Source: Oryzias latipes (lineage: Eukaryota > Chordata > Actinopteri > Beloniformes > Adrianichthyidae). From it: 64,000 bases of DNA. The stretch spans positions 16,757,582 through 16,821,581 of the forward strand of contig NC_019864.2 of NCBI RefSeq assembly GCF_002234675.1, in the 5' to 3' direction. The position numbers were made by a program, and so were the translations under genes. This document shows, piece after piece, positions 1 to 64,000 of this stretch. Within the stretch, counting starts at the first letter, position 1; each line of letters starts with the position of its first letter. The notes beneath the pieces were generated by a model. It did no database searches, was not told where the DNA came from, and saw only the letters and a list, made by a program, of their open reading frames with translations.

Positions 1-2070
1 AAGGTGAAGAAAGGTTCTTTGCAAAGTCTCTGACTGAGCATTTGATTCTGCCACTCAGAAGATAAAAACCCGCATAAATGAAGAATAAGTTTTATTCACT
101 CTTTCACAACTCAGGTCATTTCAGATCATTTTTTAGAGAAAACATGCAGGTTAAAAAATGTGTTCAATACAATGCAGTTGAATTAAATTCTTTTCTGAAT
201 CACAAAAGTCAATTTTGCATTGAAAGTGGAACTTTGCTGCATTAGCTTTTTTCAACTAGTTTTGGTCGAAATGTCAAAAATACCAGTAATCAGTCAATAA
301 AACAGGAGACTGAATGGAAGCAACATTAACTGGGTCCCCTGATCTGGATACAAATATGGAACACATTGTAAATCTTAAAGGACAAACTTTAGAAAAAAAG
401 ACAAAGCTTCATCAAAATCATGTTAATTTGCAATCTGAGCTATATAATTAAGAATTTCAAATAAAATGAGGTGTCTGGTAGAACAGAGTATTTTGTTAAA
501 GAAATAAACACTTGCACCTTTCACATCCTGCATTACATTTGTCTTGTTCCAAAGTAAGTTTGTTCGATTTAATAGTTATTCTAATGAAAACCAATAAAAA
601 ATTGATAGAGTAAGTTTTTGCATATACTGAATATGAACCATTAATTCTCACAGAATGAAGTGGAGAAAAACCGTAACATAAAACAAAACAGTCATCATGA
701 CACAAATAATTCCTTAAAAATTCAACAATGTGATTTCTTGGATTCTTTAGTTATATTCTGACTCTCAGGGAATCAATGACAATCATAGCAGACCTCTCTC
801 CTCTGTTGACAGGGTTGGTGGGTACAGAATTGGTGACTGACAAATACTTTTTCCCCCGCTTTACTTAAATATGCATTGATGTAAACATTTTCTTAATTTC
901 CAAATTCAATTTTTCTGTTGATTTTATGTACTGAAACAAAATAGGAAACAAATGTGTCCAAACCTGCCTGGGCCCATGGATGGCAACAGTTTCCATATAG
1001 ACTTTGCTGTAACTGGCATTGGGTTTCACCTCACATTGGACAATTTGTAATTGTTCATTCCAACAACTTTTAAATCATTTAAATTAAATGTGGGCATGAA
1101 AGGTGTCTTTTAATATGTAGAATACAAAAGCACTGAGGTGAAGGAGTTAATTTTATTCTCACCCACAACTGTCTGTAATCTGCTGATTGGACAGTGGTGC
1201 TTTAGCTGAATGATCTAAACAAATATTGATTACATATTAGAATTGTTAAGAAGAAATTGGAATAATCAGTCGTGACATTATTCCAATCTTGATATTGTTT
1301 TATTCTTTGTGTAGCAATTTGAGACAATCTTCTCAATAAACAGGAATAAAATGAACTGGATTATAAACTTCCGTGGGAATCCCTGTGGTTCGAGATGTTC
1401 CTCCATTCTGATTTATTCGTTTCTATGTTATAGAGATGATTCATTTGGAATAATTGTTTGCAAATTCCCTTGACCTATGACAGGAGGAAAAGATGGGATG
1501 ATTTCCCTGTTATCAGTCCAAAACTCCCATTCCTCTGATAGATCAGACTGATTACATGCAGCAACCCACACAGCCCTCACAGGAGTTTCATAACTCTGCA
1601 CACCTGACCCCCTCCCACCACTGGCCACAGGTCTTCAAAAGTAGATGTAATCCCTGTAAGCTGCAGGTGGCCATCCAGATTGGCTCCCCGGAATTCCACG
1701 TTTCCCCCTCCTCTCACATGGAGCGCCCCTCTCTCTCTTCCACAGGCTCTTGGTGCGGTGGTTACCCTCAGCTGAAAAAAGGGCCTTTATCAGGGTGGAA
1801 GCAGCCAGCAGTGGCCGGGACCTGTCACATTACTCTCAGCACCACAGTGCGACCGGGGCACCTGCATACCGCCTGAGAGGGAAAGCAGCAGAGTGTGAGT
1901 GAGAGTAGACCAAACACAAGAAAACAAGGACGCCTCTTCAGGAGCCGAGTCCAACGTGGGACTTGGGAGATACTTTTCCCTTGAGGCAGGGCCATCTCAA
2001 ATTTGTGCCATCAGAGACTGACGTTTACAGGATTCCAGCTCCATTGGGTGAATATCTGTCTGAAAGTAAA
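1..2070. other. 5' flank of stra6, no gene seen
   Basis: AT-rich sequence up to about 1450, then a more GC-balanced stretch to the stra6 start. I see no coding exon with family similarity; the open frames here are short and look random. The last part (about 1909-2070) is probably stra6 5' UTR, because the frame is open with no ATG before 2071. No TATA box or convincing paired retinoic-acid response element was found. Confidence 0.6.
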
Positions 2071-5000
2071 ATGGATAAAGATGCTCTGGTGGACTATGAG
2101 TATCCAGATCTGGATCCTTTGCCAACTAAAATTCAAAAAGAGTAAGTATTTTCTTTTGATGTGCCAAAGAATTAAGTCTTGACAGTTTTTTTTAATGTTG
2201 TTATTAACTGTGATACATTTAAAATCTTTGCTTTTCACTCTAAGATCCAAGTTGCATTATCAATCTCTCCGTTTGTTAGTTCTTCCTAACATTGTGCTTT
2301 GACAAGCAATTATCTTGGGCTTATTTGTTGACACTTGACACACTTCTGCAGGGCCGGTGTCACTGCGTGGTCTTGATTCAGTCAAGTTGCTATCATTTTC
2401 CAGCTAGTAGGTCACAGGCTGATCTGAAAGCTGATTGGTTTTGGTGGTTGAATGAGTTACTGAACCAACTTTTTAACTTAAAAATGTTGTGATTCTATGC
2501 TTAAACCGTGTTTTACTCAACACATTTCCCCAAATGTATCAGAGGCCTGTCATGTATCACAGAAACAATAGAAAATGCTGTTAGGTTTAATTAATAAACC
2601 TACATTATGACAGGTTGTGGGAGTTTGTTACTGTGGCAACAATTTGTGGTTCTGTCACCCTTAAATAAGCACTTTGTTGCACGTATTGTACAGCCAATGC
2701 ATGCATTATAAATTTAAATTGTCATGTTCTCTTGGTTAAAACAAGGTCATATGTTCACAGTCACAAATTCAGATATTTTTAGTCTAATTTAAAGCAAAGT
2801 ATGCATTAAATTTATCACTGCTGTAAATCATTTTTTCAGGCTGACTTCTGTTCTTTAATTCCACAAAAACAAAGCCACAGGCATTTGTTGTTTTCCCACG
2901 TCACACTGATGCCAATCCGTTTAAATTCAAATCTCCTTCAGCCACAGAGTTCAGACCACAAATGGTCCTCCTGACGTTGACATGTGAAAAGTTTGGCGGC
3001 GTGTCACATTTTAGGGATCAGACTGCTAGTTTTGCTAACATGTGAATGCTTTGTTTCCCTCTTCAGAACAATCCCACCATGCCACCCCACTGCTGACGAC
3101 ATGCTGTATCACATATGCATCACTGCCATCTCTGTAAGTGCATCTTCAGTGTTCGTGAGCCGACTTTACCACTCACTGCCAGTCGAACTTATCATATCAC
3201 AGCTTGTTATCTGACCACAAAATGCATTATATATATATACAAATTGGATCATTTTATTTTACCTGAAGAGGTTATGCAAGCTGGGTTTTAAAGACGGTTT
3301 TGTTTAATCCCCTTCAATACGCTTGTTACTCCATGTTTTCTCCCTTTTGCATGTCCTTTCATACAAGGAGTCTCTGAAAGGTTTGGACATAAGCCAAAGG
3401 AACAAATAATCCTCGTTTGGATTTCAGCCCCAGGAGCAAAGAATTTAGGTTACAAAAAAAGAACACTATTGAATATTTGGGCTTCTCATGAAACACTCAC
3501 AAACGTGACAAACTTGTATAGACTTTTTCCGCTGATTGAGAACAATGCAGCTGTGTCTTGGTTACCCAACTTTACTCAGAAAGTAAAAGTGAGTCTTCAG
3601 CATTTTCTAACATACTTACTTTGTCGTTAGTTTTTCTTCTGTGCTTTGTTTTGAGATGATCCTTGTATTCTAGAATACCTTCAATTAAAGCAAAGCATGG
3701 GGTTCCTAAATGTGTTGCAGGTCATGACCGGTCACTAAGGCCACACTGGTCACTGATCCTGACTAATGACAAGTCTTTCACTCCAGACCAGTGGGGAGTT
3801 GTAATGAGACTGTGGTTTGGCCTTTCTGACACAGACTATCATCAGTTTTAGTGAATCTAAACGGGTTGTCATGTCTTCCAGCTAGTTGTCATGCTGATCC
3901 TTGCTGTGTTAGCCAGGCGCTCGAAGGCAGCAGGCAGACAGAAAGGACTTCCAGGTTTGTTAAGGTAACGCCCTTTCTTTTTTTACTTTAAGCCTGGATT
4001 TTTATGTTAAATTAAAATGTATGTTTTTTTACAGCTTTTCCCATTTTTCCAAAACAATGGGCTACTGTTAGGATCATTAACTAAACACAGGTTAAGCCTT
4101 TTATCTGGGATTGAAAAGCCATTTGCCATTTGGAGCCATTTGGAGCTGAGGGTGAAAAACTCAGTTTTTCTAAATGACCAAAGCATTAATTTGTTCAGTT
4201 GTTAGATCGTAAATCAAACATGCGACATGATGCTAAGATTATTTTAGCTCCAATGTCACTTTTCTACTAAAACTTGAATCTGTAGTATCACTAAGCACAA
4301 CCAGCAAGAAGTAGAACTACTTTTGAAAACTTAAACATTCGGTTAACGATAATCAGAAAGAATAAAGTCATGTTCATTAGGGACCTTAAACTTATAGTCT
4401 CACTTCAATCGTCTTTTCATCTATTTTCGAAGGTTTTCTAGTGGTCTTTTAATTATAATTATGCCGTTTTTAGCCAAAGTCAAAAACCCCAGGTCATGTT
4501 CTAGAACATAATTTCTGCAGAGCAGCCTTAAAAAATCACCTCGGAGTTATGGGCAGGACCATTGGTGCAGAGTAAGCCTGCCTCTACTTCCTGACATCCA
4601 TCTGTTTCAATATTTGAGCTATGCAGCCGTACAGTTTTGAGTCAGATTCCAGCTCGGACGAGGAAAACAAAGAAAGACATTCATGAATCTAATTGCCTGC
4701 AAGTGGATGCATCAGAATGGACCGGAGCATGGAGCTTGTGACTTGTTTCTACACTTTTTTCACTTGATTTTTCTTTCAAAAAAATTTATTGTCTGTTTCC
4801 TGATGATTTGAATAAAGAAATATTTAGAAATGCGTAATTTTCTTAATATATGTCCTCCACAATGAAAAATAAAACGCCACAAGAACATGTTAAAAACACT
4901 AAAAACACAATTTTCCTCAGAGTTGGTCAGAGGAAAAGCATTTATTTTTAATTTAAAATCTGTGAAGCTTGGTGATATTTTCTTCACTATCAGGTTTTCT

Positions 5001-8000
5001 AATTACAGGAGAGGTGAGAGTGTCAATGTGGATTCCTTATGCTATGTTGACTTTCAATGAGAGCCAAGGGGAGCTAAATCCCTTATTCTAAAGCTACACA
5101 TTAACCAACACTTCATATTACACTGATTAATGATTTTTTTATTTCATAAGTGAATGTTTTTTTTAGAGTGTGTTTCTGTTTTTTTATGAATAATAAATAA
5201 TTTCTTCTTTTTTTCCAGTCCTGTCAACTTTTTGGACCACACTCAGCACAAGGGCCTGGCGGTGGCTGTGTTTGGAGTGCTCTTGTGCAAACTGTGGGGC
5301 TTGCTCATCTCCCCAGATCCCCTCCCATTTACAAATGGCACAGAGAACAAGCGTAAGCTTATTTTGTAGCACCACTATGCTTCAATGTATTCACCTCAAC
5401 ACTACTTCCAGAGCTATCTTTGTGCACTTTTCAATTTAAGTTTGTTGAAGCGAACATTTGCCTTTTAGAAGCAAACAAAACAAGACTTTACAAAAACGGC
5501 TCAAGTGAAGCAGGAAACTCTACACTTTTTGTTCGTATTATTTTCAGCACGTAACTGGATTATAATGTTGTGTGTTTGCTACTTTTGTCTGAGGGATTTA
5601 AGACGCTTTGTCTGAAATTGCATAAGAAACAAGTGTAAGAACTCCATCCCCTACTCGTTTGCACAATCCCAAACTAGGGAAGTTAAGCTGGAGCCCAAAA
5701 CGGCTAAACATTTGATTAATACTAAACAGAAGATGCAGAATTTATAGAACAAAGCCATCCTTAAATAAAAGTTCAATAAAAGTTGTCTCATTTTAATTCT
5801 GTCACATATTTATGTTGTGATTACAGAGAACTGGGTGATATTGGGAGTCTTCTACTACCCCGCGCTGTACTACCCTCTCCTGGCATGTGGCACTTTACAT
5901 AATAAAGTTGGTTATGTGCTTGGAAGCCTCTTGTCATGGACACACTTTGGTATTCTGGTGTGGCAGAAAATTGACTGTCCCATAACACCTTTGGTGAGTA
6001 GCAGTACAACTCTTAGAAAAACTCCCATGGATATTTAATGTCAAACAGAAACAAGTGTCAGTCGTTTTATCATTTGGAAGTATTGAGTAATGATGTGACA
6101 CTTCAATACACTGCCAAAGTGTCAACATAAAGACAAAATCTCCTTTTTTCCAGCTGACCACACAAAAACTTGCTTTGTAGTTCATCCAGAATTCTGGAAA
6201 ATAAATGTTGAGAGGCTTAAAATATTATGTAATACCAGGTTCTGGTCCAAATTCAGGATAAACATTTAATAGACAACTTTCAAAAGAATTTGTTTTGCTG
6301 CCATTTTGGTCTAACCGAGAGACTCTATGGTTGATAATCAGTTTAGTGGTGGTGGGGAACTTAATCACATGGTGACAGTAGAATACATTTGAATAACATT
6401 ATATTTAGACCCAGTAAAGAGAAAACCCCTACAAGTCTCTTTTGATCAGATTTTGATTTGGTTTGAGATTTAATATTTTATCGTTTGCACCAAAGGAGGA
6501 AATGCTCCTTGTAAGTCATTTAAAACCCTCAGAACAAGTTCCTTTCTGACTGAAAGCATGTCTTTTGTTCTTTTTGCAGATACACAAGCACTACTCCCTT
6601 TTCTCCAGCCTTCCTCAAATAGCTTGTTTAGCATTCCTAAGTTTCCAGTATCCCCTTCTTCTATTCAAGGGGTTCAAGGGCACTGAAAAGGGTAACGCCA
6701 CAGAGGTAAGGTTTGTCCTGAGAGCTCTTCCTCTGAGACGCCTACATTAGGCTGATTGTACAGCTCTTAAGAATACTTTCCTTCCTGACAAACTAAAAAT
6801 AGCAGAGCGTGTTTCTGCTATTGCGAAATCTCACTAAGACTCCGATTTCATCCGAAATTGTGCATGTTAGAAATCCTTTTAAGCTGCCTGCTAATCGAGG
6901 AGCTTACCTGGTCCATGGAGTCTGGGCTCACAGAAAATGTGGACCCACACAGTGCACCAGTGGCGTAACCATTTTAAGCAGATTTGACCAAAACTGTGTT
7001 TGCGATATGTTCTTGATCAGATTATAGAAAGGTCGCTGTTTTTTCAAGAAGACATACAATGGTCTTTTTTTTTTACTTAATGCTAATCTTGACATGAGGG
7101 GTTGACAAAGATTAGTAGGACAATTCCTCCACCAGATCCAACCAGATATCTTGAACTGAAATGAGCTTCATAAACTGAACAATGACAATTTACTTCTTTT
7201 TTTTAAAGACAAACTTACACATAAATCTGAATTTTTGAAAGCATGCTTTCACCACCTATTGTCATTTTAGTGGAATTATTTTTACATTAATTCCAATAAT
7301 TAGTTTTGCTTGAGTACTATTGCTTGAGCTTCACTTTGATTCATATCCATTTCCACTTTAAAGGTGTAAAATAACTTTCAAATTATTAGTTTTTTTTCAA
7401 TAGCAGAATCCTCACTGATGGACAACAGGCATCCATCGACTTTACCCTTTTCAAGGTCACTGGTTTGCTGGAGCCTGTCCCAGCTACTGCTGGACACACC
7501 CTTGACAGGTTCCCAATCTGTTGCAGGGGACACAATCACTCCCACATGCATTCCTAGGAAAATTTTAAGGTAACCAATTAACCTATGAAGCATGATCTTA
7601 TCTGTAGGGGGAAGCCGGAGTGCCCACACAACATGCAAACTCCACACAGAAAGGTCCCAGCTGGGGAATTCTCACTTTGAGGCAAAAGCACTAACCACTG
7701 TGCCACTGTGCAGCCTGCCAAACAGGCAAAAAATCCCAAAAAGAGCCTGACAGTGTTCATCTTTGGACCAAATTCACAGTGAAAATTCCAAATATTTCTT
7801 TGTCTTACAGATGTTTGAATATTTGTGGACTTTAGGTTACCCTTTATTTCTTTATCTTACTTAGTTTTCCAGTTTTGCCAAACTCTCTGTCATCAATGTA
7901 TGTTGCAGTGATGATTTTCCCATGTGTTTTTTAGGATCTCAGCAGCAGCTACTACAGAGATTATGTAAAGAAAATTTTTAATGAGAAGAAATCTAAAAAA

Positions 8001-11000
8001 AACAGGTAAAAAAACCGTCTGTAGACATTAAATAACCTCAGCTTCACTCTTTCATGGATAAATTGCAATAAAAATGTTCCTCTATTTTATGCTTTTTATG
8101 TATGTTGATGAATAATTTTAGATGTTGAACCATGAGGAGTTCAGTTTCACACAAACTCTGCTATCATCACTAGTAAGTGACGTCAGAGGTGTTTCTGATG
8201 CCGCTTCTTTAGCTTCTTTATTTACATGCATTTTAATGCAATGCCGCCTCATGAAGCCTCACTTCCCTGTCCTTCCAAAGGATTCGGGGTGCATTCACAC
8301 CAGCAGTGTTTGATCTGGACCACAGTTTGTCCCCTCCTTTTGCTGGTTTCCTTTAGGCATGTGTGAAAGCTCCTCAGAACTCTGGTGTGGACCAAACTTG
8401 GTCAGATGTGAAGATGTGTGAAGGTTCAAACTATATACACTAATAGGGTTTTCCTCTTCCCTGTGCTTTGCTTTACCTGGTCAGTGCTTGTTTTAGGAAA
8501 TACCGCTCCAAACCAGCAATTTATGTAAAAGTAATACAAGTGTGGCATAAAATCTTTTAGCATTCCTGGGCTAAATGAATCATTTTTTTGCTGGGATACT
8601 TGTCTAAATTTGCCTTCAATCTCTTTACCAACTGATCTCAAGTAGTGATCTCATCAAGTCTAAGTTAGATGCTGACTTTAAACTGTGCTGTGTACAGTAT
8701 GTATTCAAACGAGTCCTGCAAAACATTGAGCAAATTTTAATCTGTTCTTGCAGATTTTTTGGGGAGAATTTCTCAACGCTAAGGAAAAAAGAATTAAGGA
8801 CGAGTAACACAAAGCTCTAGCCTTTAGTCTTTCAGTTGTTTTCAGTCAAATACTTTACTGTAAAAATTGGATCCAGTCAAATACTGGATCCTGTTGTACC
8901 AAAAACAACAATATATAGCCATCAAGTGATGGTTAAGAAAAAGCACTTCCCTTTCCTCTGATTTAGATTTACCAGTTCCTTTTTTTTTTTTTACTTATTC
9001 CATAAATACTGAACCACTGTATAAGGAAAATGCAAATTAATAAAAACTTTGATTCAAAGATATGTTGAAGACATCTGATATGGACCAAATGAGGTTGACT
9101 ATAGATCTTAGTAGCAGATAGTCTCCATTTTTAATTGAAATACTGAAAATTTCAGATTAAAAAATCTACATGAGTAATTTTTGTCCAGCAGAGTCTTTCA
9201 AGTGTAATTTGAGGCAATGTAAAGGAGTATATCATTCCTCCATAATTTGTAATAAAATGAAAATGGGACATTCCCATTTTTTATCTGGACTCAGTTTGAT
9301 TAATTCAATGATGTCAACAGTACAGTGATAAATCAAGGACTAAATTGTTTCCTAGTTTCTTGAATCACCTGTTATTTTGACCAACTCATCATGTTACTCT
9401 CTGTCTTTTACCTTTAGCTCATCAAACATAGACAAGCCAAAACTTCCTCAGAGAATAATTGATGCAGTGAAGTCCTACATTTATACTCCACAGGATGGTA
9501 ACTATTCTCTCTCAGATTCAGATTATGCTTGTTTATACTTTAATTTATCATTTTTAAAACTTGCATGAAAACAGTTTTTTAGCTTCTATCTGGCAGCAGA
9601 ACAACAGCATTTTACCTTAAATGATTCTTTCACAAAAAGAGAAATGGACAAATGAGAGGAAGGATTTTGAGCAAACAATATTTGAGCTAAAATGGGTCAA
9701 AGATTAATTTAGAAAGATAGTTTGTAAAACATATGGTGTTCTTTGTGATTTTTTTTTGTCTCATTTGAAATGTGTTCTGAACAAAATTAAGAAAATATAT
9801 GGTTATAGAACAAAATGTGAACCATCAGAAATGCGTGAAACTCTTGTAACTGTTTTTTTTTGTGTTTGTTGGAGCAGCTTTCCGTTTTCCACTGAAGTTG
9901 GCTATTTCTGGTGTCATATCTTTTATAACCCTCTATCAGGTAAATGCTGTTAACTTCACATCCCTCACATGGATATTGTATCTGGTTTTACATGTAAGGG
10001 TAAAGTAAAGACTTAATATTTTGTAACGCAGTAGACAAAGCTGACATGCTTTTAACTTTGTATTTCCTGCTAGTCCCCACACATTATGTAAGATCTTCTT
10101 CGGTCTTTAACAGTTACAGCTGAAGCTGAGAATATTTTTGTAGAGCAAACAGGAGAAACATGTCAAACATAAAAAAGCAGTTGTCTAACATTTTTTGATC
10201 AGAACCCTTACTTGAAGAATTATAAAACATCAAATGGCTTTAACTTAAATAGAAATATTTATGCCATTGAAGGGATTGTTGGTTAATTGTAGTGTCTTAT
10301 CAGAGATATAAAAGTCCTGTTTAGCAATTTCAAGTCATGTCTAAAGTCTTTGGCAGTAGCTTCAAGTCAAATTTCAAGTTGTAAAACTTACAATTAAAAT
10401 CCTATCATCAAACAATTTTTAAACATCTTGCTTGGACATAATAGAAAAAAAATATTTCTGCATTCCTAAATGCTAAAACTGTATAAAGTAAGCTTTTATT
10501 TTTAGACCTAACAGCCCTGTTCTACAGTTAATAAAATAAGAAAACAAATGAACGTTGTACTGTACACTAGTCGTCTTCAAGCTCTTGAGGTCAAGTTTCA
10601 ACTCAGTTCTCTGCAAGAGAGACATAAGTCTGCTTCTTAAGTCCGATGTCTGTGTTTTATTGTCCCACATTGTCGCACAAATTCTAGTTCTGTATTTTTT
10701 CTCCTCCAGGTGGGTCTCCTGTTGATTTCGGCTGTAATTCCGACTCTTCAGACCGCCCGCTATGGAGTTGATGAAGACATTGCAAATGTTTTAGCTGGAT
10801 TTCAAATAGTTTTGTCTCCAGACAGACGTGAAGTAGTCAGAATAGTGGTTTATTACATGTGGTGTGTGGAAGGTGAGTGCAACCAGTCGATACCACTGAA
10901 AATGCAGTTCGTGCTCATGATAATGTGTCACTAAAGCTGTGCTAATTCTCTTACAGTATGTTACATCTCAGCCATGACTCTGTCTGTTCTGATAAACCTG

Positions 11001-14000
11001 GCGATGCTCATGAGGTCTATGGTTCTGCATCGGTATGTCTGACAGTAAAAATTGTCTTTCTCCTAAGTAGTTTCTCCCTTTTTCAGCTGTTCCATTTGTC
11101 CTTTTTTATTCTGCTTTCCATCACTTTAATGTCAACATTATATGAACATAAAGAGCGCTAATCATGCAGACTCTGTGTTAACTGTTGGGCTGAGTGAGAA
11201 TAGCTATTAAGAAGAGAAATGAAATGATTTGTTATTACTTTGAAGGCGACATTGGATTGAAATGATGGGATTTTAAAGCGGAGGAATGAATTGCTTTTCG
11301 GTTATTTCTTCTCCCAAATGATCACCTCGGTATACGATGTCATTTGCACATTTAGAGATTGAGCGTTTTGGTGCTGCGTTGTCTTGATTGTGTTTGTCCT
11401 CGTCCAGGTCCAACCTGACGTGTCTGTACAGAGGAGACATATTAAATGTGTACAACTGTCAGCGGAGCATCAGAGCATCCAGACCCGCTCTGGTCTGCTG
11501 GATGGGCTACAGCAGCTTCACAGCTGCTCACATCTGCATTGGTATCAATAAACACTGAATATTTTACCTGAAAACTGGTTAATTCAAGGAATTATATCAC
11601 AATTCTGTATGGAGGAAGCAATCTCTTCCTGTCCAGTTATTTGAAGATTTTGCTGAACTTCCTGAATGAGTCAAACTGATTGTGGCGGTGGTGTTATGGT
11701 TGGATGTTGGCCTCAGTGAGAGTTGTGAAGCTCTGATCTCCACCCTGCAGGCATGGTGATCCAGACGTTGGTGTTCTTCCTCTGTCTTCTGATCACCGTC
11801 TTCCTCATTATCATCCCCATCTTCCACGGACAGAATCTGTTCCTCCTTCAGACCGCATGGAGCATGTGGTGAGTGACTTTTTCAACATCTGTTTTATACC
11901 ATAGGTTTTGACTACAGCATACCGCTCTACTATGGCATTTATGTCACTTTAATAGAGTTTCAAATGAAATTTTTTACAAAAGCACGAAATGTGACAACAT
12001 TTATTTTGTCTTAGTTGATGATTTAGTGCAGGTGTCTATAAACTTTAACAGTAAAAGAGGCATTTGACCTAGTTTCTCACAGATTAATAGATTAAACCTT
12101 TAACCATCAATCTGCTTAGCTATCTGACGTGTGAATTTTGGAGGAATGGAAAAGCTCTCAATGCCTTTTGATTTAGTGTAATGTCATCAAAGATATAAAA
12201 AAACAACCTGTAAGATCACATCAGTTTAAAAATCTAAAAATAAATGACAAAACTTAACCAACAAACCTGTTATTTATTCAAATTGTTAGTGTTTTCCTTC
12301 AAAGCCAAAGAGCCACAATGGAGGGATAAACGAGCCACATGGGGCTCTGGAGCTATAGGTTGACCCCTGGTTTAGTTTAACACCTCCAGCAGGCGACAGA
12401 AAGCTCCATGTACACTGAAGTGAATCTGGTTCACATCATTTCCTGTTGGCCACAAATTGCTTTTGCATTTTCAGACTTCCATCATAGCAGGAAATGACTT
12501 TTTGTTGATCTTTTCCTTTCAGGCCCTTCTGGCTAATGATCCTCCTGTCTGTGTTGATTCAACACATCACTGCCAGGTTTTGTTTTATCAAGAAAACAGC
12601 AAGCACGCTGGACTTAGACAACAGGTGATTCACAGAGTTTAACCCAGAACACTTTCTGTGTCTAATTTTTTGATTTCCTGTGCATTTGACACACTCTGAT
12701 TTGTTTTTCAGGGGTAATCTGTTCCTACTGACATACCTGCTGTTTCCTGTCAATGTTCTGATTGGAGTCCTACTTGCTCTGTGGCGCATGATCATCACAG
12801 CCCTGTTCAACATTGTCCACATGGGCCGTACGGATATCAGCCTCCTGAACCGCAACGTGGAAGCATTTGACCCAGGTGAAAGGAGAATTCTGCACCCCGT
12901 GGATGGGAAAAAATGTCACAGCAGTCCCTTAAAAATCTCTTATTTGTAAAATTTTAAATCCTAGATAGCTAACTTAAGTCTGACAGCCAGAGCTTCCAAA
13001 ATATGCTCTGTAATAATATGCAGGTCAGTGCTTCCCTGGATCTCATTGTCTGTTTCTCTCATGTTAACTTCTGCAGACACAGAGAATTTACATATTAATG
13101 TGAATTAGCAACCTGCCCTCCAAAGGGGAATGCAAAAGAAAAATGCTGCTGTTGTTCCCACTTAAATTTGCACCATAACCTATTTGCTCTTCTGCCAGCT
13201 CACTGCAGCTTGTATGATACATGTCTTCCAACTCTAATTGCTCACCAATTTCTGACATGGCTGCAGTTTTAAGACATCTGATGTCAGAAAAAGCAGGTGG
13301 TGCTAAAAAGAAAAAAAGGAGGTGTGATTGCATGTCTATTATGCGTGATTGCCTAAAAGCCAGCGTGGGGTGGAATCCTATGTGTTTATTGCTTTTGCTC
13401 TGTCAGAGTAACACCCGCCTCCTCCCTGTGTCTGCCTCCAGCCTACCGCTGCTATGCTCATTATCTGAAGATTGAGGTGAGCCAGTCCCACCCAGTGATG
13501 AAGGCCTTCTGCGGGGTGCTTCTTGAGTCTGTGGGCCAGGAGAGCAAAGCTGCGCAGAGACCACGCGATGCTGAAGAGGGTATGTAAATTTAAAAAATTT
13601 GTCCACAGCATCGACACCTCCTTCACGATGTATTGTGCAGAAGTTAAAGTCGGAAATTACAACAGATTTGGAGATTTTTGTGCTGAAATTATTCATTTTA
13701 GCCGCAGTGCCTGTTTACACTGATAAACTGATGTTTGGAGTAGGACTATTTAGATAAACACTAAACTAATATCTTCCACACATGAGCTCGGGTCTTTGAT
13801 TGAATTCAGTTGTATGCTGCTACAACATAATCAGATTATAAAACTGTTTACAAGTGCAAAGGCCGTAAGAACTCCACAGTCGTGATTTAATATGCCCACA
13901 ACAAATTGAATTCCAGTCAGGCTTAATTTACAATTCAGCTGCTGGTTCTGATCAGTCACAGAAAAGTAAAATAAACTAATGACTTTGATGCCCGGAGATC

Positions 14001-15115
14001 TGCAGCTAAAAAAAACTGCACTAACTGTCAAACGCGATCTCTTATGTGACGTTCACACTGACTTACATTGAAAGTCTATGTAAACGTCTATATATGTGTT
14101 TACACGTAGCTATGTACATTTTTAGGACCATTTTTGGACTATACAGCGATTTAACACATGTTGCAAGTTAAACCAGGTCAAACTTTGACCAAACAGGAAC
14201 TCGGATTCGGTATGGATTTATGAATGGTGTCCTTTTTAATTTACAGAAGTGCCAACCATTTGAAAATTGATCATGGTGGAGAGATTTGAGACTGTAGGTG
14301 GCAGACTAGTAACAGAAAAAGAAGAAGCCCCTCCCTGCTTTTCCAGTGTGAACACCAGGGGCTAAATAGCACATTCTTCAACGTGCGTTACATGCCCCAC
14401 GTGTCCGTAGCTCTAGACTGCATATTTCAGCTGAGCTGCTGCCTTTCAAACACCAGCTTTTGATGAAAATAGGAGCTGAATGATGCTGATGACATGTGAA
14501 TGATGACATATTGGCAAAAAGCTCCATCTGGACTCATCAATTGCTGTGGAATTTCAATGTAGCTGAGTCTACTTACAACTGTTTTCATCAAGAAAACAAT
14601 GCTGTATCCAGAGTTAGTTATTGTATTACACAGATTACCTCTCCTGTCGCTGATTACACAGATGAGATACACTAATTGGCTGTTACATATTCATGTGGCC
14701 CAAGGGGTTTAGGCTTTTACTGTATTCTTCCTACGTGGTTAAAAAAAGGAAAATATGATTGCTTTCTATAATTACTTTTTCTGCAATATTATTCTGGGTG
14801 ACCCAGGAAAGCTTGAAATCATAAAGATCTGTTTTTTTAGCTGTTGATTTACTCTTTGTCTGAATGTCCTCAGGGATCCAGCTGGTCCAGCAGGAGAAAA
14901 AACAACACAAAATATCGAGTGCCAAAAGAGCCCGCAGGCACTGGCAACTCCTCTACACCCTGGTCAACAACCCCTCCCTGGTAGGCACCAGAAAGCACTT
15001 CCAGCGTCAGACTGGGGAGGGCTTCCTGAACGGTAGTCTTAACCGCAGCACCAAGGAGGAGAACAAAAAGGAGGCTGCCGTCGAGGAGACAGAGGCGCCT
15101 ACTGTTGACAACTGA
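2071..15115 (+). CDS. stra6: Retinol transporter / RBP receptor STRA6
   Basis: STRA6 takes retinol from retinol-binding protein across the plasma membrane. Exons: 2071-2141, 3067-3133, 3882-3964, 5219-5352, 5827-5993, 6580-6705, 7935-8005, 9418-9497, 9878-9939, 10710-10872, 10957-11032, 11408-11541, 11751-11868, 12523-12624, 12712-12875, 13442-13579, 14874-15115. All join in phase, giving 665 aa, the usual fish length. Family signatures in order: [10 protein letters not shown] near residue 25, [35 protein letters not shown], the predicted RBP-facing loop around [29 protein letters not shown] and [16 protein letters not shown]. Several hydrophobic segments fit the multi-pass fold. The ATG at 2071 has A at -3 and G at +4. 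The frame is open upstream to 1909 but has no ATG, so an extension is unlikely. Close match to zebrafish Stra6 from memory; identity is very secure. Confidence 0.97.
4396..4928 (+). mobile_element. Non-autonomous DNA element with GACCCACTC-type ends, copy 1
   Basis: Decayed copy in stra6 intron 3. It shares long stretches with 45879-46412 in the same orientation, for example around AGTGGTCTTTTAATT, the block containing GCCGTACAG, and GGATGCATCAGAATGG. Its ends read AGTCTCACTTCAATC and CTCAGAGTTGGTC, degenerate forms of the inverted terminal repeat GACCCACTCCAAT seen best at 29435. No transposase is visible. Confidence 0.65.
7440..7735 (+). repeat. Dispersed teleost repeat, LINE 3'-tail type
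   Basis: In stra6 intron 6. It contains GCTGGAGCCTGTCCCAGCTA, an ATGCAAACTCCACACAGAAA block and CACTAACCACTGTGCCACTG. A younger copy of the same family lies at 50945-51290. The phrases are typical of a very common fish repeat that I believe is the tail of an L2-clade LINE; that class assignment is from memory. Confidence 0.6.
12029..12369 (+). mobile_element. hAT-like MITE
   Basis: 341-bp element in stra6 intron 13. The left end reads CAGGTGTCTATAAACTT and the right end ATAGGTTGACCCCTG, forming imperfect inverted ends beginning CAGG(G/T)GTC. The flanks ATTTAGTG (12021-12028) and GTTTAGTT (12370-12377) match at 6 of 8 positions, fitting an aged 8-bp hAT target duplication. The interior has the GAGCCACATGGGGCTC phrase familiar from vertebrate hAT elements. 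Confidence 0.6.
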
Positions 15116-17055
15116 GCAGGAATCTGTGACCCTGACTGTGCTTAGCCTGCAGAAGCGACCTTCATTTGGCTCAACTAATATTGTTGTACCTTTTTGTGAA
15201 GGCCGTTTTCAAAAAGCATTGTAGTTCGGTGCCTCGTGTTGAGAAATTTGCCCAGTCTTACCTATTTATTCAAGTCTTTTCTTTGTTCTCTCCTGTTTGT
15301 GTGAAGATGTTAGTCTTTGAGGGCAACGCTTGGTTGACACTGACCTAAATGTATTCATTTAATTTCCACACATATGTGTGCTTATGTTGGGATAAATGAC
15401 TTTTGCACTGGATTAGGTAGAAAACACTTTCTCCTGCGTTACAGTGCAGGTTTATGTTCAGAGCATTAATACAGAATTCACTTTCAGTGGCCATTGTAAG
15501 AGAGGGCTAAAATATAAAGTGACAACTATTTATAAATAAAATACAAAATCAAAATTTTACAAGATTTTTTTTTAAATTAATCTTTACCTTTTATTATGTC
15601 TGCCGTAGACATCTGGTGTCAGGAATACTATCAGGAAAATTGCACCTTGTATTCTTGGTTTCAGCAATTTTAAAACCACTAGAAGCTTTTTTGCCACCAT
15701 CACAAAAAGCTTTTGTGTAAAAATGTGAAAGGAGATTTTTTTTCTTGTCTGTGAAATTAAAAGTAAAACGATTTAATGTGTTTTAGTGTTTTTCATTGAT
15801 GTTTTTCACCCAAACGAGTTCATGGCATGGAAAACAAAGAAACATCTTAAAATTTACACTAAAATCTGATGGTAATAATAAATAAATAAAAAAAACTCAT
15901 AAGGCAAACGTGTTTCTTTTTTTCAATTTTGGATCTTCAATTTGTTCTTTTTTTAGTCCCAATGTTGCAAATTCTTGTTTTTAAGTTCCAAAAAACACAA
16001 CTTTAAATTCAGCCCAAAAAAAATCCAAACAGATTGTTATTAGTATTTATTTATTTATTTATTCCACTTACATAAAAATTATATTAAAAAATCTCAAAAG
16101 GTCACGTTTTTTTTGTTCTCTCTGTAACAATGGTTCACAAAAAACTCACTATATGTATCAAATTACAAGACAGCGGAGCGACCAGACGCACTCTGCGCCC
16201 CCCCCCCCCTCTCTGACTCCGCTGAGAGCGCAGGAAGGAGAAAAAGGAAATAATTTCAGTTCACTTGGCTTTACATCACAGGTAGAGTCACGTCTATATC
16301 CTACAGACTATAGGAAAATAACACACAAGGAAACACTTACAACATGCCATTGACAAGTTCATTTTACAATGCAAGATTTAGTGAGCACCCGTTGGCTGTT
16401 GAGGAGGTTAAAGTCGCACTTTATTAAAGCCTTTTTCGTGACACATGTTTTCGTGAATAACCTGGGTTTTTCATAAAGCACAAAACAGTTTGAAACTCAC
16501 ACGCGGACAGACGCGGTCATGTGCCGCGCGGTGGAAATTCTTTTTTCTATTTTTCTTTCTTAGGAGCGAGACCCTATGGCAGTGTAGTTATATTGCATCC
16601 TACAAATATGGCACTTGTCTTATCTGCGTGCATTCTACAGTAAAAAAAAATGAAATTGTTGTCATACATTTTTTTTAGCTTTTTTTCTTTGAACTCCTCG
16701 CGCCTTGGCGTTTGCGTAAATTGCGCGCCCGCTCGTGCGTCTGGCTCACTAAGTCTGATCATTGCGCTGTACTCCTGTCGGTTTCGAAGCGTGATAAACA
16801 GTAGCTGTAAACTTGTGCTTTAATGGAAAGGCTTTAGGTCTGATCTTAAATCCCGCAGCTGACCACGACTGCAACACAAATTCAGATCGCAGGGACCAAA
16901 GACTGGCTCTCTGAGGTAAACAGAAATTAAGATCCACTCCTTTTTTAATATATTTTTTGGATATTTTTAAGTATTAATGCACATAGCTACCTGAATAAAA
17001 GAATGTTATTTAGAAGGAAACTATAATACATGAAAGCGGCAGGGATCCGCGGAGC
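15116..17055. other. Convergent 3' UTR zone between stra6 and islr2
   Basis: AT-rich and without a gene. A stra6 polyadenylation signal AATAAA lies at 15535-15540. A TTTATT run at about 16045-16066, read on the minus strand as AATAAA repeats, and another TTTATT near 16421 are candidate islr2 signals. A run of 12 C lies at about 16199-16210. Confidence 0.55.
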
Positions 17056-19194
17056 TCAGCGGCCGGACTCCTTGTAGTTGCCGTTGATTTCCTCCGAGAT
17101 GTTAACAGCCTCCGCGCCGAGCGGTAATCTGTCACTGTACTCTGAGCCCATCTCAAACTCCTCTTGGTTGGTTTTGGATGAGGATCCGGGGATGGACTCG
17201 GTCACCACGCTGCCCTCAGCCTCCCCCTCCCCGTCTCCTTCCTCCCCCTCGGCCTCTCCGTCCCCCTCCCCTGCCTCGCTCAGGTCCAGGGTTTTCTCAG
17301 ACTCCACAAAAGACGCTCTGGGGTCAAAGTCTCTTGTCATCTGTTTCTCAATCTGATCCACATTCTGAGCTTTCATGATGAACTTGTAGGTCTTACCTTG
17401 GTACTTGTATAAGAGGTGACAGCAGGTGGCTCCCAGCAAGGGAACAGTGGCCAGACCCAATAGGAAAATACTGACAACAACAATAATAAGGAGGGAGGGG
17501 AGTTTTTTCCTGGTTGTGAAGACGACTTGGACTTGGCAGTCCTGCCCCCCATAAGTGAGACAAAGGGTGTAATTGGTACCAGGCTGTAAACCATGAAAGT
17601 GGTAGGAATTCACCCCCTCCTCTATTGTGGACCACTGAACAATTGAGTGTCCATTTCCTGTGTTTATGCAGAGATAGAGCATGTCTAGTGTGGCCTTGCT
17701 GGAGGAGGACTGTAACAGACCTGCAGGCTCTTTGTTCACCATCCCCTGGTTTTCACTTTGGCTTATGTGGAGGTTTGATTTGCTGCTGGGAAGCTGAAGA
17801 GGATTGAGCTGCACTTTGGCCTCTGTCTCCGACACTTCCAGTGCAATAACCCCAAAATCAAAGGTGTACTGCTTCAGGTCTTCCAGAGTCAGGTTGAATG
17901 CGTGGTTTGAGATGTATTCGCTGCTCTCCCTGACACCACATTTGCTTGCAAACTTGGGGTCTTTGGAAACTCCTCCAGCCTTCTCCGTGTGTTCAGTTTT
18001 ACTTGAAACATCTGGAGTCGCTTTTGTTTCTTCATCCTGCGTTTTCCATTTAAGCACATTGTTTTTGGAAATGATGGGGTCTGCAGGCTTTGTGTCTGAT
18101 GGGCGGATCTTGTCCACTGTGGACTCTGGGATTGATTTACCGCCTTGTTTGTGTGGTGTCACAGCCACTTTAACGCTACTCTCTGCTGTACCCAGCTCAT
18201 TCACTGCAATGCAGCTGTATTTTCCATCCTCCTTTTTGCTTAGGTGAGGGATGATGAGAGTGCCATTCCTGAATACCAGCATCCTGCTGCTGGTTGTTTT
18301 ATCATTCACAGGTAAATCGCTCTTTTTTTCCATGGAAGGCAAAGAGAACAAAAGATTTTGATTTCCTGCCGTCACTTCCCAGCTGACCTGCGGGCTGGGG
18401 CTCCCTTTTGTCTCACAGTTCAGGATGACAGAGGCTCCTTCATATAGCTGTGTGTTTTCTATGTCTGGTTGGTAGGTTATGGTAAGAGTAGGGGCTTCAC
18501 ATGTGAGCTTAGGGATCTTTGTTACCATCACACCCTTCAGATGCTCTGGGGTCTCACATGAAACCGTGTTCAACTCTGGGACAGAAATTTTGGTCGTTAA
18601 GATCCAGTCTCTCAGCCACTCCAAGTTGCAGGAGCAAGTGAACGGGTTGCTATGAATCTGAAGATGGGACATAGAGGACAGTGCATTAAAGGTCCCCTCC
18701 ACGATGGTGGTAAACTTGTTGTTATTGATGCGAAGCGACCTCAGATCTGTGAGAGTGGAAAAGGCATCCTTTGGAAGGTTCACCATCTCATTGTTGTTCA
18801 TCTTCAGCAGCTGGAGCGTTGTGAGGTTCTGCAGATCTTGCCACGGAAAATGCACAATCTTATTGTTGCTGATGTCCAGGTTCCGAAGATGTATCAGGGG
18901 GGCCAAAGTTCCCATTTCTATGGTAACAATCTCATTGTGGGACAGCCAGACAGAGGTGACCTGAGGGATGTCGACAAAGCTGTTACTTTTCAGCAATTTG
19001 ATCTGATTGGCTGAAAGGCTCAGTGTGGTAACATTGGAGGGGAGGCCAACAGGTACTTCCTGCAGATTTTTGTAAGCACAGTCTGCAAAATATTGAGAAT
19101 ATTTATCCTGGCAGGTGCAATGCTCTGGACAACACTGCAGTGCGCCCAACACGCAAGTCCACAAGGCAAGGAGCAGCAAGAGTCTGCACGCCAT
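17056..19194 (-). CDS. islr2: Immunoglobulin superfamily leucine-rich repeat protein 2
   Basis: Type I membrane protein of the ISLR2/LINX type, known for roles in axon guidance and neurite growth. The 712-aa frame shows a signal peptide (MACRLLLLLALWTCVLGA), a cysteine-rich LRR N-cap (CCPEHCTC), about five LRRs (residues 50-175), an LRR C-cap (NPFTCSCNLEWLRDW), one Ig domain (about 240-345, YSCIAVNE), a linker with a fibronectin-III-like segment, a transmembrane helix (about 565-596) and a 116-aa cytoplasmic tail with an acidic Glu/Gly run (638-661). The frame could run seven codons further up (MVFAGAE), but a consensus acceptor (TTTGCAG) ends at 19203, eight bases before the ATG, so MACRLL is the start. 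A single coding exon fits the family. Length and TM helix favour ISLR2 over the shorter ISLR. Confidence 0.95.
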   Translation of the reverse strand: MACRLLLLLALWTCVLGALQCCPEHCTCQDKYSQYFADCAYKNLQEVPVGLPSNVTTLSLSANQIKLLKSNSFVDIPQVTSVWLSHNEIVTIEMGTLAPLIHLRNLDISNNKIVHFPWQDLQNLTTLQLLKMNNNEMVNLPKDAFSTLTDLRSLRINNNKFTTIVEGTFNALSSMSHLQIHSNPFTCSCNLEWLRDWILTTKISVPELNTVSCETPEHLKGVMVTKIPKLTCEAPTLTITYQPDIENTQLYEGASVILNCETKGSPSPQVSWEVTAGNQNLLFSLPSMEKKSDLPVNDKTTSSRMLVFRNGTLIIPHLSKKEDGKYSCIAVNELGTAESSVKVAVTPHKQGGKSIPESTVDKIRPSDTKPADPIISKNNVLKWKTQDEETKATPDVSSKTEHTEKAGGVSKDPKFASKCGVRESSEYISNHAFNLTLEDLKQYTFDFGVIALEVSETEAKVQLNPLQLPSSKSNLHISQSENQGMVNKEPAGLLQSSSSKATLDMLYLCINTGNGHSIVQWSTIEEGVNSYHFHGLQPGTNYTLCLTYGGQDCQVQVVFTTRKKLPSLLIIVVVSIFLLGLATVPLLGATCCHLLYKYQGKTYKFIMKAQNVDQIEKQMTRDFDPRASFVESEKTLDLSEAGEGDGEAEGEEGDGEGEAEGSVVTESIPGSSSKTNQEEFEMGSEYSDRLPLGAEAVNISEEINGNYKESGR

Positions 19195-19659
19195 TTCTGC
19201 ACCTGCAAACACCAAAAGCAGAAGTCAGGAAACAATAACACAGCCTCTCATAAGCATGTGATAGATTTTTGTCATTTAATGTAAAATGCGCACTAAACAT
19301 GTGGAAATCATTGGAAAAATTATATTTAAAAATACCCTTTTTTAAATTAATTTTTTTATAAAGCAAACAGGTTTCACGGATTTGTTCATAAATGACACAA
19401 GAAAAAGACATTTCTGCAGAAAGAAAGGCTGTTGGTCAGGTGGTCTGAGCGCTTTTGGAAAACTGACTCTGTCCATGGTGTTGGAGGGATTAGTGTACCT
19501 CACTCTGTCCGTTATTTCACTTTAGTTTGAATTTTCTGCACAAATTCAACTTTTTTTAAACAAACGCCATGTTTTTAAACAAGATTTTTTTTAAAGGTAG
19601 ATGTGAATACTAATCTTGTCCAGTTGATTTTTCTCCTTTCAGTTAATCCATCATCTTAC

Positions 19660-19930
19660 CTGTCAAATGTAAAGTTTCGTGTTTCCTCTTGCTTCTCGGA
19701 GCTTTAATTCCTCCAAAGCAGTTCTGTGCTCAAAAAGACTGGAGTCCTGGGTTCCGTTCACATGGCTTTGGCAGACCCTGACAGTGCGTCGGCATCATTT
19801 TTCCCGGTGAGTCGCTGTTCCAGAGCTTCGTCCGCTTTTTCCTCTCCAGCGAGTGTGCGCTCCAATGCGCGCTCCCGTCGCTGCGGAGTGAAAAAAGGGC
19901 CACGAGCGCGCAGCCTCTCCCATCTCTCTT
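19660..19930 (-). promoter_or_regulatory. Probable non-coding first exon and CpG-rich promoter of islr2
   Basis: A minus-strand donor (GACAG followed by GTAAGA) sits at 19655-19660 and pairs with the acceptor just upstream of the islr2 ATG. The block at about 19840-19915 is the most CpG-dense DNA in the neighbourhood (CGCGCTCCCGTCGCTGCGG), as expected of a promoter. The transcription start is not defined; the right edge is approximate. Confidence 0.5.
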
Positions 19931-20412
19931 CTCACTATTAAAGATACAGAAGCTCCTGCGGTCCTCCTCCCTCAAAGAAAATTCATAATTTAGAATCTGA
20001 TGTTTCATTTATAACTCCATCCCAAACTTAATCTTTGACCTCATTTGCCCACTGCTGCTGGCTTGCATGGAGATGGGCTTTGTGATCTGATTAGATTAAT
20101 ACATTTGGGCTGTAAACGAGACGATGCCCGCACCAACTACCAATTATGCATCTCTGATACATAATTGGCAAAAATGAATAAAAAAAAGAAAAAATGTGGA
20201 CTAAACAAAAAAAAACTCAAACTCTTTTGACCTGTTAAATTGTAATAATAGGTCATATTTGTGTGAAGCGCTTCAAAACTTCGAAAGATTTACTTTATAA
20301 AAAAAAATAATAAGATATAAGTTCTGCTTTTGTCGATTATAAAAAAAAAACAGTTTTAATGTTTGAAAAAAGGCCAAATTAGCTGGAGGTGAGAGCTTTT
20401 CCTGTACAAATA

Positions 20413-20426
20413 CTGCCCCCTTGTGG
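20413..20426 (-). promoter_or_regulatory. Candidate CTCF site
   Basis: On the minus strand the sequence is CCACAAGGGGGCAG, matching the vertebrate CTCF core CCRSYAGRKGGCRS at 13 of 14 positions and the common CCACNAGGGGGC form exactly. Occupancy is not shown. Confidence 0.45.
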
Positions 20427-21251
20427 CTTTAAAACTTTTCTTCAGTCTTCGCGTAGTAAACTAGCAATACATAGTTGTACTAAAAAGACACCGTAAATTT
20501 AAGAATAATCCAAATTTAAACACTCTTGTAAAACATTAAGAAAATATGTTTAGTATAATCTGAATATTGCTTTGAATATGCTTAAAAATGTTCGAGTAAT
20601 TTGTGTAAATGTAAGATTATTTTAGAGCAATGGATTAGAGGGGTAACACTGCCTTCTGCTGTTCACATATCCGAATTACAGTAACTCAATCCGAATAAGC
20701 CTGTATTTCACGTACATTTTAAAATAGGGGATCTTTTTGTCTTTCTTTGCATTTTTATAATAAACAGAATCAAATATAAAAATATGTATTTAAGTCTATA
20801 TAATCAATATGAGGCCCTTCATAGTAAACACTGTGAATTTACATGTGTAGTTTTGGACGCTTTTTTCTAAAGTCTCCTGTTGTCTGGTCTCCTTCCTCTC
20901 CAACTCCTTGTCAAGGCAGATAATGGGAAAATGTGGCGATACAGATCTTATATCTGATCACAGCAGGAATGTTTTAAGAACACAATAACTTTTATGTCTC
21001 AACATTGTCGACAGTCTGGCACCCTCTCATCTGCTAAAGTTACAAATATGGCAAAAACTAAAGGGTCCTGTTTAGGAAGCCCAAATGGAAATGCTACCAG
21101 ACGTTTTGCTCTCCAGTAAGAAAATAGTTTTTTAAGGTACGATATGAGCAAAAGGCCTTTTTTTTTATTACAGGGAGTGGTTGAGAAAATAATAGTCCTC
21201 CACCCAATGTGACATCAATTTAAGCACATATTAATAAGTATGACAGCTGCA

Positions 21252-21295
21252 ACTGAAGGTTGAAGGCGGGATGTGCCCTGCCTTCAACCTTCAGT
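21252..21295. repeat. Perfect inverted repeat, 16-bp arms
   Basis: Arms ACTGAAGGTTGAAGGC (21252-21267) and its exact complement (21280-21295) flank a 12-nt loop. The DNA just after it resembles a decayed LINE tail (GGGCTCCAACATCTCT), so it may be repeat-derived. Confidence 0.75.
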
Positions 21296-23178
21296 AGTTG
21301 GGTGGGCTCCAACATCTCTATTGATACGTAGCCACTCCTTTGTTACTTAGGCGATGTGTTTGGGATCATTGTAAAATCCTCATCTTATGCAGCTCTTTGG
21401 TCTTGGTGGAGAAATTGTAGTCTGACTTTTAATGGTATAAACCAGGGGTGGGCTAACTATTTGACTCTTAACAGAAGGGCCATACCAGGAGCAATAGTGG
21501 GGTGTCCACAGTGGTGGAAACTGGAAAAAAATACTTTTGTTCTCATTTTAGGACCAATTGCACCAGTGGGTTGATGTCCTTCAGAGGAAACGCACATTGG
21601 AGAAATGCTGCGTTTATGTGGTGTTTGAATAATCGGACGAATGACTTTCTGACTCAGAAAAACAACAAAGTTTCCATCAACACATGAATGCAAAGTAACT
21701 GCACCAAAACAAATGTAAATTTATTTGTAGAGCATCATCTATGGATGGACACCAGAATTACAGAGAAAATAAAACATTCACAAGGATTATCATTATAATT
21801 TGGTTTGCCTAGCCCTATTATAAACTGTCTGGTGTGTGCATATAGTTGTGGGCAGGGGTCACCAGAATTAGGTTGACCAAAGTTTGTTATTTGTCGATGA
21901 AAGGTTTGAAAAAAAATAAAATACATTTACACAAAATAAGTTTATTCAAATCTGGGAGACTCTTGGAGAAGAATTGCAGATCACTCAGTAACGGCATGTT
22001 TATTAGAGCTCTCAAAAAATATACTTGCTTTTTATTCATTGCACATTGACTAAGGGAATATTTTAACATCAAAACATTGTCAGCATGTCATAACTTCTCT
22101 GTAAAAAAACAACAAACAATTTATTCAAACAATATCCTTGAAAGTTTGCCCTTAAATCTGGAAAAAAGGTGGACATCATTCATAGCAAATCTGGTTCCAT
22201 CTTTTACCAGTACAGTAACCAAAAAGAGCTTCACCATGGGTCTTGCTGACAGTTTTCTTGTAGATCTCAGCCGGACTGGGTTTGTGTACTAAAAGAACTG
22301 ATGAGTTTGTAAGCACTACTCCATGGAATTGTTGAAAATAAAGTCTAAAGCTAACTAGTATCCAGTGCAAGGACTTGGGAGCAGAAGTTCAAAGAAAAAA
22401 AAGTTAGTTTTTCCTCAAACATCATTAAAAAGGCACAGCTGATGATTTAGTTTGCAAAAACAATATGTTTATCTCCAGTATGAGTTTGTGCAAAATGCAT
22501 TTATTTAGAAAAAATATGTTTTTGAACAAAACAGGAAAATTAAAACTGCATCCAATGTTTTCTAAACCTGGCATTGTGTTAGGTTGTGTAGAACAAGTTA
22601 TGCTGAGCACATTTTGAATGCACCAGCAATGGCTTTCCAACCGGAGCTCTTATTGCAATAAAGCCATTCGCTTCAGTTAAAGATTCAATCGAAGAATTCC
22701 AGTTATCTATTTACTATGTCCGCTTTTCCTTCTACCATTAGATGATACCCACTTTTGCTCTCCCTTTATAATAGGTTTGCATTGGACACTGAAATCGTTC
22801 ATTAGTCATAGGCTCATTTATTCAACCAATAGACTTTAAACCCACCCTGAACTTTTAAATTATTGCATGCTTTTTTGCTGGTCTATTGAGTTGCTTTCTT
22901 CCACCAAATGTTAAAGTCTTCCTGTTTTAGCTTCTATTTAAGTACAACCGAGAAGTGTGTGTTCTTGCTGATTAGTCCTCAAAGCACATTCCTGCCGCAG
23001 TTGCACAAGCAGCAGACGTGGAAATGCTTTTTATCGTTCAGCAACATATTTTTCTGATGCTGCTTGCTTTCCAGCCTGATGAGTGAGAACAAGGACAGAG
23101 AAATAATGATATCTGAAGACGGGCTGCAGCTTTGGCCAACACTCTTTAGATATTTTGCAAATGCTATCAGAAAATGTC

Positions 23179-26100
23179 CTACAAAGCAGCAATCAACAGA
23201 GTGAGCCAGATTACTAGTGGAACCAGACTCGATGCACTGTTCTCAATTTGTGTGCTGCTCGTCTTAGAGTCTTTTCTGGGTTCTGGGTAAATTGTCTCCT
23301 TCAGTTCATATGTATTCACAACTTTAGTGTAGTCTTTCTCTGTTGAGACACAGTCGTAGGTGCCATAGTGTTCTTGATTCATGGAGGGGATGAGATGCAG
23401 ACAGTTAGAGTGCATCTGCAGACAGGGGCTGGTTTTGTCATGATGCTTCCAGTTGTACACAGCGTGGTAAGAGTGAATGGGGCAGGACAGGTAGAATGAG
23501 ACATTACGGGGGACTGAATGAGTCTGAATCTTACTATTTTCTGATGAACCTGCATCCCGCTTGTGTACCTTATGACTATTTCCTTCAAAAAGAAAAAGAA
23601 AACGGGATTTACAGAAATTATTTTGAGTAGAAAACATTGAGAGTCAAACAGTCTTATTATTAGTTACCTTTCGTTGTTGTAGAGCACACACTTATGCTTC
23701 CATTCATGATGTTCTGAATGCCCCCACTGTTGATTGAACAAATAAATCTCATATTAATCAAATGATTTTTTACTGTCTTGCTTAAGTCTTAAGAACGCTG
23801 TCTCTTACAGGACTGTTGCGGTGCACTTCGTTGTCCAAGAACAGTAGGGGTCTCGCGCCAGGACACACTCCTCACAGGAGTTATACTTCTTGCATGTTTG
23901 GAGATCCATGGTGGAGATCTTCTCAGAAAAACCAACCACTAACTTTTTCTGAGGAAATAAAACAAAAGAAATGCTTTCAAAATATACATGGGCAGTAAAC
24001 TTTACACCGGAAAATTGTTACTGTCTTTAGTTTGTGAAAATGATCTGAAAACAGCTGCCAGGTGCAGCTGAATGAGCCTTGATGATAGCATGAAGTCAAA
24101 GCTGAAGATAAGTATGTTACAGTGCAGAGAAAAGACTCACTCACAGTGTGAAAAATAGTTTAGATAGCTGAATGTACAAGACATCACATGTGTTTTGCAC
24201 AAAAAGAATATGAAATGAGTCATTGAAATGAGAAGGCAAAACATTTTTACATTTTAAATCAATCTTACCTTTTTAGAATCAAGCTTCATTGCTTGAACAC
24301 TCGAATTGTTGGAAATTTGAGTTTGAGAGATGATGAAAGGCTCAGAACCAGCTTCTAAGACTTTATGGATTAGTCCAGTATCTGTTGGAGGGAGTTGATA
24401 TCTCATTAGTCTGGCAGTGATTTTTTATTTTAATTCTGTTTACAAAGACTTACCAGTAGCAAGTAGCAGAATATTATATTCACGCTGGTCGGCAGCTTTA
24501 ACTCTGTCAACGACGATCTTGGTGTAATTGTGACTGCTGATATAGAATGGAGCTGTCTGATGTATGGAATGAACCCAGTCGGTCATTTCTGGATGATCCC
24601 TCACAATACTGATGGTTCCCCATGGAAGACTCTTGCTGTCCTTTACACACTGGAAAAAAAACACAAGTGGACAAATTATTTATAAGCCAACTAATAATTA
24701 ACTGACGTTTGATGGAATCAGTGAGGTTTCCATTTACATTTGCTAAAACTTTATCTACATAGAGTGTTCTGTTAAGAACTTTGAGATCACTCTCCCTGTT
24801 AAATCAAATTAGCCATTAAAGACAGGAAATGCCTATTAGAGTATTTCCCAGCATGCATTTAACTGATCTATACCACATTTCTCTATTATTCCACAAGATA
24901 ACAATTTATCACAATTATTTAAGCTTCAGTTATACATTATGAGGAATTGTTTTTTTTAAATATCTAATGTGTGAACAATTGTATTTTATAACTTTCTCAT
25001 CAGAAAACTCCTGTTATACCTGCTGATCATCTCCTAAATTGTTGCTGTTCATGTAAAGCAAAATATTAGCCTTACATAGATATTAATAGCGTCACTGTTA
25101 ATAGGTGCACACCATCTATTTTCCGAACCAGCTTAATTCCTTTCAGCGTCAGGTTAATGGCGCCTATCCCAGCCACTGTTGGGCGCCAGTCTGTCGCAGG
25201 GCATAAATGCACACAACTTTGATAAATAGCATTGAAGAACTTCTTAATGTTTAATTTTCCCTTGTTCTGTTTCCCTGAGCCCTGCAAAGAACTGGTGACC
25301 TGTCCAGATGTATGCCGTTTGCTCAACAGTAGCTGGGTTAGGCTCCAGCATCTCTGTGATTCCGAGAGGGATTAGGTGTCACGGTTTTAGGTTTTTCTGC
25401 TTTTGTGTTCCAGTTGTTTTTTGTTCTGTGATGTTTTGAGTTTAACTTCCTGTTTTATTTTGTAGGGTTTCCTGTTTCGTTGTTGTGCGTTTTACTTTGA
25501 GTCCCCATCAGTCCTGAGTGTTTCCACCTGTGTCTTGTTGTCTGCATGTATTTAAGTCTGGTCATTCCCTTCCTCCTGTGCTTGTCCATAGTTTGTAGGT
25601 TAATGTTCCCTGTTTCTAGTGTTTCAAGTGTATTTTGAGTTTTGAGTTTTTCTAGGCTGCTCTGCAGTGGTTTTTGGTTTTGTCAGTCTGTTTTACCTTA
25701 GCTCCTGTTCCCCTGGAATCTCCTGCCTCCTCATCCTCACTGCGCCTGGGTACTTCCCCTACCATTCCCCGTAACATTAGGCTGGTTTGGAGAATGGATG
25801 AATGTTTAATTGAACCAAGCAGCTGCTATCACTGACCGTTTACACTGCATGCCAGAGAAACACTGGGCGTCATGGTGACATAAAACAAGAGTAAACCTTC
25901 CCTGCAAGCCAAGTAAATAGTAATCTGGGTGGTTTTCATTACCAGATGTGAAACTGTTTCTATGAGCAAAAACACTCTTTGGTTGGGTCAGCTGTTAAAA
26001 ACTGTTACCATACATTTCAAAACTGTTTGGATCAAGAATCAAGCTGGAGGGAAAAAGACATGTCCTCAGACACACAATTTCCACCTCCACCCTGTTTTCA

Positions 26101-29100
26101 AGAACATGTGATAAACAACAGACTGCAAAAAATGTCTAAGCGGAAGGGGAAATACAGCAATAGCACAATTAGATTGTTTTTTTCCTCGCTAGGCAACATT
26201 AAAATAAAACTGATTCTCACCGTCCCTGGTCTCGGTCGCGGAATTTCTTGATCATAACCCGTGAAGGAGGAATTCTGAAATACTGTTTCAATCATTTCTA
26301 TTGAATAGATGCAAACTGCTGTAAAGTTCCTGCAAGAAAAAAGAAAAAAAAAAACATGTTAGGATAAATGTGGGTGTGGTTGCAGTTCTTTTTAAGTGGA
26401 TTGCCTCATGATTCAGAAGGCATGGTCAGCTCCATCCGACAGAGATCATGATCAATGACAATCTGTTTGTGCCTCTCCTGCTTGTGTGTTGAGGTTGGCC
26501 TTCGTGTTGCTTAGTTTTACAAAGAATAACAAAGAGCTCACCAACTGCTCGTGAAGAGAGCATAAACTCTCGTTTGACGCCAGTTCTCCGCATGGACCAC
26601 ATAGATGTCTTGGAGGTGGTTGAAATACAGCGACTCCTCTGGAAAACCGCAGATGAGTCGAGACTTAAGGAAGGATGTCCACTTATTTTGAAAGAATCCT
26701 TTTGGTCCACCTTCATCTACCTGCAAAGATGATAACAGATCGAACCATAAGGATGTTTTGTTTTTTTCCTTAAATCCATGAACTAAAGATGATTCGATAT
26801 CTGTCAAAAACAAAACAAAAACATTGTTGCTGGGACATATTTAAGGAAAATTAGATAGAAGTTTCTGCTTTGGGTTTTGAAATAGCGACTGGATGGCTCA
26901 GTTGGCTGCATGCAGGGCTGACACCTGGGAAACCAAGCTTTTTATTTCCCAGGGGGTGCAATAAGCTTATTCCAGTCTGGGTCTCTAGGCATCATCCCTA
27001 ACACTACTGCCTAATGAAGCCACAAGGGGGCCCAAATCTGGGGCTCCCTGTGCCGGTCCCCATCCTAGATAATCTCCCTTATCTAGCTGATAAATGCAAT
27101 ATTAGAAAGATATTTTTACAAGATCTGTGTATCTCCCCCGATGTGGACAAAAAACATATTAAAGCTGTTCGCCAGTAAAAGGAAAGCAGAGACTGCAAAC
27201 ATATATCTATGTGTTTAAAACTAAAAATAATATTATCTTGTCTTATAGATATTTGATTCCATTTTTTTCTTCACTTAACTAAGAAAATTACTGTAGATTT
27301 TCTTCAGTCTGTCGTACCTGTAATATATCTTTTAAAAAATAAAATTAAATGGTTATTTAGTAAATCTGTGGAACACAGCATTTTTGATTTTCAGGTGACA
27401 ATCTTACTTTGCAGACTCTGGCAACTCTTGAAATCCAGGGATCAGCTTCTGGATTGTGGTAAGAATTCCTTTCACGGAAAAAGAAATAAATTTTCTCATT
27501 GTCAGGGTCATCCGCACGCTTTACCAAGGAGGCTGAGATAAACGTTGGCTCTGGAAGAAGAAACAGACACAACACTGTTTCACAAGAGGATATGCAGAAC
27601 AGAAAAAAACAAGGACACAAAGTTTAGGCTGGTTGACGGTTTGTTAAACAACTAAAGAGAATTTTTTTTAACCTGAATAGATCAAATCAATCTTAAAATT
27701 GTTAATTAATGAGTGGAAATGAAGAGAAATGCTTTGCTTTTTAAAAAAAAACTAAATTTGGGATGATTTTATAAAATCCAAGTTCCCCACCTGATACCCA
27801 GCTGTCATGCATCCAGACATAATTTCTATTGCCGGCTACTCTTCTAAACTGCAACAAACTTCCATCGACCTCCGAGGGTGCTGCAGCATAAAGATCTCCA
27901 TCTAAAAAAAATAGGAGGAAAAAAAAGAAATTAATTGGGTTTTCAGTTCACCCAGGCTGTCGCTCTTTTTGATATCGTTTTTTAAACATCTACTTTACAG
28001 ACCTGCAAAAAGAGACAAGGAGTTTTGACTGTAGCTAAATGGAGAAATGCCTCTCCACTTGTGCTGGATGTTCCCTGAGGGAGACTGTGCACATAGAAGC
28101 CAAAAAAAAAAAGCGAACAGAAAGCATAAAAGGCAGCTGTAATGAGCACGTCAACACAACATGATCACACAGTGACACAGACTGCACCTTGAAATTAAAG
28201 CCTCTCAATTAAAGTTTAAAGCTCATTATAGGTTTTTTAAAGCCACATGAGCCCCTTTTTTTTACAGCAACATTATCCTGACCCAGCCAGTAAAACTCAG
28301 TCTGTCATAGAAATGTCCGACTGTCATCCAGATGTATAAACACCCACCAACTCCCAACACTGTGGTTTAAGTCCGTTCGCCGCACACACAAGCAGCTTGT
28401 CCTGTAACTTCTCTATGACAGTGACCACATTTTTGCAGGGTTCCTAATGCACAAAAACAATCAAAAATAAGAACAAATTGAGATATATAAATATATATAT
28501 ATGTAAATCTTTTTTTTTTTTTTAACTAAGGATAACTTCAGAGGAAGTCACTAACCTCAGAGCACTGCTGGTTCTGTCCAGTTACATTAAAATTCTGAGA
28601 GGGGGAAAAAATGGGAGAGACAATTATTTATTACTTACATAAAAACAGTGACATTAATAATAAAAAAAAGATTCTAAATTAATTTTACCTCCAGCAGGTT
28701 TGTCTAAGGAACAAAGGTCATTTGAACGGTCATTAAAAAATTAAGATGGAGGTCTGGAAAAGGTATCTAATTATAGGTGCTACGTCATAATAATATAGGA
28801 CAGGACTTGAATAAATAAATAAAAATATAAAACAAAGATACTCACATCTATAAACTGAAGGTGATCCATGTCAAATGTATATACAAAATCAGTTACTCCA
28901 ACATACAGATCCTCTGAATCTTCGGGTTTGAAAAACACGCTGTGGTTCTGACGGACCCGATAGTACAATCCAGCCATTATTTCTGTGGAAATTCACGTCG
29001 CCTTCAGAATTACATGGAAATGTTCACATCGACGCATCATTGGATTAGAACTGCATTCAAACACTTACCTTCCGTTAACAGTCGGGGGATATTTTTAGAT

Positions 29101-29186
29101 CCCAGAATCGGAATTTCTTTCAAATCGGCACTAAATACGAGAGTCAAAGAAAGAAAAAGGTAAAAATTGACCAAAAATCGCGTCAT
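23179..29186 (-). CDS. sema7a: Semaphorin 7A, GPI-anchored
   Basis: Cell-surface guidance and immune ligand; known partners are beta-1 integrins and plexin C1. Exons in transcript order: 29069-29186, 28846-28982, 28689-28703, 28556-28594, 28348-28443, 28003-28084, 27791-27901, 27408-27550, 26542-26720, 26221-26329, 24454-24649, 24269-24381, 23809-23948, 23668-23726, 23179-23582. All phases agree, giving 646 aa (human 666 from memory). Domains: signal peptide (MTRFLVNFYLFLSLTLVFSA), sema domain (about 40-445, with KIYFFFRE and KWTSFLKSRLICGF), PSI module (CKKYNSCEECVLARDPYCSW), one Ig domain (SFYLSCP to GTYDC) and a hydrophobic tail after NSAS typical of a GPI signal. The third exon is only 15 nt. 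The RGD of the human protein is replaced (KVD). Intron 10 holds the solo LTR. Confidence 0.95.
25090..25376. repeat. Older teleost repeats flanking the solo LTR, left part
   Basis: GCCTATCCCAGCCACTGTTG with CAGTCTGTCGCAGGGC reads forward at 25150-25202. GGTGACCTGTCCAGATGTAT and AGCTGGGTTAGGCTCCAGCA read in the opposite sense at 25291-25350. The second piece resumes at 25782 after the LTR. These are the same tail phrases as at 7440 and 50945. Confidence 0.6.
25377..25776 (+). mobile_element. Solo LTR of an LTR retrotransposon
   Basis: Exactly 400 bp, beginning TGTCACGG and ending CCGTAACA, the TG...CA boundary expected of an LTR. It is flanked by a perfect 5-bp direct repeat TTAGG (25372-25376 and 25777-25781). 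Removing the LTR and one TTAGG restores a continuous older repeat (GGGATTAGGCTGGTTTGG), which is strong proof of insertion. No internal gag or pol is present. The orientation is arbitrary; the Ty3/Gypsy class is a guess. Confidence 0.85.
26885..27080 (+). mobile_element. tRNA-derived SINE
   Basis: In sema7a intron 8. The head TGGCTCAGTTGGCTGCATGC resembles the D-arm / A-box region of a tRNA gene, followed by a conserved-looking body with CCACAAGGGGGCCC and GGGGCTCCCTGTGCCGGT. The right border is approximate; no clear target duplication was found. Confidence 0.6.
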
Positions 29187-29434
29187 TTTACGCTCCAGGT
29201 AAGGAATCGTGTAAATATAACGGGTCGGTCTCATGCGCAGGGTAGAATGACCGCTGTTGTCGGAGTTGTTACACCGACACCTCCCCTCTTGGAAAAGCCT
29301 CCCCACAAAAAATAAACAGACAATCTCAATTGACTGTGTCTGGTTAGATATTCCTGAGACTGGGAAGATAAAGAAGCTAGTTTTATTTTTTCCTTATCTT
29401 GTTTTGGTATAAATCTTTATTTATGGGGCAATAA

Positions 29435-30039
29435 GACCCACTCCAATGAAAATTGTATTTTTATTGTTTTTAACATGTTTTTGTGGCATTTTTCTCATGA
29501 TGAGAAAGAAAATTGGGCTCAAAATAGCATTTTTAAATATTTCTTTATTCAAATTGTGGTGAAGGCGCACACGAAAAACGTGCCAATTGGAAAAAGATTG
29601 AAGTAGTTAGTAGAAGCTGTAAATTACAAGCAACAAGCTCCCTGCTCTGCTCCATTCTGATGTATCAACTTGCAGACACATAGATCCATGTATGCCCTCG
29701 TTTTTCCCTTTCTGAGCTGCCATCTGGCCGGGTAGTTCCAATATTTTGCTAGCTATTTTTGTTGCACCGGCATAGTTAGGTTGGGGTTGTAAGGGGCTGT
29801 AGGCTAGCAGGAGAGCGTGTGAACAAAGGGATGATGGGAAATGAGTGCAGACTTGCTCCCCACCAACAGTCCTGCCCACAACTCAGAGATGAATTTGCAA
29901 TGAACTACTACCGCTCTGCAGAAACTATATCCAAGAAAAGTCACAGGTTTTCTTTATTTTGGCTAACAGCTGTATCATGATACTTAAAAGACCACTTGGA
30001 ACGCTTTTAACATAGATCAAAAGCTGATTGGAGTGCAAC
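29435..30039 (-). mobile_element. Non-autonomous DNA element with GACCCACTC ends, copy 2 (near complete)
   Basis: Best-preserved copy, about 605 bp. The left end is GACCCACTCCAATG and the right end reads inward as GTTGCACTCCAATC, giving a terminal inverted repeat of about 13 bp. The body matches the copies at 46413-46767 and 39628-39842 in the same sense, and 4396-4928 and 45879-46412 reversed. No transposase frame is present. Confidence 0.7.
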
Positions 30040-31081
30040 TTTAAATGTTTTTCTTGTCTGTATAATGCAGACCTAAATGGGCAGACATATCCATCGGCAC
30101 ATTATCGTTTATAACAATCAATGATCAGGCTTTACTTTTATTTATCTGCAGTATCACTGATCTGAAGTCTCAAGAAAGTATCAATGCTCCCTTTATTTTG
30201 GGTTTTCACTGCTTGATCTGTGGCCATAACAGTTGGTATGCTATTTATGCATGTCACTGACCCCTGATGGTGCAGATGTGATGTTATTTTTCTAGTGATG
30301 ACCTCGGTCAAATTCAATTAAAAAGAACAGATTAAAAGTAAACAGTCATCCTCAGAGTTTCAGCCCCCACACACCATCTCTTTCTGTGAGGCTAGTCTCA
30401 ATTTAGAATGAGTCAGTAAATCCAGGCTGCACCAAGCATAAGCCTCTTAAACGCAGTGCATCTATGGGGTTGAGAACAACCCCAAAATAAGCAATGAGTA
30501 ATGGATGATGCTGCAGGTCTGTTAAATCTGTTCAAAGGGCTTTCTTTTCTTTTTTTCTCATCAGCAAGTTCTATTTTTGATATAGTTCTGCTACGTTTTT
30601 ATGTATATATTATTATATATTACGTATATATTGATGTGATAGAATAAGTTTGGAAAGATGGAAAAGATGAAAAAAAACACTGCAGTTTGGTATTAAAGAA
30701 TGAGAATCTTGTTTACGAATAGTATAAACAAAAATGTACTGTAATGTGTTTTGCAACATTTCTTTTGTAATATCTATGCCCCCTGGCATTACCATTGTAA
30801 TGACTGGTGTTCTTGTCATTCAGACTTTGTCCTATTTTTTGTTTGAACAATAAAGCATCTATAAAAAATTAAGGGATTTTTCCCAGGAGCATTTTGGCTT
30901 ATCTCTGTGACATATGGCATTTTCCGGCTCCTTTTATGATTGCTTTAAACAGTGGTGTCCATCTTGATTGTCTCCTAAGAAACCCACTTTGGGTATCAGA
31001 TACCAACAAGTTCAGCTTCACTGTACTTGTTGGTTGTTCTGGGCTCTTTGGTTACACAGGCCTACAATCTGTTTTTTAATT

Positions 31082-31180
31082 TGCTTCTTAATGACAAATG
31101 AAAGAATCAGATAGTGTGTTTCTTTAATGACAAATTGAAGAAACACATAATCTGCTTCTTAAATTTGTCATTAAGAAGCA
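31082..31180. repeat. Inverted repeat with a third copy in the loop
   Basis: TGCTTCTTAATGACAAAT (31082-31099) is exactly complementary to 31163-31180. The 63-nt loop contains a further related copy (TTTCTTTAATGACAAATT). Confidence 0.75.
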
Positions 31181-32228
31181 CATTTTCTTTTTGCAGCTGT
31201 GTTCCGGGAGGTTTTTTTTGTTCTTGTGGGATCTTTAACATCTGAATAATATATTTAGTGTCCTACATTTATCTCACCAAACGGTCCACTGACTGCTTTC
31301 ATCTTTTAATTAGATAGATCAACTGTTGTCAAGTTATTTATTTTTTAACATTTTCAAAGAGTTTTATCCTTTTTTTTGTCCTGCACAATTCAAAAGCTTG
31401 AAAAACAATAGAGCGTTTTTACCTCTTTAAAAAACCCACCAAGCAGTGAATCAACGTATATCAAAATGTGCTTTCAAATTGTGTGCTTTGTGTCAGCAGG
31501 CAAAAAGTAGTTCATTCATTGTTGTGTTTTACTACTTTAGTCCATTTCACATTATTTTAGCGTTCAAAAATCACTATCTATGCAATATATCTAAAGTTTC
31601 TGCTTTTATTTATTTATTTATTTATTTTAATTTTTATCCAAGCCTCCTCTTATTCTACCCTGATGATAATCTTGTTTATACTGTAAGTCTCACCAAACGT
31701 TACTGACTAAGTCGTCTACAAAAGATTTTGATTTAATGAGGCATTTCCTTTTCTTGTAGCTAATTTTGGTCCTACCCCTTCCTCCTTTTCATTTTGGTTT
31801 TCCAGTAACTGCATAAAGTAGGCCTAAATTGTAAAGGGAAAATACGCCACAGACATAAAAAAAAGCAGGCTAAATAAAAGTAACTTGTTAGAGTCATAGC
31901 TGGGTGTAGCTCCTTCTTTGTGAGGCCTTTCAGATATGACATGCAAAGGATTCCAATTGACATTAACCTAAAATATAGAGACACAAAAATCCTTATGGAA
32001 GAAAAGAGAAAAAACATTAAAATACATAGTTAAAATTAAGGTTCTTCTTCATTTCATTGCAGAATGAACATAATATATACTTTGTAAATACATGGAAAGT
32101 AATGAGTATTAAAATTCTGTTAATTGTATGAAGTATGTTCATACTTCAGAATATACTAATACTTTTGGTTAAATGTATATTTTCTTGAATTAAAAAAGGC
32201 AGTTACAGATTTTGTGATGTTGCTTGAA

Positions 32229-32283
32229 GACGTCACATGATTCAACACGGAAGTCCCGCCTCCTTTTCTTGTCCATCCAATCA
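32229..32283 (+). promoter_or_regulatory. commd4 core promoter motif cluster
   Basis: Within 100 bp upstream of the commd4 ATG lie a CRE-like GACGTCAC (32229-32236), an ETS-type CGGAAGT (32248-32254) followed by CCCGCCTCC (Sp-like), and CCAATCA (32277-32283, NF-Y type). There is no TATA box; this is typical of a housekeeping promoter. Confidence 0.55.
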
Positions 32284-32325
32284 GTGAGAAGCTAACAGGC
32301 ATTCCGTTTTCGTCCTACAGCAGTC

Positions 32326-36280
<3,955 letters not shown>

Positions 36281-37849
36281 AGACTGGAAAACCAATTGGT
36301 TGATCGGGAGTTGCCCATTTGTTGTGAAGAACTGCCTAAATGGGATTTATACATTTTGTATTGTATTAAATAATCTTAAATGTTAAATAAAATACTGCTT
36401 TAATGTTTGGAGATTCTGTGGTATATTTGTGCAGCGTTGTTGTTCGCATTGTAAATGTTTAAATAAGTAAAAATACTCTAACTTTTATTTTAGTCACGGA
36501 GATTTTCAATGATAAACCATCAATTTGATTATGGATAAAATGCAACTTGCACTGTGGCCTACATGTGCCATCATGCATCGGGGTGGAGACGAGTTTCCGG
36601 TGTTTTGCTTGTGTTTTCGCAGCTATTCCCGGTATGCATAAACATACTGTAAACAAAAGTTTTTCATAAAAGGGGAAATGGGCACATTCTATTTGTTATT
36701 TTTTTTCTTTTCTTTATTTAATTTGGTTTGTAAATACCACTAAATCTTACTAAGCACACAAAAAAAAAAAACTAGCAAGATAAAGCTCGTGAATCTCGCG
36801 ATATTTTCAGTTTACTTGCAGAACGATGGTTGCACAACTTGTTTGGTAACACAAATGTTGTAAAAGCATTTTTTTGGTGCCGCATGTTCTGCCAAAGAAA
36901 GCAGCAAACTTTCATGCAGCTGAAACAGGAGCACTAAAACAAAGCACGTCTTTAAAGGCTGTTTTCGTCGCGTTGGTAAGTTTCTACGTGCCATGATGAT
37001 ACATTTTACAGTCTAAGTTAACAAGTGCCATTGCACACAAATACAGACTTTAGTTTATAGTTGGTGATGGGCTGAATAATTGAGCATTAGTTATGTTTTT
37101 CTTGTTTGTTAAATCCTGGTGGAAAACAAATCGATGCCTATGTATGACCAAATGTTTTAAAAAATATATTGTTCTTGCAAAATCAGTGCACTTGTTTGTT
37201 AAAAGGGTATTGCACGAGTAGTATTTTGCCATTGAAGATCATTGTTGAGCTTGTTTTGTAGGCCGATTTGAGAGAAAAGTAATTTTCTTTTCATTCATAG
37301 TTTTCCAAGATTCTGCTGCCTCTTTTCTACAACATCACATTTTAAAAAGCTTCACTGGCTTCACGATCATTTCAGAATTGAATCCAAAACATTTCTGTCC
37401 TTTTTTTGAGGTTCCTCTCCTCCATTCATGATCTTCTTCTGAACCCTCTCTTTTGTCCACCTCCTTCAGCTATCTCAGAACCTCCTCCATCCATCCAACT
37501 GCAGCCGTTTCAGCCCCTCTGCCTATTAGCTTTAGATCTCGTTCCCATCTAAACATACCAAAATTCTTCTCCCAAACATTCCATTTAAAACACCCTATTC
37601 TCAGAAGTTTCAAACTTTTTCCTTTTTTTTTGTAAAACTCCCATGTTCTTTGTTGTCTTCTGCAATTTTTAATGTTGCTTAATCTCTTCTGCATCCTTGC
37701 ATGCTGTGAAATACTGTAAAATGTGATGCAAACATGTTCTATCACGAGGGCGTTTTCCTATTTCTGTAGGACGTGGCCACACATGCTGTTTTATTTTTTA
37801 TTATTTGCATTTGCAGAATAGTTTTCATCCTTTTTCTTGGAAAAAAAAA
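36281..37849 (+). promoter_or_regulatory. commd4 3' end, neil1 promoter and non-coding first exon
   Basis: Both genes run left to right here. After the commd4 polyadenylation signal, a reverse ETS motif (TTTCCGGTG, 36594-36602) and TCTCGCGA (36794-36801, a known housekeeping promoter element) mark a likely neil1 promoter. A donor at 36975/36976 (GTTG, GTAAGT) and an acceptor ending at 37816 (TTTGCAG) suggest a non-coding first exon and a 5' UTR intron. The rest is AT-rich. Confidence 0.5.
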
Positions 37850-40407
37850 ATGCCTGAGGGACCAGAGTTGCACTTGGCCAGCCTGTATGTGAACAGGATG
37901 TGTGATGGAGTGGTATTTGCTGGTGCAGTCAGAAAGTCTGAAGTCAGCAAAAACCCAGAGGTGGCCTTCACCTGCGAGGCCTATCGCATAACAGCCGCTT
38001 CAAGGGGAAAGGAAGTGAAGCTAACGCTGACGCCCATCAAGAGTGACGATCCCGATCGTAGGGGAAAAGCAGCTCAGCCCATGGACATAGTCTTTCGCTT
38101 CGGAATGTCAGGTTATTTCCGTTTCACGAGCGAGGACGAAGTGCCCAAGCATGCCCACCTGCGGTTTTACACCAAAGAAAAACCCTGCAAAGTGCTTAGC
38201 TTTGTGGATGCACGCAGGTTTGGAAGCTGGCAGCCCAATGGGACGTGGCAGCCTGACAGAGGGCCCTGTATCATGTTTGAGTATCAACATTTCAGGTTCG
38301 TAAGGCTGAGAGTCTCCTATTTTCACATTCATCATTGAAACGAAAGTCTCACTTCTCATTTGCACAGCCAAAACACGGCTCACTGAAAGTAATAATGTTT
38401 CTGTAGGGAGAATGTTTTGTCAAATCTGTCTGATCGGGCTTTTGACCGGCCGATTTGTGAAGTCCTGCTGAATCAAAAGTACTTTAATGGCATCGGAAAC
38501 TACCTCAGGGCTGAAATCCTTTACAGGTAAGGGTGCAAACTGGACACGATGAGCATCAGTCCACATACTGCTAAAGAAATATTGGTTTAATTGGGAACAT
38601 GTTAAGCAGTCAGGCTTAGACAGTCATTGGGTTATTGGGCAGAACCCTTAACTCAACATTTCCCTCCCAGCTGTGCCAGTTATCAGTATTTTAGCCGAAT
38701 CTTTGAATAAAATAATTTTTTAAATGTGTTAATGTATAATCAGAGTCGGTGTGTTGTTTACTATATTACAGTAAATCACTCATGTCAGACAGGTTTGACA
38801 GTTGTTTCGCTGTGAAATGAGTTTGCTTACCATGGCCCAGTGGTCCCACATAAACATATGAAGTAGAAGATAAAACAATTAATCTGCAATGAATTCTGTT
38901 TTGTTTCATAAAATGACTCATGATTTTTACTTTGATCAGCTTGGGTAGAAGCTGTTACTGCGAGGCACTATTATGCAAAAGCTATTTTTGACCTCCCCCT
39001 TTCTTTTTAGGTTAAACATCCCACCCTTCGTGCCGGCCCGGGGAGTACTGGAGAGCCTTGGTGCAGACGATTTGTTTGAGAATAAGAAGCCTTTGAAAGA
39101 TGTAGCCACAAAGGTGAAACAGCAAAGTTGTGCATTTTTTTTTCAAGCTGAGAAAATACAGTGTCTGTTATTTCAGACAGTATTTTCTTTGTTCCTCCCA
39201 CATCTCCCCAGAGAGCGAAAAAGAAAGAAGTGAAGCAAGAGGCAGGTGACCTCCTCAGGCTTTGTCACACAGTTCCTTTGGAAGTCATCAGTCTAGGTGA
39301 GTCTTTGTGCGTTTAATTTATATATTTGTTGGTTTACTCCAGTCATATAGTTCCACAGAATGCTTTCTAAATATGAAACTTTGGTGTTTTAGGTGGGAAG
39401 GGCTATGACCCTGAGAAATCAGACTACTCAGCCTTTCAGGCGTGGCTGCAGTGTTATTACGTTGATGGAATGAAATCTATTCGGGACCACAACGGCAGAA
39501 CCATGTGGTTTAAAGTGGGTGCAACATTGTAATGAGAGAAATTTGAAAGAATTTGGTTTAATGCTAATGTTTCTCTATTTGTTTCAGGGAGATCCTGGTC
39601 CCATGGCACCCAAAAGTAAGCATACACTTTTGTTAAACCCAATAGAATGAAAATTGTGTTTTTAACATGTTATTCTGGTATTTTTCTTATGATGGAGGAC
39701 ATATATAAAGAAAACTAAACTTAAAATTGCATTTCAGAGTATGTCTTTATTCAAATAGTTGTAAATCACCAGCATTTTCTTTGCCACTAAGATGGGTGGG
39801 CCACAAGCTCTCTGCTCCACCCTATTCTGATGTATGGTGTGGGACTTTAAAAGAAAAGAAAATAGGACCTAAACTCTAGTTTTATTGATATTTTGTTTCT
39901 GTCAAGATTCAAAATCACCAAAGGCTAAAAAGAGAATTAAGAACGAGGACGACCATGATTACACGAACAAGAAAAAGGTAAAAACCATAACTTTCTTGCA
40001 GAAATGGCATCTAAAGCTGCGATTCTTAAACGTTTCGGTTTCTTTTAGAAGATCAGAAGTCAGTCTAAAAGTGCAACAAAGAAAAAGGTGGTCAAAGAGG
40101 AGGGGGAGACCGAAACATCGAAGGTAAATGAAGCAAAGACAAAGGAAGCTATTGTTGCCAGAGCAAAGACAGGAAAGACCCAGGAAACATCAAAACCACA
40201 GATCGGAACAAGATCGAGTGCACGTCAGAGGAAGGCCAACACAACAGAAGGAGCGGGAGGTAACCTTGCTGCTGAATCCAAAATTAACTTCCTGTAGCAG
40301 AGAAAAAAATGAGGACTTTTAATGTTTTTTTTTTTCATGTTTTTGTTTCAGACCAAAAGAAACTAAATGGAAAAGGATCAAGGAAGAGCAGAAAACAGGA
40401 AAACTAA
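37850..40407 (+). CDS. neil1: Endonuclease VIII-like 1 DNA glycosylase
   Basis: Bifunctional DNA glycosylase / AP lyase of base-excision repair, acting on oxidised pyrimidines in the nucleus. Exons: 37850-38295, 38407-38526, 39011-39113, 39212-39296, 39393-39514, 39588-39615, 39907-39977, 40049-40259, 40352-40407; 413 aa (human 390 from memory). Catalytic Pro2 and Glu3 (MPEGPELH) and Lys54 (SRGKEVK) are in place. The helix-two-turn-helix reads NQKYFNGIGNYLRAEILY, and the loop containing the human editing site is GGKGYDPEKSDYSAF (Lys254 here). The zincless-finger region includes HNGRTMWFKGDPGP. The C-terminal ~110 residues are Lys-rich, low complexity and probably disordered. AATAAA lies at 40439-40444. 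A truncated DNA-element copy sits in intron 6. Confidence 0.96.
39628..39842 (-). mobile_element. DNA element with GACCCACTC ends, copy 3 (truncated)
   Basis: In neil1 intron 6. It keeps only the end that is on the left in the copy at 29435 (ATAGAATGAAAATTGTG versus CCAATGAAAATTGTA) up to CTCTGCTCCACCCTATTCTG. The other half is missing. Confidence 0.6.
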
Positions 40408-40550
40408 GGGAGCATTTGATACTTTCAAATATTTTTTTAATAAATCATTTTTTAACAAAAATCTAGTAGAAAGGTGTTGATTGGTTTAAGTATGAAGTGA
40501 TTAGTTTCATCGTTGTTTCAACCCCTGCTGTGCAGACATGTTGCACCAAA
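40408..40550. other. Tail-to-tail gap, neil1 / man2c1
   Basis: Only 143 bp separate the two stop codons. The neil1 AATAAA is at 40439-40444. I see no minus-strand AATAAA for man2c1 within this gap, so the man2c1 3' UTR probably runs into neil1 on the opposite strand. Confidence 0.7.
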
Positions 40551-43500
40551 TCACAAAACGAGCAGAAGTGTAACAATCTGAAACGGTCTGAAGCTCAGCA
40601 TTATTCCATCCGATGTGACGTGTGCCGGCCGGGCGGGGTCCCGCCTCTCCAGGAGGTCGCAGCTGAAAGGAAAAAGGTTTTTGTTCTTAGTCAACAACAG
40701 AGAAATCCAACAGGAGCAGTCCAAACACTTACTGCCAGGCTTCTTTGACTGGAAGAGTTGTGCACAGAGTTGCAGTCAGGCTGCTCCCGTGTGATTCATA
40801 GAGACGCACCACAAGGGTCCCTTTTGCGTCCTCAGCCTGTTAGTGAAGACGCTGGAATCAGTTTCCTTTTATGGAAATCTTCAAAAGGTCAGAATGATAC
40901 CTGTTTAATGGTTTCAAGTATGACTGGTTTGGTAACGGAGAAGGAGCTCCATGCTTTGGTGTCAGGATGGCACTGCATCCGCCTTAGAGGGAAGTTAAGG
41001 TTGTAAGCAGCCTGGATGACCGAGGCGTCCTGAAATGAGCCTATATGGCGAAAACATAGTATCACATGTCAAATGCATCTTGAGTTACACTAATTTGCAG
41101 CAAAAAAAAAAAAAAAAAAACGACCTGTGTGTGGCATGATGGCATAAGTGAATTGATGAGCACCCATGTCAGCTGTAGAATCTGGAGCTTTTGGTGCTCT
41201 TATCCTGAAAAAGAATCAATTTAGGTCAAAAGCGGGTCACCCGTCAACAGCATTTGATACAGCTGACTTGAGAAGCAAGGGAAACCTCACAAGGACAGAG
41301 TCATGGTGTTCTTGTGGATGGAGTAACCGTATTTGCTGTCATTTAAAAGGGAAACTCCAAAGTTGTGCTCAGAGAGGTCAGCCCATTTGTGACCCCAAAC
41401 CTAGAAAGGAAATAAAAAATGTCAAGTCTTTAAAAACCATTCACATTTCTGGAATGAATTATATATACCTCAAACCTGGCCCAGTCCCAGGAAGTGTTCC
41501 AGTGTGTTGGTCTTTGCAGATGCCCAAACTGGATCTCATAGGTAGCATTGGGGCTACGGACTCTAACAGGAAATTCCACCTTAAGAAACTTGTGAGACTC
41601 CGCCCATTCCACCTGAAGGGATAAGATGTACTTTTTTTTTACTCAACAAGAAAGTCTACTGTTGAGAGGTTAAAAGAATGATGCATTTACTTTAGTGTTG
41701 AACTTGAGATAAGGACTCATGGCATCCATGACAATCTCCTGGACGATTGTGCTTTTGTCACTGATCCTGAGGGTGAAGCTGACGCTGGCCCGAAGACCGC
41801 CAGAGGACACCACATGAACCGGCTGTATGACCTCCTCCACCGGCTTCCTGTGGGATCACCATCTCTTATTCTGCGCCACGTGTTTCCTGAATTTTTCATG
41901 ACACAGGGATGCACTCGACATCTAAAGAACAGTGACTGAAACCTTGTCTGAAGGTGGTAGTCCATTACATCCCAGGCATCCCAGTACAGGGGGACGTCAT
42001 CAAACACGACAAACTGGTTTCCGCGACAACCATCGGAGAGGGCCTCCCTGAAACAAATGTCGGTTATTGCTTGTGTGGACACATACAAATACAGGTGTCC
42101 AGATTTTGGTTTTGGCATTACCGGTTTGCATTGATTAAATGCAGTGAGGCCAAAGTGCCATCTTGATTGATGGCAGTTCTTAAAATTCCATTCTCCATAA
42201 CCACAGTGCCGTCAGCCTGCAGCGTCAGACAATCCCCGGTTAGACACAGTTGACGACAAATGCAATATTCCTGTGTGCAGTAAATACCTGGCAGGTGACA
42301 GAGACTGCCGTCACAGGTTGTATGGCTTTGATAGTTGAAATGCCAATGCTGGGAACTTCCACAAGAACTGACAAGATAGATTTAGGAGCATCAGAACTCT
42401 GTCTTCCATATACATGAAAAGTGTTTTATGAATAAAGTTTGATTTGATCAGAAGGTTAGAGAGCAGCAGAGTAACTTTTATTGATATTTTCACACCCAGA
42501 TCAAGTCCGCCGGGACCATCTTTTATCTCGATTACTTCCTGACGTTCCCATGGAAGGGAGTTGAAGAGCCCAGCAGTGCTGCCCTTTGACCCCAAGGCCT
42601 CACACGCTTCATGCAGAAGGATAGAAGCATCAGCTCGGATGTCTAAAATGAAGTGGGAAAAAAAGTGGAGGATTGTAAATACATGTAGCTGACTAAATTT
42701 TGAGTAAAAAAAAATAAAAGAAGTCACCTTCATAGTACTTTAAAGCATCCTCCACAACCATGGCTGTGCAGCTGCCGGGAATCACATCATGGAACTGGTT
42801 TAGAAGAAGCAACCTGTCAGACAGACAAAAACATTTTTTTTTAAAATCAAATTCTTGAATTATAATCTAAACATGAGCAATTACAGATCTTGTTTGAACC
42901 TCCAGAGCCGCTGCAGTTTTTCCTGAGGATATGAAAAGGTTTTGCTTCGGCACAGGGCTAAGCTGGAAGCTATCTCCACATCACGAAGCAGCGCCTCACA
43001 CTGGCGGTTCTCTCGTTTGATCTGCAAAGGGCACAGCAAACATCAAAAGCTAAATCTCAAATCAACATTTCAGTCCATTTAGATGCAAAGCCAAAAGGGT
43101 TTAGATCATTAGTGTCCTTTTGTTTTAGTTTTTTTTACATAAATACTTTAATTATTTTTAGAGATCAGGTTATTTGTGTGCCGTTCTGCAGTGATGCCTC
43201 TTTCAAGTCAGTGATCCAATAAAAATGCTCATTCAGTGAGTTTCCTCGGACAAGCGATTTAAAATCAAGCCAGGTTTTTAAAGCTTTGTCATAATTCCTA
43301 ATATGGTTTGAGCTTTTGAAATATTCATATATGACTTACATGTTTATCTTTAATAACAGTTTATTAAAAACCTTCATTAATAACTTTCAGAAATGTGTTG
43401 ATGGCAGAGAATTTCTTACAGTTCAACCAGGCCAAAAAGAGGTTTTGTTTTTGATTCTAAAAGACAAGAGAGAGAATATTTCATCAAAACAAATTCTCAA

Positions 43501-46500
43501 TTTTTATAGAAACCTGGGTGTTAGTTTTGACTCAGAGACTATTTTACTCTGCAAATTTAAAATATAGCAAAAACAGGATTTTATTATCTTAAAAACGTTG
43601 CTGGAGTCTTTCTATTTCTCTCTCTGGCCAGCACGGAGATGCTAATGCATGCTTTGTTTATAGATTAGTTTACTGTAATGGCCACCTCTCTGTTCTTCCC
43701 AGAAGGATATCAAACCTTCAACTATTCCAGAACTCGGCTGCACTTGTACTGACCTGAGGGCGGGAATACGATACACTCATTTTAAAAATCGATGCATTTA
43801 GGATTGTTTTATGGTATTGGGGTGTCATATTTCTCTGATATGGCTTTACAGTATGAGCCCTCAGCGACCTTGAGGCCTTCTGGTACAGGCCTGTTTAGTA
43901 ATTCCTAATATGTTAGAACCAAAACTTACTGCGAGGCTTCTTTCAGTTATTATGGACGTCACCTGTAGAACAGCCACCCAGAGAACCTCGGTGCTAAAGA
44001 GACTATACATGTTTTTAAAGGAAGGCTAACAATCTACCTGTTTAATCTGGCTTTTAGCTGAAATTGGGCAAAAAACTTTTTTGATTTTCACTTCATGTAA
44101 TCAGATTTTCTTTTTAATTATTTGATTTGATCTTTTTTATTCATTTATATTTTTTATTCACTTTTAGGGATTTATACCCATCAATTCAGAATCATTTATT
44201 TAGTAATTTCTGTTAATATTTTTATTTATCTTATTCCTGTCACGTTGTGTTTTAACTTCAGCGTTTCCCTCAGTGAATAGAGTCGCTGCAGTGGGATCTC
44301 CTGGGTCTCGATCCTTGCTTTGATCGGGGGGCATCTTCTGTCAATATGAGGAGGGGGACGGGTGTGGACGGGCCCCAAACATATCATTTCCCCACCAGTA
44401 TCAAGCCAGATTTCTACTTTGCATTGTATTTATAAATCATTTTATGCTGCGTTGTGTGCGTGTGTTTTACAATATTTTCTTTATATATGTGAAGGTTTTT
44501 TTTTTGGTTTTTACGTTGAAAATGTAAAGCACTTTGTGTTACACGTGTATGAAAAGTGCCTTTGCTAATTTACAAACGACAACAGTTAAAATGGAAAGCA
44601 CCCTCTGGTTTTACCTGGGCCTGTGTGGTGTAGGTGCCATTGTGCAACTCCAAAAAGAGTTCTCCGGTCCAAGTGCACAGCAGAGAAGAGTCAGCCTGAA
44701 GCTGTGAGAAAAGCTGGTCTGGACTAGACATCTGGACCCTGGGGAGCATCAATGTTTGGAAATGAATGTTAGCAATCATAGCTCTCCACCTCAGTTATTC
44801 ATTGTCCCCAAACATGACTGTAACTCCCAGCACAGTAATGGAATATTGACATAGTCAATATGACGTCAGTAGGCATGTCTCATTTCCCTTAAGGCTGGTG
44901 TTTTGAATGATTCTGCTAAATCACCCATTAGAGCAGCCATGACACCAGGAACAGTCAAAACCAATCCTTTGACTCATTTCTGGTGGGAGTGTTTTCTGCG
45001 TGGAATGGGGTTGCTGACAGCTGATGAGATAAGGTGAAGGACAGGAACTGACCTTGGAAGCCCGTCCGTATCCTGGACAAGGCGTAGCCTGTCCAACATC
45101 AGCTGGTTGGGCCCCCCGCCTCCGTCTCCAAACCCAAACAAAGCTGCGCTGTGATTGGCTCGGCCTTTGTCTTTGTTATTCTTCACAGTTTTTACCAGCT
45201 GCGGGCGGACAAAATGTTGACGCCCAGAGAGGGTTTATACGCTTCCACGGAATGTTTTAGCTTCATGTACTACGACATACACTCACATCTTCAATTTTGC
45301 CCTTCATTTCATAGGAGTTTCCGGGTGGGAAGTGGGTTAAAACCTGGGATCCATCTAAACCTTCCCAGAAAAACGTGTTGTGCTTTAAGAGACAGAGAAT
45401 AGAGATGAAGCAGGAAATGTTGGAAAAGTAGTTTTCTAAGCCAGCTTGTTTAGAATACTCACAGGAAAGGTGTTGACCAGATTCCAGCTGAGTTTCTGAG
45501 TCAAGAAATTTGGAATGCCACAACCTCGCATAATTTGAGGAAGCTGAGCAGAGTAGCCAAATGTATCTGGAAGCCAGAACTGCAGACCCCAAAGAAAGAT
45601 ATTGTTCGTCTTTATAACATCATAAAACAAAAGGGGATGTAGACACTGTACAAAGGAATCTCTCCTTATTATTTTTGACATTACCTCTTTGCAATAAGTC
45701 CCAAACTCTTGGTTAAAGAAGCGCTGGCCCTCCAGGAACTGTCGGATCATTGACTCTCCCGAGGGCAGATTGCCATCCTAAGGGGCAAATATATAGTTAC
45801 TAAAGAGGAACCAAACAGGACAATGAGCACTTAAAAAAGCCAAAAGAATTTCAGCAGACCCGTTGTTACAGCTTTAAAGACCCACTCTGCTCATCTGTTG
45901 ATCTTTTGAAAAAGTACTACAAGTGGTCTTTTAATTTGGATTATGCTGTTTTTAGCCAAAATAAAAAAAGAAATCTGTTTCACTTTCTAGGCAGTTTCTT
46001 CAGAGCAGCTGTAGGTCAACAGAAGTTCGTCTCTGAGTTGTGGGAGGGACCGTTGGGGCAAAGCAACCCTGCCCCCTTTCTCCACACCCATAACACAGAG
46101 CTGCTTACAGGCTCCCAAAAATGGCGAGCAATTTCGGAGCTATCCAGCCGTACAGTTTGGAGTCAGATGTCAGCTCGGACGGGGAAACCAAAGATGTAAA
46201 TGGATCTAGTCGTGTACAAGTGGATGCATCAGAATGGAGCAGAGCAGGGAGCTTGTGAGCCATCCAGCATATTTTCCATGTCACAGATGATCTTTTGCAA
46301 ATGGCATTTTTTGTTTGCTCCTAATTAACAATGACTAAGGAAGAAATACTCAGAAATGCAATTTTAAGCTTAATTTTTTAAAAACATTTCTTCCATCAGA
46401 AAAATGCAAAACTGCGACGGGCGGGCCAAAGTCTCGCTGCTCCGCTCGATTCCACCTGCAGACAAATACAAGATCTATTAACGTCTTTGTTTTTCTTGTC

Positions 46501-49372
46501 TGAGCTGGCATCTGGCTCAAAACTTTACGGATGGATATTTGCTCACCATTTTCTTGTTAGCTTGGGGTTTTGAGGGGCTGTAAGCTAGTGGAAGAGAGTC
46601 TAAACAAAGGGATCATGGGAAATAAGTGGATCCTTCCTTCCACGCCAACAGTTTTACCCACAACTCAGAGGGGAAATTTTTTTAATTTAGGCTAAAAACG
46701 GCATGATCAAAATGAAAAGACCACTGGGAACGATTTTAAAATAGATCAAAAGTGGATTTAAGTTCTAAGATTACCATTTCTACCCATGTTCCTCCAACTG
46801 GAATGAACTGGCCTTTCTTCACAAAATACTGAATCCTGGAGAAAAGTCCTGGGTACCAGCTCTTTACCCACTGGAACTGCTGGGCCTTAAGCAACACAAA
46901 CATCAGAATCAGAATTACTTTATTGATCCCACACGTGTGAAATTTGTTCGTCACCATAGCAACTGACAGCAGAGGGAAAAAAAGACAATATAAAAATAAA
47001 AAAAAACAAGAACAAAGAAAATGTAGCATAAATGCAAACAACAAGGTGGTATAATTTAAAAAGCTATTTACAGAACAGTGCAGGGAAAAAGATGTGCAAA
47101 AGAAATGTGCAAAAAAGAAACAAAAAATGTGCAAAGGTTATCTGTTGCATTGTGACATGGTCAAGCATGGAATAATGTATCAGATTGGTAGAGATCCCCA
47201 AAAAAACAAGTACTGATAAAGTTTACCTGAGAGCAGGTAAAGGTGAACTCTGGGTTCTTTTCCATTAGACTGATCACCGTCACCCAGCTCCGGCCACACT
47301 TCCGAATTGTTTCTTCATAGGGCCACAGCCAGGCTGCAAACAGAGAATCTTGTTTAGGCACCACCTACTGCAATAGTTTTGAAGAACTGAAAACAATGGA
47401 CAGAAAAGAGAAAAGTAAAAAAGAGAGACCAGAGTCTATGTGGCAGTGACCCATTGCGTGGACAGTGTGTTGGCTTTCTCCGTTTCGCTGGTTAAAGAAC
47501 TTGCAAGCCAGGTTGTGTGCTTCAGAGAAAGAGCTGGGATCTGTGGGGTCACAGCGATTCACCATCTCATTGACTGTGAAAAGAGCCTGGTACCCTCGCT
47601 GCTCTCTTTCTCCAAGTTCCTGTTTATCAGGTGCAAAAAAATGATGCCAGTCCAATGCCATGTATCAACATGTTTTCACTCAAATGTGACAGTACCTTAA
47701 CAATGTCAACAAGCATCTCAAATTCTGTCAACAGCTCCCTGACATCCCTGTTGAAAATCACCAGCTCAGCTTTGTGAATAGAAAATCTCCTGTTTGGGTC
47801 TGGAGTTGCAATCATGGATCCCTGTCCAGCTCCAAACAGCCCATTGCAAGCCACCTCCACGTATAAGGTGAAACTGCAGGATCAAGGAAGGAGGAAATTA
47901 GCCATTTAGAGAGTCAAAATAATTTTGGATGGGCAACAAAGTCCTATTTTAGTCAGCTGACCTATGAGGGTCTTCACTTTGAAGACAGTCCGATAGGATA
48001 TAGCTTGTCTTTTCCCCTTCTTTAGTCAAACCCTGAAAGCAAAGACTTTACAGCTGTAGTTATCCACCCAAAAGGCTTCTGTTTAACAAGTCTACGCTTA
48101 ACCAAAAACTGAAAAGCTTAAGCAACAAGAGATCTTTAGAATTGTATCTCCATAGTAACTATATTACCTGTACTGGATGTCCATCTTTCCAGACCATTCC
48201 TTCCCCATCACTTTCCCACAAAAGATGGACCTCTTTGCCCCTCCACGATTCAGGAATTGTCAGTGTCACTTTAAACCAGCAAGTCCACCACCTTCAAGAA
48301 GCTTTGGTTAGAGGTTGGACATCCACACACACAAAAAAGAAAAACCTATTTGTACCTAAAAACCTCACTCACGTTGGCCCAAAGGTGTCTCCCACTGTGT
48401 ACGGTTCAAACTTCTGCGTGGAAGCCTCAGAAAATGGAATTCTCTTGGGGGAGATGAATGAGGCAATGGACTGCAGGGGGCAGGAGTCTCCATAAAGTCT
48501 GCAGAAACCAACTCAAAAAATTCAACTCAGATAAGTGGTAGCATGTTCTAATAATGTTCCTTTTGGATTATTTTGATGTGAAAAAACAACAGTGGGCTGA
48601 ACTTCAGGAAACTAATATCTGAATAGATTTAGCATTAATTTTTGTTTACTTGTTTGTTTGTTTGTACACATTTCATTTACACTTGATTATCTTGCAAGAA
48701 ATACAAGGACTCTGGAAAACTTCAGCTGCACTGTTCAGTACCCATGAATTTCTCTCTGAGTCACTCTAGTTGAATTTTTTGGCTAAAGATGTCCTGGATT
48801 GATTTTAGGTCAGTAAATTGGATCGTTCTAAATTAATCAATATCATATCAACTAGGAATCGGATCAGCAACCTTATGAATTGAAATAAATCGACCCCTGA
48901 CCCCTAGTTAACATCTTATATTTTTGTTCTCAAAGTTGTTTTTTTGTATTTCGAACAAAATTAGGAATGATATACGTCACAACTGTGTCTTTTTCAACTT
49001 TCTATTGAATACAAACACTAAACTCAAACTAAATTATTTATGTAGTATTATTTTATTATAATTTTTGTACATTTTTAACCTTTGATCTATAATTTGACTG
49101 TTTGCAATTTATTGTTTTTCGTTGTTGAGCTTATGAATGCTCGTATGCCCTTCACGTCTGTAATCTCACAGGTTGCCAATAAAGTTAAATAAACATCTGA
49201 ATGTCAAAGCATCACAAAAGCTTTCGTTGCTTCTTTTATTTCATTCACTGAGTCTGTTGTTGGAGCCTTACCGTCCTCTCAGGTTGCAGTCTGTGAAATA
49301 CACGTCAGAGATAAACTTCTCGGCTCTCTCCAAAAGTGTACGCCTGTTTTTCAACACGGGTTGGCGATACAT
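40551..49372 (-). CDS. man2c1: Cytosolic alpha-mannosidase, class 2C member 1
   Basis: GH38 enzyme trimming free cytosolic oligomannosides from glycoprotein degradation. Exons in transcript order: 49272-49372, 48373-48498, 48168-48291, 47962-48032, 47696-47873, 47430-47619, 47227-47333, 46775-46885, 45685-45777, 45463-45579, 45287-45382, 45053-45198, 44615-44738, 42900-43021, 42728-42813, 42496-42642, 42288-42367, 42122-42216, 41943-42047, 41691-41847, 41469-41612, 41291-41400, 41125-41204, 40901-41040, 40733-40836, 40551-40662. All 26 join in phase, giving 1021 aa. Metal-site motif GHCHIDSAWLWP (His258, Asp262), predicted nucleophile Asp372 in [24 protein letters not shown], and [16 protein letters not shown]. 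The ATG follows a TTATTTCAG acceptor-like tract, so a non-coding first exon is possible. Weak donor GTCTCT after exon 6. No signal peptide, as expected for a cytosolic enzyme. Confidence 0.96.
43690..44575 (+). mobile_element. Degraded LINE 3' end
   Basis: In man2c1 intron 13, antisense to the gene. It resembles the C-terminal part of a fish LINE frame, with shifts: a TTCCAGAACTCGGCTGCA block, then AGTATGAGCCCTCAGCGACC, then a TTTAATCTGGCTTTTAGCTG stop region. The usual 3' UTR phrase GTAAAGCACTTTGTGTTAC follows at about 44525. Several stops and frameshifts. Confidence 0.6.
45879..46412 (+). mobile_element. DNA element with GACCCACTC ends, copy 4
   Basis: In man2c1 intron 8. It starts GACCCACTCTGCTCATC and matches the copy at 4396. 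It carries a short open stretch beginning [16 protein letters not shown], possibly the relic of an element-encoded protein. It ends where a reversed copy begins. Confidence 0.65.
46413..46767 (-). mobile_element. DNA element with GACCCACTC ends, copy 5 (reversed, truncated)
   Basis: Matches 29435-30039 in the same sense (GAGCTGGCATCTGGC, GGGGCTGTAAGCTAG, AACAAAGGGATCATGGGAAA, ATAGATCAAAAGTGG). One end is missing at the junction with copy 4. The other end finishes about 7 bp from the man2c1 exon 8 splice donor. Confidence 0.65.
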
Positions 49373-49456
49373 GCTGAAATAACCACAAAATATCCAGAAA
49401 TAAGCAGTCTTTTGTGAAGAAATTTAGTTATCCCGGAAGCTGCACTTTTCCGCGAC

Positions 49457-49465
49457 CCGGAAGTG
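49457..49465 (+). promoter_or_regulatory. ETS-type promoter motif of man2c1
   Basis: CCGGAAGTG, the consensus ETS/GABP site, within 100 bp upstream of the man2c1 coding start in a locally CpG-containing stretch (CCGCGACCCGG). It fits a TATA-less housekeeping promoter. Confidence 0.5.
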
Positions 49466-49501
49466 AATGTTGTTTACTCAGGCTATAGTTACAATAATCA
49501 A

Positions 49502-49515
49502 CCGCTAGATGGCAG
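49502..49515 (+). promoter_or_regulatory. Candidate CTCF site
   Basis: CCGCTAGATGGCAG matches the CTCF core CCRSYAGRKGGCRS at all 14 positions. It lies between man2c1 and ca12, about 130 bp upstream of the man2c1 ATG. Confidence 0.5.
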
Positions 49516-50690
49516 AGCAGCTCAACACCAGCAAAAGGGAAACTGAGCGTGCATATGTGAGAAAGTAGAAGGTGGTGGGGATGTCAAATGTAAAATTCTA
49601 AGTATAAAGCAGTTTAAGAAACATACTCTCGAAATAGAATTGCATTTGAAAACATTTTATTGATCACAGTGTTTATTTACAATCACTTAACACAATGATA
49701 CAGTTGTAGAGAACACAAGTTATTGGCTATAGATAATTCTCTTGGAAACCAGGGAAACAAGAAGCTACACTTAGCAATTCACATGCAAAAACTTTATTGA
49801 AAACTTGTAAGTTATGTGTTTTTGTAATTATAAATAACAAACAAAAAAAACTATACCAAAAACTCAAAATTGAACTGAAGGGAAAAGTCATTTTACGATT
49901 GTTTAACCAACTAATTTGATCTTTTAAAGTTTATTCCATTCAAACACTAGGCAATAACATTTGAATATACATTTAAAGAAAAAAGGAAACTCAGAACCAC
50001 AGACAGTGATTCCCAATTTTCTTTTACAGTTTTAACTTTCCAGCGTTCTGACTTGACAAGTGCTTTCCTGAGAGGCTGTTGTGCTGAGAAGTGAGTCTTG
50101 TGAACGGACAGAGGTTAGAAGTCAGCCCACTTTCAGCCTGAGAGCACAAAAGCCTTTTTTTGTCGCCCTCAGCATTATCCAAAGGAAAGGCGCTGCATTT
50201 GTATGCAGCTCAAAACCCTTTTATTATAAAATCCATCGAGCAAGTCTAACAACAGGGTTAGCGGAAATGTGGTACAGCCCGTGCTTCTCTGGCTTTCCAG
50301 TAATGATGCATGTCTCTCTATTGTTTGGAGTGTGGTTGGGCTTTCTACCTTATTAGTGCTCAACTGTGGAATGGGACCCAAGATCGGATTTGACCCAAAA
50401 TTCAAAGTTCAACTCAAGCTGTGCTCTGCTTACCTGAATACATCCTAATAGATCCGTCCTACAGACCCTCACCACACTGTCAAGACAAACATGTCCTTCC
50501 TGGTACAACACAGGCCAAAACAAAAGCCGAACTTAAAGGGAAGAAAACTAATTTTCAAAAACCTAGAGCTGCATGCAAACTCAACTGTTTATGCACGCAT
50601 GCATAAACGTTCAAAATGAGCCACAGAACAATTTCACCAATACAACAAATGAGAAGTCAATAGTCCTGCAAAGATCCTTTAAAGGGAGAA

Positions 50691-53600
50691 TTATACTCTG
50701 GAGCCGTACTCGTCTCGGTCTCCAATAGTGTATCCGACTCTTTTGCTTTCATTATGATCTGCAGCAGATCTGTAAAAATGACAGAAACACATGATACCAA
50801 GGAGAAACCTGGAAAAATCTGAAACGTTGTTCCAAAATGTGGGATAATTATCACAATCAGCAAACACCTTACTTCTCAATTTTCTCTGCTTGGTTGTCGT
50901 TTTTACTTTGAAATGAGAAATTACCCTAAAGAGATGTTTCATGATCTTTTCCTGTTTTGTCCCTTGTGGGGTCACGGGGCTGCCGGAGCCACTTACGGGG
51001 GACAGGGGGGGACACCCTGGACAGGTCGCCGATCTGTCGCAGGGCCACATATCACACACCCATTCATTCTCACACCTATGGACAATTTAGAGTTGCCAAC
51101 AGACCTATGGAGCATGTTTTTGGACGGTGGGAGGAAGCCAGAGACCCCGGAGAGAACCCACACATGCACGGGGAGACATGCAAACTCCACACAGAAAAGT
51201 GTTCTGTTTTCAGGTCCCCCAGCCGGGACTTGAACTGGGGGCCTTCTCGCTGTGAGGCAAGAGCGCTAACCCATGCAGAAACCATGTGTGCCAATAAAAA
51301 TTATTACAACTTAAGGAGGAAGTTATCAAGACGTTTAGAATTGTTTATTGGTTAAAAGCTTCCTCCTCGTCATTTGGTTCACTTCCACTTGTGATAAACT
51401 TTGGATGACATTTATTGTTTGATTAAATGATCATAATGAATAGTTTTAACAATCTCAAATTTTCTTTGGTTGCTTTTTTGATTCAAGTTTGATTCAAGTT
51501 TATACATATCCAGATGTGAATGTATAAAAATCAAGTTAGTTCTCATGTTTTTATTCAAGGTCCACAAGGCATCTTTTAAATCACATCCTGTTTTTGTAGG
51601 TTATTTTTAAGCCTAGTTTTTTTCTACCTTCCTCTCTTATATTGTGTTCTAGAGCCTGTTGAAATCTATTTTTTTTTTCATTTGGAAAAAAATGCCTAAC
51701 TTTCCTCATGAATTCAAATCTAATTCCTGGAAATTATTAGTTTGCAGAAACCCCAAAAATGTTTGTGTCAATATGTGAAAAAAGTGAGACACAGGTTCAA
51801 ATTTAGTGTTTTAAAACTCAACCTAATGGGGGCAGAATTCCTATAAAGTCCCTGACTTGTGGGGCAATTAAGTTTAATTGTTTTCTTGAAATAATGTCTG
51901 CAGTTTTCCATTTTGTATCTAAATTATACAGCTCAATCTATAAAAAGAAGAATGGAAAGCTCTGCCTATGCTGGATTCACTGGTTGCAAATTTAGAAAAG
52001 CTGTCATCTTGTGTGAAACAAAAGGCTGATTTCAAATTAAAATAAAAGTAAAAAATAAACTTACCTCTTTTGCTTAAATAGGCAGCAAATGAAAGAGACT
52101 ATGAAAGCAAATCCCAGTGCTGAAATCACCAGAATAGGGGCCAGTAAGCCTGCAGAGCAGAGAGGCTCATAGTTGTTACTCTTTTACTTTGTTTTGTGAA
52201 AATTACGGTAGTAATTGGATGTTAATAATACCCTTAGAAAAGCAAAAGTAGACTCTATTATAACTGTTCATGTTGGAGGAGCAACATAATTGTTAGACGA
52301 TGTGAAGATAGCACAGTAAAAGATGGGAAAAGCCCAAAGACATAAAGGCAACCTACCGGTGTTGATCCAAGAAAGGTCATCTGAGTAGCAAAAGACACAG
52401 AAACAGTAGAAAGGAAACTGACATAAATGTACTTTATTAAGCGATACACAAAGTTACCGGATTAAGATGACAAACAAACCTCGCCATGACAGAAGTGCCA
52501 GATTTGACTTAAAATAAATATTGTAAAATATAGTTTTTCAGTGACGTTTCAAGGCCAGTCTGTTCTGTACCTCAGAGTTATTTAATATAATTAAACATCA
52601 AATTGTTATTCCTCAAATATTGTAAAAAGAATTAAAGAGAAAAGAGAACTTAATCCCCTCACTACAAATTGACAAGAGTATAACATTTAGCTGTTACAAC
52701 TACCATGACAGATACTGTAGTCTGAAGCAGGATAATTATACTGACAGTTTGATCCATTTTCCCTTTTCACAAAGACAAGTGCAGCTTAAAATACATGACC
52801 ATTTTGTTTTGAGAAAGTAGTTAGAGTTTATTAAAAAAATGTCTAACTACGTTTCCAGAACCATTTCTGCTTTCCAGTTGCATGCATATCCTGCTGAAAG
52901 AAGATCAGGGATTGATGTTTCCACATTTCAAGGTATATAACGGTCTGCAATGATGATTAATGTGTCAAAGTGGCAGATGCAGTTTCGGAGCATAACATTA
53001 ACCAAAGCATCAATCACACTGTCTTCACCAGGATGCTTTTACACATACACTGCATGGTGTTGTGGGTTTCCCTCCCAGACAGCACATGTACGAGTTACGC
53101 AAAGAAAACATGATTCATCAAAAAAGGTTTTGATTTATTTTTAAAGCACACACGTCCATTGTTCGCGTCTTCAGTGATGGACACGGTAGAGCAATACAGC
53201 TCCAAAGGTAACAGACTGTGGTTCATTATGTATTCTGACACTTTTCCTTCCAAATCAGCAAAAACCTCTCCAGAAAATTCAGTTACTGCTGGATTGAACC
53301 ACACAGCCCTGTTTTTCCTACTTATGGGTATCAATGAGCCTTGGCTGCCAAGGTTTTTTCATTATGCTGACCACTGCAGACTAAAAAACTGCACCTTTGG
53401 AGATTAACTGAATCAGTAATCCACATGTCAGCGTTTGTCAAATTTCCTAAAATTTGCACAGATTCTCAAGTTTGTACTTCTTAAACTGGTTTCTAACACT
53501 TCCGCCAATATGCCCCACTCACTAAATTGCCCCCCATATGAAGATGGAATCTGTTCAGAACCCTTAATTTTTGAGTGGAAAGTCATCTGTCCTTTCAGCA

Positions 53601-54457
53601 GCTAATAACATCTCTATTCTGTACCCTAAAGTGCAGGGAAATCAGCATTTCAAGAAAACGATGTCTTGAAATGCTGTGTCTTGGAATCATGGTCCATTAC
53701 AGGACATTACTTTTTGGTTACTTTCTTTGTATCACCTGCAGCAAAAGAACATAACAAGCTAACAGGACAAATGTAAAACAAAGTATTTGACATCTAGATG
53801 AGCGGTTATATGGTGTGTGTTAATTTATCTAATTATGAATGAATTCCTCATCAACACTCATTTTGTCCTGAAAAGTGCTGGAGCCTATCCCAGCTACTGT
53901 AGGGTGAAAGTTTTCTGAAAAAAATCCACCTAAAAAGCCGTTTTTTATAGCTGCACCTACCCCAAAAAGGGCTAACAACTGTTGGGGAAGAAACTACATC
54001 CAGGAGCAGCACAATGTAAGCATATAAATCAGAGAAGATCAAACGATTCAGTCTTCTTCCAGGATTTCAAAATAAATACAATTTTCATTTGTTTTCAACA
54101 GTTATTTGTTAAAAAATATTAGTTTATTAAAGCCCACAAGGCTCATTAGTACATTCTAAAGCTCTTACTTTAGTGTTACAATTCTGTTCTTCCACTGTAT
54201 TCATTTATGCTTTAAATTTAAAATGAATTTTGAGCAACAGATGCATACGTCTTCTTCTGCATGATTGTGGTACCTGGATGTACAAATTTGAAGTATTGTT
54301 TATTTTTAATACAAGAAGTCATAAGGTTAGCTTTCTTAGCCTACTCATATTTTTGCAAAAATACCATCAGCTCTGATGGAAAATGTGTGCAAATGCAAAT
54401 ACAGAGAAGGGCAGTCAGTGTTGAGACAGGACTACACGACTCATTGAAAAAGAAAAA

Positions 54458-54523
<66 letters not shown>

Positions 54524-57500
54524 GAAATAGATACAGCAAATCACAAATGTTTTATGTGCACATACAGTTAATGAAAAATTACTTGATTTCATTTATTATT
54601 GAATAAATGAAGTAAAGATAGATTTAAAAAAATTAAAGTTAAGTTATTCACACGCAGGGGCCCAAAATATTTACAGCAAATATGAACATTGATAGAATTG
54701 TAAGAATGTACCTAGTCTTCCCATTCCATTGGCAAAAGCCAAGGATGTGGGTAACCCTGACTGGGAGTTTTCCTGGAAGCAAATGAAATGCTGCTATGCT
54801 TTGTTATTTGGCCCCCTTGTTTGATTGCAACAGAAGTTTCCCTCTGATTTATCCATGCTTTTGTCAGAGTGCGTTCCAACTCAAGAGCCTCATCTGTCGG
54901 CCGTCCACAAAGAATTTGTCTAACAGTGGGGAGAGCTAAGTGCGACTTGCACTCCAGGTAGCTCTTGAGGTTCAGTTCAGGATAAACTGCGTCTCTGAGA
55001 GCCTGAACAAGATGATTCTTCTTGTGAGACTGTTTGAGCTGATGGAAAACTCTCTGCTCCAGTGAGCTATAGTGCAGTGTGTCTCCAGCCAGTCCCAACT
55101 TTCCCACAAAGCAGTCGGTCTGGCTCTTCCTCCTGAAAGATGGACTCGTCATTTGTTGCTTTGGTTTGGCCAGACTGTCCCTCTGCCATTTCTTGAGGTC
55201 TTTCCTCCTGCCAGCTTGAAGCTTCTGAGAGCCGCTTGGTAGGAGCTTATGTAGCTCTTCATCAGCCAAGTCTGCTAGATCACCAACCAGCAGCTGCTGA
55301 ATGATTTGCTTCCTGGTGTGTGGGGATGTGACTGTAAGAATACCATGCAGTCCTCTGCCTGCATCAGACACAGAGCCAGTGTGGTTAAACATCCCAGGGT
55401 ATGGGGCGCTCCTCAAAACGATTTAGGTCTTTAATTCCCACCATGCAGCAGCGTTGCCATAACAATGCACTAAAAGCCAAGCCATAAACTTCTACATTTT
55501 TTTTAAGAAAACCAACAGTAAACAATCTATATTACACTTTTAGAATATGTGTCATGAGGAGAGTGTGGTACACATGCATGTTTGGCCCTGGTTCTAAGAT
55601 TGCTAAGGTTGTCAGTGCTTTTCAGTAGATCAGCAGAATGGTTCATTCTGTATTAAATATCTGACTTTCTAACATAAAACTCATTAAGATCAGTTAGATT
55701 CAGCACAAAGCACAGCCACAAGCAGGTGAAAAGCCAAAGCCACACAACACAGCCATACAGACAAAAAGAGATCTCCATCATTCATCCAAACTTGTTAATT
55801 TTTAATCATCAATATTGGCATCAACTAATGCCTTAGTCACATGCTTCAGAACTGGAGTTGACCCATACGGACGCTGCGGGTTTTTGACTTGTCCGGGCCC
55901 CTGTGCGGCCTCATCTTAAAGGGAACACAGGTGTGTCTTGCAGTTCCCTTGTTTCTTGAGAAGCCACCATAAAGGACGTCTTGGAAATGGAAGGTACCAT
56001 TGTCGTTTGTGTGTAGTAAGTGTATCGTGAACTAATTGTTGGAATAGTGTCAATTATGACACTTATTACATGTGGCTGACATTGTCGTACAGTGACTTCA
56101 TGCGCATTCTAGTCATTAGTGTGGTGCGTACTGACTGTATGTGATATGTAAGTGCTTGTAAAATGCCCACATAAACCACACTCTGATTGTCTAACCTACT
56201 CATTTCTTAAAGTCAGACTGCAAGCACAGAGTTCGCAAGGAGCGCACATTTATCACTTAAACAGCCCCCCCCCTGTTACACAGTGCACAGGTTTTGAGGG
56301 GGTAGAAAAAAATGAAATACCCATATGACATGCCTGCAACTCAGCTACTTCACCCTTACTTTAACCTTATGTGTTGTTTAAGTGTTTGCTACGACCTGTC
56401 ACTCGCAGCACGTTCATAGAAAAAATTGCGCATGAACATTTTTGCTCACTGGGTTTTCTACAATTGTAAAATTTCCTGCAGGCTGTACAAATTTGCCCAT
56501 TTTTGCCCGCAGACGCCCGTATCCACCCACTAAGGCTATGCAACTGACATTGCACTCATGCACTAACAACAAAGCAAGCATTTTCGAAAACCTATAGTTA
56601 CCTTCTTTAAAAGATGCCAGGACAATTCTGCTGTCGACCAGCTGTGGTTTCCTGTAGTTGCTCTGAAGTGGGATTGTGGCTGAATCCTGGGCAGAGGAGG
56701 AGTAGAGCGCTGTAGCCAGGGCATTAAACTGGAGACATAAAGAACAGAGTATCAGCACAAAGATTTTCCCATGTGAATAAACTGTTTTTGAATAATATAT
56801 GCTTAATTGTGTTCTTAATCTGATAAACAGTTATTTAGGAAAAAAACTGTACAAACTGAAGTACCTGTTTTTGAGAAACCGTCATGGTATTTCTGAACAC
56901 CGTCCACAAAACACTGGGATAGCACGGGGGAGTCGTCAATGAGCCATCATATCGATAATATTCATCCAAACGAGCAGGCAGCAGGGCTCGAATGTTAAAA
57001 CCAGGCACCTGAACTTTTTGATCTGCCAGTTAAAGTGAGAAAAAGCCCGGTGGCGAACGGTTCAAACTTAAATGTAAAATCCACCGTAGTCCAATAAATG
57101 AGCAGCTGACTTACAGATATGAAAACATTAGAAACAATGTTTTGGACAAGAGCTGCTTATTAAACCAAATCATTTTTTTTTTCAAACTTTGTTCATAAAC
57201 TGCAGAAAATCTCTACAAAAGCATTAAGAGACAAACTCTACAGAGAAAGGCTCCAGTTGGACTTTAAATTACAAACCTTCTTGCTTTTTCTATGTTTTCA
57301 TGTAGACTATACACAAATTTTAAATGTTTTAAATTAAATATTATCTTGCTATAGACTAAGAGTAAAATTACAGCAGATTCTTTCTACCAACCCTAACCCC
57401 CCTCTGAAGTAAACAGGAGTCAGAGAGGTATGTGGGATGCAACAGGGGGGTTGGGAATTGTAAAAAAATTACAAATTTACAAACAAATTTGCAAAAAAAA

Positions 57501-60500
57501 TTACAACAAAGAACCAGAGCTCCATAGATCTACTTTTGTGTTTTCTTTTTTTACTTTTTGTAACGAAGCAAAACTATTGCTACATTTCTGTACACAGAGG
57601 CAAGTTAACTTCCCTCCAAAGACATGGCAGGCAACACAGGAGAAGCAAACAAAATGGCTCGCACTATATAAAAGCATTTAAAATTTGGAAATGCATGCCT
57701 ATGTAAAGGAATGCAAGTTTTGGATTTGATATGCAACATGTTGGAGTTACTTTAACTTTACTTTAACTTTTACTGCAAATTAAAGTTAAAAGCTTTATTC
57801 ATTAAAAAAAATACCGTGCTTAAGTTAAAAGGAAATGACCAGTGCATTTCATGTCATGGGGGACTGATCGCCCTCTTGACTTACTTCGATATTTGATGCC
57901 GTTGATGAACCTTAAAAACTGTTCAAACGTTGGATTAAACTCTCCGACCTGTTTAGAGATCACAGTCAGCTAGTCAGATTTTGCGAGCACAACAAATCTG
58001 ATCTAATCTCTCAGTTTAACTCACCTCAATGAGGACACCCAGCACGGCCAAGCCATCAGATTTGTCAACAGCATAGGATATATTGGGGTACTTGTCTGAA
58101 TTGTAGTGTACTACGTGCATCTGTTGAGAAAAAAAATACGGAAATAATGCTACATATTGAATAGTTTATGGAGAAAAGGTGTGTTCTTTTCTGTCTGTTG
58201 TCACAAGAGTTCCTGGACTGCTCAATTTATCTTTTTAGTCGAAGTTTACTGAAATTATGTTTCTTTCTGAATTTTATTTTAAACTCAGCTGAACTAGCTT
58301 TTTTATTATTAAAAATCTGCCGGTTTAAACAAAATAATGCAAGAAGTTCATGTAGGATTCCTCCAACTGATAGCCGATAAAAGTCTCTTTCATGTTCGCA
58401 ACACTTTTTACAGCTGACAACTTTATGGTAATTGCTTTATATCAGGCATTTATTATGTAAACTACACTTGTTGACAAGTCAGAAATAGAGGACACACTTT
58501 TGGTAGAAGCTGAATGAGAAGCAACCTGTTAGTGATAGGATTTTGACTTGAACACTAATGTGAGTTTGTCATTCTAGCCAAATTTGATTCTTTTGTATAT
58601 ATGGAACATTTGCAGTATTTCTGGGAAATGCCCCATTATTGCTGGTAAAACATGTCATCACACAGTTGCGGTTCTGAAGCCTGGAAAAACTTCAAATGAT
58701 CTGTGGTCTTGATGTGTCTGCGTAGAATTTATCGTGAAACTCAGGTCAAACCACAACACCTCACATGCGGCTGTGCTTCAGCTGGGTCACGGTAACGTGA
58801 AAAGACACACGTTCCAGAATCTACTGACTATAATTAAATTGATGGCACATTTAAATGAACGGGCTCTTTTTTCACCTTGTTTGAAGTTTTACAAAGTATT
58901 CTGCTTGAGTAAAACTAAAGTAGATCGTTGTGAGGAAAATGCTTACAGGGCTTGACGTATTAAACCAAACAGACAGACACTTCTTTCAAGAGGTGGATGA
59001 AAGCCACAACATATAATTGTCTGGTGCTTTAATCCCTTCAAGCCCTACAGGAGTGAAGCATTGTACTTTATGTCCACATACATAATTAGACTGTTTCATA
59101 CACTGGCCTCTGTTTTCAGTAAAAGCAGCTTGAAGACAAGATGTCTTATTATCTCTTATTGTAACTGGTGAAAACAACGTTTGAGGGAACAAAAAGAATT
59201 TTCCTCTCCAAAAGGTCACTAGTAGTAGTATTTTTAAATGTTTTTTTTTAATCCAAAATAATATTCAGGTTGCCTTAATTACTTTCAAAATGTGGTCCAT
59301 GAGCTCTTTTATTGGCTTAATTTCTGCCTTAGCATCAAGAACATGTGATTTTCTTGATAGATTCTTCTGCATTATCTGCACTAACTTTGATGTGTGTCAG
59401 CTTCAGTGATCTTTCTGCCAGGTGAAAGTTACACGCTCAGGCATGTGTCATGTACCAGAGATCCCAACATCTGAGGTAGCACATAAAAAAAACCTGCATG
59501 CTGGACATATTTTCGACTGATTGTTTTTACATCACAAACATTGTTGCATCATGTTGCGTCCTGTTGTCTGTTTTCATGTTAACTTAGCTTCCAAGAAAAT
59601 CTGAAAAATGAGGACGTAAGAAAATGTAAAGCTGACATAAAATAAGAAGTTTTATTATACTTGCATATCTAAACACAATTACATTTTGGTTCCCAGCAAT
59701 GTTTGTGCCAGCTGAAAAAAAACAAATACCGGTACATCAAATGTGAAAAGGTTAAATAAATTTCCAATATAAACAGTTTTTTTTTAGGAAATGAAGCTGA
59801 TTTATTACTTTTTGCTGTGTAAAGGTTCTTATTTTAAAGTACACTCAATATTATGAAGGTGATGCCTGCACCGTTTTCTCAAATCTAACATTCATTTTTG
59901 CACTTTGAGGCAATGTATTGATTTTTCAATGTTAGGAATTTTTTTAAGAGTTTAGGAATAATATAAATATTGCAATTTTTCTTTTTAATCTACTTATTTT
60001 AAAAGAAGTGAAATAGGGATAGAGAGTGCAAAACATAGTACAAACGGTATAAAATAGGTTTATTTATTTTTAGATTTTAGAAATTTTCTTGAGTTTTAGT
60101 TGTTTACATCTTAGCTTCTAATCGAGCATTTACAGTAAACTGATAACCAATGTCCAAGCAAAAATAAGGGTTTAAGTTTTTATGCTTTTAAAAAAAGGTT
60201 TCTTTCCTCAAAAATGTACATTTTCACATATTTTTCTAATTATTTTTCTTTAACCCTTCAGGTTGGCTAACTTTTGACCCAATAACATGCAAAAGATGTT
60301 TTTTTTAACAATGATTCTTATGAAATAATATAAAAGAAATAGAAATAAAATAATTGTAATTAGGTGTTATGGTGGATCCAACTCCATTACCTCTGCTGCA
60401 TACTGTTTGCTGTTCACCATGTGTTCAGAACCAGCGATTTGACTGGAGGAGCCCCAGTGGAAATGCAGCTGAGCTGCACTATAACGATGCTGCAAGCTTG

Positions 60501-61581
60501 AGATGTGCATCTTCGAAGGCAAAGATATTTGCACTGCAGATCAAAGGACAGAAAGTTTCAACACACAAAGCAGAGCAACAACCTCTTCCAACACTCATTA
60601 AGCATCAGTTTTACCCTTGACTGAACAGATAAGGTCAGCATGGCCCACTCTGTGAAAGCGGCGTGACTGTATTTAACATGCTTAATGGTGGAGTGATGCT
60701 CAGTGTGCTCCACATGTTTGTCATGAAAAGCCTACATCAGCTTCTTTTGTAAACACGTCACAGTGACGATGTCATTCAGTTTGCGGGGTAGCGGCCTGTC
60801 AGGTATGCGCACATAAGCATTTGTCTGAGCGTTGGATCATGTCACGGCAGTTTATTTATACAGAGTTCCCTGTGATGAATCATTAACATTTTTGCACACA
60901 CAGTCTCCCTAAAATTCCTGGTGTATGGCAGCCCACTTGGGCAGCTCTGCAAAAGAATTTTAAATGTAACAACCCTTTAACGTGAAACACTTTTGTCTGC
61001 ATTCTATTCTGGCAAGAAGCAGTTATATGCAAGACTGACTCTGGAATTGCACATTAAAATAAATCGAGTTTTCTCAATGCACCAGAGCCCAAGGAATGGA
61101 CATCAAAAAGCTTTCACCCATATTTTCCAAGAGAAAACTTGGAGGTTTTTCTTAAGCAAAAGGCAGTTAAGATAATGGGAGAGTCATTACAGAAAATTGC
61201 TGCAGCAGGAGGATTTTCCTACCATTTTCTTTAAACTGACCTAAGAATGTGGTTTCTATGGACCAACATCTCTGATGAAGACACTCCTGTTTTATATTGG
61301 ACTTGATCCTAAATGTTTACAGACACCTGTTTTTTCATGATAAATTGAAATTAATATTTTGAAGAGAAAATAATAAACGGAGTAGATCAAATTTTACTTA
61401 CATGCATGTCCATTGTTACCAAGAGTCAGCTGCTCGTCTGGGGACAGGTTGTAGTTTTGAACCTCAATAGGTCGTAAAGTTGGGTCAAACCTCAACAGCT
61501 CTGACTTGATGTCTATTGGAGACTGGAAAGAACCGCCACAATATGGATAGTGTTTGGACCAGTGGTGCTCTCCCTCTGGTC
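50691..61581 (-). CDS. ca12: Carbonic anhydrase 12, membrane-anchored (5' exon not found)
   Basis: Extracellular carbonic anhydrase (CO2 hydration, pH control) with one membrane span. Exons in transcript order: 61402-61581, 60391-60533, 58025-58120, 57885-57948, 56865-57022, 56602-56728, 52357-52380, 52065-52149, 50691-50769; about 318 aa are covered. The first exon seen starts in phase 1 at [17 protein letters not shown], so an upstream exon with signal peptide lies in a long intron or beyond the window. Zinc ligands are in LHFHWG and MHVVHYN, the proton shuttle in NNGHA, the substrate pocket in GSLTTPPC, and Cys pairs (YPYCGG, TPPCYP) as in secreted CAs. NYNLS and the overall match point to CA12 rather than CA9 or CA14. 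A 24-nt microexon (stem), a TM helix ([19 protein letters not shown]) and a short tail ending GSRV follow. The phases reject the other frame of the last exon. Confidence 0.93.
50945..51290 (+). repeat. Dispersed teleost repeat, LINE 3'-tail type, young copy
   Basis: In the last ca12 intron. It contains CACCCTGGACAGGTCGCC, ATCTGTCGCAGGGCCACATA, GACAATTTAGAGTTGCCAAC, GGAGGAAGCCAGAGACCCCG and ATGCAAACTCCACACAGAAA. It is less decayed than the copy at 7440. Long frames on both strands here are products of the repeat. Confidence 0.7.
53855..54060 (+). repeat. Fragment of the same LINE-tail family plus unknown repeat
   Basis: GCTGGAGCCTATCCCAGCTA at about 53878 matches the 7440 and 50945 copies, but the similarity ends after about 50 bp. 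Confidence 0.45.
54467..54519. repeat. TA dinucleotide microsatellite
   Basis: About 26 TA units preceded by an A-rich run, in a ca12 intron just downstream of the nested gene. It is likely length-polymorphic. Confidence 0.95.
54592..54597 (-). terminator. Polyadenylation signal of the nested gene
   Basis: AATAAA on the minus strand, about 115 bp past the stop codon of the 54712-55392 gene. It fits a compact independent transcript. Confidence 0.5.
54712..55392 (-). CDS. Unrecognised single-exon protein gene nested in a ca12 intron
   Basis: I do not recognise this protein. It has 226 aa from the first ATG ([19 protein letters not shown]) and ends [12 protein letters not shown]. The frame is open eight codons further to a TTG, with an in-frame TAA at 55423-55425, so 55392 is the only good start (G at -3). 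An acidic/Leu patch ([20 protein letters not shown]) leads into a Lys/Arg-rich stretch ([19 protein letters not shown]), then a mixed helical-looking region ([20 protein letters not shown]) and a Ser-rich tail. There is no signal peptide, TM helix or transposase-like motif. It is the longest single open frame outside the recognised exons and sits alone in the 4.2-kb intron between ca12 exons 52357 and 56602, on the same strand. A perfect RFX X-box lies 61 bp upstream and AATAAA downstream. Alternatives: retrocopy, or alternative last exon of ca12. Confidence 0.65.
   Translation of the reverse strand: MFNHTGSVSDAGRGLHGILTVTSPHTRKQIIQQLLVGDLADLADEELHKLLPSGSQKLQAGRRKDLKKWQRDSLAKPKQQMTSPSFRRKSQTDCFVGKLGLAGDTLHYSSLEQRVFHQLKQSHKKNHLVQALRDAVYPELNLKSYLECKSHLALPTVRQILCGRPTDEALELERTLTKAWINQRETSVAIKQGGQITKHSSISFASRKTPSQGYPHPWLLPMEWED
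55453..55466 (-). promoter_or_regulatory. X-box (RFX site) upstream of the nested gene
   Basis: ATTGTTATGGCAAC on the minus strand matches the X-box consensus RYYNYYWTRRNRAC at every position. It lies 61 bp upstream of the nested gene's ATG, the usual spacing for RFX-driven ciliary genes. Confidence 0.55.
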
Positions 61582-64000
61582 CTGGAACAACACCAAAATA
61601 TCAGTTTTGTTGCTGCATTTAAGCGCTTTGATCCTGGAATAGGAAGTAACCGCCAACTTCAAAAAATCCTTAAAGAAAAAAGACAAATCTGTTTCTTTTT
61701 TAAGGCTGCCTTAGTCTGTAAAGATGTCGTTAAGCGGGTGGTGCGGAATTGTGTGGTGAATTGTATCAACACTGAACCAGAGTAGAGTAGAATAATGCAG
61801 TTTCCATTTTTATTTCCACCAAACTTCAAGCCATGGAGAATTTTCTTCCTCTCAAAAGCAGGCAGCATAAGAATACAACACTAAATTGCTCTACATTTTT
61901 AAATCAACTGCTTTGAAGACAAGCACAAAAACATTGTTGAAAGGAAGCATCTGTACAGAAAATGAAAAAATAAAAAAAAGCTATTTAAATGGAAATTTGT
62001 CAAATATGTAATTTTTTTATGAGCTTTAAGTAAATACAAAAACATTTATTTCTTGAGACAAATTCTTAGACTTCAGAAAAAGATTTATCTCAGGATATGT
62101 CCAAATTCCCTCCCTACTTACTACTAAAAAACTCAATTTTGCAGGACTATAGTGCACTGGATTTTAAAAACAATTTGGAAACCATACTCACTACTTTGTT
62201 TTGTTTTTTTGTTTTTAAACGGCAAATATGCCATTACAGATTTCCCAAACTAAAGACTTAATAAATATGAACATTTTAAAAAGACTATTTATAAATCCAC
62301 TGTCTTTTGATGATGAAAATGTGGATGTCTCTTTTAAAAAAATAAATTAATGTTCACTTTATTCATTCAAACGCAACGCATTGCGGTCGGTATTTACCAA
62401 TCTAGTGAGCATCAATGCACACTGTTATTTTTTGCAAAGACTTCTGGGAAATTTCTAGGGAACTGGATTTTGATATTGTAGATTCATACATCCCAAATAA
62501 ATGACAAAAGCACTTTATAGTGCACGAAGTAGTGAGTCGTAAAGGGATACGGACACAATTCAATTAAATTCAATTTTATTTATATAGCTCAATAGTACAA
62601 CAAAAGTCGTCTCAATGGGCTTCATACTGGTAATTGTACAAGAAACATGAAATCATAAAGAACATGAAGTCATACTTTTCAATAGGTAATGGCTAAACTA
62701 AACTAAACAGACTAACCTCTTTTTTCTGAAACCTTTTCTGCTATATGACACAGTGTCATATGGATGAATAATACAAATCTAAATGCAAATACCATTCAAA
62801 TTTGGTGTGGCTAAACATGCCGAGATGTACTTATAATGGCTATAAAACCAGGCATTACACTCAAACGTGATCATTTTGGATAAACCAGTTTAAAACAAAC
62901 TTTATTCGAAAAAAAAACAACATTTTTAACAATAAAATAGCAGAAGTTTTGCATTTGGAGAACTGATGTTGATTTGACGTCTTTCCAGACTAAAGAAAAT
63001 AAATCTAACATACCTGCATATTTGTAAGATTTTAAACATGAGTAAGAGTTTAAAGTGGAGTGAATAGAATGAAATAGAGGCAATAAAAAAGCAATTATTC
63101 CCCTATTGTCTGCATTCTTGACATTTATTTACAATCAAAAATAAATGTGAAGATTCTTCGTTCATCACGTGAAAGCTGTCCGTGTTTAAATGATGCAGCA
63201 TGAGGTCTGCCCTCACAATGCCTGTCGGACAAATGTTGATTAATTGCATTAGACATGCCACAGGGCATAACATTGAAGCTGAGAAATCACTGGATACTTG
63301 CTTTTATGCAACTTTACCAATCCAAACAACTCGGTTCCAACTTTATAAAAGAATGTATGGTTGTAATTACCCATTGTCTTCTTGATTCTTGCTGTTATTT
63401 ACAGCTATCCCATGTTAAATCTGTCTGTTTGCCCTCTGCAGGAGGGCGAGGAGCTGAGGTTACAGTAAATTATATGACTCAGCAGTGTTCACGTCAACAG
63501 AAAAGTGCTACCAGCCTTACAGACAGCTGATTACTATGACAAAAGCCCCGTCAGGGATCTGAGTCGAGTTGAACTTCACTGTGCTGTTGTGTGACAAGAC
63601 CGGAGGACTTTTCTACACTTTACCTACTCTTTCTTCAAATCTTTGTTGAATTTTTCATTGTTATTGAAAATCCTGACATTTAAGACTTACATTTTAAAGC
63701 TACTTTATTTATAAAGCAGAATCTGTGCAGCCTTTCGAGTAAAAGAAATTAAAACATTCTTAAATGGGCAGAAGTGGCTGAAACAAAGTATGTGAGTTCT
63801 TTTCTTATTCTTGCACCAGTGAAAAAATCTTTCCTCATTATCTTATCTTTTGTATTTTATCATTTGCCTACATTTGAGTTCTTGTGCTTCAGTGCTTGAA
63901 GGCCAAAGAGTTTTGAAAGACACTGATAGTGATAAGAAGTTGTGCCCTGAGTCCACTTTATGTAAGAGAGGTTGGGGTCAAAAACTCCATAGACCTTTAG
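61582..64000. other. ca12 first intron or 5' flank
   Basis: AT-rich DNA in which I looked for a minus-strand signal-peptide exon ending in phase 1 and found none that fits. It contains the repeat at 62565-62715. The ca12 start is probably beyond the right edge. Confidence 0.5.
62565..62715. repeat. Teleost dispersed repeat (ATTCAATTTTATT type)
   Basis: Shares ATTCAATTTTATT, TAGTACAACAAAAGTCGTCT, CAATGGGCTTCATACTGGTA and TAAACAGACTAA with the first part of 34984-35645. Confidence 0.7.

Follow-up and report, generated by a model that had tools for sequence, protein, structure and literature searches.

A candidate host gene derived from a Gypsy-type Gag capsid in a carbonic anhydrase intron of Oryzias latipes

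The carbonic anhydrase intron and its open reading frame

The window analysed here, a stretch of 64,000 nucleotides from the genome of Oryzias latipes, carries on its minus strand a gene which is identified by its sequence as a membrane carbonic anhydrase. Matches to the carbonic anhydrase family PF00194 were found on this strand at 61388-61573, 60388-60537, 58001-58129 and 56838-57023, two of the four running past their exons into a stop, and the exons surrounding the intron of interest were delimited by eye (Table 1). The gene is presumably ca12, as opposed to one of its sisters (ca9 or ca14, for example). Open reading frames (ORFs) elsewhere in the window, at 17056-19215, 23179-23637, 37805-38338 and 42311-42733, presumably resemble ISLR2, SEMA7A, NEIL1 and MAN2C1, which cluster at human 15q24.

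The intron between the last catalytic exon and the transmembrane exon has a length of 4452 bp and is in phase 1, with agreeing phases of the flanking exons. It harbors, in the orientation of the host gene, an ORF encoding 226 amino acids with its start ATG at 55392 and a TAG stop finishing at 54712. This frame with its ATG, an AATAAA about 115 bp downstream and a fully matching X-box about 61 bp upstream on the same strand had been described in an initial annotation of the locus, all of them nested in one intron. The nesting was borne out and each element was recovered, the AATAAA following the stop after 114 nt and the X-box being separated from the ATG by 60 nt.

Table 1. Features of the intron-borne ORF and its host gene (positions in the window).
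Feature	Position	Strand	Basis or remark
Last catalytic exon, carbonic anhydrase gene	56602..56728	-	By eye; donor GAAG/gtaact
Carbonic anhydrase intron containing the ORF	52150..56601	-	Exons by eye and PF00194 matches
X-box consensus match ATTGTTATGGCAAC	55453..55466	-	14/14 to RYYNYYWTRRNRAC
Upstream ORF, 19 codons, its TAA overlapping the main start	55385..55444	-	Sequence inspection
226-codon ORF, putative capsid-derived gene (stop included)	54712..55392	-	ORF calling; Gag homology
Capsid N-lobe, residues 96-163; sole part of the ORF significantly Gag-like alone	54904..55107	-	0/1000 shuffles attain score
Weakly aligned C-lobe start, residues 168-212; major homology region mostly gone	54757..54891	-	4/10 invariant columns retained
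AATAAA	54592..54597	-	Sequence inspection
Transmembrane exon, carbonic anhydrase gene	52065..52149	-	By eye; ctctgcag/GC ... AAGAG/gtaag

The short upstream ORF, through its overlap with the first bases of the main frame, could alter translation of the latter. Farther upstream, the region 55825-56535 consists of a dispersed high-copy repeat with 2979 first-look candidates and matches of about 66-83% identity, and the interval 55393-55824 is covered by none of the 45 other matches listed for this repeat (best 40 of the 2979 candidates scored). The surroundings of the ORF start show an observed-to-expected CpG ratio (CpG o/e) of 0.40 at a GC content of 39% and therefore contain no CpG-island promoter.

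The open run of the ORF is bounded upstream by an in-frame TAA at 55423-55425 and comprises 236 codons. In 60 random 64-kb sequences with the composition of the window, the longest open run had a median of 155 and a maximum of 188 codons. Among random introns of 4.4 kb with the GC-richer composition of the ORF itself, 15 of 1000 attained 236 codons, so that the length of the ORF is only moderately surprising by itself. Length was down-weighted for this reason, and the case for more than a chance frame is decided by the homology to Gag proteins described below. Codon usage was considered as a mark of the coding frame, with a single ORF nearby as the training set, and rejected, since it failed to discriminate the ORF frame (0.049) from two other frames (0.045 and 0.043).

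The ORF lies on the same strand as the carbonic anhydrase gene and downstream of its last catalytic exon, which would fit its use as an alternative terminal exon of ca12, adding a capsid-derived tail to the enzyme. However, the in-frame TAA is located only 30 nt ahead of the ATG, so that a splice acceptor would be needed within these approximately 30 nt, and no convincing one was seen there by eye. This makes an alternative ca12 exon extremely improbable. A separate gene consisting of one exon is plausible and is preferred here as the better reading.

Homology to Gag capsids of Gypsy-type elements

A search of the whole genome (734 Mb in 25 contigs) with the 226-aa product detected, beside the ORF itself, at least 23 other places with E<=1e-3 and 29-39% identity, a lower bound since 37 candidates were scored. 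No second close copy of the ORF was among the scored places, and its status as a single copy rests on this protein search. All but one of the 23 matching places fall inside residues 73-213 of the ORF, the remaining one beginning at residue 46. A profile built from the Gag frames of ten elements scored the ORF with 54.9 bits, compared with 5.0 bits for the best of 2000 shuffles, and the best Gag-profile domain spans residues 103-188.

The relatives are Gags of Gypsy-type elements. The piece adjoining locus L031 contains reverse transcriptase, RNase H and integrase according to Pfam, and locus L004 shows a zinc knuckle (CCHC-like) which scores under the curated cut-off. Locus L007 encodes a MYND finger (L007:2611-3339, plus strand; Pfam E 1.3e-10) in the reading frame that follows Gag and directly before a protease-like stretch, at the position where L004 has its CCHC-like knuckle.

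When parts of the ORF were compared with Gag separately, residues 96-167, the N-lobe of the capsid, reached a Smith-Waterman score of 120, whereas the null scores did not exceed 59 and none of 1000 shuffles equalled the N-lobe. The closest element match was L003 with 45% identity over 58 aa of the N-lobe. Neither residues 168-212 nor residues 189-226 were significant when tested alone against Gag, as 438 and 170 of 1000 shuffles, respectively, attained their scores. A Gag homology of the N-terminus (residues 1-95) that seemed promising by eye was rejected, because its score was attained by 95 of 1000 shuffles when Gag N-termini were used for comparison and by 441 of 1000 when full Gag was used.

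Conservation of single columns was compared as well. Columns that are invariant in the ten element Gags are retained by the ORF in 11 of 15 cases in residues 97-167 and in 4 of 10 cases in residues 168-212. Among Q181, E185, F190 and R193, which we take to be the major homology region where the C-lobe begins, only E185 is kept. At a looser cut, counting columns shared by 8 of the 10 Gags, 19 of 37 versus 5 of 17 are retained, which is not a significant contrast (Fisher p 0.15).

By these comparisons the ORF is assigned to a Gag-capsid-derived family of Ty3/Gypsy type. The initial annotation had proposed an independent single-exon gene of unknown family; its independence stands as plausible, whereas the unknown family has to be given up in view of the 23 genome matches, the profile score and the shuffles of the N-lobe. 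Pfam named no family in the ORF up to E 10, which says little because it names no Gag capsid in two of the element Gag frames either. With regard to the PNMA family, with its PNMA-type capsid and N-terminal RNA-binding domain, this silence of Pfam is equally uninformative. A sequence search of the PDB with the ORF returned RadA matches only, at chance level (E 0.21-0.68), a PDB search with the A1 profile gave no match up to E 1, and relatives were confirmed neither in viral contigs (four pattern stretches) nor in GTDB contigs (34). Single-sequence AlphaFold modelling resulted in a mean pLDDT of 40 for the whole ORF and of 50 for residues 94-167, and a Foldseek search with the latter model gave 0 matches; the models are poor and were kept out of the evidence.

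Domesticated gene or gag relic

The ORF is, in our view, probably a host gene domesticated from an ancient gag of Ty3/Gypsy type (Metaviridae). The main rival to this is a non-functional gag relic which is open by chance. Such a relic would stem from a rare diverged lineage that inserted fairly late, lost its pol and long terminal repeats (LTRs) by deletion and has acquired no stop yet. Lineages of this kind do exist in the genome, for example the single-copy or low-copy loci L003, L004, L007 and L009 with about 41-51% identity to the nearest other reference. The Gag homology moreover spans a minority of the ORF, codon usage is uninformative, and with matched GC content open runs as long as this one are not especially rare.

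Against the relic stands first the decay seen in its relatives. Among 29 related loci, 9 carry stops in the aligned part, 8 are split between frames (including L003) and 12 show neither. The 9 stop-bearing loci are 76-96% identical to one of eight reference element frames, and stops are thus already present in copies less diverged than the ORF, which is open although it is at most 45% identical (over 58 residues) to any element frame. Under neutrality, the probability of finding no stop is 0.055 at 0.1 substitutions per site, falls below 0.01 by 0.2 and amounts to 0.0005 at 0.3, indels not being counted. The CpG o/e of the ORF (0.20, versus 0.28-0.45 in the 15 element frames exceeding 1000 nt) suggests an old sequence.

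A further point against the relic is that neither an LTR pair nor a remnant of pol was found near the ORF. Direct repeats of at least 25 nt were absent from 48000-61500 in an ungapped search, which strongly decayed LTRs would escape. Of 97 open frames (at least 120 codons) from 31 element loci, reverse transcriptase and integrase included, compared with the 64-kb window, matches with E<=1e-3 were obtained for the ORF only. The LTR pair and pol of an intact LTR retrotransposon are therefore not seen around the ORF; what is seen is homology to a Metaviridae Gag capsid in an intact frame with neither of the two found beside it, as in domesticated capsid genes.

The pattern of substitutions points in the same direction. 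In comparison with eight elements, identity of the ORF is 0.36-0.44 at first, 0.53-0.63 at second and 0.27-0.36 at third codon positions, i.e. second positions are retained and third positions are saturated. A two-ratio codon model (113 codons; 9 of 11 aligned sequences, the near-duplicates L011 and L021 being excluded) rejects omega=1 for the whole ORF branch with 2dlnL 7.46. An omega of 0.3 lies inside the usual 95% limit and 0.5 barely outside, the profile at values of 0.7 and above not having converged. The test is not clean, because the ORF branch contains an element phase of unknown length and synonymous change on it is saturated, as is evident from a branch length that sits at its bound. 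Purifying selection on the ORF as a host gene after insertion is likely and supported, short of being shown, because of this element phase, the uninformative codon usage and the 15 of 1000 GC-matched introns with open runs of equal length. Altogether, we regard the chance-open relic as rather unlikely.

The X-box, possible function and known capsid-derived genes

An association with cilia or sperm had also been claimed for the ORF, with the X-box as its sole basis. The consensus RYYNYYWTRRNRAC is matched 12 times in the window, with two sites contributing a match on each strand, versus 6.7 expected, and 3 of 100 shuffles attain 12. After-the-fact arithmetic gives a chance of roughly 1% for a match on the appropriate strand no more than 150 bp ahead of the start. 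Compared with the palindrome GTTGCCATGGCAAC, the site ATTGTTATGGCAAC has 3 mismatches, and 5 sites of this quality occur in the window versus 3.2 expected (26 of 100 shuffles attain 5). Two sites in the window, 46950-46963 (GTCACCATAGCAAC) and 33516-33529, fit the X-box consensus on both strands; judged by this both-strand fit, GTCACCATAGCAAC is a better palindrome than the X-box of the ORF.

A ciliary or sperm gene under RFX control through this X-box would be compatible with a capsid origin. The position of the full match, on the same strand and close to the start, agrees with it and is weakly informative, and gonadal expression is described for some gag-derived genes (PMC11261967, PMC11011659). 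However, the consensus is common in the window, and the sequence searches of solved structures gave no meaningful match of the ORF to a ciliary, axonemal or other chain. We consider such a gene unlikely. With an X-box as weak as this, the proposed cilia or sperm role is unsupported; expression in germ cells or ciliated cells is possible by analogy, and the X-box does not show it.

The domestication favoured here would have begun with the insertion of a Metaviridae retrotransposon into an intron of a ca12-type gene, oriented like that gene, followed by retention of the gag part by the host. The capsid N-lobe as the subunit-contact surface would have been kept, and the C-lobe would have been lost together with the greater part of the major homology region, so that the protein is probably unable to assemble a capsid alone. 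The ORF would be expressed from its own transcript, with the X-box perhaps, on weak grounds, forming part of the promoter. In the lattices of retroelements, N-lobes touch each other and C-lobes join the units, and the truncated human Gag-like protein RTL8 binds the N-lobe of PEG10 and reduces PEG10 particles upon co-expression, as described in PMC11684626. From the RTL8-like anatomy of an N-lobe without a C-lobe we infer that capsid-type contacts would be the most likely mode of action, by which the protein may bind its partners and either poison the lattice of a related Gag or serve as an adaptor.

RTL8, a member of the SIRH/RTL/Mart genes of placental mammals, is according to PMC11684626 likewise truncated, Gag-like and similar to the capsid N-lobe only. 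In contrast, the protein encoded by the ORF is longer, with an unrecognised N-terminus of 95 residues and a degenerate tail, and its binding to a Gag is hypothetical. An N-lobe is present and a C-lobe absent in the ORF as well, the contrast after residue 167 having p 0.15 at the looser cut. RTL8 is mammalian and stems from another Metaviridae lineage, sushi-ichi. More generally, ARC, PEG10, RTL and PNMA are presented in PMC11011659 as domesticated Metaviridae capsid genes, and the ORF shares with them a capsid-derived frame outside an intact element. In contrast to the ORF, which is known from one fish genome and misses the C-lobe, they are kept across many mammals with selection and expression measured. 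Lattice poisoning, one of the modes proposed here for the ORF, is described for the capsid fragments Drt2 and p22/p18 of yeast Ty1, which block a related element through the C-terminal capsid domain (PMC12530519). Ty1 belongs to the Pseudoviridae, and the ORF differs in retaining the N-lobe. Within the genome, loci L003, L004, L007, L009, L010 and L017 share the homology of the capsid N-lobe (at most 45% over 58 aa), but have a full Gag and, where examined, pol.

The ORF would be a further, apparently separate domesticated Metaviridae capsid gene in a fish, reduced to the N-lobe and placed in neither RTL/SIRH nor PNMA. Co-opted gag genes across eukaryotes were reportedly surveyed in 2021, and the literature searched (titles and beginnings of abstracts) names no gag-derived gene in a ca12 intron. 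A more far-reaching proposal is that this N-lobe was domesticated in the fish lineage as a germ-line restriction factor, driven by the X-box in spermatogenic or ciliated cells and capping or poisoning the Gypsy capsids of the same genome; we regard it as speculative and quite doubtful.

Domestication of Gag is best known from mammals, and here related element families, some of which have long open frames, share the genome with the apparently domesticated fragment. If expressed and conserved, the ORF would offer a tractable case in fish of a truncated capsid protein turning into a host gene, and would inform whether proteins consisting of an N-lobe only generally restrain capsids as RTL8 does.
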